Below, in pieces: positions 1 through 64,000 of a stretch of 64,000 nt of DNA. The notes under the pieces were generated by a model. It was not told the DNA's origin, did no database searches, and worked only from the letters and a program-made list of their open reading frames with translations. The translations under genes and the position numbers were made by a program. Origin of the DNA: Struthio camelus (taxonomy: Eukaryota > Chordata > Aves > Struthioniformes > Struthionidae); NCBI RefSeq assembly GCF_040807025.1, contig NC_090980.1, positions 124,001 through 188,000 of the forward strand, read 5' to 3'. The stretch's first letter is position 1. Each line of letters starts with the position of its first letter.

Positions 1-660
1 CGGGGGGGGGGGGGCGCCTTCCTCGTGCCCCTCGCCGGGGCGAGCGCCCCCCGCCCCGGGCACACGCGTGTCGGCGCGCACACGCCGCAGCCGGTTGCAC
101 CCCGGGCGGGGAGGGCGCGCGCGGCCCCCCCCGCCCCCCCCCCCCGCGGCCGCCCCGCACGGACACGCGTGCACACGCCTGCTTGCACGAGCCCTCGTGC
201 GCCCCGGGGGCGCCCGGACGCCTGGGTCCATTGGGGGGGGGGGTGCCTGGACGCCTGGGTCCCTGGGGACATCTAGATGCCTGGGCCCCCGGACGCCTGG
301 GTCCGTGGGGGGGTGCCCGGACACCTGGGTCCCTGGGGACACCTGCCTGGGTGCCCGGACGCCTGGGTCCCTGGGGACGTCTGGACACCTAGGTGCCCGG
401 ACGCCTGGGTCCCTGGGGACATCTAGATGCCTGGGCCCCCGGACGCCTGGGTCCGTGGGGGGGCGCCCGGACGCCTGGGTCCATTGGGGGGGGGGCGCCC
501 GGACGCCTGGGTCCCTAGGGACACCTGCTTGGGTGCCCAGACGCCTGGGTCCCTGGGGACATCTGGACACCTAGGTGCCCGGACGCCTGGGTCCCTGGGG
601 GGGTGCCCGGACGCCTGGGTCCCTGGGGAACAGCCGGACGCCTGGGTCCCTGCTGGCTCA
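1..660. repeat. minisatellite with GACGCCTGGGTCC core
   Basis: From about 200 the tract is made of 25-30 base units built on the core GGACGCCTGGGTCCCTGGGG, interspersed with variants such as GGACACCTAGGTGCC. The first 200 bases are GC-rich, low-complexity sequence with a poly-G start. No exon with convincing splice sites is seen here. The open frames across it come from the absence of stops in the repeat unit. Confidence 0.85.
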
Positions 661-764
661 GCGGCGGCGCCCGTGACTCAGGGCCCGACGGGTTCGGCAA
701 CTCTGGGGCGCGCCTCGCTGCCGCCCCCGCGGGGCGGGGGACCCAGGCATCCGGGCCTCCTCGC
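640..764 (+). promoter_or_regulatory. possible promoter/5' UTR of the small membrane-protein gene
   Basis: Just upstream of the ATG at 765 the satellite stops and a short unique GC-rich stretch begins. It contains a perfect AP-1 heptamer TGACTCA at 674-680 and a GGGGCGGGGG Sp1-like box near 732. This could be promoter and 5' UTR. It could equally be the tail of an intron ahead of a splice acceptor (for example CTCAG at 680), in which case the gene starts upstream of the window. Confidence 0.3.
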
Positions 765-2283
765 ATGGCGGCTGCCGCGACGGGTCCCAGGCGTCCGGGC
801 GCGGGGTCCCCGCCGGCGGAGGGGCCGGAGCCCCCCGGCACGACCCCCCCCGGCGCCGGCAGCACCCCCGAGCCCACGGCGGCGCCGGCGCCCCGCGGGG
901 CCCCCCCGTTCCTGGCCTGGGTGGTGGCCGGGGCCCTGGTCGGGGTGCTGCTGGCCGGGGCCCTGGGAGCCGCCCTGGTGCACCGGCGCGTCCGGCCCCG
1001 TCCGCGCCGCCGCCCGGGGTAAGGCCGCCCGGACGCCTGGGCCCCCCCCTCCCCGAACACCTGGGTCCCTCCCTGCCCGGGGTGCCTGGGCCCTCTCCCT
1101 CCCGGACGCCTGGGCCCCCTCCCACCTCGGACTCCTGGGCCCCCTCCATCCCAGACACCTGGGCCCCCTGTCCTGGAGACCTGGATCCCCCCCGCCCCGG
1201 ACTCCTGGGCCCCGTCCATCCCGGACACCTGGGTCCTCTGCCCCGGACACCTGGGCCCCCCCGCCCCAAAACCTGGGTCCCCCCCTGCCCCGGATGCCTG
1301 GGCCCCCTGTCCTGGAGACCTGGATCCCCCCCCGCCCCGGACTCCTGGGCCCCCTCCATCCCGGATGCCTGGGCCCCCTGTCCTGGAGATCTGGATCCCC
1401 CCCCGCCCCGCCCCGGACTCCTGGGCCCCATCCATCCTGGACACCTGGGCCCCCTATCCTGGAGATCTGGATCCCCCCCCTCCCCAAAACCTGGGTCCCT
1501 CCCTGCCCCGGATGCCTGGGCCCCCTGTCCTGGAGACCTGGATCCCCCCCACCCCGGACTCCTGGGCCCCGTCCATCCTGGATGCCTGGGCCCCCTGTCC
1601 TGGAGACCTGGATCCCCCCCCGCCCCGGACACCTGGGCCCTGTCCATCCCAGACGCCTGGGCCCCCTGTCCTGGAGATCTGGATCCTCCCTCCCCAACTC
1701 CTGGGTCCCTCCCTGCCCCGGACACCTGGGCCCCCCCTCTCCAAAACCTGGGTCCCTCCCTGCCCCGGATGCCTGGGCCCCCTGTCCTGGAGACGTGGAT
1801 CCCCCCGTCCCGGACGCCTGGGCCCCCCGAGCCCCTCCAGGCTCCCCCTGAATCTTTGCAGGGAAACGGGGACTCGGGAGCCGAGAGCGAAGAAACCGGC
1901 AGCCTCCCGCGAGGGTGAGTGCTGCACCCGGACGCCGGGGCCCCCCGGACGCCGGGGCCCCCCGGGGCTCGGGCCGGGCCCGGACGCCGGGGCCCCCCGG
2001 GGCTCGGGCCGGGCCCGGACGCCGGGGCCCCCCGGACGCCGGGGCCCATCTCTGTGTCCCCCCAGATGACGAGGAGCCGATCTGCGAGGTGGCCGAGTCG
2101 CCCCTGGAGTCGCCGCTGACCCCGGCGCCCCTGCCCCCCGCGACCTCTGACCCCGCGCCCCGACCCCGGCGCCCCCTGACCTCTGACCCCGCGCCCCGGC
2201 ACCCCCTGCCCCCCGCGACCCCTGACCCCGCGCCCCGGCCCTGGCACCCCCTGACCCCTGACCCTTCACCCCAGCCCCCCTAA
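765..2283 (+). CDS. unrecognised small single-pass membrane protein, three exons
   Basis: Exons 765-1018, 1862-1914 and 2066-2283 join in phase (GT-AG at both introns) to 174 codons ending in TAA. Residues 1-47 are Pro/Ala/Thr-rich. Residues 49-72 form a strongly hydrophobic segment with small-residue spacing (FLAWVVAGALVGVLLAGALG), followed by the basic stop-transfer stretch HRRVRPRPRRR. The cytosolic part is acidic around DDEEPICEVAESPLESPL and then Pro-rich, built on a degenerate SDPAPRP repeat. There is no signal peptide if translation starts at 765, so it is either a signal-anchor protein or the C-terminal end of a longer type I receptor whose upstream exons lie outside the window. It has no tyrosine motif. 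The second exon is only readable in the spliced frame, which supports the model. A poly(A) signal follows. It converges on the CEACAM1-like gene. I do not recognise the family. Confidence 0.5.
1019..1861 (+). repeat. intronic minisatellite (CCTGGGCCCCC units)
   Basis: The intron of the small membrane-protein gene is filled with 30-35 base units of the type CCGGACTCCTGGGCCCC alternating with TGTCCTGGAGACCTGGATCC. It is flanked by a GTAAGG donor and a CTTTGCAG acceptor. It shares the (G/A)C-CCTGGG core with the 5' tract. Confidence 0.85.
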
Positions 2284-2323
2284 CCCTGCCCCCCCGTGAC
2301 CCCTGACCCCGGGGGATCCCGAC

Positions 2324-2329
2324 ATTAAA
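2324..2329 (+). promoter_or_regulatory. poly(A) signal ATTAAA, small membrane-protein gene
   Basis: ATTAAA lies 41 bases after the TAA stop at 2281-2283, the usual spacing for a short 3' UTR. It is the common variant hexamer. Confidence 0.6.
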
Positions 2330-2790
2330 CTGCCGCCGCTGCCGCCGCCTCTCGTCTTCCTTCGCCCGGACGCCTGGGCCCCTTCGGGGCGGCGGGGGGG
2401 GGAGGATCGGCCCCGGACACCTGGGTCCTCCCATGGGGCAGCCCCCGGGGGGGGGAGGCCAGGCGTCCGGGGGGGGGGACCGGGCCCTCGTGCGACGTCC
2501 CCCCTGCACCGCTTCCCCGTCTCCCGCAGCCGAGGGGCCCCGGCGTCCGGGAGGGGCCCCGGCGTCCGGGCGGGGAAGGATCCGGGTGCTTCTTCCAGCC
2601 CCCCCGCCCCAAGGGCGATTCCCCCCTCCCCGGACACCTGGGCCCGTGGTGCCGGGTTGGGGCAGCCCCCCCCGGCAGGGATCCCCCGGGGGGCCCAGGC
2701 GTCCGGGTCTGCCGCCGCCGGGGCGGCGAACGTGTCACGAGCGCGCGCGTCGCCAGCGCCTGCGAGAGCCGCTTCTCCTCCGGCACCTGC

Positions 2791-2796
2791 TTTATT
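2791..2796 (-). promoter_or_regulatory. poly(A) signal AATAAA of the CEACAM1-like gene
   Basis: The + strand reads TTTATT, i.e. AATAAA on the minus strand, 78 bases after the TGA stop (2874-2876) of the CEACAM1-like gene. It gives a very short 3' UTR and leaves about 450 bases between this 3' end and that of the convergent upstream gene. Those 450 bases hold only scattered CCCAGGCGTCCGGG repeats. Confidence 0.7.
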
Positions 2797-2873
2797 CCAG
2801 CGGCCGGACCGGCGCGCCGCCACCCCGGCGGGGCCCAGGCGTCCGGGCGGGCGGGGGGGCGCCGGGCCCCCCC

Positions 2874-5800
2874 TCACCTCCGCTTCACCTCGGAGTAGAC
2901 GGTGCCGCCGTCGCGGGGGGGGCTGCGGGCGGCCGCCCCCGGCGCCCTGAACGCCAGCGTCGAGTACTTGATCTCCTCCTCCTCCTCCGGCGCGGCAGCC
3001 GGCCCCAGGGGCCCCGGCGTCCGGGCCTCCAGCTGCATGGCGACAGGGACGGGGACCCAGGCGTCCAGGCCCCCACTCGGATGAGGATGGGGACAAGGGA
3101 CCCCGGCGTCCGGGCCCGAGGGACCCAGGCGTCCGGGCCCCCGCTCGGATGGGGACAAGGGACCCAGGCGTCCGGGCCCGAGGGACCCAGGCGTCTGGGC
3201 CCCCGCTCGGATGAGGACAAGGGACCCCGGCGTCCGGGCCCGAGGGACCCAGGCGTCCGGGCCCCCGCTCGGATGGGGACAAGGGACCCCGGCGTCCAGG
3301 CCCGAGGGACCCAGGTGTCCGGGCCCCCGCTCGGATGGGGACAAGGGACCCAGGCGTCCGGGCCTCCCGCCCCCCAGGGCTGGCTGACCCAGGGGTTCAG
3401 GCTCCCCCCACCGGCCCCGGGCAGGGGGCCCAGGCGTCCGGGCGCGTGGCCCCTTACCGTGCCGGGGGAGCCGTCGGCGCTCGGGAGCCCTGCGGGAGGC
3501 GGCGGGGGGGGGTCAGGGGCGCCCGGCGGGGGGGGGGGCCACACTGGGGTCCGGAGGGACCCCCGCAACCGTCCCGCCGGGTCCCCGGACTCACCGCGGG
3601 GGGGGCCGGCGGCCTCGGCCCCGTTGGGGGCGGCGGGCGGGGGGCGGGCGGGGGTCCCCGGCCCCCCCCGGCGCCGGCCGCGGCCCCTCGTCCGGCGCCA
3701 CAGCAGGAACCCGGCGGCCGCCAGCAGCCCCAGGCCGAGCAGGGAGCCCAGGACGGCGCCGGCGACGGCCCCGGGGCTCAGACCTGCGCGGGGGAGGCGG
3801 CGTCAGCGGGGGCCGGGGCCGGGGGACCGGCCACCGGGGACGTCCCGGGGCCGGGGACCGGGCAGGGGGACATCGTGGGGCCGGAGCTCAAGGACCGGGG
3901 ACGTCCCATGGCCGGACCCCATGACTGGGGACGTCCCATGGCCAAGACCCTGGTGACCGGGGACGTCCCGCGGCTGGAGGTCGAGGACCAGGGACGTCCC
4001 ATGGCCGGACCCCATGACTGGGGACGTCCCATGGCCAAGACCCTGGTGACCGGGGACGTCCCGTGGCTGGAGGTCGAGGACCAGGGACGTCCCGCGGACG
4101 GGGACCGGGCAGGAGGACATCGTGGGGCTGGAGCTCAAGGACCGGGGACGTCCCATGGCCGGACCCCATGACTGGGGACGTCCCATGGCCAAGACCCTGG
4201 TGACCGGGGACGTCCCGCGGCTGGAGGTCGAGGACCAGGGACGTCCCATGGCCGGACCCCATGACTGGGGACGTCCCATGGCCAAGACCCTGGTGACCGG
4301 GGACGTCCCGCGGCTGGAGGTCGAGGACCAGGGACGTCCCGCGGACGGGGACCGGGCAGGGGGACATCGTGGGGCTGGAGCTCGGTGACCGGGGACGTCC
4401 CGCGGCCGGAGGTCGAGGACCAGGGACGTCCCGCGGACGGGGACCGGGCATGGGGACATCGTGGGGCTGGAGCTCGAGGACCGGGGACGTCCCGTGGCTG
4501 GAGGTCGAGGACCAGGGACGTCCCGCGGATGGGGACCAGGCATGGGGACATCATGGGGCTGGAGCTCGGTGACCGGGGACGTCCCGTGGCTGGAGGTCGA
4601 GGACCAGGGACGTCCCGGGGACGGGAACCGGGCAGGGGGACATCGTGGGGCCGGAGCTCGGTGACCGGGGACGTCCCGTGGCCGGAGGTCGAGGACCAGG
4701 GACGTCCCATGGACAGGGACCGGGCAGGGGGACATCGTGGGGCCGGAGCTCAAGGACCGGGGACGTCCCATGGCCGGAGGTTGAGGACCACGGATGTCCC
4801 ATGGCCAGACCCTGGTGACCAGGGACGTCCCATGGCCGGAGCTCGGTGACCGGGGACGTCCCGCGGCTGGAGCTTAAGGACCGCGGATGTCCAGTGGCTG
4901 CAGCTCAAGGACCAGGGACGTCCCATGGCTGGAGCTCGAGGACCAGGGACGTCCCATGGCTGGAGCTCTGTGACCGGGGACGTCCCAGGGACGGGGACCG
5001 GGCATGGGGACATCGTGGGGCTGGAGCTTGAGGACCGTGGATGTCCCATGGCCAGACCCTGGTGACCAGAGATGTCCTGTGGTGGGAGCTCAAGGACCAG
5101 GGACGTCCCATGGCTGGAGCTCGGTGACCGGGGACGTCCCGGGGACAGGGACCAGGGATGGGGACTGGGGACATCCCATGGCCAGAGGTTGAGGACCAGG
5201 GACGTCCCGCAGCCGGAGCTCGGTGACTGGGGACGTCCTGTGGATGGAGCTTGAGGACCAGGGACGTCCCATGGACGGGGCTCGAGGACCGTGGATGTCC
5301 CATGGCCGGACCCCGGTGACCGGGGACGTCCCACAGCCGGAGCTCGAGGACCAGGGACGTCCCACGGCCGGAGCTTGGTGACCGGGGAGGTCCCACGGCT
5401 GGAGCTCAAGGATCAGGGATGTCCCACGGCCAGACCCTGGAGACTGGGGACGTCCCGCAGCTGGAGCTCGAGGACCAGGGACGTCCCACAGCCGGAGCCT
5501 GGTGACTGGTGACGTGCCACGGCCGGAGCTTGAGGACCAGGGACGTCCCACGGCCGGAGCTTGGTGACCGGGGAGGTCCCACGGCTGGAGCTCAAGGATC
5601 AGGGATGTCCCATGGCCGGAGCCTGGTGACTGGGGACGTCCCGCGGCTGGAGCTCGAGGACCGTGGATGTCCCGTGGCTGGAGCTCGAGGACCAGGGACG
5701 TCCCACGGCCGGAGCTTGGTGACTGGGGAGGTCCCACGGCTGGAGCTCAAGGACCAGGGATGTCCCATAGCCAGACCCTGGTGACTGGGGAGGTCCCACA

Positions 5801-8800
5801 GCCGGAGCTCGAGGACCAGGGACGTCCCACGGCCGGAGCCTGGTGACTGGGAACGTGCCACGGCCGGAGCTCGAGGACGAGGGACGTCCCGTGGACGGGG
5901 CTCAAGGACCGCGGATGTCCCACGGCTGGACCCCGGTGACTGGGGACGTCCTGCAGCCGGAGCTCGAGGACCAGAGACGTCCCGGGGACGGGGACCGGGG
6001 ACGGGGACATCGTGGGGCCGGAGCTCGAAGACCGGGGACATCCCATGGCCAGACCCTGGTGACCGGGGACATCCCACAGACAGGGACCGGTGTCCGGGGA
6101 CATTCCACGGCCAGACCCTGGTGACCAGGGACGTCCCGCGGCCAGAGCTCAGTGAGCGGGGACGTCCTGTGGATGGAGGTCGAGGACCGGGGACGTCCCG
6201 CGGCCGGACCCCCGCGACCGGGGACGTCCCATGGCTGGAGCTCAAGGACCAGGGACGTCCCACGGCTGGAGCTCAAGGACCAAGGATGTTCTGTGGCCCG
6301 ATCCTGGTGACCAGGAACATCCCATGGCCGGACCCCCACGACCGGGGACGTCCCGTGGCTGGAGCTCAAGGACCAGGGACGTCCCGCGGCTGGAGCTCAA
6401 GGACCAAGGATGTTCTGTGGCCCGACCCTGGTGACCAGGAACATCCCATGGCCGGACCCCCACGACCGGGGACGTCCCGTGGCTGGAGCTCAAGGACCAG
6501 GGACGTCCCGCGGCTGGACCCCCGCAACCGGGGACGTCCCGTGGCTGGAGCTCAAGGACCAGGGACGTCCCGCGGCTGGACCCCCGCGACCAGGGACGTC
6601 CCGCGGCCGGACCCCCACGACCGGGGACGTCCCGCAGCCAGAGCTCAAGGACCAGGGACGTCCCGCGGCTGGACCCCCGCGACCAGGGACGTCCCACGGC
6701 CAGACCCCCACGACCGGGGACGTCCCGCAGCCAGAGCTCAAGGACCAGGGACGTCCCGCGGCCGGACCCCCGCGACCGGGGACGTCCCGCGGCCGGAGCT
6801 CAAGGACCAGGGACGTCCCGCGGCCGGACCCCGAGGACCAGGGACGTCCCGCGGCCGGACCCCGAGGACCGGGGACGTCCCACAGCTGGAGCTCAAGGAC
6901 CAGGGACGTCCCGCGGCCGGACCCCCGCGACCGGGGACGTCCCGCAGCCGGAGCTCAAGGACCAGGGACGTCCCACGGCTGGACCCCGAGGACCAGGGAC
7001 GTCCCGCAGCCGGACCCCGAGGACCGGGGACGTCCCGCCGCCGGAGCTCAAGGACCAGGGACGTCCCGCGGCCGGACCCCGAGGACCAGGGACGTCCCGC
7101 CACCGGACCCCCGCGACCGGGGACGTCCCGCGGCCGGAGCTCGAGGACCAGGGACGTCCCGCGGCCGGACCCCCGCGACCAGGGACGTCCCGCGGCCGGA
7201 CCCCCACGACCAGGGACGTCCCGCGGCCGGACCCCCGCGACCAGGGACGTCCCGCGGCCGGAGCTCGAGGACCAGGGACGTCCCGCGGCCGGACCCCCAC
7301 GACCGCGGGCGCGGGCAGGCCCCGGGGAGCCGCCGTCCCGGCGCGCGCGGCCGCCCCGACTCACCGCCCGCCGGCAGCTGCAGGAGGACGGTGGCGGCGG
7401 CGGCGCGGCCCAGCGCGGGGTTGGTGGCCACGCAGCGGTACTCGCCGGCCTGCGACGCCTCCTCGAAGACGAAGGCCAGGCGGCTCTGGTGGCCCACGGT
7501 GGCGTTGCCGAAGTCCCAGCGGTAGCGCGGCGGCGGGACGGCGGCGGCGGCGCAGGCCAGCTCCACCCGGGAGCCCAGCGGCGCCCGCACGGGGCTCGGC
7601 GGGGAGACGGCGGCGGCGGCGGGCCCGTCTGCGGGGACAGGGGCGAGCGGCGCGGGAGGGACGGGCCGCGGGGACGGGGACGCCGCGGGGGGACGGGACG
7701 CGGCGACGCGCTGTAGGGACGCGGCACGGGGACACGGCAGAGGGACGCGGCAGGGGGACGTGGTGCAGGGATGCGGCAGGGGGACGTGACACGGGGACGC
7801 GGCACGGGGACGCCGTGGAGGGACGTGGGAGGGGGACGTGGTGCAGGGATGCGGCAGGGGGACGTGACACGGGGACGCGGCACGGGGACGCCGTGGAGGG
7901 ACGTGGGAGGGGGACGTGGTGCAGGGAGATGTGACGGGGACGCAGTGCAGGGACATGGCAGGGGGACGTGACACAGCGACGTGGTGCAGGGATGTGACAC
8001 GGGGACGTGGTGCAGGGACGCAGCAGGGGGACGCGGTGCAGGGACGCGGTGCAGGGACGCGGCAGGGGGATGTGGCACGGGGACATGGCAGGGGGACGTG
8101 GTGCAGGGACGCGGCAGGGGGACGCGGTGCAGGGACGTGGTGCAGGGGGACATGGCAGGGGGACGTGGTGCAGGGACGTGGCAGGGGGATGTGACACGGG
8201 GACATGGCAGGGGGACGTGGCAGGGAGAAGTGACGGGGACGCGGTGCAGGGACGTGGCAGGGGGACGTGACACAGCGACGTGGTGCAGGGATGTGACACG
8301 GGGACGTGGTGCAGGGACGCGGCAGGGGGACGCGGTGCAGGGACGTGGCAGGGGGACGCGGTGCAGGGACATGGCAGGAGGATGTGACACAGCGATGTGG
8401 TGCAGGGATGCAGCACGGTGACGCGGCACGGGGACGTGGTGCAGGGACGTGGTGCAGGGATGTGACACGGGGACGTGGTGCAGGGACGCGGCAGGGGGAG
8501 GTGACACAGCGACGTGGTGCAGGGATGTGACACGGGGACGTGGTGCAGGGACGCGGCAGGGGGACGCGGTGCAGGGACATGGTGCAGGGGGACATGGCAG
8601 GGGGACGCGGTGCAGGGACGTGGTGCAGGGGGACATGGCAGGGGGACGCGGTGCAGGGACATGGCAGGAGGATGTGACACAGCGATGTGGTGCAGGGATG
8701 CAGCGCGGTGACGCGGCACGGGGACGTGGTGCAGGGACGTGGTGCAGGGACGTGGCAGGGGGACGTGGTGCAGGGACGTGGCAGGGGGACGCGGTGCAGG

Positions 8801-11763
8801 GACGTGGTGCAGGGATGTGACACGGGGACGTGGTGCAGGGACATGGTGCAGGGACGCGGCACGGGGACGCGGTGCAGGGACGTGGTGCAGGGACGCGGCA
8901 GGGGGATGCGGCACGGGGACATGGCAGGGGGACGCGGTGCAGGGACGTGGTGCAGGGACGTGGCAGGGGGACGCGGTGCAGGGACGTGGTGCAAGGACGC
9001 AGCACGGGGACGTGGTGCAGGGACGTGGCAGGAGGATGCGGCACGGGGACGTGGTGCAGGGGGATGTGACACGGGGACGTGGTGCAGGGACGCGGCAGGG
9101 GGACGTGGTGCAGTGATGTGGTGCAGGGACGCAGCACGGGGACGTGACACAGGAACGTGGTGCAGGGACGGGGACGTGGTGCAGGGATGCGGCAGGGGGA
9201 TGTGACGTGGGAACGTGGTGCAGGGACGCGGCACGGGGACGTGGTGCAGGGATGTGGCAGGAGGATGCGGCACGGGGACATGGCAGGGGGACGCGGTGCA
9301 GGGACGTGGTGCAGGGACGTGGCACGGGGACGTGACACAGGAACGTGGTGCAGGGACGTGACAGAGGAACGTGGTGCAGGGACGCGGCACGGTGACGGCG
9401 GCGCGGGGGCACTCACAGAGGACGGTGACGTTGGCCGGCTCGCTGCGGTTGCGGCTGACGGGGTTGCCGACCTCGCAGGCGTAGGCGCCGGCGTCGGTCC
9501 GGGAGGCCGCGGTCACCGTCAGCGTGCGGTTGTCCCCCGCCAGCGTCAGGCGGCCGCCGGCCGCCAGCGCCGCCCCGTCGCGCAGCCACAGCAGCGTCTC
9601 GGCGCCGGCCGGCCGGTCGCAGGCCAGGGCGAAGGTGTCGTTCTCGGGCGCCGTCACCGCCGCCGGCGTCACCCGGGGCCGGGGCAGCGGGGCTGCGGCG
9701 GGGCGGGTGTCACGGAGCGCAGGGGGCAACAGGCGGCAGCAGGAAGCACAGCCGAGCGGCTCGGGCGCCGCCGTTAATGATTCACCCGGCGCTGTTACAA
9801 GCGGCGGCGGGCGGGGGGGGAACAGGCGAAGGGGCCGAGGATCGGGCGCCCGTCCCCGCCCGCCCTTTGCTCCGGGAACAGGACGCCGCCCCGGTTTTCG
9901 GGGTCGGCCGGCGCCCGAAAAACGATAACCCTCCCCGGGGGAAGCGGGGTTGGCGCGTGCGAGCGCCGCGATTTCGGCGAGGGTGCCGGCGGCCGGGCAG
10001 CGCCGGAGGCAGCGTCTCGGGGTCGGCGGAAGGGGGGTACTCACCGTAGACGGTGAGGTTGGCGCCGGCGGTGACCAGGTCGGGCAGGCGGAGGTGCACG
10101 GTGTAGGCGCCGGAGTCGGCGGTCCGCAGCGCTCGCAGGTGCATGGAGCAATCGGGCCCGCTGCTCTCGCGGCCGGTGAAGGCGGCTCCGTCGGTCTGCG
10201 CCGGGTCGCCGGCGAAGTAGGTGAAAATCTCGCGCTGGGGGTCGGGCTCGGCCCCCCGGTACCACGTGCACAGGCGGAAGGCGGCCGGCGCCGGCTCCAG
10301 GGCGAAGGTGACGTTGCCGCCGGCCGCGGCCGGGTCGGGCCGCCGGAGGACGACCAGCCGGCCCGGCGCCGGCCGCAGGCAGCAGCAGCCCAGCAGGGCG
10401 GCTGCGGAGACGGAGCGCTCGAGGGCCCGCAACCGGACCGGGAACCGGACCGGGAACCGGACCGGGAACCGGACCTGGAACCGGACCTGGAACCGGACCC
10501 CGGAACCGGACCCCGGAACTGGACCCTGAAACTGGACCCCGGAACTGGACCCCGAAACTGGACCCCGGAACCGGACCCCGAAACCGGACCCCGAAACCGG
10601 ACCCCGAAACTGGACCCCGGAACCGGCCCTGGAACCGGACCCCGGAACCGGCCCCCGGAACCGGCCCTGGAACCGGACCCCGAAACTGGACCCCAAAACC
10701 GGACCCCGGAACTGGACCCTGGAACCAGACCCCGGAACTGGACCCCGGAACCGGCCCCCGAAACTGGACCCCGGAACCGGACCCCGGAACCGGCCCCCGG
10801 AACTGGACCCCGAAACCGGCCCCCGGAACTGGACCCCGAAACTGGACCCCAAAACCGGACCCCGGAACTGGACCCCAAAACCGGACCCCGGAACCGGCCC
10901 CCAGAACCGGACCCCGAAACTGGACCCTGAAACTGGACCCCGAAACTGGACCCCGAAACTGGACCCTGGAACTGGACCCCGAAACTGGACCCTGGAACTG
11001 GACCCCGGAACTGGACCCCGGAACTGGACCCCGGAACCGGACCCCGAAACCGGACCTGGAACCGGCCCCCGGAACCGGACCCCGAAACCGGACCCCGAAA
11101 CCGGACCCTGGAACTGGACCCCGGAACTGGACCCCAAAACTGGACCCCGGAACTGGACCCCGGAACTGGACCCCGAAACTGGACCCTGGAACCGGACCCC
11201 GGAACCAGCCCCCGAAACAGGACCCTGAAACTGGACCCCGGAACCGGCCCTGAAACTGGACCCCGAAACTGGACCCTGGAACCGGACCCCGAAACCGGCC
11301 CCCGGAACTGGACCCCGAAACTGGACCCTGAAACCGGCCCCTGAAACCAGATCCTGGAACTAGACCCTGAAACTGGACCCCAAAACCAGACCCCAAAACT
11401 GGACCCTGAAACCAGCCCCGGAACCGGCCCTGAAACCAGACCCCGAAACCAGACCCCAAAAACGGCCCCCGGAACCAGCCCCCAAAACTGGATCCCGAAA
11501 CCAGACCCCAAAACCAGACCCCAAAACCAGACCCCAAAACTGGATCCCGGAACCAGACCCCGAAACCGGCCCCAAAACCGGCCCTTGAAACCGACCCTGA
11601 AACTGGCCCTGGAACCGGCCTCCAAAACCGGCCCCCCAGAACCGGCCCCCGGAACCGGCCCCCGAAACTGGACCCCAAAACTGGACCCCGGAACCGGCCC
11701 CCCGGCCCCGTCCCGCTCGCTCTCACCCGCCAACGCCAGCGCCGCGCTCCGCCGGCACCCCAT
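2874..11763 (-). CDS. CEACAM1: CEACAM1-like Ig-superfamily inhibitory receptor
   Basis: Seven exons: 11727-11763, 10045-10401, 9417-9692, 7365-7628, 3595-3783, 3458-3489, 2874-3032; 1314 nt, 437 codons plus TGA, all junctions GT-AG with the phase-1 pattern of CEACAM genes. Exon 1 (MGCRRSAALALA) plus the start of exon 2 make a signal peptide. Exon 2 is an IgV N domain with CTWYRGAEPD, TGRESSGPDCSMHL and TADSGAYTVHLRLPDLV; as in mammalian CEACAM N domains, the usual B- and F-strand cysteines are absent. Exons 3 and 4 are C2-type A and B domains with cysteine pairs (ALAC/YACEV, LACA/YRCVA), joined by VLYGP exactly as in mammalian CEACAMs. Exon 5 gives the membrane segment (GLSPGAVAGAVLGSLLGLGL). 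Exon 7 carries IKYSTLAF and TVYSEVKRR, the counterparts of the CEACAM1 ITIMs VTYSTLNF and IIYSEVKK, which recruit SHP-1/SHP-2. Several NxS/T glycosylation sites lie in all three Ig domains. A Siglec was considered; exon phases and N domain favour CEACAM. Orthology to CEACAM1 itself is inferred. Confidence 0.88.
3040..3430. repeat. intronic minisatellite, about 62-base unit
   Basis: The intron before the ITIM exon of the CEACAM1-like gene contains about six units on the theme GGGCCCCCGCTCGGATGGGG followed by ACAAGGGACCCAGGCGTCC. It carries the CCCAGGCGTCCGGG core that is scattered through the left end of the window. Confidence 0.8.
3830..7310. repeat. 3.5-kb intronic satellite of GGGGACGTCCC units
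   Basis: The long intron between the B-domain exon and the membrane exon of the CEACAM1-like gene consists almost wholly of 28-33 base units containing the palindrome GGGACGTCCC, separated by linkers such as CGCGGCCGGACCCC or GGAGCTCAAGGACCA. The repeat is more homogeneous toward 6.5-7.3 kb than in the middle (5-6 kb), where G/A transitions have accumulated. No exon was found inside it. Confidence 0.92.
7690..9405. repeat. intronic satellite, GGGGACGTGGTGCAGGGACG units
   Basis: The intron between the A- and B-domain exons of the CEACAM1-like gene is a 12-14 base repeat of the type GGGACGYGGYRCAG/GGGACGTGGCAGG. The array starts within about 60 bases of one splice site and ends within 20 bases of the other. 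Confidence 0.9.
9693..10044. other. short unique intron of the CEACAM1-like gene
   Basis: This 352-base intron between the N- and A-domain exons is one of the few in the window without a tandem repeat. It is GC-rich with short poly-G and poly-C runs. I see no gene or clear site in it. Confidence 0.7.
10430..11705. repeat. intronic satellite, CCGGAACTGGACCC units
   Basis: Intron 1 of the CEACAM1-like gene is a 12-14 base repeat alternating CCGGAACTGGACC, CCGAAACCGGACC and CCGGAACCGGCC. It is most regular near exon 2 and more diverged (AAAACCAGACCC) toward exon 1, and it begins about 30 bases from the exon 2 acceptor. Confidence 0.9.
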
Positions 11764-12050
11764 GGGCGCCCGGACGCCTGGGCCCGCTCCCGCGGCCCAC
11801 GCAGGTGCCAGCTGCCCCGGCGGGAGGGCGAAGGGCTCCCCCCCCCCCCCCCAAAGCGCCGTGGTCCCTCCCGCTGTGGGGCCGGGCTTCCCCACGGCCA
11901 GCCCCACGGCGGGGGGGGGGGGGGCGTTCGCCACCGCCCGGCCAGCCGCACGCCTGGGCCCCCCCCCTCCCGGCTCCGATTTGGGGCTAAAAACGAGCGG
12001 AACGGGCAAAGGAGCTGCCCCGAGGGAGCAGCCGGGAGGCTGCGGGGATG
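11764..12050 (-). promoter_or_regulatory. probable promoter region of the CEACAM1-like gene
   Basis: Unique GC-rich sequence with long homopolymer runs immediately upstream of the ATG at 11763 (minus strand). No strong TATA box or named site stands out, so it is assigned by position only. Confidence 0.3.
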
Positions 12051-12051
12051 G

Positions 12052-14230
12052 TTTTCGTGGGGGGGGGGGTCGGGGGCGGGTTTGGGGGGGTCTCAGGGCC
12101 GGTTTTGGGGGTCGGGGAGGGTTTGGGGGGGGTTCAGGGGTCATTTTGGGGGCTCAGGGCTGATTTGTGGGGTCTCAGGGCCGGATTTCGATGGGGGTCA
12201 GCATCAGCTTTGGGGGCTTCAGGGCTGGTTTTGGGGGGTCTCAGGGCCGGTTTGGGGGTCTCAGGGTGGTTTTGGGGGGTCTCAGGGCCGGTTTGGGGGG
12301 CTCAGGGTGGTTTTGGGGGGCTCAGGGCCGGTTTGGGGGTCTCAGGGTGGTTTTGGGGGGTCTCAGGGCCGGTTTGGGGGGCTCAGGGTGGTTTTGGGGG
12401 GCTCAGGGCCGGTTTGGGGGTCTCAGGGCTGGTTTTGGGGGTCTCAGGGCCAGTTTGGGGGGCTCAGGGTGGTTTTGGGGGGCTCAGGGCCGGTTTGGGG
12501 GGCTCAGGGTGGTTTTGGGGGGTCTCAGGGCCGGTTTGGGGGGCTCAGGGTGGTTTTGGGGGGCTCAGGGCTGGTTTGGGGGTCTCAGGGTGGTTTTGGG
12601 GGGTCTCAGGGCCGGTTTGGGGGGCTCAGGGTGGTTTTGGGGGGCTCAGGGCCGGTTTGGGGGTCTCAGGGCTGGTTTTGGGGGTCTCAGGGCCAGTTTG
12701 GGGGGCTCAGGGTGGTTTTGGGGGGCTCAGGGCCGGTTTGGGGGGCTCAGGGTGGTTTTGGGGGGCTCAGGGCCGGTTTTGGGGTCTCAGGGCTGGTTTT
12801 GGGGGGTCTCAGGGCCAATTTTGGGGGTTGGGGCGGGTTCTGGGGGGATTCAGGTATGATTTTGGGGGCTCAGGGCTGATTTGTGGGGTGTCAGGGCCGG
12901 ATTTTGATAGGGGTCAGCATCAGCTTTGGGGGCTTCAGGGCTGGATTTTGGGGGTCTCAGGGCCAGTTTGGGGGGCTCAGGGTGGTTTTGGGGGTCTCAG
13001 GACCAATTTCAGTGGACTCAGGGCTGGTTCTGGGGTCTCAGGGCTGGTTCTGGGGTCTCAGGGACAATTTTGGGGTCTCAGGGCTGGTTCTGGGGTCTCA
13101 GGGCGGGTTTGGGGGCTCAGGGCGGGTTTGGGGGCTCAGGGCCGGTTTTGGGGGTCGGGGTGGGTTCTGGGGGGGCTCAGGGGTCATTTGGGCGGCTCAG
13201 GGCTGATTTGTGGGGTCTCAGAGCTGGATTTTGACAGGGGTCAGGATGAGTTTTGGGGGAGCTCAGGGCTGGATTTTGGGGGGCTCAGGGCCGTTTTGGG
13301 GGGCTCAGGGTGGTTTTGGGGGCTCATGGCTCGTTTTGGGGGCTGACGGCGGGTTCTGGGGTCTCAGGACTGGTTTTGGGGTCTCAGGACTGCTTGTTGG
13401 GGTTCTCAGGGCGGGTTTGGGGTCTCAGGGCAGGTTTGGGGGGCTCAGGGCGGGTTTTGGGGACTCAGGGCGGGTTTTGGGGGCTCAGGGCAGGTTTTGG
13501 GGGGCTCAGAACCAATTTCAGTGGGCTCAGGGTGGGTTTGGGGGCTCAGGGCAGGTTTGGGGGGTCTCAGGACCAATTTCAGTGGGCTCAGGGTGGGTTT
13601 GGGGGTCTCTGGGCAGATTTGGGCTCTCCGGGCAGGTTGGGGGTCTCAGGGTGTGTTCTGGGGGCTCAGGGCAGGTTTTGGGGGTCTCAGGACCCATTTT
13701 GGGGGTCTCTGAGTGGGTTGGGGGTCTCTGGGCGGGTTCTGGGGTCTCAAGGCAGGTTTTGGGGGGCTCAGGACCCATTTTGAGGATCTCTGGGCGGGTT
13801 AGGGGTCTCTGGGCGGGTTCTGGGGTCTCAAGGCAGGTTTTGGGGGGCTCAGGACCATTTTGGGGGTCTCCGGGCAGGTTCTGGGGTCTCAAGGCAGGTT
13901 TTGGGGGGCTCAGGACCCATTTTGGGGGTCTCTGAGCGGGTTGGGGGTCTCTGGGCGGGTTCTGGGGTCTCAAGGCAGGTTTTGGGGGGCTCAGGACCAT
14001 TTTGGGGGTCTCCGGGCAGGTTCTGGGGACTCAAGGCAGGTTTTGGGGGTCTCAGGACCCATTTTGGGGGTCTCTGAGCGGGTTGGGGGTCTCTGGGCGG
14101 GTTCTGGGGTCTCAAGGCAGGTTTTGGGGGGCTCAGGACCATTTTGGGGGTCTCCGGGCAGGTTCTGGGGTCTCAAGGCAGGTTTTGGGGGGCTCAGGAG
14201 CCATTTTGGGGGTCTCCGGGCGGGTTCTGG
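12052..14230. repeat. intergenic satellite, GGTTTTGGGGGGCTCAGGGC units
   Basis: About 2.2 kb of 20-24 base units (GGTTTTGGGGGTCTCAGGGCC and variants) between the CEACAM1-like promoter and the CXCL17-like gene. Longer composite periods occur, one of about 60-70 bases at 12.2-12.8 kb and one of about 140 bases at 13.7-14.2 kb. No gene is seen. Confidence 0.92.
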
Positions 14231-15290
14231 CCCCCCGGCCTTGCCCCACAGCCCCCCGGCCCTGCAGGGCTGCCCCCCCGGGGATGCCCCACGGCCCCAC
14301 TGCATTGCCCCACAGCATTGCCCCACGGCCCCACCGCGTTGCCCCATGGCGATGCCCCACAGCCCCACGGCGTCTGCCCCCCGGGGATGCCGCACGGCCC
14401 CACAGCATTGCCCCCAGGGGTTGCCCCACAGCCCCCTGGCGCTGCCCCACAGCACTGCCCCACAGCATTGCCCCCCGCAGTTACCCCACGGCCCCCCGGT
14501 GCTGCCCCACAGCATTGCCCCACGGCCCCACCGCGTTGCCCCATGGCGATGCCCCACAGCCCCACAGTGTCTGCCCCCCGGGGACGCCCCACAGCCCCAC
14601 AGCACTGCCCTACAGCATTGCCCCACGGTCCCACTGCATTGCCCCACAGTGTTGCCCCACAGCATCGCCCCCTGGAGTTACCCCACGGCCCCCCGGTGCT
14701 GCCCCACAGCATTGCCCCACGGCCCCACCGCATTGCCCCATCGGGATGCCCCACAGCCCCACAGTGTCTGCCCCCCGGGGATGCCCCACAGCCCCACAGC
14801 ACTGCCCCACAGCATTGCCCCACGGCCCCACCGCGTTGCCCCATGGCGATGCCCCACGGCCCCACAGTGTCTGCCCCCCGGGGATGCCCCACGGCCCCAC
14901 TACATTGCCCCACAGCATCGCCCCCTGGAGTTACCCCACGGCCCCCCGGTGCTGCCCCACAGCATTGCCCCACGGCCCCACCGCATTGCCCCATCGGGAT
15001 GCCCCACAGCCCCACAGTGTCTGCCCCGCGGGGATGCCCCACAGCCCCACAGCACTGCCCCACAGCATTGCCCCACGGTCCCACCGCGTTGCCCCATGGC
15101 GATGCCCCACAGCCCCACAGTGTCTGCCCCCCGGGGATGCCCCACGGCCCCACTACATTGCCCCACAGCATTGCCCCACGGGGACGCCCCCCAGCCCCCC
15201 AGCGCTGCCCCCCAGGGATGCCCCCCAGCCCCCCGGCGCTGCCCCCCGCAGTTCCCCCCCGGCGCTGCCCCCCGACGCCGAGGGCAGGCG
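14231..15290. repeat. intergenic satellite, GCCCCACAGCATTGCCCCAC units
   Basis: About 1.06 kb of 15-base units (GCCCCACAGCATT, GCCCCACGGCCCCACC) with a longer composite period of about 130-140 bases containing CAGTGTCTGCCCCCCGGGGA. It adjoins the GGTTTTGGGG array without a spacer. No gene is seen. Confidence 0.9.
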
Positions 15291-15575
15291 GGGCGCCGTG
15301 GGTCGCCCCCCCCCCCCGCGCCCCACGGAAGCAGCGGCGGGGGGGGCACACACGCGTGTGCGTGCACACACATGTCGGGGAGGTTGCGCCGGGGGGGGGG
15401 GGGAGCAGCCGCGGGCTCCGGGCGGCCGCCCAAAACCCCCCGGGGCCCCCGAATCGCTCACCTTTCCCGTAAGCCCGGCGCCGCCCCCAAAACGGGGTCG
15501 GGGGGGGGGGGCACAGCGGGGGGGGGGGGGAATAAAGCGGCGCCGCCGGGGACCCGCCGGGCTCCGGCCTCCGCC
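15291..15575 (+). promoter_or_regulatory. upstream region of the CXCL17-like gene with ATAAAG box
   Basis: GC-rich, partly homopolymeric sequence with a CA/TG-rich patch (CACACACGCGTGTGCGTG, near 15348). AATAAAGCGG at 15531-15540 could act as a TATA-like box about 43 bases before the ATG, which would give a very short 5' UTR. The same hexamer could instead be a poly(A) signal, but no upstream + strand gene was found to use it. Confidence 0.3.
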
Positions 15576-15909
15576 ATGCGCCGCCCGCTCGCCCTGGCCC
15601 TGCTGCTGCTGCTGCTGCTGCTGCTGGGGGGGGGGGACGGGACCCCCCGGCCCCCCCGGCCCCCCCGGGGGGCACCGGCCCCCGTCGGCGCCGGGAGCCG
15701 CCGGCCGCTCTGCACCTGCGGGAGAGGAGCCGCGAGTGAGGCAGCGCCCTTTTTTGCGGGGGGGGGGATTTTTTGGGGTACCCCCCCTTTATTTCTTTCT
15801 CTCCCCCCCCCCCGCAGGGGTCCCCGCCGCCCCCCGGGGCCGGTGCCCGCCGCCCGCCCGGCGCTGCCGCCCCCGCGCCCCCACCAAGGGGCTCTCGCTG
15901 CCCCTCTAG
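15576..15909 (+). CDS. CXCL17: candidate CXCL17 orthologue, secreted cysteine-containing peptide
   Basis: Two exons, 15576-15735 and 15818-15909, join in phase across an 82-base intron (GTGAGG donor, CCCGCAG acceptor) to 83 codons and TAG. Residues 1-17 are a poly-Leu signal peptide; a Pro/Gly-rich stretch follows. The mature part has SRRPLCTCGRG and then GRCPPPARRC, ending TKGLSLPL. Mammalian CXCL17 is a small basic secreted mucosal protein with SRR ahead of a C-x-C pair, a second C-x-C, a C-x6-C pair and the end LPL; its C-terminal tail is reported to activate GPR25. Here the first C-x-C, the C-x6-C spacing, the basic charge and the final LPL are kept, but the middle C-x-C and the surrounding region are missing. 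It lies between the CEACAM1-like gene and LIPE and points the same way as LIPE, as in mammals. Identity over the rest is negligible, so the call rests on position, architecture and tail. An unrelated small secreted peptide is the alternative. Confidence 0.6.
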
Positions 15910-17430
15910 GGGCCGAATTCGGATGCCCCCCCCCCCCCCCGAGGACGTCTGCGGAGACCCGCGGCCACGACCGCCTCGCCGGACCCCCCCCCCCGGGACT
16001 TCGATGGATTCCCCCCCCGGGACCCCCCCCCCCCGCTGACCCCTATGGATCCTGCCGGACCATCGCCACGGACCCTGAGAGCCCTGTGACCCCCCCCGTG
16101 GACCCTGGGACCCCCCCCATGGACCCTGGGACCCCCCCGCGGACCCTGTGACCCCCCCGTGGACCCTCTGACCCCCCCCGTGGACCCTGTGACCCCCTCG
16201 CGGACCCTGTGACCTCCCTGTGACCCCCCCCCGCGGACCCTGTGACCCCCCCACGGACCCTGTGACCCCCCCGCGGACCCTGTGACCTCCCTGTGACCCC
16301 CCCTGTGGACCCTCTGACCCCCCCCATGGACCCTGTGACCCCCCCCGTGGACCCTGTGACCTCCCTGTGACCCCCCCCCCGCGGACCCTGTGACCCCCCC
16401 GCGGACCCTGTGACCCCTCCCGTGGACCCTCTGACCCCCCCGCAGACCCTGTGACCTCCCTGTGACCCCCCCATGGACCCTGTGACCCCCCCCCGTGGAC
16501 CCTGTGACCCCCCCGTGGACCCTGTGACCTCCCTGTGACCCCCCCGTGCACCCTGTGACCCCTCCATGGACCCTGAGAGCCCTGTGACCCCCCCGTGCAC
16601 CCTGTGACCCCCCTGTAGACCCCCCCCATGGAGCCTGTGACCCCCCCGCGGACCCTGTGACCCCCCCGCGGACCCCTATGGATCCCCTGTGACCCCCCCG
16701 TGCACCCTGTGACCTCCCTGACCCCTGTGACCCCCCCGATTGACCCCTTTGGACTCCCTCAGACTCCTCCAGCCCCCTAAGAGCCTCCATGGGCCCCCCA
16801 GACCCTCTGTGAGCCCCACGGACCCCCCCAAGCCCCCCTAGACCCTCTTTAGCCCCCCCAGACCCCCTGTGACCCCCCACACTGACCCCCCCCAGGCCCC
16901 TCCCAGCCCCATAGACCCCCAAGACCCCCCACACTGACCCCCCCAGGCCCCTCCCAGCCCCATAGACCCCCCTAGACCCCCCACACTGACCCCCCCAGGC
17001 CCCTCCCAGCCCCATAGACCCCCTAGACCCCCACACTGACCCCCCCAGGCCCCTCCCAGCCCCATAGACCCCCCTAGACCCCTTTGGATCCCCCCAGACC
17101 CCCCACACTGACCCCCCAGGTCCCTCCCAGCCCCATAGACCCCCCTAGACCCCCATGGACCCCCCCAGACGCCCCACACTGAACCCCCAGGCCCCTCCCA
17201 GCCCCATGGACCCCCCTAGACCCCCCACACTGCCCTCCCAGGTCCCTCCCAGCCCCATAGACCCCCCTAGACCCCCCATGGACCCCCCCAGACGCCCCAC
17301 ACTGACCCTCCCAGGCCCCTCCCAGCCCCATAGACCCCCCATGGACCCCCCCAGACCCCCCCCCAGACCCCCCCAGGCCCCTCCCAGCCCCATAGACCCC
17401 CCAGACCCCCATGGACCCCCCGGCCCCGCC
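15910..17430. repeat. satellites in the CXCL17-like 3' flank
   Basis: Two arrays. About 16.03-16.74 kb has 19-21 base units (TGTGACCCCCCCGTGGACCC). About 16.87-17.42 kb has 55-60 base units of the type CCAGGCCCCTCCCAGCCCCA followed by TAGACCCCCC. If the next poly(A) signal (17538) belongs to the CXCL17-like gene, these would lie in its 3' UTR. Confidence 0.85.
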
Positions 17431-17537
17431 GTGACTCCGCAGCCCCACAGCGCTGTGGGGCCGGGGGGGGGGTCCGGGGCTCCCTGGGGTGGCGGGGGGG
17501 GGTCGGGGTCAGGGGTCGGGGGTCGCCGCGTCCCGCC

Positions 17538-17543
17538 AATAAA
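17538..17543 (+). promoter_or_regulatory. AATAAA, possible poly(A) signal of the CXCL17-like gene
   Basis: First + strand AATAAA after the TAG at 15909 (1.63 kb downstream), immediately before the CpG-rich promoter-like block. Use by the CXCL17-like transcript is inferred only from position. Confidence 0.35.
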
Positions 17544-17554
17544 AACCGCAGCCG

Positions 17555-17800
17555 ACGCCGCGCCGGGTCAGAGGTCGCGGGCGCGCGCCGGGGTCAGGGG
17601 TCAGGGGTCAGCGCGCGCGCCCGCGCCTGGCCGCGGGGGGGGGGGGAGGCGGGCGGTTGCCCGGGCGACGGGGGGAGCGCGGGCGGCGATTGGCCGCGCC
17701 GCCGTCACGTGGCGGCGCCGGAAGCGGCTCGGCGGCGGGGAGGGGGGGGAAGAGGAGGAGGAGGGGGGCGGGGCCTGGACGGAAGCCGCAGGTGGGCGCG
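17555..17800 (+). promoter_or_regulatory. CpG-island promoter, probably of LIPE
   Basis: Non-repetitive CpG-dense block with several recognisable sites: GGGTCA half-sites at 17591, 17598 and 17605 spaced by one base (DR1 type, the PPAR/RXR or HNF4 arrangement) and a further DR1-like GGGTCAGAGGTCG near 17565; GTTGCCCGGGCGAC (RFX-like) at 17656; inverted CCAAT (ATTGG) at 17689; GTCACGTGG E-box around 17705; CCGGAAG ETS site at 17718. A potential donor (GCCGCAG/GTGGGC) near 17791 could end a non-coding first exon. It lies about 2.4 kb upstream of the LIPE ATG. Assignment to LIPE is by orientation and the lack of another gene. Confidence 0.5.
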
Positions 17801-17879
17801 CGCGGGCGAGACCACCGGGGCGGCGGGGGGGGGGGAAGCGGGGGGGGGAGGCCGGGCCGGACCACGCGCGCGCCCCGGG

Positions 17880-18590
17880 GGGGGGACGAGGGGGGAAAAC
17901 ACCCCCAAAATGGGGGGGGTCGGGGGGGGAACCACCCCTAAAATGGGGGGGAGAACCCACCCCTAAAATGGGGCGTCAAGGGGGGGAACCACCCCTAAAA
18001 TGGGGGGGGATTGGGGTGAACCATTCCCAAAATGGGGTGGTCGAGGGGGGGACCGTCCCTAAAATGGGGGGAGAACCCACCCCTAAGATGGGGCATCAAG
18101 AGGGGGGGAACCATCCCCAAAGTGGGGGGGGATTGGGGTGAACCATTCCCAAAATGGGAGGGGGTCAGTGGGGAATCCACCCCCAAAATGGGGGGGTCGA
18201 GGGGGGGAACCACCCCTAAAATGGGGGGGTCGAGGGGGGGAACCATCCCCAAAATGGGGGGGATCTAGGGGGAACCACCCCCAAAATGGGGGGGTCGAGG
18301 GGGGGAACCACCCCTAAAATGGGGGGGGATTGGGGTGAACCATTCCCAAAATGGGAGGGGGTCGGTGGGGAATCCACCCCCAAAATGGGGGGGTCGAGGG
18401 GGGCAACCACCCCTAAAATGGGGGGCGTCGAGGGGGGGAACCATCCCCAAAATAGGGGGGGTCGAGGGGGGGGAACCACCCCCAAAATGGGGGGGGAGTC
18501 TGGGGGGAACCATTCTCCAAAATGGGGGGGTGGCTGGGTCAAACCACCCCCAAAAAGGGGGGGGCAGTGGGGTAACCTCTCCACCCGCCC
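17880..18590. repeat. satellite, ACCACCCCTAAAATGGGGGG units
   Basis: About 22 units of 30-35 bases (GGTCGAGGGGGGGAACCACC / CCTAAAATGGGG), upstream of LIPE. The CCCCTAAAATGGGG element is an imperfect palindrome. No gene is seen. Confidence 0.9.
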
Positions 18591-18599
18591 CCCAAAAAC

Positions 18600-19110
18600 G
18601 TGGGGACACGGCTGCCCCACGGCCGCCCCACACCTGGGGACATGGCAGCCCCAGCCCCACAGCTGCCCCAGCCCCCCCTCCCCCATGGCCGCCCCCCAAC
18701 TGTCCCGGCCCCCCCCAAACGCCCCCCAATTGCCCCAGCCCCATGGCTACCCCCCCCGGCCACCCCAGCCCCACGGCTGCCTTGGCCCCCCCCAGGTACC
18801 CCAGCCCCCCAGCTGCCCCCCCCCAGCTGCCCCAGTGCCCCAACTGCCCCCCCCAGCCCCCCAAACACCCCCCAATTGCGCCAGCCCCATGGCCACCCCC
18901 CCGGCCAGCCCAGCCCCACGGCTGCCCCGGCCCCCCCCAGCTGCCCCAGCCCCCCATGGCCGCCCCCCCCAGCTGCCCCAGTGCCCCAACTGCTCCCCTC
19001 CAGCCCCCCGAAACGCCCCCCAATTGCCCCAGCCCCATGGCCACCCCCCCCGGCCCCCCAGCCCCACGGCTGCCCCAGCCCCATGGCCGCCCCCCCCTCC
19101 CCGGCTGCCC
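18600..19110. repeat. satellite, GCCCCAGCCCCACGGCTGCC units
   Basis: C-rich array of about 25 and 70-base composite units (GCCCCAGCCCCATGGC, CCCCCCAATTGCCCCAGCC) upstream of LIPE. No coding potential beyond the stop-free repeat. Confidence 0.85.
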
Positions 19111-19119
19111 CCTGTCCCG

Positions 19120-19260
19120 GTGCCCCCTGCCCCAGCGCCGCCGTCCCGTCCCCGCCGCCGCCGCCTTGCGCAAGGTCCCCGGGGTAAAGGGGTGAAGGGG
19201 CCCCGGCGTCCGGGGCGGAGCGCCGGCCGCTCCGTTAAAGCGGGACCGGCCGCCCCGGCA
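19120..19260 (+). promoter_or_regulatory. unique LIPE-proximal block with C/EBP palindrome
   Basis: Short non-repetitive block between two satellites. It contains the full C/EBP palindrome TTGCGCAA at 19166-19173 and a DR1-like GGTAAAGGGGTGA near 19182. A possible acceptor (CCCCGGCAG) at about 19260 abuts the next repeat. C/EBP and PPAR factors drive lipolytic genes in mammals; their use here is inferred. Confidence 0.4.
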
Positions 19261-20178
19261 GGGAGACGGAGCCGTCGGAGGAGCCGGAGCCGCTGGAGGA
19301 CCTGCTGGAGGACCCGCCGGAGCCATCGGAGCCGCTGGAGGAGCCGTCGGAGCTGTCAGAGCCATTGGAGCTGCTGTTGGAGGAGCCGTAGGAGCCATCG
19401 GAGCTGTTGGAGCCATCAGAGCCACCGGAGCCACCATCGGAGCCGCTGTTGGAGCCACCGGAGCTGTCGGAGAGGTCACAACCATCATCAGAGCCATCAC
19501 AGCCGCCGTTAGAGCCACCGGAGCCGTCGGAGAGGTCACAACCACCGTTGGAGCCACCACAGCCGCCGTCAGAGCCACCAGAGCCATCGGAGAGGTCACA
19601 ACCACTACCAGAGCCATCAGAGAGGTCACAACCACCGCCGGAGCCACCACAGCCGCCGTCAGAGCCACCAGAGCCATCGGAGAGGTCACAACCACTGCCG
19701 GAGCCACCACAGCCGCCGTCAGAGCCACCAGAGCCATCGGAGAGGTCCCAGCCGCCGTCGGAGAGGTCCCAGCCGCCACCAGAGCCACCAGAGAGGTCAC
19801 AACCACCGCCAGAGCCACCACAGCTGCCGTCAGAGCCACCAGAGCCGTCGGAGAGGTCACCACTGCCACCAGAGCCATCGGAGAGGTCCCAGCCACCGTC
19901 GGAGAGGTCCCAGCCATCACCGGAGCCACCAGAGAGGTCACAACCACCGTTGGAGCCACCACAGCCACCGTCAGAGCCACCAGAGCCATCAGAGAGGTCC
20001 CAGCTGCCGTCGGAGAGGTCCCAGCCGCCACCAGAGCCACCAGAGAGGTCACAACCACCGCCAGAGCCACCACAGCTGCCGTCAGAGCCACCAGAGCCGT
20101 CAGAGAGGTCACCACTGCCACCAGAGCCATCGGAGAGGTCCCAGCCGCCGTCGGAGAGGTCCCAGCCGCCGCGGGAGC
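19261..20178. repeat. trinucleotide-based satellite in the LIPE 5' flank or UTR
   Basis: Units on the theme GAGCCACCAGAGCCGTCGGA / GAGAGGTCACAACCACC, with a period that is a multiple of three. It reads without stops on + as [13 protein letters not shown] repeats and on - as [17 protein letters not shown] repeats. The + strand frame is not the LIPE frame, so it is not an N-terminal extension of the lipase as it stands. It ends 5 bases before the LIPE ATG context and may be 5' UTR. Confidence 0.85.
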
Positions 20179-20182
20179 CGGC

Positions 20183-23100
20183 ATGGAGACCCGTCCGCTC
20201 TTCCAGGCGCTGCACGCGCTGGCCGAGGACAACGCCGCCTTCTTCGGGCGCAGCGGCACGGAGGCCGGCCGGCGCTTGGCGGCCGCCTTCGGCGCCATCC
20301 GCGAGCACGCCCGGCGCCTGGAGCCGGCCCTGGGCCACTTCGCCCGCCTCTACCACCGCTTCGACCTGGACGAGGCCACGCCGGGCAACGGCTACCGCAG
20401 CCTGGTGCACACGGCGTGCTGCTGCCTGGCGCACGTGGTGCACAAGAGCCGCTACGTGGCCGCCCACCGCCGCAGCCTCTTCTTCCGCGGCGGCCACAAC
20501 GCCGCCGAGCTGGAGGCCTACGGGGCCGCCCTGGCCCAGCTCCGCGCCCTGCTCTGCCTGGCCCAGCGCCTGCTGACCCACAACCGCCCCGGCTGCCTCT
20601 TCGCCCACGATGACGACGAGGAGGAGGAGGAGAAGGACGAGGAGGGAGGAAGGGGCTCGGCCGGGCTCTCGGCGCTGGTGCTGCGGGAGTACAGCACCAT
20701 GCACAACGGCTGCTTCTACGGCCGCTGCCTCGGCTTCCAGGTGAGGGGGGACGGGTGGGCGACCTGCCGCGGGGACGTGGGGACGTGGCGATGGGTGGAC
20801 GACCTGCTGCGGGGACGTGGGGACGTGGGGATGGGTGGGCGACCTGCTGCAGGGACGTGGGGACGTGGGGATGGGTGGGCGACCTCCCATAGGGACGTGG
20901 GGATGGGTGGGCGACCTCCCACAGGGACGTGGGGATGGGTGGGTGACCTGCCATGGGGACGTGGGGACGTGGGGATGGATGTGCAACCTCCCACAGGGAT
21001 GTGGGGATGGGTGGGTGACCTGCCATGGGGACGTGGGGACGTGGGGATGGATGTGCAACCTCCCATAGGGACGTGGGGATGGGTGGGTGACCTCCCACAG
21101 GGACGTGGGGATGGGTGGGTGACCTGCCATGGGGATTTGGGGACGTGGGGATGGATGTGCAACCTCCCATAGGGACGTGGGGATGGGTGGGCGACCTGCC
21201 GTGGGGACGTGGGGATGTGGGGATGGATGGGTGACCTCCCATAGGGACGTGGGGATGGGTGGGTGACCTCCCACAGGGACATGGGGATGGGTGGGCGACC
21301 TGCCATGGGGACGTGGGGACGTGGGGATGGATGGGTGACCTCCCATAGGGACGTGGGGATGGGTGGGTGACCTCCCACAGGGACATGGGGATGGGTGGGC
21401 GACCTGCCGTGGGGACGTGGGGATGTGGGGATGGATGGGTGACCTCCCATAGGGACGTGGGGACGGGTGGGAGACCTGCCGCGGGGACGTGGGGACGGGT
21501 GGGAGACCTGCCGCGCGGACGTGGGGACGCGGGTGCCCCCGCCCGGCGCTCGTGGGTGCGGGGGAGCGGCGGCGCCGCGCGGGACGCTGCTCGCTGCGGC
21601 CCGCGTGGCTCGGCCGTCCGTCCGTCCGCGCGTCTCTGCGTCTGTTTTCCTGTGGGCTTACCTGTTCCCTTCCCGCTCTGTCCGGCTGCCTGGCGCTTTG
21701 TCCATCCGCGTCCCTGCTCGCGCCTCTCCATCCACGCGTGGGCTTCCCCTTCCGTCCACCCGCTTGTTGGCCTGTCCATCTGGCTTTTCATTTCTCTGTC
21801 TTTGTGTCTGTCGGTCCGTCTGTCCGGCTGTGCATCTCTCCATCTGCCCGTGCATCCGTCCATCCCTCCATCTGCCCGTGCATCCGTCCATCTGCCCGTG
21901 CATCCGTCCATCCCTCCATCTATTCATCCATCCCTCCATCTGCCCGTGCATCCATCCATCTGCCCGTGCATCCATCCGTCCATCCATCTATTCATCCATC
22001 CCTCCATCTGCCCGTGCATCCATCCGTCCATCTGCCCGTGCATCCGTCCATCCATCCATCTATTCATCCATCCCTCCATCTGTCCGTGCATCCGTCCATC
22101 CGTCCATCTGCCCGTGCATCCGTCCATCCCTCCATCTATTCATCCATCCCTCCATCTGCCCGTGCATCCGTCCATCTGCCTGTGCATCCATCCATCCATC
22201 TATTCATCCATCCCTCCATCTGCCCGTGCATCCATCCGTCCATCCATCCATTCATCCATCTATCTGTCTCTCCATCTGTTCGTCCGTGTGTCCGTCCAAC
22301 CATTTGTCCATCTGTTTGCTTGTCTATCCAACCACCCATCCATCCATCCATCCCTTGGCCCATCTATGCCTCTGCCTGTCCACCTGTCCGTCCGTCCATC
22401 CATCCATCCATCCCTTGGCCCATCTATCCATCTGCCTGTCTGTCCATCCGTCTGTCCATCCATCCACCCATCCATCCATCCATCCCTTGGCCCATCTATC
22501 CCTCTGCCTGTCCACCTGTCCGTCCGTCCATCCATCCATCCATCCCTTGGCCCATCTATCCATCTGCCTGTCCGTCCATCCGTCTGTCCATCCATCCACC
22601 CATCCATCCATCCATCCCTTGGCCCATCTATCCCTCTGCCTGTCCACCTGTCCGTCCGTCCATCCATCCATCCATCCCTTGGCCCATCTATCCATCTGCC
22701 TGTCCATCTGTCCATCCATTCGTCCATCCGTTTGTCCATCCATCCATCCATCCCTTGGCCCATCTATCCATCTACTTGTCCATCTGTCCATCCATCCGTC
22801 CATCCATCCATCCATCCATCCATCCATCCATCCCTTGGCCCATCTATCCATCTGTCCATCCATCCGTCCGTCCATCCATCCATCCATCCCTTGGCCCATC
22901 TATCCATCTGCCTGTCCGTCCATCCGTCTGTCCGTCCATCCATCCATCCATCCCTTGGCACATCTATCTCTCTACTTGTCCATCCATCCGTCCATCCATC
23001 CGTCCATCCATCCCTTGGCGCGTCCATCCCTCTGCGTGTCCACGCGTCCACCCATCTGCCCCTCCGTCCGTCCATCGATGCATCCGTCCGTCTGTCCGCC

Positions 23101-26100
23101 CGCCGGCAGTTCGCCCCCTCCATCCGGCCCTTCCTGCAGACCATCGCCATCGGCCTCGTCTCCTTCGGCGAGAACTACAAGCGGGACGACACGGGGCTGG
23201 GTGAGAGCGGGGGCACCTGGGGGGGACACGGGGGGGGGACACGGGGGGACCCAGGGGGGACACGTGGAGACGTGGGGGGCGGCTGGGGGAGCATGAGGGG
23301 ACGCTGGGGGGGACACGGGGGGAGGAAGGGGGGATGCGGGGGGACATGGGGGGACATGGGGGCAGGAAGGGAGGACACGGGGGGACACGGGGGGAGGAAG
23401 GGGGGACGCGGGGGGACACGGGGGGACACAGGAGGATGCAGGAGGATGCAGGGGGACACGGGGGGCCATGGGGGGGAGGAAGGGGGGATGCAGGGGGACA
23501 CGGGGGGCCATGGGGGGGAGGAAGGGGGGATGCAGGGGGACACGGGGGCAGGAAGGGGGGATGCAGGGGGCAGGAAGGGGGGACACGGGGGGACACGGGA
23601 GGGATGCAGGAGGATGGTGGAGGGACGCGGGGGCAGGAAGGGGGGATGCAGGGGGCAGGAAGGGGGGCAGGAAGGGGGGGCGGTGGGGGGACACGGGGGG
23701 ACACGGGAGGGATGCAGGAGGATGCAGGGGGCCACGGGGGGACACGGGGGGCAGGAAGGGGGGATGCAGGGGGCCATGGGGGACACAGGAGGATGCAGGG
23801 GGATGCAGGGGGCAGGAAGGGGGGATGCAGGGGGCAGGAAGGGGGGCAGGAGGGGGGGATGCAGGGGGCCATGGGGGACACAGGAGGATGCAGAGGGATG
23901 CAGGGGGATGCAGGGGGATGCAGGGGGCAGGAGGGGGGGATGTAGGGGGCAGGAAGGGGGGATGCAGGGGGCAGGAAGGGGGGCGGCGGGGGGACACGGG
24001 GGGACACGGGAGGGATGCAGGGGGATGCAGGGGGCAGGAAGGGGGGATGCAGGGGGCGGGAAGGGGGGCAGGAGGGGGGGATGCAGGGGGCCATGGGGGA
24101 CACAGGAGGATGCAGGGGGATGCAGGGGGCGGGAAGGGGGGATGCAGGGGGATGCAGGGGGCAGGAAGGGGGGATGCAGGGGGATGCAGGGGGCGGGAAG
24201 GGGGGGATGCAGGGGGATGCAGGGGGCAGGAAGGGGGGATGCAGGGGGATGCAGGGGGCAGGAAGGGGGGACACAGGAGGATGCAGGGGGCAGGAAGGGG
24301 GGATGCAGGGGGATGCAGGGGGCAGGAAGGGGGGATGCAGGGGGATGCAGGGGGCAGGAAGGGGGGATGCAGGGGGATGCAGGGGGCAGGAAGGGGGGCA
24401 GGAAGGGGGGATGCAGGGGGCAGGAAGGGGGGACACAGGAGGATGCAGGGGGCAGGAAGGGGGGGATGCAGGGGGATGCAGGGGGCGGGAAGGGGGGATG
24501 CAGGGGGCAGGAAGGGGGGATGCAGGGGGATGCAGGGGGATGCAGGGGGCAGGAAGGGGGGATGCAGGGGGATGCAGGGGGCAGGAAGGGGGGATGCAGG
24601 GGGATGCAGGGGGCGGGAAGGGGGGATGCAGGGGGCAGGAAGGGGGGATGCAGGGGGATGCAGGGGGATGCAGGGGGATGCAGGGGGCAGGAAGGGGGGC
24701 AGGAAGGGGGGATGCAGGGGGCAGGAAGGGGGGATGCAGGGGGCAGGAAGGGGGGCAGGAGGGGGGGCGCTGAGCGGGGGCGCTGAGCGGGGGCGGCAGG
24801 GGTGGCGGCCGGCTCGCTGCTGAGCAGCGGGAAGCTGGCGCTGGACCCGGAGCTGCGGGGCGCCGAGTTCGAGCGGCTGACGCGCCAGCTGGACGTGCAC
24901 TTCTGGAAGCGCTTCTGGAGCCTGACCGAGAGCCAGCTGCTGGCCGTGAGCGTCCCCCCCGCACCCCCGTGTGTGTCCCCCCCCCCGGCACCCCCCCCAC
25001 CGCGCTCAGCCCCCCGGCGGCCCGCAGGCGGTGGCGGCGGCGGCGGCGGCGCCCGTGCGGGTCTGCTGGGCGCTGACGGTGCCGCCGGAGCCCCTGGAGC
25101 TGCCGCTGGCCGCCGACCCCTCGCTCACCGTCACCGTCCCGCCGCCCGTGGCCCACAGCGGGCCCGGCCCCCTGCGCCTCCGCCTGCTCTCCGCCGAGCT
25201 GCGCCAGGGACAGGTCGGCCCCGGCCCCACGGCGGGGGGGGGGCGGGGGGGCTGCATGGGGGGCTGCTGGGGGGAGCTATGGGGTGGTGCATTGGGGGCT
25301 GCTGGGGGGAGCTATGGGGCGGTGCATTGGGGGCTGCATTGGGGACTGCTGGGGGGCTGCTGGGGGGCGGTGCATTGGGGGGTCTGCTGCTGGGGGGGAG
25401 CTGCTATGGGGCAGTGCAATGGGGGGCTGCAATGGGGGTGCAATGGGGGGAGCTGCAATGGGGGGTGCAATGGGGGGGTGCAATGGGGGGAGCTGCAATG
25501 GGGGGAGCTGCAATGGGGCAGTGCAATGGGGGGTGCAATGGGAGCTGCAATGGGGGGAGCTGCAATGGGGCGGTGCAATGGGGGGTGCAATGGGGGGAGC
25601 TGCAATGGGGCGGTGCAATGGGGGGTGCAATGGGGGGAGCTGCAATGGGGGGAGCTGCAATGGGGGCTGCAATGGGGGGAGCTGCAATGGGGCGGTGCAA
25701 TGGGGCGGTGCAATGGGGGCTGCAATGGGGGGGTGCAATGGGGCGGTGCAATGGGGCGGTGCAATGGGGCGGTGCAATGGGGGGTGCAATGGGGGGAGCT
25801 GCAGTGGGGCGGTGCAATGGGGGGAGCTGCAATGGGGGGAGCTGCAATCGGGCGGTGCAATGGGGGCTGCAATGGGGGGTGCAATGGGGGAGCTGCAATG
25901 GGGGAGCTGCAATGGGGGGAGCTGCAAGGGGGCAGTGCAATGGGGGGTGCAATGGGGGGGGCTGCAATGGGGGAGCTGCAATGGGGCGGTGCAATGGGGG
26001 GTGCAATGGGGGGAGCTGCAATGGGGGGAGCTGCAATGGGGGCTGCAATGGGGGGAGCTGCAATGGGGCGGTGCAATGGGGCGGTGCAATGGGGGCTGCA

Positions 26101-29100
26101 ATGGGGGGGTGCAATGGGGCGGTGCAATGGGGCGGTGCAATGGGGCGGTGCAATGGGGGGTGCAATGGGGGGAGCTGCAGTGGGGCGGTGCAATGGGGGG
26201 AGCTGCAATGGGGGGAGCTGCAATCGGGCGGTGCAATGGGGGCTGCAATGGGGGGTGCAATGGGGGGTGCAATGGGGGAGCTGCAATGGGGGAGCTGCAA
26301 TGGGGGGAGCTGCAATGGGGCGGTGCAATGGGGGGTGCAATGGGGGGAGCTGCAATGGGGGGAGCTGCAATGGGGGGTGCAATGGGGGGTGCAATGGGGG
26401 GAGCTGCAATGGGGGGAGCTGCAATCGGGCGGTGCAATGGGGGTGCAATGGGGGGAGCTGCAATGGGGGGAGCTGCAATGGGGGGTGCAATGGGGGAGCT
26501 GCAATGGGGGGAGCTGCAATGGGGCGGTGCAATGGGGGGTGCAATGGGGGGAGCTGCAATGGGGGGAGCTGCAATGGGGCAGTGCAATGGGGGGTGCAAT
26601 GGGGGGAGCTGCAACGGAGGGGGGGGGCAACAGGGCAGCACCCCGCTCTGTGTATGGGGAGGGGGGGGGCAGGACCCCGCTGTGGGGCAGCCCCCCACCC
26701 CACCCCATCACCCCCCCATCACCCCCCCCCCCCGCCCAGGACAGCGCGGCGCTGAGCGCCCTGGCCGAGGGGGCGGAGGGCCGGCGGGGGGCCGGCGGGG
26801 GGCCGGCGGGGGGCCGGTGGGGGGGCCGGCGGCCGGGGCCGCCCTCGCCCGCCCTGCTGGTGCACTTCCACGGCGGCGGCTTCGTGGCCCAGACGTCGCG
26901 CTCGCACGAGCCCTACCTGCGGGCCTGGGCCCGCGAGCTGGGCGCCCCCGTGCTCTCCGTCGACTACGCCCTGGCCCCCGAGGCCCCCTTCCCGCGCGCC
27001 CTCGAGGAGTGCTTCTACGCCTACTGCTGGGCCCTGCGCCACTGCCACCTCCTGGGTGAGCCCCGGGGCGCAGCGGGGGCGCGGGGACGGGGAGCCAGCA
27101 CCGCATGGGGCCACCACGTCACGGGGACGGTCCTGGGGACGTTCCTGGGGACGTTCCTGGGGCCACCACGCCATGGGCCACCTCGGCACGGGGTCGTTCT
27201 GGGGCCACCATGCCCTGGAGATGTTCCTGGGACCACCACGCCATGGGTCACCATGGCACGGGGTCGTTCCTGGGGCCACCACGGCATGGGGTCGTTCCTG
27301 GGGACGTTCCTGGGGACGTTCCTGGGGCCACCACGCCATGGGCCACCACAGCAAGGGGTCGTTCTGGGGCCACCATGCCCTGGAGATGTTCCTGGGGCCA
27401 CCAAGGCATGGGGTCGTTCCTGGGGACGTTCCTGGGGCTACCACAGCATGGGTCACCATGGCACGGGGTCGTTCCTGGGGCCACCATGGCATGGGGACGT
27501 TTCTGGGGCCACCACGGCATGGGGTCGTTCCTGGGGACGTTCCTGGGGACGTTCCTGGGGCCACCACGCCATGGGCCACCACGGCATGGGGTCGTTCTGG
27601 GGCCACCACGCCCTGGAGATGTTCCTGGGGCCACCACGGCATGGGGTTGTTCCTGGGGACATTCCTGGGGCCACCACGCCATGGGCCACCACGGCAAGGG
27701 GTCGTTCCTGGGGCCACCATGGCATGGGGACGTTTCTGGGGCCACCACGGCATGGGGTCGTTCCTGGGGATGTTCCTGGGGCCACCACGCCATGGGTCAC
27801 CATGGCACGGGGTCGTTCCTGGGGCCACCATGGCATGGGGATGTTCCTGGGGACGTTCCTGGGGCCACCACGCCATGGGCCACCTCGGCAAGGGGTCGTT
27901 CTGGGGCCACCACGGCATGGGGTCGTTCCTGGGGACGTTCCTGGGGCCACCATGGCATGGGGACGTTTCCGGGGCCACCACGGCATGGGGTCGTTCCTGG
28001 GGATGTTCCTGGGGCCACCACGCCATGGGTCACCATGGCACGGGGTCGTTCTGGGGCCACCATGGCATGGGGATGTTCCTGGGGCCACCACGCCATGGGC
28101 CACCACGCCATGGGGACATTCCTGGGGACATTTCTGGGGCCACCACACCATGGGGACGTTCCTGGGGCCACCACGCCATGGGTCACCATGGCACAGGGTC
28201 GTTCCTGGGGCCACCACACCATGGGGACGTTCCTGGGGCCACCACGCCATGGGTCACCATGGCACGGGGTCGTTCCTGGGGTCACCATGGCATGGGGACG
28301 TTTCTGGGGCCACCACGCCATGGGCCACCACGCCATGGGGACGTTCCTGGGGATCTTCCTGGGGCCACCACGGCCCGGGGCGGCCCCCGGGGGCCGGGAG
28401 TGACGCGGTGGCGCTGGCCGGCAGGGTCGACGGCGCAGCGCGTGTGCCTGGCCGGGGACAGCGCCGGCGGGAACCTCTGCCTGACGGTGTCGCTGCGGGC
28501 GGCCGCCTTCGGCATCCAGCGGCCCGACGGCATCGTGGCCGCCTACCCGGTGACCATGGTGCAGGCGGCCGCCTCGCCCTCCCGCCTGCTGGCCCTGCTC
28601 GACCCGCTGCTGCCCCTCGGCGTCCTCTGCAAGTGCCTCAGCGCCTACGCAGGTGGGGGGCGCGCGGGGGAGGCGGGGAGCTGGACGTGGGGAGATGGAG
28701 GCATGCAGGAGGACCTGGGGAGATGGAGGGGATGTGGGGGGACACGGGGAGATGGACATGGGGGGACATGGGGAGATGGAGGCATGCAGGAGGACGTGGG
28801 GAGATGGAGGGGATGTGGGGGGACACGGGGAGATGGACATGGGGGGACGTGGGGAGATGGAGGCATGCAGGAGGACGTGGGGAGATGGAGGGGATGTGGG
28901 GGGACACGGGGAGATGGACATGGGGGGACATGGGGAGATGGAGGCATGCAAGAGGACGTGGGGAGATGGAGGGGATGTGGGGGGACACGGGGAGATGGAC
29001 ATGGGGGGACATGGGGAGATGGAGGGGATGTGGGGGGACACGGGGAGATGGACATGGGGGGACATGGGGAGATGGAGGCATGCAGGAGGACGTGGGGAGA

Positions 29101-32100
29101 TGGAGCAGACGGGAGATGGAGGGATGGAGGGGACATGGGACGTGGGGACATGGAGAGATGTGGAGACGCAGGGGGACGTGGGGAGATGGGGATGTGGAGG
29201 GATGCGGGGGGAGGTGGGGAGATGTGGGGAGATGGGCATGGGGGGACGTGGGGAGATGGAGGGGATGTGGGGGGACACGGGGAGATGGACATGGGGGGAC
29301 ATGGGGAGATGGAGGCATGCAGGAGGACGTGGGGAGATGGAGCAGACGGGAGATGGAGGGATGGAGGGGACATGGGACGTGGGGACATGGAGAGATGTGG
29401 AGACGCAGGGGGACGTGGGGAGATGGGGATGTGGAGGGATGCGGGGGGACGTGGGGAGATGTGGGGAGATGGGCATGGGGGGACATGGGAGATGGAGGCA
29501 TGCAGGAGGACATGGGGAGATGTGGAGACGCAGGGGGACGTGGGGAGATGGGGACGTGGAGGGATGCGGAGGGACGTGGGGAGATGGAGGGGACGTGGGG
29601 AGATGGAGGGATGCGGGGGGACGTGGGGACCCGGGGGGACCCGAGGAGATGGAGGGGATGTGGGGAGATGCAGCAGGACATGGGGACACGGAGAGATGGA
29701 CATGGGGGGACATGGGGAGATGGAGGGGTCACGGGGACGTGGGGAGATGGAGGGATGCGGGGGGACGTGGGGAGATGGATGCGGGGGGACATGGGGCCAC
29801 GGGGACACGGGGACACGGAGGGAAGCGGGGGGACACGGGGACACGGACGTGGGGACACGGGGGTCGGGCTGCGGGCACCTGCCAGGCGGGCGCCGGGCGC
29901 CCAGGGCGTTTTGGGGACGTTTTGGGGCAGATCGGCCCCGTTGGGGCTCGCGCCGACCTGCTGGCGAGGCCGGCCGGGGTGGGGGGGGCGGGGGGTTTCG
30001 GGGCCGTTCCGGGGCGGATTGGGGACGCCGCGGCCCCGCAGGGACGGACGAGGACGGGGACGAGGACGGGGACGGGACGCCGGCGCCGGAGAAGCTCGGC
30101 CCGGGCCGGCTGCTGCTGCGCGACCTGCGCCGGGGCGCTGCCGCCTGGCTGGGGGCCCTGCGGCCCCGCCGCCCCCCCGGTAGGACCCCGCGCCGGGCAG
30201 GGGGGGACACGTCGGGGACGTGGGACGCCTCGGGATGGGAGGGTCTGGGGACGCTTCAGGGTTGCGGGGCCTTTGGGGGCACCTTGGAGGGGTTGGGGAC
30301 ATGCCAAGGGGGCTTGGGGACACCTCGGAGGGGTTGGGGACATGCCAAGGGGGCTTGGGGACACCTCGGAGGGGTTGCGGACAAGCCAAGGGGACTTGGG
30401 GACACCTTGGAGGGGTTGGGGACATGCCAAGGGGGCTTGGGGACACCTCGGAGGGGTTGGGGACACCTTGGAGGGGTTGGGGACATGCCAAGGGGGCTTG
30501 GGGACACCTCGGAGGGGTTGGGGACACCTTGGAGGCCTTGGGGACATGCCAAGGGGGTTGAGAACACCTTGGGAGGTTCGGGGACAAGCCAAGGGGGCTT
30601 GGGGACACCTTGGAGGAGTTGGGGACATGCCAAGGGCTTTGGGAACACCTTGGGAGGTTTGGGGACAAGCCAAGGGGACTTGGGGACACCTTGGAGGGCT
30701 TGGGGACATGCCAAGGGGGTTGGGGACACCTCAGAGGAGTTTGAGGACACCTTGGAGGGCTTGGGGACATGCCAAGGGGGCTTGGGGACACCTCAGAGGG
30801 GTTGAGGACATGCCAAGGGGGTTGGGGACACCTTGGGAGGTTCGGGGATGCCTCCAAGGGGACTTGGGGGCACATTGGAGGAATTGGGGACATGCCAAGG
30901 GCTTTGGGGACATCTCAGAGGGGTTGAGGACACGCTTGGGGACATGCCAAGGGGGCTTGGGGACACCTTGGGAAGTTCGGGGACATGCCAAGGGGTTTGG
31001 GAACACCTTGTTGGGTTGGGGGACACCTTGGGAGCTTTGGGGGCATGCTAAAGAGATTGGGGACACTTTAGAGGATTGGGGGACACCTTGTTGGGTTGGG
31101 GGACACCTTGGGAGGTTGGGGGAGATGCCAAGGGGGTTTGAGGACACCTTGTTGGGTTGGGGGACACCGTGGGATGTTGGGGGAGATGCCAAGGGGGTTT
31201 GAGGACACCTTGTTGGGTTGGGGGACACCGTGGGAGGTTGGGGGACATGCCAAGAGGGTTTGAGGACACCTTAGAGGGTTGGGGGACACCGTGGGAGGTT
31301 GGGGGACATGCCAAGGGGGTTTGAGGACACCTTGTTGGGTTGGGGGACACCGTGGGATGTTGGGGGAGATGCCAAGGGGGTTTGAGGACACCTTGTTGGG
31401 TTGGGGGACACCGTGGGAGGTTGGGGGACATGCCAAGAGGGTTTGAGGACACCTTAGAGGGTTGGGGGACACCGTGGGAGGTTGGGGGACATGCCAAGGG
31501 GGTTTGAGGACACCTTGTTGGGTTGGGGGACACCTCGGGAGGTTGGGGGACACCTCGGAGGGGTCCGGGGACACCGCCGTGCCCCCACCCGCGCCCACGC
31601 GGCCCCCCGCCACCTGCCCCACAGCAGAGCCCGGGCGCAAGAGCGTCTCGGAGGCGGCGCAGGAGCCCCCGGCCGCCCGCCGGAAGAGCCGCGTGGGGCA
31701 GGAGGCGGCGGGGGGCCGCGGAGACGGCGGTGACAAGGACAAGGGGGACGAGGACGGCGGCGGCTTCGAGTACCCCGACGACTTCCAGCCCCTGCGCACG
31801 ACCCGGCCGCCGGCCAACTTCGCCCTGGCCAGCGCCGCCGTGGTCAAGAACCCCTACATGAGCCCGCTGCTGGCCCCCGACGCCATGCTGCGCGGGCTGC
31901 CCCCCGTCCACCTGGTGGTGAGCCCCACGGCGCCCCACGGCGCCCCACGGCGTCCCCACGGCGTCCCCACGGCGTCCCCACGGCCGCCCCGCAGCACCGG
32001 GACATGAGCCCGCTGCTGGCCCCCGACGCCATGCTGCGCGGGCTGCCCCCCGTCCACCTGGTGGTGAGCCCCACGGCGCCCCACGGCGCCCCACGGCGTC

Positions 32101-34099
32101 CCCACGGCGTCCCCACGGCGCCCCACGGCCGCCCCGCAGCACCGGGACATGAGCCCGCTGCTGGCCCCCGACGCCATGCTGCGCGGGCTGCCCCCCGTCC
32201 ACCTGGTGGTGAGCCCCACGGCGCCCCACGGCGCCCCACGGCGTCCCCACGTCCACCCCACGGCGCCCCACGGCCGCCCCGCAGCACCGGGACATGAGCC
32301 CGCTGCTGGCCCCCGACGCCATGCTGCGCGGGCTGCCCCCCGTCCACCTGGTGGTGAGCCCCACGGCGCCCCACGGCGCCCCACGGCGTCCCCACGGCGT
32401 CCCCACGGCGCCCCACGGCCGCCCCGCAGCACCGGGACATGAGCCCGCTGCTGGCCCCCGACGCCATGCTGCGCGGGCTGCCCCCCGTCCACCTGGTGGT
32501 GAGCCCCACGGCGCCCCACGGCGCCCCACGGCGTCCCCACGGCGCCCCACGGCGTCCCCACGGTGTCCCATGGTGTCCCCATGGCCACCTTGCACCACCC
32601 CACAGCTGCCCCATAGCACCCCACAGCCACTGCACCCCACCCCAGGGTGCCCCACGTCCACCCCGCACCACCCCATGGTGCCCCACAGCCACCCCAGCCC
32701 CACAGCGCCCCACGTCCACCCCGCACCACCCCATGGTGCCCCACAGCCACCCCAGCCCCACAGCACCGCACGTCTACCCCACACTGCCCCACGGCACCCC
32801 ACAGCCACCCCAACCCCACAGCGCCCCACATCCACCCCGCACCTCCCCACAGCACCCCACAGCCACCCCAACCCCACAGCGCCCCACGTCCACCCTGCAC
32901 CACCCCACAGCCACCCCAACCCCACAGCGCCCCACGTCCACCCGCACCACCCCACAGCACCCCACAGCGCCCCACATCCACCCCGCACCGCCCCACAGCA
33001 CCCCACAGCCACCCCAGCCCCACGTCCACCCCGCACCGCCCCACGGCGCCGGCACGCGAGCCCACGGCTGCCCCCTCTCCCGCCCACCTGGTTGGGTGTG
33101 GGGGGAGCCCCGCCGCGCCCCACGGCGGCCCCACGGCGGCCCCACGGCGGCCCGTCGCCCCCGCAGGCCTGCGCCCTGGACCCCATGCTGGACGACTCGG
33201 TGATGCTGGCGCGGCGGCTGCGGGCGCTGGGGCGGCCGGTGACGCTGCAGGTGGTGCCCGACCTGCCCCACGGCTTCCTCAGCCTGGCCCCACTGTGCCC
33301 CGAGACCCGGCGGGCCGCCGCCCTCTGCACCCGCCTCATCCGCGACGTCCTGCGGCCCCCGGCCCCACGGCGCGACAGCCTGGCCCCACGGCGCACCTCG
33401 CTGCTGCCGGCCCCGCGCCGCGACAGCCTGGCCCCACGGCGCGACGGCCTGGCCCCTCCGACCCACGGCGGGGGCCGGGGCGGCTCCCGCCGTGGGTCGC
33501 CGCAGCCCGGAGAGGGCCGCCAGGGCGATGGGGCGACCCACGGCGGCGGGGCGGTGGTGACCCACAGCGATGGGGCTGCAGCGACCCACGGCGGCGGCGA
33601 TGCACCAATGCATGGCTGCAGGGATGCAGTGACCCACGGCAGTGGGGCTGCAGCGACCCACGGCGGCGGCGATGCACCAATGCACAGCTCCGGTGATGCA
33701 GTGACCCACGGCAGTGGGGCTGCAGCGACCCACGGCGGCGGCGATGCACCAATGCACAGCTCCGGTGATGCAGTGACCCACGGCAGTGGGGCTGCAGCGA
33801 CCCACAGCGGCGGCGATGCACCAATGCACAGCTCCGGTGATGCAGTGACCCACGGCAGTGGGGCTGCAGCGACCCACGGCACCAGCAACGCAGCGACCCA
33901 CGGCTGCGGCGACGCGCTGCCCCACGGCGGCCCCGGGGTCCCAGTGCCCCACGGCGGCGCGGCGGGCCGGGGGGCCGGGGCGCAGCCCCCCCCGTGCTGT
34001 GGGGGGCCCCAAGTGGGGGGCGAGGGGGGGTCCAGCCGCCCGGGGGGGGGCTGCGCCCGGCGCCCCAGTGGCCCCGCGGGCCGCGAGGTGGGGTCCTGA
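20183..34099 (+). CDS. LIPE: hormone-sensitive lipase (nine coding exons)
   Basis: Exons 20183-20740, 23110-23200, 24800-24945, 25028-25213, 26740-27055, 28425-28652, 30042-30179, 31625-31917, 33167-34099; all GT-AG, in phase, 962 residues. HSL hydrolyses diacyl- and cholesteryl esters on lipid droplets under PKA control. The N-terminal HSL domain (exons 1-4) is close to the mammalian one ([17 protein letters not shown]-like [45 protein letters not shown]). The alpha/beta-hydrolase part has the oxyanion motif HFHGGGF in exon 5, nucleophile Ser445 in GDSAGG (codon 28460), acid Asp657 in ALDPMLDD and His687 in DLPHGF; the Asp-His distance of 30 residues equals that of rat HSL. The regulatory insert (exons 7-8) keeps [12 protein letters not shown] and the PKA segment RKSVSEAA. 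The start in good Kozak context (GCCGGCATGG) matches the short adipocyte form. Odd: tail of about 245 residues after residue 717 where mammals have about 20, and tandem copies of the exon 8 end in intron 8. Confidence 0.95.
20741..21535. repeat. LIPE intron 1 satellite, 33-36 base units
   Basis: Begins about 10 bases after the exon 1 donor. Units are GGGACGTGGGGATGGGTGGG + TGACCTCCCAYAG or TGACCTGCCATGG, roughly 22 copies, with a longer composite period of roughly 80 bases in places. Confidence 0.9.
21600..23095. repeat. LIPE intron 1 CCAT/CCGT tetranucleotide-derived satellite
   Basis: About 1.3 kb of CCATCCATCC / CCGTCCATC tetranucleotide repeats, organised from 22.3 kb on into higher-order units of about 60 and 120 bases around CCCTTGGCCCATCTATC. 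It runs to within about 15 bases of the exon 2 acceptor. The Ser/His/Pro open frames over it are artefacts of the repeat. Confidence 0.92.
23205..24790. repeat. LIPE intron 2 satellite, GGGGGATGCAGGGGGCAGGA units
   Basis: G-rich array of 12-26 base units (GGATGCAGGGG, GGCAGGAAGGGG, GGACACGGGG) filling intron 2 from 5 bases after the donor to 10 bases before the acceptor. The + strand has strong G-quadruplex potential. Confidence 0.92.
25235..26640. repeat. LIPE intron 4 satellite, GAGCTGCAATGGGG units
   Basis: About 1.4 kb of 12-15 base units (GGGGAGCTGCAATGG, GGGGCGGTGCAATGG) with a duplicated block of about 360 bases (25.69-25.93 and 26.07-26.29 kb are nearly identical). It lies between the exon 4 donor, an unusual GTCGGC at 25214, and exon 5. 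Confidence 0.9.
27056..28400. repeat. LIPE intron 5 satellite, CCACCATGGCATGGGG units
   Basis: Units of 20-50 bases around GTTCCTGGGGCCACCA and CGCCATGGGCCACC, roughly 1.3 kb. It starts within 60 bases of the exon 5 donor and ends 25 bases before the exon 6 acceptor. Confidence 0.9.
28665..29870. repeat. LIPE intron 6 satellite, GGGGAGATGGA units
   Basis: Units GGGGAGATGGACATGGGG, GGGGAGATGGAGGCATGC and AGGAGGACGTGG in a composite period of about 62 bases at 28.7-29.1 kb. A block of about 250 bases is duplicated (29.03-29.24 and 29.28-29.48 kb). About 170 bases of unique sequence (29.87-30.04 kb) precede exon 7. Confidence 0.9.
30200..31580. repeat. LIPE intron 7 satellite, 42-base GGGGACACCTTGGAGG units
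   Basis: About 32 units of roughly 42 bases: GGGGACACCTTGGAGGGGTT followed by GGGGACATGCCAAGGGGGCT. The left half is regular; in the right half (31.0-31.5 kb) the variant GGACACCTTGTTGGGTTGGG is duplicated as a block of about 180 bases. Confidence 0.92.
31858..32530 (+). repeat. tandem copies of the LIPE exon 8 end with both splice sites
   Basis: The last 60 bases of exon 8 (31858-31917, MSPLLAP to PVHLV) are repeated four times in intron 8 with a period of 145-146 bases. Each copy (31995-32063, 32140-32208, 32285-32353, 32430-32498) is 69 bases long, starts after a CGCCCCGCAG acceptor-like site, begins with CACCGGGAC instead of AACCCCTAC, and ends in the same CTGGTG/GTGAGC donor. Each is 23 codons without a stop. 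The host intron is phase 0, so inclusion would not change the frame. Confidence 0.9.
32560..33060. repeat. LIPE intron 8 satellite, CCCCACAGC(A/C)CCCC units
   Basis: C-rich 12-50 base units (GCCCCACGTCCACCCCGCAC, CCCCACAGCCACCCCAACC) between the copied exon segments and exon 9. No coding exon was seen in it. Confidence 0.85.
33575..33895 (+). repeat. 72-base coding repeat in the LIPE C-terminal tail
   Basis: About four and a half tandem copies of a 72-base (24-codon) unit inside exon 9, reading [20 protein letters not shown] plus a GSGAA linker. The frame is kept through all copies to the stop at 34097-34099. It encodes a His/Gly/Ala-rich disordered tail with no counterpart in mammalian HSL. 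Confidence 0.88.
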
Positions 34100-34142
34100 G
34101 CCGTGGGGCCGCCGTGGGGCCGCCGTGGGGCGGGTGAGGGGG

Positions 34143-34148
34143 AATAAA
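34143..34148 (+). promoter_or_regulatory. poly(A) signal AATAAA of LIPE
   Basis: AATAAA 43 bases downstream of the TGA at 34097-34099, giving a very short 3' UTR. Confidence 0.8.
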
Positions 34149-34224
34149 ACCCCTCCGAAACCCACCTGCTGCCTGCGTGATGGGGGGCCTGGACCCACAC
34201 GTGTGGGGTGGGGGGGGTCACTTC

Positions 34225-34680
34225 CCATGGGGAGCCCCCTGCTCCCCATAGCAGAGCCGAGGAGGGGCCCTGCGCCCCATAGGGAGCCCCCTGCGCCCCA
34301 TAGGGAGCCGAGGAGGGGCCCTGCACCCCATAGTGGGACCCTGTGCCCCATAGGGAGCCCCCTGCACCCCATAGGGAGCCGAGGAGGGGCCCTGCGCCCC
34401 ATAGGGAGCCCCTTGGGCCCCATAGGGAGCCGAGGAGGGGCCCTGCGCCCCATAGGGAGCCCCTTGGGCCCCATAGCAGAGCCGAGGAGGGGCCCTGCGC
34501 CCCATAGCAGGACCCTGCGCCCCATAGGGAGCCGAGGAGGGGCCCTGCGCCCCATAGTGGGACCCTGTGCCCCATAGGGAGCCGAGGAGGGGCTCTGCGC
34601 CCCATAGGGAGCCCCTTGTGCCCCATAGGGAGCCGAGGAGGGACCCTGTGCCCCATAGGGAGCCCCCTGCGCCCCACAGC
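34225..34680. repeat. intergenic satellite, CCCCATAGGGAGCCGAGGAG units
   Basis: About 15 units of 25-33 bases (GCCCCATAGGGAGCC, GAGGAGGGGCCCTGCGCC) between the LIPE 3' end and the next CpG island. No gene is seen. Confidence 0.9.
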
Positions 34681-34689
34681 AGCCCCGTT

Positions 34690-35000
34690 GCCCCCTCCCC
34701 CGTTTCCATGGCGACGCGGGGAGGCGGCGGAACTACTTCCCGCGCGGAGGCGTCGCGCGCCTCTCACAGGAGCCGCCTCACACACGCGCGCGCGCGCGCT
34801 CTCACCCGGCAACGGCGGCGTCGCGCGGAGGGATCCGGCGGCGGGAGCGAGTCCCGGCGCGGCGCGGCCCGGCGCGGTGGGGCGGTTCCAAGATGGCGTC
34901 GCGGCGCCGGTGACGGCGGGCGGCGCGGTGGGGCGCGGTGGGGACCCCGGGGGGGGCGGCGGCGGCGGCGGCCCGGGGCCGGAGCGGGGTGGGGGGAGCC
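34690..35000. promoter_or_regulatory. orphan CpG-island promoter with RFX, E2F and YY1-like motifs
   Basis: CpG-dense unique sequence. It contains GTTTCCATGGCGAC (RFX X-box type) near 34704, TTCCCGCG (E2F-like) near 34736 and CCAAGATGGCG (YY1-type initiator) near 34888. The ATG inside the last motif (34893) opens only a six-codon frame, MASRRR, unless it splices at the following GTGACG. In mammals CNFN lies in this interval, but no CNFN coding sequence was found. The transcript driven by this island is unknown. Confidence 0.45.
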
Positions 35001-35014
35001 GCTCAGGGCGGGGG

Positions 35015-35310
35015 GGCAGCGCAGGGGCTACGCAAACGACGCAGGGGAAGGGAGCCGTGCGCCGGTGGCGTAAGGGCCACGCAAAGGACGTAAGGGGCGG
35101 GGGCCGACGGCGTAACCGCTACGTAAAGAGCGCAAGGGGTTGCGGGCCTACGGTGGTGGCGTAGTCGCCGCGCAAAGAGCGTAGGTGGGCGCTAATGGCG
35201 CAATTCCCCCCCTCCCGCAAAGAGCGTAGGCGCTACGCACATGGCGTAAGGGCGGGTCATACAAATAGTGTAAGGGGGCTACGCAAACAGCGTAAGCGGT
35301 TCGTGGTGGT
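35015..35310. repeat. diverged CpG-rich repeat, GCTACGCAAANAGCGTAAGG type
   Basis: About seven diverged copies of a unit of roughly 40 bases. The recognisable parts are CTACGCAAA and GCGTAAGGG, which are partly complementary to each other (TACGC / GCGTA). More diverged than the other arrays in the window and the only one dense in TpA plus CpG. Confidence 0.7.
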
Positions 35311-35394
35311 GGGGGGGGGAGTGTTCGGGCCCTGCAGCCCCCCATAATCACCCAGGGCCTGAACTCGCCCCATAGGTGCCCCGTTAACCCCCTG

Positions 35395-35640
35395 CGGTTG
35401 GGCCACAGCAGGCCCCACGGCCAGCCCCGCAGCGTGCCCCATGGTGAGCCCCATGGCCAGCCCCACAGCACCCCCCCCCATGGTGCACCCCCACGGCCAG
35501 CCCCACAGTGGGCCCCACAGCCTGCCCCACGGCCACCCCACGGTGTGCCCTGCAGCCTCCCCATGGTGCGCCCCACAGTGCACCCCACAGCCAGCCCCAT
35601 GGCGTGCCCCACGGCGCCCCAGATGCTGCTGTGGGGCTGC
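35395..35640. repeat. satellite, GCCCCACGGCCAGCCCCACA units
   Basis: C-rich units of about 17-25 bases (CCCCACAGYCAGCCCCA, CCCCATGGTGYGCCCC). No coding signal. Confidence 0.8.
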
Positions 35641-35777
35641 AGGAGGGTTTGGGCCAGGGGCTCCCCAAAGGGTTTTTTGGGGGGGGGGTCCCATCCCTGT
35701 TGCCTCAAAACCAGCCGCCCCCAACACCCCCCCCCAACTCACGGGGACATGTGGGGCTGGGGGGGCAACAGCCGGCG

Positions 35778-35783
35778 TTTATT
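35778..35783 (-). promoter_or_regulatory. possible poly(A) signal of MEGF8
   Basis: TTTATT on + (AATAAA on -) is the first convincing minus-strand signal downstream of the MEGF8 stop codon (37733-37735). Use would give a 3' UTR of about 1.95 kb consisting largely of the two arrays between the sites. Overlapping ATAAAT motifs in the 36.0-36.4 kb array are alternatives. Confidence 0.4.
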
Positions 35784-35809
35784 ACCCCCCCCGCGGCGGG
35801 GGGAGGGGG

Positions 35810-36450
35810 GGGCAGTGCCCCATAAATACAGGAGACCCCCCCGAAATACCGGGACGCCCCCACCCCATAAATACAGCGACCACGCAGTTCCCCCCCCCCA
35901 AAATCTATGGACCCCCCATCCTTGTCCTGCGCCCCCCCCCCGGCCAAATACTGGGGGGTTTTGCATGGCGGAGGGGGGGCAGCCCCGGCCCCCTATAAAT
36001 AGGGGCAAAACCCCCCCATAAACACCGGGGGGGGTTATATGGGGGGGCCCCAATGCCCTATAAATAGGGCTAAAACCCCACCAATAAATATGGGGAGGGG
36101 TTGCATGGTGGGGGGGGGCAAACCTCCTATAAGCATGGGGCAATGCCCCCCCAATAAATACTGGGGGGGGGGGTTGCACAGTGGGGGGGGGCCAATCCCC
36201 TGTAATCATGGGGCATCCCCCCCCATAACTATTGGGGGGACCCCGATCCCCTATAAATAGGGGCAGCGACCCCCCCATAAATATGGGGAGGGGTGGCTTG
36301 GTTGGGGGGGGCCAAATCCTCTATAATTACAGGGCAACGTCCCCCAACCAATATGGGGGGGGGCCCAATCCCCTATAAATAGGGGCAATGCCCCCCAATA
36401 AATACGGTGTGGGGGGGGTCACACGGTGGGGGGAGCCCAATCCCCTATAA
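35810..36450. repeat. array with CCCCTATAAATAGGGG elements
   Basis: Units of about 60-65 bases containing CCCCTATAAATAGGGGCAA, CCCCCCAATAAATAYGGGG and GGTTGCATGGTGGGGGGG. Perfect CTATAAATAG decamers lie at 35993-36002, 36058-36067, 36251-36260 and 36373-36382. It grades into the next array. Confidence 0.85.
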
Positions 36451-37690
36451 AGGACCCCCAATCAGTCCTGGGGGGGGGGTTGCAGTGTGGGGGGGGGCCC
36501 AAAGCCCTGCAGATCCCCCCCACTGAGTCCCGGGGGGGGGGTTGCAATGTGGGGGGGGGGCCCAAAGCCCTGCAGATGCCCCCCACTGAGTCCCGGGGGG
36601 GGGTTGCAATGTGGGGGGGGCCCAAACCCCTATAAGCACCCCCACTGAGTCCCGGGGGGGGGTTGCAATGTGGGGGGGGGCCCCAAAGCCCTATAAACAC
36701 CCCCACTGAGTCCCGGGGGGGGTTGCAATGTGGGGGGGGGCCCAAACCCCTATAAACACCCCTAATGAGTCCCGGGGGGGGTTGCAATGTGGGGGGGGGC
36801 CCCAAAGCCCTGCAGATGCCCCCCACTGAGTCCCGGGGGGGGTTGCAATGTGGGGGGGGGCCCCAAAGCCCTGCAGATCCCCCCCACTGAGTCCCGGGGG
36901 GGGGTTGCAATGTGGGGGGGGGCCCCAAAGCCCTGCAGATGCCCCCCACTGAGTCCCGGGGGGGGTTGCAATGTGGGGGGGGGCCCCAAAGCCCTGCAGA
37001 TGCCCCCACTGAGTCCCGGGGGGGGTTGCAATGTGGGGGGGGCCCAAACCCCTATAAACACCCCCACTGAGTCCCGGGGGGGGGGTTGCAATGTGGGGGG
37101 GGGCCCAAACCCCTATAAACACCCCCACTGAGTCCCGGGGGGGGTTGCAATGTGGGGGGGGGCCCAAACCCCTATAAACACCCCCACTGAGTCCTGGGGG
37201 GGGTTGCAATGTGGGGGGGGGCCCAAACCCCTATAAACACCCCCAATGAATCCTGGGGGGGGGTTGCAATGTGGGGGGGGCCCCAAAGCCCTGCAGATGC
37301 CCCCCACTGAGTCCCGGGGGGGGTTGCAATGTGGGGGGGGCCCCAAAGCCCTGCAGATGCCCCCACTGAGTCCTGGGGGGGGTTGCAATGTGTGTGGGGG
37401 GCCCAAACCCCTATAAACACCCCCAATGAGTCCCGGGGGGGGGTTGCAATGTGGGGGGGGCCCCAAAGCCCTGCAGATGCCCCCACTGAGTCCCGGGGGG
37501 GGGTTGCAATGTGGGGGGGGGCCCCAAAGCCCTGCAGATGCCCCCCAATGAGTCCCGGGGGGGGTTGCAATGTGGGGGGGGGCCCAAACCCCTATAAACA
37601 CCCCCAATGAGTCCCGGGGGGGGGGTTGCAATGTGGGGGGGGCCCCAAAGCCCTGCAGATGCCCCCACTGAGTCCCGGGGGGGGGGTTGT
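36450..37690. repeat. 60-base satellite downstream of MEGF8
   Basis: About 20 copies of a 58-62 base unit: CCACTGAGTCCCGGGGGGGG, TTGCAATGTGGGGGGG, then either CCCAAAGCCCTGCAGATGCC or CCCAAACCCCTATAAACACC. The two subtypes alternate irregularly. The array ends 45 bases short of the MEGF8 stop codon, so it probably lies in the 3' UTR. Confidence 0.92.
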
Positions 37691-37732
37691 CCCCCCCCTG
37701 CACCCCCAGATGGAGGACGGGGGGGGGGTCTC

Positions 37733-38778
37733 TCAGAGCGCCATGGAGGTGAGGTCGTGGGCGGCCCCCCCCTTGCGGGGCGGGGGGCCGCCGCCCCCCC
37801 CCCAGTAGTCGTGGGGGGCCGGGGCCGGGTGGTGGTGGTGGTGGCGGAGGGCCACCAGGGCCGAGCCCAGGGCGGCCCGCTGGGGGCCGCGGGGGCCCCC
37901 CGGCAGCTGCAGCAGCAGCGTGGCCACCCCGGCCAAGCCGTCCTCGGTGGGCTCCAGCGTCACGGGGCCCAGGCGGAAGGAGGGCTCGGGCCGGCGGGCC
38001 CGCGGGGCCGGGGGGGCCCGGGGGGCCGGGCGGCGGCGGCCGCCCCCTCGAAGCAGACGGTCACCTTGGCGAAGGGGCGGCTGGCCATCTTGGTCATCTC
38101 CTGCAGGTGCCGGCGCTGCTCGTGGCGGGCGTCCAGGAACTGCTTGGCCTTCCAGAGGAGCACGCAGAGCGAGAGGAAGAGGAAGAAGCAGGAGAAGAAG
38201 ACGGAGAAGAAGACGAAGAGGTCGATGTGGGCCTGGTCCTGGCGGAAGAAGAGGAGGCCCTGCGAGGCGGTGGCGTTGCCGCCGGCCCCCACGCCCAGCA
38301 GCAGCAGGTAGAAGCGGCTGGACTTGAGGGCGTGCAGCTCGTGCGGGTAGGTGAGCACCAGGCGGTCGCGCACGGCCCGCACCACCAGCGCCGCCGCCGC
38401 CTCCCGCACCGTCACGTAGGTCACCAGCCCCCGGGCCCGCTCCTCCCGCAGCCGCTCGGCCGCCGGCTGCAGCCGCACGGCGTGCCGGCCCGTGCCCGGG
38501 TCCACGTCCACGGCGAAGGTGTCGTAGGCGGTGGAGACGTAGAGGTCGACGCCGCCGAAGGTGACGTCCAGGGTGATGCGGATGTCCACGTTGGTGAACT
38601 TGGGCTGCACGCCGAAGAGGACGGTGCGGCCCAGGCCCAGGTGCTGCAGCTGCGGCTGGTGGAAGCAGTTGCTCTGCGACGTGGGGTCCAGGCAGTACTC
38701 CTGCTCCACCGCGATCAGCCGGTAGCACTGCTGCCCGCCCACCGGGTGCCCGTGGAAGGAGTCGCGGCACTTGGCGCA
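37733..38778 (-). CDS. MEGF8: MEGF8 last exon: stalk, membrane segment, MASRPFA tail
   Basis: Acceptor CCCGCAG at 38781-38779, then [20 protein letters not shown]. It encodes the end of a cysteine-rich module, a conserved extracellular stalk ([37 protein letters not shown]), the membrane segment [20 protein letters not shown], and the cytosolic [18 protein letters not shown], whose MASRPFA motif binds MGRN1. About 25 codons later the frame must shift by one base to reach the conserved [24 protein letters not shown] and the end DLTSMAL. The exon is 1046 bases, not a multiple of three, although it starts in phase 0 and ends at a stop. Confidence 0.9.
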
Positions 38779-41700
38779 CTGCGGGCGGCACGGCGGCGCC
38801 GTCAGGCCGCGGGGGGACGGGGGGACGGGGGGACGTCGGGGGGCGCCGGGACGGGGGGACGGGGAGAGGGACGTCGGGGGGCGCCGGCTCGGGGGGACGG
38901 GGGGAGAGGGACGTCGGGGGGCGCCGGCTCGGGGGGACGGGGAGAGGGACGTCGGGGGGCGCCGGGACGGGGGGACGGGGGGAGAGGGACGTCGGGGGGC
39001 GCCGGCTCGGGGGGACGGGGGGAGAGGGACGTCGGGGGGCGCCGGCTCGGGGGGACGGGGGGACGTCGGGGGGCGCCGGGACGGGGGGGCGGGGGGACGT
39101 CGGGGGGCGCCGGCTCGGGGGGACGGGGGGAGGGACGTCGGGGGGCGCCGGCTCGGGGGGACGGGGGGAGGGACGTCGGGGGGCGCCGGCTCGGGGGGAC
39201 GGGGGGAGAGGGACGTCGGGGGGCGCCGGCTCGGGGGGACGGGGGGAGGGACGTCGGGGGGCGCCGGCTCGGGGGGACGGGGAGAGGGACGTCGGGGGGC
39301 GCCGGCTCGGGGGGACGGGGGGAGGGACGTCGGGGGGCGCCGGCTCGGGGGGACGGGGACGGGGAGAGGGACGTCGGGGGGCGCCGGGACGGGGGGACGG
39401 GGGGAGGGACGTCGGGGGGCGCCGGCTCGGGGGGACGGGGGGAGAGGGACGTCGGGGGGCGCCGGCTCGGGGGGACGGGGGGAGAGGGACGTCGGGGGGC
39501 GCCGGCTCGGGGGGACGGGGGGAGGGACGTCGGGGGGCGCCGGCTCGGGGGGACGGGGACGGGGAGAGGGACGTCGGGGGGCGCCGGGACGGGGGGACGG
39601 GGGGAGGGACGTCGGGGGGCGCCGGCTCGGGGGGACGGGGAGAGGGACGTCGGGGGGCGCCGGCTCGGGGGGACGGGGAGAGGGACGTCGGGGGGCGCCG
39701 GCTCGGGGGGACGGGGAGAGAGGGACGTCGGGGGGCGCCGGCTCGGGGGGACGGGGAGAGGGACGTCGGGGGGCGCCGGCTCGGGGGGACGGGGGGAGAG
39801 GGACGTCGGGGGGCGCCGGCTCGGGGGGACGGGGAGAGAGGGACGTCGGGGGGGCGCCGGCTCGGGGGGGACGGGGGGAGAGGGACGTCGGGGGGCGCCG
39901 GCTCGGGGGGACGGGGAGAGAGGGACGTCGGGGGGGCGCCGGGACGGGGGGACGGGGGGGAGGGACGTCGGGGGGCGCCGGCTCGGGGGGGACGGGGGGA
40001 GAGGGACGTCGGGGGGCGCCGGCTCAGGGGGACGGGGGGAGGGACGTCGGGGGGCGCCGGCTCGGGGGGGACGGGGAGAGGGACGTCGGGGGGCGCCGGC
40101 TCGGGGGGACGGGGAGAGAGGGACGTCGGGGGCGCCGGGACGGGGGGACGGGGGGAGAGGGACGTCGGGGGGCGCCGGCTCGGGGGGACGGGGAGAGGGA
40201 CGTCGGGGGGCGCCGGCTCGGGGGGACGGGGGGAGAGGGACGTCGGGGGGCGCCGGCTCGGGGGGACGGGGAGAGGGACGTCGGGGGGCGCCGGCTCGGG
40301 GGGGACGGGGAGAGGGACGTCGGGGGGCACCGGCTCGGGGGGGACGGGGAGAGGGACGTCGGGGGGCGCCGGCTCGGGGGGACGGGGGGAGAGGGACGTC
40401 GGGGGGCGCCGGCTCGGGGGGACGGGGGGAGAGGGACGTCGGGGGGCGCCGGCTCGGGGGGACGGGGAGAGAGGGACGTCGGGGGGCGCCGGCTCGGGGG
40501 GACGGGGAGAGAGGGACGTCGGGGGGCGCCGGCTCGGGGGGACGGGGGGAGAGGGACGTCGGGGGGCGCCGGGACGGGGGGACGGGGGAGAGGGACGTCG
40601 GGGGGCGCCGGCTCGGGGGACGGGGAGAGGGACGTCGGGGGGCGCCGGCTCGGGGGGACGGGGGGAGAGGGACGTCGGGGGGCGCCGGCTCGGGGGGGAC
40701 GGGGGGAGAGGGACGTCGGGGGGCGCCGGCTCGGGGGGACGGGGAGAGGGACGTCGGGGGGCGCCGGCTCGGGGGGACGGGGGGAGAGGGACGTCGGGGG
40801 GCGCCGGCTCGGGGGGGGACGGGGAGAGGGACGTCGGGGGGCGCCGGCTCGGGGGGGACGGGGAGAGGGACGTCGGGGGGCGCCGGCTCGGGGGGACGGG
40901 GGGAGAGGGACGTCGGGGGGCGCCGGCTCGGGGGGACGGGGAGAGGGACGTCGGGGGGCGCCGGCTCGGGGGGACGGGGGGAGAGGGACGTCGGGGGGCG
41001 CCGGGACGGGGGGACGGGGGGAGAGGGACGTCGGGGGGCGCCGGCTCGGGGGGACGGGGAGAGAGGGACGTCGGGGGGCGCCGGCTCGGGGGGACGGGGG
41101 GAGAGGGACGTCGGGGGGCGCCGGCTCGGGGGGGACGGGGGGAGAGGGACGTCGGGGGGCGCCGGCTCGGGGGGGACGGGGAGAGGGACGTCGGGGGGCG
41201 CCGGGACGGGGGGACGGGGGGAGAGGGACGTCGGGGGGCGCCGGCTCGGGGGGACGGGGGGAGAGGGACGTCGGGGGGCGCCGGCTCGGGGGGACGGGGA
41301 GAGAGGGACGTCGGGGGGCGCCGGCTCGGGGGGACGGGGGGAGAGGGACGTCGGGGGGCGCCGGCTCGGGGGGGACGGGGAGAGAGGGACGTCGGGGGGC
41401 GCCGGCTCGGGGGGGACGGGGGGAGAGGGACGTCGGGGGGCGCCGGCTCGGGGGGGATGGGGAGAGGGAGAGGGACGGGGGACGATGGGGAGGGGACTGG
41501 GGAGGGGAGGGGACACGGGGGACACGGGACAACAGGGAGGGGACAGGGGGACGGGGGGACAGGGGGACTGGAGACGACAGGGAGGGGACGGGGGGAACGG
41601 GGGCACAGAGGGGACACGGGGGACATGGGATGGGACGGGGGGACGGGGGGGGACATGGGACGACGGGGGGGGACACGGGATGACGGGGGGGACGGGGAGG

Positions 41701-44700
41701 GGACTCGGGGGGACGGGGACACGGGGGGGACGGGGACGACGGGGAGGGAACATGGGGGGGACTCGGGGACGGGGACTNNNNNNNNNNNNNNNNNNNNNNN
41801 NNNNNNNNNNNNNNNNNNNNNNNNNNNNNNNNNNNNNNNNNNNNNNNNNNNNNNNNNNNNNNNNNNNNNNNNNNNNNNNNNNNNNNNNNNNNNNNNNNNN
41901 NNNNNNNNNNNNNNNNNNNNNNNNNNNNNNNNNNNNNNNNNNNNNNNNNNNNNNNNNNNNNNNNNNNNNNNNNNNNNACCCCCCCCCCATGACAGGCTCC
42001 CGCTTGCACGGGGGAAGCCCTCTCGCACGAGCAACCCCCTTGCACGAGGGTCCAACTTGCACAAGGGCCTGCTCGCACGAGGAACGCCCTCGCACGAGGA
42101 CCCCCTCGCACAAGGGTCCCGCTCGCACGAAGAACCCCCTCGCACGAGGAACCCCCTTGAGTAAGGGCCTGCTCGCACGAGGACCCCCTCACGCAAAGAC
42201 CCCCCCTTGCACGAGGGTCCCGCTCGCACGAGGAACCCCTCGCACGAGGAACCCCCTTGAATAAGGGCCTGCTCGCACAAGGATCCCCTCACATGAGGAC
42301 CCCCCCCTTGCACGAGGGTCCCACTCGCACGAGGAACCCCCTTGAGTAAGGGCCTGCTCGCACGAGGACCCCCCTTGCGCAAAGACCCCCCCCTTGCACG
42401 AGGGTCCCGCTCGCATGAGGACCCCCCCTTGCACAAGGGCCTGCTCACACGAGGACCCCCTCGCACGAGGGCCCCCCACTTGCACGAGGACCCCCTCGCA
42501 TGAGGACCACCCTTGCACGAGGACCCCCCCTCGCACAAGGGCCTGCTCACATGAGGACCCCCTCGCACGAGGACCCCCCACTTGCACGAGGACCCCCTCG
42601 CACGAGGACCACCCTTGCACAATGAACCCCCCCTTGCACAAGGGCCTGCTCACACGAGGACCCCCTCACACGAGGACCACCCTTGCACAAGGGCCTGCTC
42701 ACACTAGGACCCCCTCGCACGAGGACCCTCCACTTGCACGAGGACCCCCTCGCACGAGGACCACCCTTGCACAATGAACCCCCCCTTGCACAAGAGCCTG
42801 CTCACACGAGGACCCCCTCGCACGAGGACCCCCCCTTGCACAAGGGCCTGCTCGCACGAGGACCCCCCACTTGCACGATGAACCCCCCCCTCGCACGAGG
42901 ACCCCCCTTGCACAAGGGCCTGCTCACACGAGGACCCCCTCGCACGAGGACCACCCTTGCACAATGAACCCCCCCTTGCACAAGAGCCTGCTCACACGAG
43001 GACCCCCCCGCCGCCCGGCCTTACTTGGTGCACTTGCCCTCCAGGAGGAAGTAGCCGTGCAAGCAGCTGTCGCACTTCTCGCCCACGCTGTTGTTCTGGC
43101 AGTTGACGCAGACGGCCGCCTCCTCGCTCGGCCCCTCCGACACCCAGCTGGGGATCTGGGGGGCGGCGCGGGTGGGCGGGGGGCTCGGACCCCCTCCTCC
43201 TCCTCCCCCACACCGTGGGGCAGGAGCTCCGGGCCCCCCAGCACCATGGGGCAGGAGCTCAGGACCCCCCCTCCATCCCTCCTGTGCCGTGGGGCAGGAG
43301 CTCCGGACCCCCTGTCCCCCTCACGCCGTGGGGCAGGAGCTCCGGGCCCCCCAGCGCCGTGGGGCAGGAGCTCAGGACCCCCCCTCCATCCCTCCAGCGC
43401 CATGGGGCAGGAGCTCAGGACAACCCCTCCATCCCTCCTGTGCCGTGGGGCAGGAGCTCCGGACCCCCTGTCCCCCTCACGCCGTGGGGCAGGAGCTCCG
43501 GGCCCCCCAGCACCATGGGGCAGGAGCTCCGGGCCCCCCATCCCCCTCACGCCGTGGGGCAGGAGCTCAGGACCCCCCAGCACCATGGGGCAGGAGCTCC
43601 GGGCCCCCCGTCCCCCTCACGCCGTGGGGCTGGAGCTCAGGACCCCCCAACGCCGTGGGGCAGGAGCTCAGGACCCCCCAGCACCGTGGGGCAGGAGCTC
43701 AGGACACCCCCTCCCCCTCACGCCGTGGGGCAGGAGCTCAGGACCCCCCAGCACCGTGGGGCAGGAGCTCAGGACACCCCACCTCCCCATGCCATGGGGC
43801 AGGAGCTCGGGACCCCCCCGCGCCGTGGGGCAGGAGCCCCAGACCCCCTCCACCCCCCTGCGCCGTGGGGCAGGAGCCCCAGCCCCCCCCCCACACACCG
43901 TGGGGCAGGAGCTCGGGACCCCCCCGCGCCATGGGGCAGGAGCCCCAGACCCCCTCCACCCCCCCGCGCCGTGGGGCAGGAGCCCCAGACCCCCCCCCCA
44001 CCCACGCACACCGTGGGGCAGGAGCTCGGGACCCCCCCGCGCCGTGGGGCGCCCCACTGACCATGGCGGGCTCCAGGGGGAAGCGGGCCGGGTCGCGCCG
44101 GGCGCGCTCGTACTCCTCGCGCGAGATGCAGACGGCGGCGTTGTCGCGGCAGAAGCTGCGGCAGGGCCGGCAGGCGCCGCCGTCCAGCGCCGAGCCCACG
44201 AAGAGCGGCCGGCACTTCTCGCAGTGCGGCCCCTGCGGCGCCCGCCGCCTCAGCGCCCGCCCCACGGCCGCCCCACGGCCGCCCCACAGCCGCCCCAGCG
44301 CCCGCCCCACGGCCGCCCCGCGCCCAGGCCTGCAGCGCCCTGCATCCCCCGCCGCAGCCCGCCGTCTGCATCCATCCCCCTGCAGCCCGCCCCGCGGCCT
44401 GCCCCACGGCCTGCCCCACATCTCATCCCACGGCCTGCCCCATATCCCACCCCACATCTCATCCCATGGTCTGCCCCATATCCTGCCCCACATCTCATCC
44501 CACAGCCTGCCCCATGGCTGCAGCGCCCTGCATCCCCCGCCGCAGCCCGCCGTCTGCATCCATCCCCCTGCAGCCCGCCCTGCAGCCTGCCCCACGGCCT
44601 GCCCCACATCTCATCCCACGGCCTGCCCCATATGCCGCCCCATATCTCATCCCACAGCCTGCCCCACAGCCTGCCCCATGTCTGCAGCACCCGCTGCATC

Positions 44701-47700
44701 CCGCCTTGCAGCCCGCCGTCTGCATCCCGCCCCATATCCTGCCCCACGGCCTGCCCCATATCCCACCCCACATCTCATCCCATGGCCTGCCCATATCCCA
44801 CCCCACATCTCACCCCACGGCCTGCCCCATGTCTGCAGCGCCCTGCATCCCCCGCCGCAGCCCGCCGTCTGCATCCATCCCCCTGCAGCCCGCCCTGCAG
44901 CCTGCCCCACGGCCTGCCCCACATCTCATCCCACGGCCTGCCCCATATGCTGCCCCATATCTCATCCCACAGCCTGCCCCACAGCCTGCCCCATGTCTGC
45001 AGCACCCGCTGCATCCCCCGCCGCAGCCCGCCGTCTGCATCCATCCCCCTGCAGCCCGCCCCGCAGCCTGCCCCACGGCCTGCCCCACATCTCATCCCAC
45101 GGCCTGCCCCATATCCCACCCCACATCTCATCCCATGGTCTGCCCCATATCCTGCCCCACATCTCATCCCACAGCCTGCCCCATGGCTGCAGCGCCCTGC
45201 ATCCCCCGCCGCAGCCCACCTTGCATCCATCCCCCCGCAGCCTGCCCCACAGCCTGCCCCACATCTCATCCCACGGCCTGCCCCATATCCCACCCCATAT
45301 CTCATCCCATGGCCTGCCCCATATCCCACCCCATATCTCATCCCACGGCCTGCCCCATGTCTGCAGCACCCGCTGCATCCCCCGCCGCAGCCCGCCGTCT
45401 GCATCCATCCCCCTGCAGCCCGCCCCGCAGCCTGCCCCACGGCCTGCCCCACATCTCATCCCACGGCCTGCCCCATATCCCACCCCACATCTCATCCCAT
45501 GGTCTGCCCCATATCCTGCCCCACATCTCATCCCACAGCCTGCCCCATGGCTGCAGCGCCCTGCATCCCCCGCCGCAGCCCACCTTGCATCCATCCCCCC
45601 GCAGCCTGCCCCACGGCCTGCCCCACATCTCATCCCACGGCCTGCCCCATATCCCACCCCATATCTCATCCCATGGCCTGCCCCATATCCCACCCCATAT
45701 CTCATCCCACGGCCTGCCCCATGTCTGCAGCACCCGCTGCATCCCGCCCCGCGGCCTGCCCCACAGCCTGCCCCATGGCTGCAGCGCCCTGCATCCCCCG
45801 CCACAGCCCACCTTGCATCCATCCCCCTGCAGCCCGCCCCACAGCCTGCCCCACGGCCTGCCCCATATCCCACCCCACATCTCATCCCATGGCCTGCCCC
45901 ATATCCCACCCCACATCTCATCCCATGGTCTGCCCCATATCCTGCCCCACATCTCACCCCACGGCCTGCCCCATGGCTGCAGCGCCCTGCATCCCCCGCT
46001 GCATCCCGCCTGGCATCCATCCCCCTGCAGCCCGCCCCGCAGCCTGCCCCACAGCCTGCCCCACGGCCTGCCCCACATCTCATCCCACGGCCTGCCCCAT
46101 ATCTCATCCCACAGCCTGCCCCACAGCCTGCCCCATGTCTGCAGCACCCGCTGCATCCCGCCTTGCAGCCCGCCGTCTGCATCCCGCCCCGCGGCCTGCC
46201 CCGCGGCCTGCCCCATATCCCGCCCCACATCTCATCCCATGGCCTGCCCCATATCCTGCCCCACAGCCTGCCCCATGGCTGCAGCGCCCTGCATCCCCCG
46301 CCGCATCCCGCCTGGCATCCATCCCCCTGCATCCCGCCCTGCAGCCTGCCCCACGGCCTGCCCCATATCCCACCCCATATCTCATCCCATGGCCTGCCCC
46401 ATATCCCACCCCATACCTCATCCCACAGCCTGCCCCACAGCCTGCCCCATGTCTGCAGCACCCGCTGCATCCCGCCCCGCGGCCTGCCCCACAGCCTGCC
46501 CCACGGCCTGCCCCATATCCCACCCCACATCTCATCCCATGGCCTGCCCCATATCCCACCCCACATCTCACCCCACGGCCTGCCCCATGGCTGCAGCGCC
46601 CTGCATCCCCCGCCGCAGCCCACCTTGCATCCATCCCCCTGCAGCCCGCCCCGCGGCTGCCCCACATCCTGCCCCACAGCACCCTGCCTCCCACCCCACG
46701 GCAGCCCCGCGCGGGCCTGCATCGCTCTGCACCCCACCTTGCCCCACACCCCGCCCCACGACGGCCCGCAGCGCCCTGCGTCCCACCTCCCACCCCCGCC
46801 CCACGGCCGCCCCACGGCCCCGCGCCCCACCTTGGTGTTGTTGAAGCACTGGACGCACTGGTCCTGGGCGCCCACCCCCCGGCACTCGCTGTGCCTGTTG
46901 CACTGGCACTCCACCGAGCAGTCCTGCCCCACGTAGCCGAAGTGGCACCGGCACCGGTTGGGCTCCACGCACGTCCCGTTCACGCAGCCCTGCTCGCACA
47001 CCGGCCGGCACAGCCCCGTGGCGCTGCGGGGGGCGCAGGCCGCCGCTTGCACCAGGGGCGCACGGGGAGCCGTGCAAAGCCCTCGTGTGCACGCTCGCAA
47101 GGCCTGCTTGCACTACGGGCGCACGGGGAGCCGGGCAAAGCCCTCGTGTGCACGCTCGCAAGGCCTGCTTGCACCAGGGGTGCACGGGGAGCCGGGCAAA
47201 GCCCTCGTGTGCACGCTCGCAAGGCCTGCTTACACTACGGGCGCACGGGGACCCGTGCAAAGCTCTCGTGTGCACACTCGCAAGGCCTGCTTGCACTACG
47301 GGTGCACGGGGACCCGTGCAAAGCTCTTGTGTGCACACTCGCAAGGCCTGCTTGCACTACGGGCGCACGGGGAGCCGGGCAAAGCCCTCGTGTGCACGCT
47401 CGCAAGGCCTGCTTGCACTAGGGGCGCACGGGGAGCCGTGCAAAGCCCTCGTGCGTGCACACTTACCAGGACCACTTGCACCAGACGCGCACAAGGACCC
47501 GCGCGAGCGCACACGCGAGGGCCGCTCGCGCCGGGCACCCCCGGGAGCCGTGCGAGCCGGCGCCCGCACACTCACTTGTCCAGCGTGTAGCCGCTCTTGC
47601 ACGTGCAGCGGTAGCCGTGGGGCAGGTCGCTGCAGTTCTGCGTCTCGTTGCAGTCGTGGTGCCCGTTGAGGCACTCGTTCTCGGGGGGGCAGGTCAGGAA

Positions 47701-50700
47701 AGCCCACTCGGCGTCGGCCCCGCACGACTGCGCCAGGCCTGGGGGGGGCGGGGGGGGGCTCAGGCGGGGCCGGGGCCGCCGGCGGCCCCCCGGCAGCGGG
47801 GAGAGCGGGGACGGGGTACGTACCGTGGCGGGGGCCGCGCAGCCCCCCCTCGAGGCAGCGGCCGCTGCCGTTGTGGCCGCGGCGGGCGCACCAGCCGCAG
47901 CGGGGCCGGCGCACGCAGCGGGCGCACTGCGGGGCCCCCGCGCAGCCGGCGCCGCAGCTCTCGGCCCCGCGCAGCAGCCGCCCGCAGGCGCCGGCCCCGC
48001 AGCGCAGCGGCACGTAGCTGGGGCTCATGCACTGCCGGCGGGGACGGAGGAGGGCGCCGGGTCGGACGGGGCGGGCCGCACGCTGCGCCCCCCCCCCGGC
48101 GCCCCGTATAACCCCCCAGCACCCCATACGTGCCCCCAGCGCCCCGTATGTCCCCCCAGCACCCCGTATGTGCCCCCGGCACCCCGTATGTGCCCCCGGC
48201 GCCCCGTATGTCCCCCCGGCGCCCCATACGTGCCCCCGGCGCCCCATACGTGCCCCCGGCACCCCGTATGTCCCCGCGGCACCCTGTATGTGCCCCCGGC
48301 ACCCCATACATGCCCCCAGCACCCCGTATGGCCCCCCAGCACCCCGTATATCCCCCCGGCACCCCATATGTGCCTCCCAGCACCCCATACATGCCCCTAG
48401 CACCCCGTATGGCCCCCCAGCACCCCGTATATCCCCCTAGCACCCCATATGTGCCCCCGGCGCCCCGTACGTGCCCCCAGCACCCCGTATGTCCCCCTGG
48501 CACCCCATACGTGCCCCCGGCACCCCGTATGTGCCCCCGGCGCCCCGTATGTGCCCCCGGCGCCCCATACGTGCCCCCAGCACCCCGTATGGCCCCCCAG
48601 CACCCCATACATGCCCCCAGCACCCCGTATGGCCCCCCAGCACCCCGTATGGCCCCCCGGCACCCCATACGTGCCCCCGGCGCCCCGTATGTCCCCCCGG
48701 CGCCCCATACGTGCCCCTGCCCCATACGTGCCCCCAGCACCCCGTATGTCCCCCCAGCACCCCGTATGTCCCCCCGGCGCCCCATACGTGCCCCCAGCAC
48801 CCCGTATGTCCCCCCAGCACACCATACGTGCCCCCAGCACCCCATACGTGCCCCTAGCACCCCATACGTGCCCCCAGCACCCTGTATATCTCCCCAGCAC
48901 CCCATATGTGCCCCCGACACCCCGTGTGTCCCCCCATCACCCCATATATCTCCCCATCACCCCATACGTGCTCCCGGCACCCCGTATGTCCCCCCGGCGC
49001 CCCATACGTGCCCCTAGCACCCCGTGTGTCCCCCCATCACCCCATATATCCCCCTGGCACCCCATACGTGTCCCCGGCACCCCGTATGTCCCCCCGGCGC
49101 CCCATACGTGCCCCCAGCACCCCGTGTGTCCCCCCATCACCCCATATATCCCCCTGGCACCCCATACGTGTCCCCGGCACCCCGTATGTCCCCCCGGCGC
49201 CCCATACGTGCCCCCAGCACCCCGTATGTCCCCCCAGCACCCCGTATAACCCCCCGGCGCCCCATACGTGCCCCCAGCACCCCGTATGTCCCCCCGGCAC
49301 CCCATACGTGCCCCCAGCACCCCGTATGTCCCCCCAGCACCCCGTATAACCCCCCGGCGCCCCATACGTGCCCCCAGCACCCCGTATGTCCCCCCGGCAC
49401 CCCATACGTGCCCCTAGCACCCCAAATGTCCCCCCAGCACCCCGTATATGTCCCCCTGGCTCCTCATATCTACCCCCAGCACCCCGTATGTCCCCCCAGT
49501 GCCCCATACGTGCCCCCAGCACCCCATATCTGTCCCAGTGCCCCAAATGTCCCCCAAGCACCCCATACGTGCCCCCGGCATCTCATATATCCCCCCAAGC
49601 ACCCCATACCTGCCCCCTGCACCCCATACCTGCCCCCTGCACCCCATATCTGTTCCCACCATCCCATACCTGCCCCCAGCACCCCATACCTGCCCCCTGC
49701 ACCCCATATCTGTTCCCACCATCCCATACCTGCCCCCTGCACCCCATACCTGCCCCCTGCACCCCATATCTGTTCCCACCATCCCATACCCAACCCTGGC
49801 ACCCCATACGTGCCCCCGGCGCCCCATACGTGCCCCCGGCGCCCCCCGGCGGGCAGCCCCCGCGCGCGGCGCACCTGCTGCAGGCTGACGCTCCAGACGC
49901 AGTGCTGCCAGCCGCCGTCGGCCCCCTTGGAGCCCAGGCACTGCTGGCAGGAGCTGTGGTTGTGGCAGGGCGTGGGGCAGGCCAGCGGCGGCGACGACTC
50001 CACCGGCATGGGCGACACGTTCAGCAGCGAGTGGCTGAAGCAGGTCCAGTCGTAGGTGGGCTGCACGCTCAGGATGCGCCGCGTCTCGCCTGCGGGCCGG
50101 GGGGGGACCCCCGGCGGGCTCCCCGTCAGAGCCTGCCCCACTGCGCCCGCCCCACTGCGCCCCTAGGGACAGCCCCGCTGCACCCCTTGCTCCCAGGGCC
50201 AGCCCCACTGCAGCCCCAGGGCCAGCCCCACTGCATCCTCTAGTGCCAGCCCCACTGTAGCCCCATTGCATCCCCTAGCGCCAGCTCCATTGCAGCCCCT
50301 AGCGCCAGCCCCACTGCAGCCCCTAGCGCCAGCCCCATTGCAGCCCCAGGGACAACCCCACTGCATCCCCTAGCACCAGCTCCATTGCATCCCCTAGTGC
50401 CAGCCCCACTGCACCCCCTAGCACCAGCCCCACTGCATGCCCTTGCTCCCCCAGGGCCTGCCCCATTGCATCCCCTAGCACCAGCCCCACTGCATCCCCA
50501 GGACCAGCCCCATTGCAGCCCCAGGGCCAGCCCCATTGCAGCCCCTAGCACCAACCCCACTGCACCCCTTGCTCCCAGGGCCAGCCCCACTGCATCCCCG
50601 TGCTCCCCCAGGGCCAGCCCCAGCGCACCCCTTGCTCCCTGTGCTAGTCCCATCGCACCCACCGCTCCGCCCCACGGCACCCCCAGGGCCAGCCCCGTAC

Positions 50701-53700
50701 CGGTGCGCTTGAACTGCCGGGTCCACATGCACTTGCCCGAGGCGGTGCACTTGCCGCAGTCGGAGGCCTCGCACGACACCTCGGAGCAGTTGCTGGCCAC
50801 GAAGATCTCCCGCTGGTTGATGCGGCAGTCGTTCTCCGAGGTGCAGCTGCCGGCGCTGCCGATGCAGGCGCCCTCGGGGCAGTTGGTGCACCACTTGCAC
50901 TGCGGCACGGCCTGGGGGGGGCAGGCGCGGCGGTGAGGGGGGGCGGCCGGCGCGCCCCCCCCCCCCGCCTCCATCCGCCCCCCCCTTGCTCACCGGGGCG
51001 CCCTGGCGCAGGGCCCGCGGGTGCTGGGCCAGGCACTCGCTGCAGGTCCGCAGGCGCCGGCAGTCCTCGGGCGAGCGGGGCGTCGGGGAGCACGAGGCCG
51101 GTCCCGGGGCGCAGCCCAGCCTGCGGCAGCCGGGGCCACGCGCTCGCTCCCTGCGCCTGCCGTGTGCTTGGCGTGTCCTGCCCCCCTCTGCATGTGCTTG
51201 GCGTGTCCTGCCCCCCTCTGCATGTGCTTGGCGTGTCCTGCTCTGCTCTGCACGTGCCTGGCGTGTCCTGCCCCCCTCTGCACGTGCCTGGCGTGTCCTG
51301 CCCCCCTCTGCACGTGCCTGGCGTGTCCTGCTCTGCTCTGCACGTGCCTGGCGTGTCCTGCTCTGCTCTGCATGTGCCTGGCGTGTCCTGCCCTCCTCTG
51401 CACGGGCCTGGCGTGTCCTGCCCTCCTCTGCACGTGCCTGGCGTGTCCTGCCCCCCTCTGCATGTGCTTGGCGTGTCCTGCCCCCCTCTGCACGTGCCTG
51501 GCGTGTCCTGCCCTCCTCTGCACGTGCCTGGCGTGTCCTGCCCTCCTCTGCACGTGCCTGGCGTGTCCTGCCCTCCTCTGCACGTGCCTGGCGTGTCCTG
51601 CCCTCCTCTGCACGTGCCTGGCGTGTCCTGCCCCCCTCTGCATGTGCCTGGCGTGTCCTGCTCTGCTCTGCACGTGCCTGGCGTGTCCTGCCCTCCTCTG
51701 CACGGGCCTGGCGTGTCCTGCTCTCCTCTGCACGTGCCTGGCGTGTCCTGCCTCCCTCTGCACGTGCCTGGCGTGTCCTGCCCCCCTCTGCACGGGCCTG
51801 GCGTGTCCTGCCCCCCTCTGCACGTGCCTGGCGTGTCCTGCCCCCCTCTGCACGGGCCTGGCGTGTCCTGCCCCCCTCTGCACGTGCCTGGCGTGTCCTG
51901 CTCTCCTCTGCATGTGCCTGGCGTGTCCCCCCACCACTCCTGCCTCCACCCCAGTTCCCCCCAGTATTCCCATCCCCGTTGCTCCAGTGCTGTCCCCATC
52001 TCGTCCCCGGTGCTGTCCTCGTCCCCGGTGCCACCATCCCCAGTGCCGTCCCTGTCCCCATCCCTATTGCCCCCATCCCCATCATCCCCAGTGCCGTCCC
52101 CGTCCCTGGTGCCACCATCCCCAGTGCCGTCCCCATCCCCATCGTCCCCATCCCTGGTGCCACCATCCCCAGTGCTGTCCCCATCCCCATCGCCACCGTC
52201 CCCGGTGCCGTCCCCGTCCCCATCGTCCCTGTCCCTGGTGCCACCAACCCCGGTGCCGTCCCCATCCCCATCGCCGCCGTCCCCGGTGCCACCATCCCCG
52301 GTGCCGTCCCCGTCCCCGTCCCCATCCCCACCATCCCCAGTGCCACCATCCCTGGTGTCATCCCCATCCCCACCATCCCCCGTGCCGTCCCCATCCCCGT
52401 CCCCATCACCACCGTCCCCGGTGCCACCAACCCCGGTGCCGTCCCCATCCCCATCGCCACCGTCCCCATCGCCACCGTCCCCAGTGCCACCGTCCCCAGT
52501 GCCGTCCCCATCCCCACCATCCCCGGTGCCGTCCCCATCCCCGTCCCCATCACCACCGTCCCCGGTGCCACCATCCCTGGTGTCATCCCCATCCCCACCA
52601 TCCCCCGTGCCGTCCCCATCCCCATCCCCATCACCACTGTCCCCGGTGCCACCAACCCCGGTGCCGTCCCCATCCCCACCATCCCCCGTGCCGTCCCCAT
52701 CCCCGTCCCCATCACCACCGTCCCCGGTGCCACCATCCCTGGTGTCATCCCCATCCCCACCATCCCCCGGTGCCGTCCCCATCCCCGTCCCCATCACCAC
52801 TGTCCCCGGTGCCACCAACCCCGGTGCCGTCCCCATCCCCATCGCCACCATCCCCATCCCCACCGTCCCCAGTGCCACCATCCCTGGTGTCATCCCCATC
52901 CCCACCGTCCCCCGTGCCGTCCCCGTCCCCATCCCCACCATCCCCGGTGCCATCCTCGTCCCCACTGTCCCCGTTGCCACCATCCCTGTCCCCATCCCCG
53001 TCCCCACCGTCCCTGTCCCCATCCCCATCACCACCGTCCCCGGTGCCACCATCCCTGTCCCCATCCCTGTCCCCACCGTCCCCACCGCCTCATCCCCGTC
53101 CCCACCGTCCCCGGTGCCTCATCCCCGTCCCCACCACCTCATCCCCGTCCCCACCGTCCCCGGCGGCCCCGTTACCGCTGGGCGGCGTCGGCGGAGAGGC
53201 AGCCGCCCCGGCACCAGGCGCAGCCGGCCCCCGAGCGGTTGCAGGCCTCGGGGCCGGGCAGGACGAGGCAGGGGTCCGGGGGCAGCGCCAGGGCCGAGAG
53301 CCGCCCCAGCGCCACCCCGGCGAAGCCCCCCGAGACGTAGACGCGGCCGCCCGCCACCGCCGCCGCGTGGGCCATCGAGCCGTTCATGGGGTCGCCCACC
53401 ACCGCCGGGCCTGGCGGGCGCCGAGAGCGCCGGCCGGCCGCGGCTCAGACGGGGACCCCGGACCCTGTTCGGCGACCCCACACCCGTTTCGGGGTCCCCA
53501 CACCCCTCTCATCCCCGTTCCCAGCACCCCCAGGCCTCTTCCAGCACCAGACCCCAGTCCCCAGGCCTTTTGGGGTCCCCACACCCATTTTGGGGTCCCC
53601 ACACCCGTTTCGGGGTCCCCACACCCGTTTCGGGGTCCCCACACCCATTTTGGGGACCCCACACCCCTCTCATCCCCGTTCCCAGCATCCCCAGTCCTCT

Positions 53701-56700
53701 TCCAGCACCAGACCCCAGTCCCCACACCCATTTTGGGGACCCCACACCCCTCTCATCCCCGTTCCCAGCACCCCCAGTCCTCTTCCAGCCCCAGACCCTG
53801 GTCCCCAGGCCTTTTGGGGTCCCCACACCCATTTTGGGGTCCCCCACACCCCTCTCATCCCCATTCCCAGCATCCCCAGTCCTCTTCCAGCACCAGACCC
53901 CGGTCCCCACACCCATTTTGGGGACCCCACACCCCTCTCATCCCCGTTCCCAGCACCCCCAGTCCTCTTCCAGCCCCAGACCCCAGTCCCCAGGCCTTTT
54001 GGGGTCCCCCACACCCATTTTGGGGTCCCCAGCCCCGTTTCCCCCACCTTCCTGGGGTCCCAGCCCCGTTCCTGGATGGTTTGGGGTCCCCAGCCCCGTT
54101 CCCCCACCCTGTTCCCGGGGTCCCAGACCCGTTTTGGGGTCCCCAGCCCCGTTCCTGGATGGTTTGGGGTCCCCCACCCCGTCCCCGGGGTCCCCGGCCC
54201 CGTTTCGGGCCCCCGCGGCCCCGGACCCTCACCGGTGTGGGGCGGCAGCAGCCGGGCGTCCCCGGCCCCGTTCCCCCACCCCGTCCCCGGGGTCCCCGGC
54301 CCCGTTTCGGGCCCCCGCGGCCCCGGACCCTCACCGGTGTGGGGCGGCAGCAGCCGGGCGTCCCCGGCCCCGTTCCCCCACCCCGTCCCCGGGGTCCCCG
54401 GCCCCGTTTCGGGCCCCCGCGGCCCCGGACCCTCACCGGTGTGGGGCGGCAGCAGCCGGGCGTCCCCGGCCCCGTTCCCCCACCCCGTCCCCGGGGTCCC
54501 CGGCCCCGTTTCGGGCCCCCGCGGCCCCGGACCCTCACCGGTGTGGGGCGGCAGCAGCCGGGCGTCCCCGGCCCCGTTCCCCCACCCCGTCCCCGGGGTC
54601 CCCGGCCCCGTTTCGGGCCCCCGCGGCCCCGGACCCTCACCGGTGTGGGGCGGCAGCAGCCGGGCGTCCCCGGCCCCGTTCCCCCACCCCGTCCCCGGGG
54701 TCCCCGGCCCCGTTTCGGGCCCCCGCGGCCCCGGACCCTCACCGGTGTGGGGCGGCAGCAGCCGGGCGTCCCCAGCCCCGTTCCCCCACCCCGTCCCCGG
54801 GGTCCCCGGCCCCGTTTCGGGCCCCCGCGGCCCCGGACCCTCACCGGTGTGGGGCGGCAGCAGCCGGGCGTCCCCGGCCCCGTTCCCCCACCCCGTCCCC
54901 GGGGTCCCCGGCCCCGTTTCGGGCCCCCGCGGCCCCGGACCCTCACCGGTGTGGGGCAGCAGCAGCCGGGCGTCCCCGGCCCCGTTCCCCCACCCCGTCC
55001 CCGGGGTCCCCGGCCCCGTTTCGGGCCCCCGCGGCCCCGGACCCTCACCGGTGTGGGGCGGCAGCAGCCGGGCGTCCCCGGCCCCGTTCCCCCACCCCGT
55101 CCCCGGGGTCCCCGGCCCCGTTTCGGGCCCCCGCGGCCCCGGACCCTCACCGGTGTGGGGCGGCAGCAGCCAGGCGTTGCAGCGCAGCTGGTAGAGCAGC
55201 AGGTGGTTGCTGAAGTCGCGGGTGTCCGTGCGGCCCCCGATCACCACCATCGTGTCCCCCAGCACCGCCGCCGCGTGGAAGAAGTGGGGCTGGGGCTGGC
55301 GGGGGGGGGCGCGTGGGGTCGGGGACGGCTCCTCCGCCCCACACGTGCCCCCCCAACGCCCCCCCCCCCCACAGACGCCCTTGCGGGTCGCCACCGCTGC
55401 CCCCCGTGCCCCACACGCCCCCCCCCCCCCCCCGCCATGCTCTGCGGCTGTCCCTCAGCACCCCATAGGTGCCCCCCAGCACCCCCATGGACACCCCATA
55501 GGTGCCCCCCAAGGACCATCAATGCCCCTCAATGCCCCTCGGACGCCCCCAGCACCCCATAGGTGCCCCCAACACCCCATGGATGTCCCCAGAGGCTCCA
55601 CCGACGCCACCACTGGCCCCATAGGTGCCCCCCGATGCCCCCCAGACGCCATCAAAGGCCTCACAGATACCCTGAACGCCCCATAGGCGCCTCCAAACGT
55701 CCCTCAGACGCTCTCAAAGGCCCCACAGACGCCCCCAACACCCATTAGGTGCCCCCAAACACCCCACAGATCCCCTCAAAGGCCCAAAGATGCCCTCAAC
55801 AGCCCCCCAAGATGCCCCCAGTACCCCACAGATGTCCCCTAATGCCCCAGAGACACCCCAACGCGCCATAGGTGCCCCCAAACACCCCCTTGATGCTCCC
55901 AAAGGCCCCACAGAGACCTCCAACAGCCCCCAGAGATGCTCCCAGTACCCCCTAGATGTCTCTCAATGTTCCCCACATGCCCTCAAAGGCCCCACAGACA
56001 CCCCCAACACCCCACAGGTGCCTCCGAACACCCCAGAGACACCCTCAAAGGCCCCCTAGATGCCCCTTACACCCCATAGGTGCCCCCAAACACCCCCTAG
56101 ATGCCCCCAACAGCCCCCTAGATGTCCCCGAGGCCCCCAGAGCCCCCCACCTTGCGGCCCTGGGAGGGGGCGAGCAGGCTCCAGGTGAGGTTGGGGTAGT
56201 AGAGGCTGTAGAGCTCGGGGGAGGCCGAGACCGTCTCCACGTGGAAGCGGTGCCCCCCAAACACGTAGATGGCATCCGTGTCCTCGTGGTACACGGCCGA
56301 GTGGCCGTAGAGGCCTGTGGGGCGGGCGAGACGGGGGTTGAGCCTGGCCTGGGGGGCCCAGCCCCACTACCTGGGGGGCACCTGGCTTCGTAGCCCTCAA
56401 CGCGGGGGTCTCGGGGGGCCCAGCCCCACTACCTGGGGGGCACCTGGCTTCGTAGCCCTCAACGCGGGGGTCTCGGGGGGCCCAGCCCCATTACCTGGGG
56501 GGCACCTGGCTTCGTAGCCCTCAACGCGGGGGTCTCGGGGGGCCCAGCCCCACTACCTGGGGGGCACCTGGCTTCGTAGCCCTCAACGCGGGGGTCTCGG
56601 GGGGCCCAGCCCCATTACCTGGGGGGCACCTGGCTTCGTAGCCCTCAACGCGGGGGTCTCGGGGGGCCCAGCCCCACTACCTGGGGGGCACCTGGCTTCG

Positions 56701-59700
56701 TAGCCCTCAACGCGGGGGTTTCGGGGGGCCCAGCCCCATTACCTGGGGGGTACCACCTCCGTATCCCTCGACGTGGGGGTCTGGGGGTCCCGGTCCTAAT
56801 CGCTGGGGGTCCCAGCTCGTTACCCCTCACTGTCGAGGGGGTCCCGTTACCTGTCGGGGGGGTCCCGGCCTGCTGCCCGGCCTCCCAGGTCTCCGAATCA
56901 ACCCGGTATTCGAGCAGCTTCTTGTTGAAGCCGTTTTCGGGCGAGTAACCGCCGATGAGGAGCAGGGAGGTGCCGCGCCGGGGGGTCAGCGTGTGCCCGG
57001 CCACCGCGGGCAGCAGCGGGTCCTGGGGGGGTGGCGGGGGACGACAGAGAGCCCCGGTCACCCCCGGGGGCGAGCGGAGGGGGCGGCGCGGGGCTTTCGG
57101 GGGGCCCCTACCTGCTCCTGCCGCCACTGCAGCGTGGTGAGGTTGAGCACCCAGGCGTCGCTGGCCACGCCGCCGGCCGTCAGCCCCCCCAGCACCACCA
57201 TGGCCTTGCGGGAGGGCAGGTAGGCGGCGGCGTGGAAGTAGCGGGGCGTGGGGCCGGGGCCCCCGTCCTCCGTCCCCGCCAGCATCTGGGTCCAGCGCCG
57301 CTCCGGGATCGAGTACCTGCGGGAGGAGAGGGCGACGACGTGGGCACTGTTAAGGGTATATGCAGTGGGAAGGTGGGCAGAGTTAAGGGTATTTCTACCA
57401 GGTGTGTGGGCAGAGTTAAGGGTATATGCAGTGGGGATGTGGGCAGAGTTAAGGGTATTTCTACCAGGCACATGGCCAGAGTTAAGGATATATGCAGTGG
57501 GGATGTGGGCAGAGTTAAGGGTATTTCTACCAGGCGCCTGGGCAGAGTTAAGGGTATATGCAGTAGGGACACGGGCAGAGTTAAGGGTGTTTCCAGAGGG
57601 GAGGAGCCAGGGGCGGGGCCACAGGCCAAGGGGGCGGGGCCTGCTCACCGGTAGACGTTGCCCAGCAGCCCCTGGCGCAGCGACAAGCCCCCGAACATCC
57701 AGAGGGTCTCGTCGGGCCCCTCCACCATGGTGTGGCCCAGGCGGTGCAGGAACCGGCTGGCCGTGTCCTGGCGAGGCGAGGGGGAGAATCGGTGTCCCGC
57801 GGGGCGCCCCGGACGCGTGGGGCAGCCCCGGGCCGGGAGGAAGGGGGGCCGGGGGTCAGTGGGGCTACTCACGGCCGTCAGCTGGCTGTCGACGAGCGTC
57901 TCCCAGACGATGCTGCCGGGCGCCAGCGGGACGGAGCAGTCGGCCCCGGCGAAGCCCTTGCTGCACACGCAGAGGCCCAGGCTCTGGGGGGGGGGGACGG
58001 GACGGGAGCGGGGGTGAGATGGGGGCACGCTGCCCGGCCCACCCCACGCCGGCCCTGAACCCACGTCCCCTCCTCGCACCGATCCTGCACCCCTGCGTCC
58101 ACCCCCTGCTCCCTACGTCCATCCTGCCCCCATGCACGGATCCTGCACCCCCATGCATCGATCCTGCACCCCTGTGCCCCAATCCTGCACCCTCATGCAC
58201 CCATCCTGCACCCCTTTACCCCAATCCTGCACCTCTGCGCCCCATGCACCCATCCTACACCCCTTTAACCCAATCCTGCACCTCTGCATCCCATGCACCC
58301 ATCCTGCACCGCTTTACCCCAATCCTGCACCCTCATGCACCCCTATTCACCCATCCTGCACCCCTTTAACCCAATCCTGCACCTCTGCACCCCATGCACC
58401 CATCCTACACCCCTTTAACCCAATCCTGCACCCTCATGCACCCCTATTCACCCATCCTGCACCCCTTTACCCCAATCCTGCACCTCTGCGCCCCATGCAT
58501 CGATCCTGCACCCCTTTACCCCAATCCTGCACCCTCATGCACCCCTATTCACCCATCCTGCACCCCTTTACCCCAATCCTGCACCTCTGCACCCCCGTGC
58601 ATTGAACCTGCACCCCTGTACCCCAGTCCTGCACCTCTGCACCCCATGCACCCATCCTGCACCCCCCTGCCCCAATCCGGCCCCCCTCCCTCTGCGCCAA
58701 GCCCGCCGCCCGCTCACCGCGTTGCAGAGCCCCTGGCCGGCGCGGGCGCTGCAGTCGCCGGGGCAGAGGCGGCGGCGGCAGTCGGGCCCGGCGTAGCCCC
58801 CCCGGCAGACGCAGCGGCCCCCCCGGCACTCCTGGCCCGGGGGGCAGCCGAGCCGGCAGCTCCGCACCGCCACGGTGGCGTTGAAGCCCGTGGGCTCGCT
58901 GGCGTTGGCCTCGTAGTAGAGCACCAGCACGCCTGCGGGCACGGCGGGGTGAGGCCGGGCGTGCACACGCGTGTGCACCCGTGCACGGGCGTGCGGGCAC
59001 ACGCGTGTGCACGCGGGCACGGGCGTGCACGCGGGCCTGTGTCCCCCCCCAACCTGAGACGGCCTCCACGGTGAGGGGCTCGGCACGGCCGTGCCCGCAG
59101 AAGGCGCCCAGCAGCGTCCGGTCCGCCTGCACCACGCCGGTGTCCAGGAAGGCCGGGACCCCGTCGAAGGCGTAGGCGTAGCTGTTCTGGGGGGCGGGGG
59201 GAGACGGCGTGGGGCGGCGTGGGGGGCGCCGGCAGCCCCCGCGCCCCCCGTTTCCCCTAGGGCGCCCTTGCACCCGGCTGCAGCCCCCCGCGCCCCCCAC
59301 TTTTGCTCCCTGAGGCTCCATCACCCCCCGTTCGCCCCGCGGCCCCCCGTCCCCCTTCCCCTTTTTTGCCCCGTTTCCAGCCCCTCAATTCCCCCATCCC
59401 TGTTATTTACCCCATTTCCAGCCCCCCAACTCCCCCTTCCCCTTTTTTACCCCGTTTCCAGGCCCAACTCCCCCTTCCCCCTTTTTTGCCCCGTTTCCAG
59501 CCCCCCAACTCCCCCTTCCCCCTTTTTTGCCCCGTTTCCAGCCCCCCCAACTCCCCCTTCCCCTTTTTTGCCCCCATCTCCACCCCCCCAGCTTCCCATC
59601 CCCTTTTTTGCCCCCATCTCCACCCCCCCCAGCTTCCCATCCCCTTTTTTGCCCCATTTCCAGCCCCAACTCCCCCATCCCTCTTATTTGCCCCCCACCC

Positions 59701-62700
59701 TTTTTGCCCCCATCCCCATAATTTGCTCCCTGGTCTCTATTATTTGCCCCCATCCCCGTTATTTGCCCGTTTCCAGCCCCCCCAGCTCCCCATCCCCCTT
59801 TTTTGCCCCATCCCTGTTATTTACCCCATTTCCCGCCCCCGCCTTTTGCCCCCTGCCCCCCGTTATTTGCCCATCCCCGGCCCCCCCGCCGCTGCCCCCC
59901 GCTCTTTGCCCCCTCACCATGCAGGGGGTGCGCAGGTCGGGCTGCACGGTGAGGCTGAGCGTGGGGCAGGGCTCGCCGGGGGGGCACGGCTCCAGGCCCC
60001 CGGTGGCCGAGAGCACCCACACGCAGTAGGAGAGGCCCCCCGGCCCCGCCGGGACCCCCCCGGCCCGCCGCGAGCCCAGGGCCACCGGCGACGACAGGTT
60101 GGCCAGCAGCGAGCGGCCCCCGCACTCCCGGTAGCAGGTGCCCCCGTCCCTGCGGAGGGCAGAGAGCGCGCGTGGGGCCGGGGGCCGGCGCGGGGCAGGG
60201 GCTGGGGGGCTGGTGCAAAGGTTTGGGGGGCTGGCGCAAGGGGCAGAGAGACAGCGCACAGGTCGGGGGGGCCGGTGCAAGGGTTTGGGGGGGTGGTGCA
60301 GGGGTTTGGGGGGTGGGGGGCGGGTGCATGGGGCAAGGGGCCGGTGCAAGGGTTTGGGGGGGTTGGTGCAAGGGTCGGGGGGCCGGTGCACGGGGCAGAG
60401 AGACAGCACACAGGTCGGGGGGGCCGGTGCAAGGGTCGGGGGGCTGGTGCAGGGGGCTGATGCACAGTTTGGGGGGGGGGGCGGGTGCATGGGGCAAGGG
60501 GCCGGTGCAAGGGTTTGGGGGGGTTGGTGCAAGGGTTGGGGGGCCGGTGCACGGGGCAGAGAGACAGTGCACAGGTCGGGGGGGCCGGTGCAAGGGTTGG
60601 GGGGCTGGTGCAGGGGGCTGATGCACAGTTGGGGGGGCGGGGGGCGGGTGCATGGGGCAAGGGGCCGGTGCAAGGGTTTGGGGGGGTTGGTGCAAGGGTC
60701 GGGGGGGCCGGTGCAAGGGTTTGGGGGGCGGGGGGCGGGTGCATGGGGCAAGGGGCCGGTGCAAGGGTCGGGGGGGCCGGTGCAAGGGTCGGGGGGGCCG
60801 GTGCAGGGGTTTGGGGGGCGGGGGGCGGGTGCATGGGGCAAGGGGCCGGTGCAAGGGTTTGGGGGGGTTGGTGCAAGGGTCGGGGGGGCCGGTGCAAGGG
60901 TTTGGGGGGGCGGGGGGCGGGTGCATGGGGCAAGGGGCCGGTGCAAGGGTTTGGGGGGCCGGTGCAAGGGTCGGGGGGGCCCTCAGCCCCCCCCCTCCCC
61001 CCGGCAGCCCCTCACCTGGGGTCCCCGTAGTAGCCGGGGGCGCAGCGCTCGCAGTGGGGCCCCTCGGTGGGGGGGGCGCAGTAGCAGGCGCCGGTGGCCC
61101 CGTGGCAGTAGCCGCGCTGGGGCAGCCCGTGGCCGTGGCAGCGGCACTCGCGGCACCCGCCGGGCTGCGTGGCGTCGCCGAAGCTGCCGGGGCGGCACAG
61201 CTCGCAGCGCTCCCCGTGGGTCCAGTCTGCGGGCGCAGGGGCGGCCGTGGGGCGGCGCGCACACGCGTGTGCAGCCGGGGGGGGGGGGATACGCGCACAC
61301 GCGTGTGCGAGCACTCACTCTGGCAGCGGTCGCAGACGCCGGGTCCCGCCGTCTCGCAGCTGCTGTGGAAGTGGCACCCGCAGTCCACGGAGCACAGGGC
61401 GGCCCCGGCCCCGCTGGCGTTGGCGGGCGCCGAGGTCCAGCCCAGGTGGCACACGCAGGTGTAGTTGGGTGCCCCGCTGCAGTAGCCGTGGCCGCAGTCC
61501 TCGTAGCACCTGCGGGGACACGGAGGCGCCCCGGGTCGGCCCCACTGCGCGGTCCCCGCGTCCCCATCGCATGCGACGGCGCGTCTCGGGCTCGCATCCC
61601 CCTTGCAGGACGCGGTCCCCACGTCCCCATTGCACGTGACTGCAGGACGCGGTCCCCACGTCCCCATCGCATGCGACGGCGCGTCTCGGGCTCGCATCCC
61701 CCTTGCAGGACGCGGTCCCCACGTCCCCATTGCACGTGACTGCAGGACGCGGTCCCCACGTCCCCATCGCATGCGACGGCACGTCTCGGGCTCGCATCCC
61801 CCTTGCAGGACGCGGTCCCCACGTCCCCATCGCATGCGACGGCACGTCTCGGGCTCGCATCCCCCTTGCAGGACGCGGTCCCCACGTCCCCATCGCATGC
61901 GATGACACGTCTCGGGCTCGCATCCCCCTTGCAGGACGCGGTCCCCACGTCCCCATCGCATGCGATGACACGTCTCGGGCTCGCATCCCCCTTGCAGGAC
62001 GCGGTCCCCACGTCCCCATCACATGCGACGGCGCGTCTCGGGCTCGCATCCCCCTTGCAGGACGCGGTCCCCACGTCCCCATCGCATGCGATGACACGTC
62101 TCGGGCTCGCATCCCCCTTGCAGGACGCGGTCCCCACGTCCCCATTGCACGTGACTGCAGGACACGGTCCCCACGTCCCCATCGCATGCGACAGCACGTC
62201 TCGGGCTCGCATCCCCCTTGCAGGACGCGGTCCCCACGTCCCCATCGCATGCGACGGCACGTCTCGGGCTCGCATCCCCCTTGCAGGACGCGGTCCCCAC
62301 GTCCCCATCGCATGCGATGACACGTCTCGGGCTCGCATCCCCCTTGCAGGACGCGGTCCCCACGTCCCCATCGCATGCGATGACACGTCTCGGGCTCGCA
62401 TCCCCCTTGCAGGACGCGGTCCCCACGTCCCCATCACATGCGACGGCGCGTCTCGGGCTCGCATCCCCCTTGCAGGACGCGGTCCCCACGTCCCCATCGC
62501 ATGCGATGACACGTCTCGGGCTCGCATCCCCCTTGCAGGACGCGGTCCCCACGTCCCCATTGCACGTGACTGCAGGACACGGTCCCCACGTCCCCATCGC
62601 ATGCGACAGCACGTCTCGGGCTCGCATCCCCCTTGCAGGACGCGGTCCCCACGTCCCCATCGCATGCGATGACACGTCTCGGGCTCGCATCCCCCTTGCA

Positions 62701-64000
62701 GGACACGGTCCCCACGTCCCCATTGCACGTGACTGCAGGGCACGGTCCCCACGTCCCCATCGCATGCAATTACACATCACGGTCCCCGTGTCCCCATCAC
62801 ACGTGGTTGCAGGGCACAGTCCCCGTGTCCCCATCACGCGCGATTGCACAGCGCAGTCCCCGCGTCCCCGCGCATCCCTTGTCCCCAACACGTCCAAGTG
62901 CCGTGCACGGCCCCGGCGCCCCCCGCCCCAGCCCCAGCCCGCGGCCCCACGGCACGGGCCCCCCGCGGCCCCGCTCACGTGCGGTTGCAGTGGGTGGTCC
63001 CGTCGCCGGCGTAGCCCCGGCGGCAGCGGCACTCGAAGGCCTGCGGCGTGTTGTGGCAGGCGGCGAAGGGGTGGCAGGCGGCCATGCCCAGGCGGCACTC
63101 GTCCACGTCGGGGCACTGCGCGTAGGCCCACAGCGCCGGCTGCCCGGGGGGCAGCCCCGGCGCCTCCCCCAGCGCCGCCGAGCAGTTGGGGTAGCCGCTC
63201 AGCCCCGAGAAGTCCCCCTCCAGGCACCTGGGGGGCCAGGCGGGAGCCGCCGTGGGGCGCGGGCCACCACGGGGGCGATCCGCTGCGGGTGCAACGCGCC
63301 GTGGGGCGCGGGCCACCACGGGGGCGATCCGCTGCGGGTGCAACGCGCCGTGGGGCGCGGGCCACCACGGGGGCGATCCGCTGCGGGTGCAATGCGCCGT
63401 GGGGCGCGGGCCACCACGGGGGCGATCCGCTGCGGGTGCAACGTGCCGTGGGGCGCGGGCCACCACGGGGGCGATCCGCTGCGGGTGCAATGCGCCGTGG
63501 GGTGCGGGCCACCACGGGGGCGATCCGCTGCGGGTGCAATGCGCCGTGGGGCGCGGGCCACCACGGGGGCGATCCGCTGCGGGCGCAACCTGCCATGGGT
63601 GCAACCTGCTGTGGGGCGCAGGCCACCACAGGGGCGATCCGCTGCGGGTGCAACCTGCCATGGGTGCAACCCGCTGTGGGGCACAGGCCACCACGGGGGC
63701 GATCCGCTGCGGGTGCAATGCACTGCGGGGCGTGCTGCGCCGTGGGGCACCATGGGTGCAATCTGCCACAGGTGCAATGCGCCATGGGGTGCGCCGCGCC
63801 GTGGGGCGCGAGCCACCACGGGGGCACCATGCTATGGGGCACGAGGCACCGCGGGTGCAAGGCGCCGTGGGGCGGCCCCCGGCCCCTCACCTGCCCAGCG
63901 TGGGGTTGTCGGCGTTGCCGCACCAGCCGCACTCGAAGTTCTGCAGACACTCGCGGCACGTGTTGAAGCGGGAGCAGTCCAGGCACTGGGGCACCGAGTG
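37733..64000 (-). CDS. MEGF8: MEGF8, 3' part (5' end beyond the window)
   Basis: 23 visible exons: 63891-64000 (incomplete), 62979-63227, 61319-61509, 61016-61226, 59918-60149, 59054-59186, 58718-58932, 57873-57983, 57649-57767, 57112-57316, 56851-57022, 56151-56314, 55151-55295, 53176-53410, 50994-51120, 50701-50911, 49875-50089, 47824-48031, 47576-47738, 46831-47023, 44062-44232, 43025-43155, 37733-38778. Every visible junction keeps phase except across the N gap. MEGF8 is a very large type I membrane protein; with MOSMO and the ubiquitin ligase MGRN1 it lowers surface Smoothened and so tunes Hedgehog signalling. Order seen: PSI/EGF, laminin-type EGF, CUB, EGF, six-bladed-type Kelch run, PSI, EGF, laminin-type EGF, membrane segment, cytoplasmic tail. 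Long stretches match mammalian MEGF8 closely ([56 protein letters not shown]). It converges on LIPE, as in mammals. One exon (about 44 codons in mammals) is missing and probably in the gap; the last exon has a frame error. Confidence 0.95.
38805..41470. repeat. MEGF8 last-intron satellite, 40-43 base units
   Basis: About 64 copies of GAGAGGGACGTCGGGGGGCG + CCGGCTCGGGGGGACGGGG, with a subtype in which CGGCTC is replaced by CGGGAC. It starts about 30 bases from the last exon. It gives the longest spurious open frames in the window, on both strands. From 41.47 to 41.777 kb it decays into irregular GGGGACACGGGG sequence up to the gap. Confidence 0.95.
41778..41977. other. assembly gap, 200 N
   Basis: Exactly 200 N, the conventional placeholder for a gap of unknown length. 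It falls between two different satellites and between MEGF8 exons 43025-43155 and 37733-38778, where one conserved exon is expected. Confidence 0.99.
41985..43010. repeat. MEGF8 intron satellite, CTCGCACGAGGACCCCC units
   Basis: Units of 15-30 bases (GAGGACCCCCTCGCAC, CCCTTGCACAAGGGCCTGCT). CTCGCACGAG and CTTGCACGAG are near-palindromic. It runs from the gap to within 15 bases of the exon at 43025-43155. Confidence 0.92.
43025..44232 (-). CDS. MEGF8: MEGF8 laminin-type EGF exons
   Basis: Exon 44062-44232 ([39 protein letters not shown]) and exon 43025-43155 ([44 protein letters not shown]) join at phase 0. They are unmistakable against mammalian MEGF8. The second exon ends in phase 2 (AA), needing a G-starting next exon, which is not visible. 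Confidence 0.93.
43195..44050. repeat. MEGF8 intron satellite, CCGTGGGGCAGGAGCTC units
   Basis: About 28 units of 28-36 bases: CGCCGTGGGGCAGGAGCTC followed by CGGACCCCC or AGGACCCCCC. It fills the intron between the two laminin-EGF exons. Confidence 0.92.
44330..46790. repeat. MEGF8 intron satellite, CACATCTCATCCCACGGCCT units
   Basis: About 2.4 kb of 15-30 base units (GCCTGCCCCATATCC, CACCCCACATCTCATCCC) arranged in higher-order blocks of 200-300 bases separated by GCTGCAGCGCCCTGCATCC. Several blocks are near-identical duplicates. Confidence 0.93.
46831..48031 (-). CDS. MEGF8: MEGF8 PSI/EGF exons (three)
   Basis: Exon 47824-48031 ([43 protein letters not shown]-type), exon 47576-47738 ([35 protein letters not shown], calcium-binding EGF type) and exon 46831-47023 ([40 protein letters not shown]). 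Phases 1, 2 and 0 join cleanly. Confidence 0.93.
47040..47560. repeat. MEGF8 intron satellite, 60-61 base units
   Basis: About seven copies of CAAGGCCTGCTTGCACTACG + GGCGCACGGGGAGCCGGGCA + AAGCCCTCGTGTGCACGCTCG, well conserved, with the last copies diverging toward the exon at 47576. Confidence 0.92.
48105..49860. repeat. MEGF8 intron satellite, 18-base CCCCATACGTGCCCCCGG units
   Basis: About 90 units of 18 bases alternating CCCCATACGTGCCCCCAG and CCCCGTATGTCCCCCCAG. The right end (49.6-49.8 kb) has a variant 60-base block with CCCATACCTGCCCCCTGCAC. Confidence 0.93.
49875..51120 (-). CDS. MEGF8: MEGF8 PSI/cysteine-rich exons (three)
   Basis: Exon 50994-51120 ([40 protein letters not shown]), exon 50701-50911 ([52 protein letters not shown]) and exon 49875-50089 ([57 protein letters not shown]). 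Phases 0, 1 and 0 join, and each block is nearly identical to mammalian MEGF8. Confidence 0.95.
50130..50690. repeat. MEGF8 intron satellite, GCCAGCCCCACTGCAGCCCC units
   Basis: Units of 18-30 bases (CCCTAGCGCCAGCCCCA, TTGCAGCCCCAGGGCCAGCC) with CAGCCCCACTGCA cores, about 22 copies. Confidence 0.88.
51165..51930. repeat. very regular 30-base satellite in MEGF8 intron
   Basis: Twenty-five head-to-tail units of exactly 30 bases: TGCACGTGCCTGGCGTGTCC + TGCCCCCCTC, with variants at CCCC/CTGCT/CCTCC. There are no spacers, so this is not a CRISPR array. The ten-codon period leaves all six frames open. Confidence 0.95.
51990..53160. repeat. MEGF8 intron satellite, CCCATCCCCACCATCCCC units
   Basis: Units of 6, 12 and 18 bases (CCCCATCCCCATC, CCCCGGTGCCACCATCC, CCAGTGCCGTCCC) with higher-order blocks of about 100-130 bases duplicated at 52.35-52.8 kb. 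Confidence 0.9.
53176..57983 (-). CDS. MEGF8: MEGF8 Kelch-repeat exons (seven)
   Basis: Exons 57873-57983, 57649-57767, 57112-57316, 56851-57022, 56151-56314, 55151-55295 and 53176-53410. The first completes an EGF module ([20 protein letters not shown]) and starts the propeller ([20 protein letters not shown]). Kelch signatures follow: [117 protein letters not shown]. The last exon then enters a PSI-type segment ([13 protein letters not shown]). All phases join. Confidence 0.94.
53450..54180. repeat. MEGF8 intron repeat, TTTTGGGGTCCCCACACCC units
   Basis: Units of 20 and about 120 bases (CCCATTTTGGGGTCCCCACA, CTCTCATCCCCGTTCCCAGC, CCTCTTCCAGCACCAGACCC), six or so long copies, between the 53176-53410 exon and the donor-site array. 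Confidence 0.88.
54225..55150 (-). repeat. nine 102-base copies of a MEGF8 splice donor with exon end
   Basis: Immediately downstream (in gene sense) of the exon 55151-55295 the sequence CTGCTGCCGCCCCACACCG/GTGAGGGTCC, i.e. the last 19 exon bases plus the donor, is repeated nine times with a 102-base period. Each unit is almost perfect. The exon reading frame (WLLPPHTG) stays open through all nine copies, each adding 34 residues that end again in RLLPPHTG. Confidence 0.93.
55440..56140. repeat. diverged MEGF8 intron repeat, CCCCATAGGTGCCCCC units
   Basis: C/A-rich units of 20-45 bases (ACCCCATAGGTGCCCCCA, AAGGCCCCACAGACRCC), clearly tandem in origin but diverged; the least GC-extreme satellite in the MEGF8 introns. 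Confidence 0.8.
56330..56750. repeat. 63-base satellite in MEGF8 intron
   Basis: Six near-identical copies of about 63 bases: GGGGGCCCAGCCCCACTACC + TGGGGGGCACCTGGCTTCGT + AGCCCTCAACGCGGGGGTCTC. On the gene strand each unit contains an AG/GTAATGGGG or AG/GTAGTGGGG donor-like site. Confidence 0.93.
57335..57605. repeat. 62-base satellite with AGTTAAGGGTAT motif
   Basis: About four and a half copies of GGGCAGAGTTAAGGGTATAT + GCAGTGGGGATGTGGGCAGA + GTTAAGGGTATTTCTACCAG in the intron between the 57112 and 57649 exons. Unusually rich in A+T for this window. Confidence 0.92.
58085..58680. repeat. MEGF8 intron satellite, CCAATCCTGCACCCC units
   Basis: Units of 15-50 bases (CACCCATCCTGCACCCCTTT, ACCCCAATCCTGCACCTCTG, CACCCCATG) in the intron upstream of the EGF exon 57873-57983. 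Confidence 0.9.
58718..60149 (-). CDS. MEGF8: MEGF8 CUB and EGF exons (three)
   Basis: Exon 59918-60149 ([36 protein letters not shown]), exon 59054-59186 ([40 protein letters not shown]) and exon 58718-58932 ([20 protein letters not shown], then the [23 protein letters not shown]). Together they form a CUB domain followed by an EGF module. Phases join. Confidence 0.93.
59340..59900. repeat. MEGF8 intron repeat, CCCCTTTTTTGCCCC units
   Basis: About 12 diverged units of 40-50 bases (CCCGTTTCCAGCCCCCCAAC + TCCCCCTTCCCCTTTTTTG). Polypyrimidine-rich on +, purine-rich on the gene strand. Confidence 0.88.
60190..60995. repeat. MEGF8 intron satellite, GGGCCGGTGCAAGGGT units
   Basis: Units of about 18-24 bases (GGTGCAAGGGTTTGGGGGG, GGTGCATGGGGCAAGGGGCC) grouped in blocks of about 70-170 bases, between the CUB start exon and the laminin-EGF exon 61016-61226. 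Confidence 0.92.
61016..64000 (-). CDS. MEGF8: MEGF8 PSI, EGF and laminin-EGF exons at the window edge (four)
   Basis: Exon 63891-64000 (partial; [40 protein letters not shown] type), exon 62979-63227 ([38 protein letters not shown], calcium-binding EGF), exon 61319-61509 ([40 protein letters not shown]) and exon 61016-61226 ([40 protein letters not shown], laminin EGF). Phases 2, 2, 1 and 2 join without error. The gene continues past the right edge. Confidence 0.94.
61560..62830. repeat. MEGF8 intron satellite, 60-base GCATGCGA units with E-box subtype
   Basis: About 20 copies of 60 bases: CGCATGCGAYGRCRCGTCTC + GGGCTCGCATCCCCCTTGCA + GGACGCGGTCCCCACGTCCC. A shorter subtype has TTGCACGTGACTGCAGGACG (E-box CACGTG) at about 61630, 61732, 62146, 62563 and 62726. 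A block of about 410 bases is duplicated (61.75-62.2 and 62.2-62.6 kb). Confidence 0.94.
63240..63870. repeat. MEGF8 intron satellite, 59-60 base units
   Basis: About nine copies of GGGCCACCACGGGGGCGATC + CGCTGCGGGTGCAACGCGCC + GTGGGGCGC, regular on the left and diverging after 63.6 kb, filling the intron between the last two visible MEGF8 exons. Confidence 0.93.

Follow-up and report, generated by a model that had tools for sequence, protein, structure and literature searches.

Gene order around the candidate

The window analyzed here is the whole 64,000-nt stretch of ostrich DNA. Its GC content is 64–80% when read in 2-kb steps, and 46,649 of the 64,000 bases were masked as tandem repeats by TRF. 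The left part holds a CEACAM1-like gene on the minus strand (2874..12073, 5′ end uncertain), in which Pfam placed a V-set domain at 10076–10324 and Ig domains at 9421–9678 and 7420–7605. A transmembrane segment (from 3772), an ITIM (from 2972), and an ITSM (from 2903) follow before the stop codon at 2876–2874, and it is this combination of a V-set and two more Ig domains with the transmembrane segment, ITIM, and ITSM that led us to call the gene CEACAM1-like. An AATAAA lies 78 nt past the stop, the wider gene region being 2796–12073 on the minus strand, and there was no damage in the parts read. To the left of this gene, inspection by eye revealed an apparent small gene on the plus strand (765–2110), whose donors look clean and one exon of which encodes a transmembrane segment.

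LIPE occupies 17422..34099 on the plus strand, from a CpG-rich island beginning at 17422 to the stop codon at 34097–34099, with its 5′ end uncertain. Pfam matches to HSL_N were obtained at 20201–20743 and 24793–25213 and to Abhydrolase_3 at 26857–33280, and an AATAAA at 34143 lies 44 nt past the stop. The CpG-rich stretch at approximately 17.4–18.0 kb is probably the LIPE promoter. Two repeat features were recorded within the gene. At 31856–32563, part of a putative LIPE exon is repeated approximately five times head to tail with a period of ~145 and a 98% match; a marker 30-mer of the repeat starts at 31863, 32009, 32154, 32299, and 32444. Each copy carries a donor-like end, so several donors may serve one acceptor. 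From 33155 to 34099, the LIPE frame continues beyond the lipase domain, crossing a tandem repeat before it reaches its stop, which would give a long repetitive C-terminus unless an intron removes the repeat.

Beyond LIPE, at 47.9 and 57.1 kb on the minus strand, PSI and kelch/attractin-type matches, some of them below Pfam cut-offs, suggest MEGF8. No clear Pfam match to cornifelin (CNFN) was found in the ORFs tried at its expected position between LIPE and the MEGF8-like gene, 34600–38800; late cornified envelope gave the sole weak match there, at an E of 0.028 that misses the family cut-off. An assembly gap of 200 N (41778–41977) lies beside a long tandem repeat.

The candidate gene that is the subject of this study lies between the CEACAM1-like gene and LIPE and is on the plus strand, like LIPE. 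This placement had been proposed in an earlier, sequence-only reading of the window, and the Pfam domains agree with it, with the addition that the CEACAM1-like gene itself is on the minus strand. In human, the order is CEACAM1, CXCL17, LIPE, CNFN, MEGF8, with the first four sharing one strand. On that map, CEACAM1 has the same strand as CXCL17 and LIPE, whereas in the ostrich window the CEACAM1-like gene is inverted, opposite to both the candidate and LIPE.

A two-exon gene model and its predicted product

The candidate consists of two coding exons on the plus strand, join(15576..15735,15818..15909), whose spliced translation gives the 83 residues MRRPLALALLLLLLLLLGGGDGTPRPPRPPRGAPAPVGAGSRRPLCTCGRGAARVPAAPRGRCPPPARRCRPRAPTKGLSLPL, followed by a stop codon. 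Coding exon 1 (15576..15735) encodes a signal peptide with (CTG)9 and then runs to ...SRRPLCTCGRGAA, and coding exon 2 (15818..15909) encodes ...VPAAPRGRC-PPPARR-CRPRAPTKGLSLPL before TAG. The phase 1 intron of 82 nt (15736..15817, plus strand) starts with GTGAGG and ends with a pyrimidine tract and CAG. Re-translation reproduced exactly the frame, length, signal peptide, and intron given in the sequence-only reading, and the SRR-x2-C-x-C, C-x6-C, and LPL end that it had pointed out are all there.

The protein is composed of a Leu-rich signal peptide, SRRPLCTC, the C-x6-C pair, and an LSLPL end. Its length lies within the limit of <200 residues for CXCL17, and LPL is an X-Pro-Y end in which X and Y are large aliphatic residues. 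The signal-peptide-like start, with a best 8-residue hydropathy of 3.8, is a rule-based prediction. The four cysteines (C46, C48, C63, and C70) are ordered C-x-C, C, C with spacings of x14 and x6; in the canonical CXC chemokine fold the spacing is far wider. If cleaved after residue 22, the mature protein would have a calculated pI of 12.0 and a charge of +13, a basic character that is partly forced by GC content, and most frames in DNA this GC-rich would yield a protein rich in Arg, Pro, Gly, and Ala. The (CTG)9 microsatellite makes up most of the signal peptide and is the sole CTG tract of at least five units found in the window. The frame also passes through an 11-G run and several C runs, which can be miscounted in sequencing, so an assembly error in the frame is possible.

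Two further hits to the candidate were discarded. A search of the PDB returned one repeat protein (E 0.13), which matched the signal region only and provided nothing useful. The tRNA-Thr called by ARAGORN with the bacterial code at 15623–15714 on the minus strand, opposite exon 1, is most likely a chance fold of GC-rich DNA.

Splice, start, and end signals

Scored against a splice-site consensus, the donor reached 5.2 and ranked 88 among the 2,665 GT sites on the plus strand of the window. The acceptor tract of the 82-nt intron is 95% pyrimidine, and donor and acceptor are in matching phase. The ATG has a G at −3.

AATAAA occurs six times on the plus strand, at 15531, 17538, and 34143 and at three sites in tandem repeats near 36 kb. 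The copy at 15531..15536 lies 45 nt upstream of the ATG and is a weak, possible TATA-like element; as a promoter element it would imply a very short 5′ UTR. The copy at 17538..17543 is a candidate poly(A) signal and could mark the end of the candidate transcript. It lies 1.6 kb 3′ of the stop, versus 78 nt for the CEACAM1-like gene and 44 nt for LIPE, and falls just within the left end of the putative LIPE promoter, the CpG-rich stretch at ~17.4–18.0 kb. On the minus strand, an AATAAA at 15793 was set aside, being within the pyrimidine tract of the intron, and no minus-strand gene was seen leading to it.

Repeat-free island and codon-position pattern

TRF masking leaves the candidate in a repeat-free, CpG-rich island of 808 nt (15274..16081). 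It is the sole repeat-free stretch of at least 60 nt between 12074 and 17421 and ranks second in size among 57 repeat-free islands of at least 60 nt. The CpG o/e was 0.61–0.84 in 200-nt windows starting at 15201–15901 and 0.0–0.5 in those starting at 16001–17301. All 11 placed Pfam-matched pieces lay at least 90% inside repeat-free islands, an agreement that is partly circular, since the 58 ORFs taken for the Pfam search came from 246 listed ORFs that had all been chosen for at least 120 repeat-free bases. The 11 pieces include PSI, which is below its family cut-off, and kelch, which is below that of the placing family, with Kelch_3 and Kelch_4 passing there; the below-cut-off PCF11 repeat, Lysostaphin_N, Decapeptide, and BD-FAE matches were left out of the count.

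A and T bases were counted by codon position. From the junction codon on, the counts at the three positions were 6, 5, and 0 (third position 0/11, p 0.012). For both exons after the poly-Leu tract, they were 12, 8, and 3 (third position 3/23, p 0.026), and over the CDS without ATG and stop, with the CTG tract counted, the third position held 3 of 34 (p 0.0009). Exon 1 alone after the poly-Leu tract gave 7, 3, and 3, indicating no third-position pattern. Two LIPE pieces used for comparison gave 47, 93, and 3 (third position 3/143) and 17, 30, and 0 (0/47). Of 2,487 repeat windows holding a comparable number of A/T bases, a given class was empty in 1.0% and any class in 2.7%. The pattern provides moderate support for coding, mostly through exon 2.

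Rarity of the model in the window and in simulated sequence

Both strands of the window were scanned for models of one or two exons (introns of 60–600 nt) with fair splice sites, a signal-like hydrophobic start, a [LIMV]P[LIMV]-stop, at least three or four cysteines, and a length within set limits. These marks were derived from the account of zebrafish CXCL17 given in PMC12905490, and the cysteine minimum was lowered from six after the candidate was known. With at least three cysteines, a single model in the 64 kb showed the full set, namely the candidate. The [LIMV]P[LIMV]-stop was found once on the plus strand and twice on the minus strand.

In simulated sequence, read on the plus strand, the strict form with four cysteines arose in 6 of 11,769 trials of 8 kb with the composition of 12–20 kb and in 1 of 11,474 trials of 8 kb with the non-repeat composition. 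Sequences of 808 nt with the island composition yielded none in 112,972 (second order) and none in 158,298 (first order). The rate of the strict form in composition-matched random 8 kb was thus approximately 1 in 2,000 to 1 in 11,000 trials, figures that somewhat flatter the candidate because the threshold was relaxed post hoc and random models rarely build a (CTG)9. When three cysteines were accepted instead, the counts for the four sets in the same order were 8, 2, 0, and 0; when loose splice sites were accepted, they were 32, 3, 0, and 0. The loosest form gave 144, 23, 11, and 1.

Under loose splice rules, 15 two-exon models reach the candidate stop in the real sequence of 12–20 kb. One of the 15, the candidate, has a hydrophobic start (3.8, versus 0.42–0.70 for the other 14). 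An alternative among these 14 uses the donor at 15470, whose score of 5.1 is close to the 5.2 of the candidate. When up to three exons were allowed over 14900–15906, every model for this stop other than the candidate lacked a hydrophobic start, and no six-cysteine or three-exon signal-peptide model for that stop was found in this interval.

Comparison with mammalian and zebrafish CXCL17

Like the candidate, mammalian CXCL17 lies beside LIPE and on the LIPE strand (by the human map), is basic, and has a signal peptide, SRR ahead of C-x-C, a C-x6-C pair, and an LPL end. The SRR had been read as standing before the first C-x-C as in mammals; the motif is present, but its distance in human, 8 residues, is not the 2 of the candidate. 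Human CXCL17 also has 9 residues after its last cysteine, versus 13 in the candidate. As described in PMC10252012, the mammalian protein has 119 residues, six cysteines, and four exons, whereas the candidate has 83 residues, four cysteines, and two coding exons. Neither the six mature cysteines of CXCL17 in the order C-x-C, C-x-C, C, C nor its four-exon, three-intron structure was found, with untranslated exons being possible.

The candidate matched no Pfam family, PF15211 included, at E up to 10 in a search whose HMMER filters drop most weak matches. Human CXCL17 matches PF15211 at 6.7e−53. The score of a local alignment between the two proteins was reached by 1,050 of 5,000 shuffles and was not significant; that of a global alignment was reached by 51 of 5,000, weakly above chance. 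In the PDB, the human sequence had one match at E 0.53, taken as chance, and none other at E ≤ 1.

The zebrafish CXCL17s described in PMC12905490 were found among 795 short secreted proteins by looking for a signal peptide, six cysteines, and an X-Pro-Y end; all the marks were present in 2 of the 795, and both are GPR25 agonists. In the same account, activation of zebrafish GPR25 was almost abolished once the last three CXCL17 residues were removed, the two proteins have pI values of 10.5 and 10.0, and both are without overall resemblance to mammalian CXCL17. The zebrafish cxcl17 gene is placed between pafah1b3 and ceacam1, near cnfn, and this placement is called similar to human. The disulfides are predicted to join the first C-x-C with the second and then the last pair, and the AlphaFold2 model is reported as low-confidence (PMC12905490).

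Dr-CXCL17 (zgc:158701) resembles the candidate in its place beside ceacam1, its signal peptide, its basic character, its X-Pro-Y end, and its lack of overall mammalian similarity. However, it has 109 residues, four exons, and six cysteines and is an assayed GPR25 agonist (PMC12905490), whereas the candidate is a predicted one. Its last cysteine pair is C80/C91, versus C-x6-C in the candidate, so the C-x6-C that had been proposed as a shared mark holds for mammalian CXCL17 but is not fixed. Dr-CXCL17-like (si:dkey-112a7.5) is, like the candidate, short, secreted, and basic with an LPL end, and it activates GPR25. It lies on another chromosome among other neighbours and has its six cysteines as C-x-C, C, C-x-C, C, and there is no positional match (PMC12905490).

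A probable diverged CXCL17 and the alternatives

We consider it rather likely that the candidate is the bird counterpart of CXCL17, a positional ortholog that has diverged and acts on GPR25. Judged from one window of one species, the identity as the sauropsid CXCL17 that the sequence-only reading had put forward is probable: the place, strand, signal peptide, basic character, and X-Pro-Y end agree with it, whereas the six cysteines, the four exons, and a match to PF15211 were not found. Because it has four cysteines instead of six, we treat it as a candidate positional ortholog and do not file it as a confirmed CXCL17. It probably functions like CXCL17.

As a CXCL17, this small gene of two coding exons would be transcribed and its product secreted from epithelium, with residues 1 to approximately 22 as the signal peptide. 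The strong basic charge (calculated pI 12) should hold the protein to glycosaminoglycans on mucosal surfaces, where we infer its role to be. The free C-terminal Leu-Pro-Leu would enter the GPR25 pocket on lymphocytes, and leukocytes would be attracted. The middle C-x-C of CXCL17 would have been lost, leaving four cysteines; the body would probably be poorly ordered, with the tail doing the work. With the middle C-x-C gone, the cysteine pairing predicted for zebrafish would not be available in that form. A disulfide might join C46 or C48 to C63 or C70; another option is a small loop ahead of the tail, closed by the last pair alone. We lean slightly toward the idea that birds kept a reduced four-cysteine, Pro-Arg-rich CXCL17 in place and shed most of the folded core, a GPR25 agonist needing little beyond secretion, charge, and a free Leu-Pro-Leu. 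Its position in GC-rich tandem-repeat DNA and its invisibility to similarity searches would explain why a bird gene of this kind was overlooked.

The CXCL17 slot could also be occupied by a genuine gene for a small secreted protein of a different family, perhaps one specific to birds, that ends in LPL by coincidence; a proline-arginine-rich antimicrobial peptide, in place of a GPR25 ligand, would be an example. It would suit the absence of a PF15211 match, the four cysteines, the Arg-Pro-rich mature part, and the two coding exons. We nevertheless consider it unlikely, as X-Pro-Y ends are rare (three in all when the two strands of the window are combined), the slot and the strand relation to LIPE are the same as those of CXCL17, and the 2 of 795 zebrafish proteins with all the marks both proved to be GPR25 agonists in PMC12905490. 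It is equally unlikely that the frame is open by chance within a CpG island, as part of a non-coding exon or an alternative LIPE first exon for instance, and that no such protein exists. GC-rich DNA leaves frames open, and the candidate is itself overlapped by ORFs of 782, 657, and 854 codons; the signal peptide, moreover, is mostly a (CTG)9 microsatellite. Against this stand the rarity of the model in the window scan and in simulated sequence, the third-position pattern of exon 2, and a donor and an acceptor in matching phase. Exon 1 might serve LIPE as an alternative first exon, which belongs to this chance-frame reading; the stop that follows LPL excludes exon 2 from LIPE.

The candidate could also be a decaying CXCL17, formerly functional and shedding cysteines where GPR25 signalling is relaxed. 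It lacks two of the six cysteines along with the middle part, and the neighbour CEACAM1 has been lost in many birds, with intact copies gone in fowl and songbirds, according to a 2026 preprint (PMC13278318). However, the frame, splice sites, signal peptide, and LPL end are all intact, and the CEACAM1-like neighbour is undamaged in the parts read; we hold decay to be quite improbable, more so than either of the other two alternatives.

CXCL17 and GPR25 outside mammals

GPR25 has been reported from fishes to mammals, and a title from 2018 is said to concern GPR25 in non-mammalian vertebrates. The record of CXCL17 is narrower as given in PMC3568907, whose table has it in human, mouse, cow, and elephant and absent from the other 14 species, including chicken, zebra finch, duck, and anole lizard. 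According to PMC10792014, CXCL17 is specific to placental mammals, and the zebrafish CXCL17s of January 2026 are presented by their authors as the first report outside mammals (PMC12905490). Our literature search covered titles and the beginnings of abstracts, with bioRxiv preprints and most subscription papers outside its scope, and found, among the papers listed, no CXCL17 of a bird or reptile. If the candidate is indeed CXCL17, it would close a wide gap in this record, provide a ligand with which bird GPR25 could be tested, and show how far a GPR25 ligand can shrink. It would also mean that, in GC-rich bird DNA, place and a three-residue tail can reveal genes missed by similarity searches.
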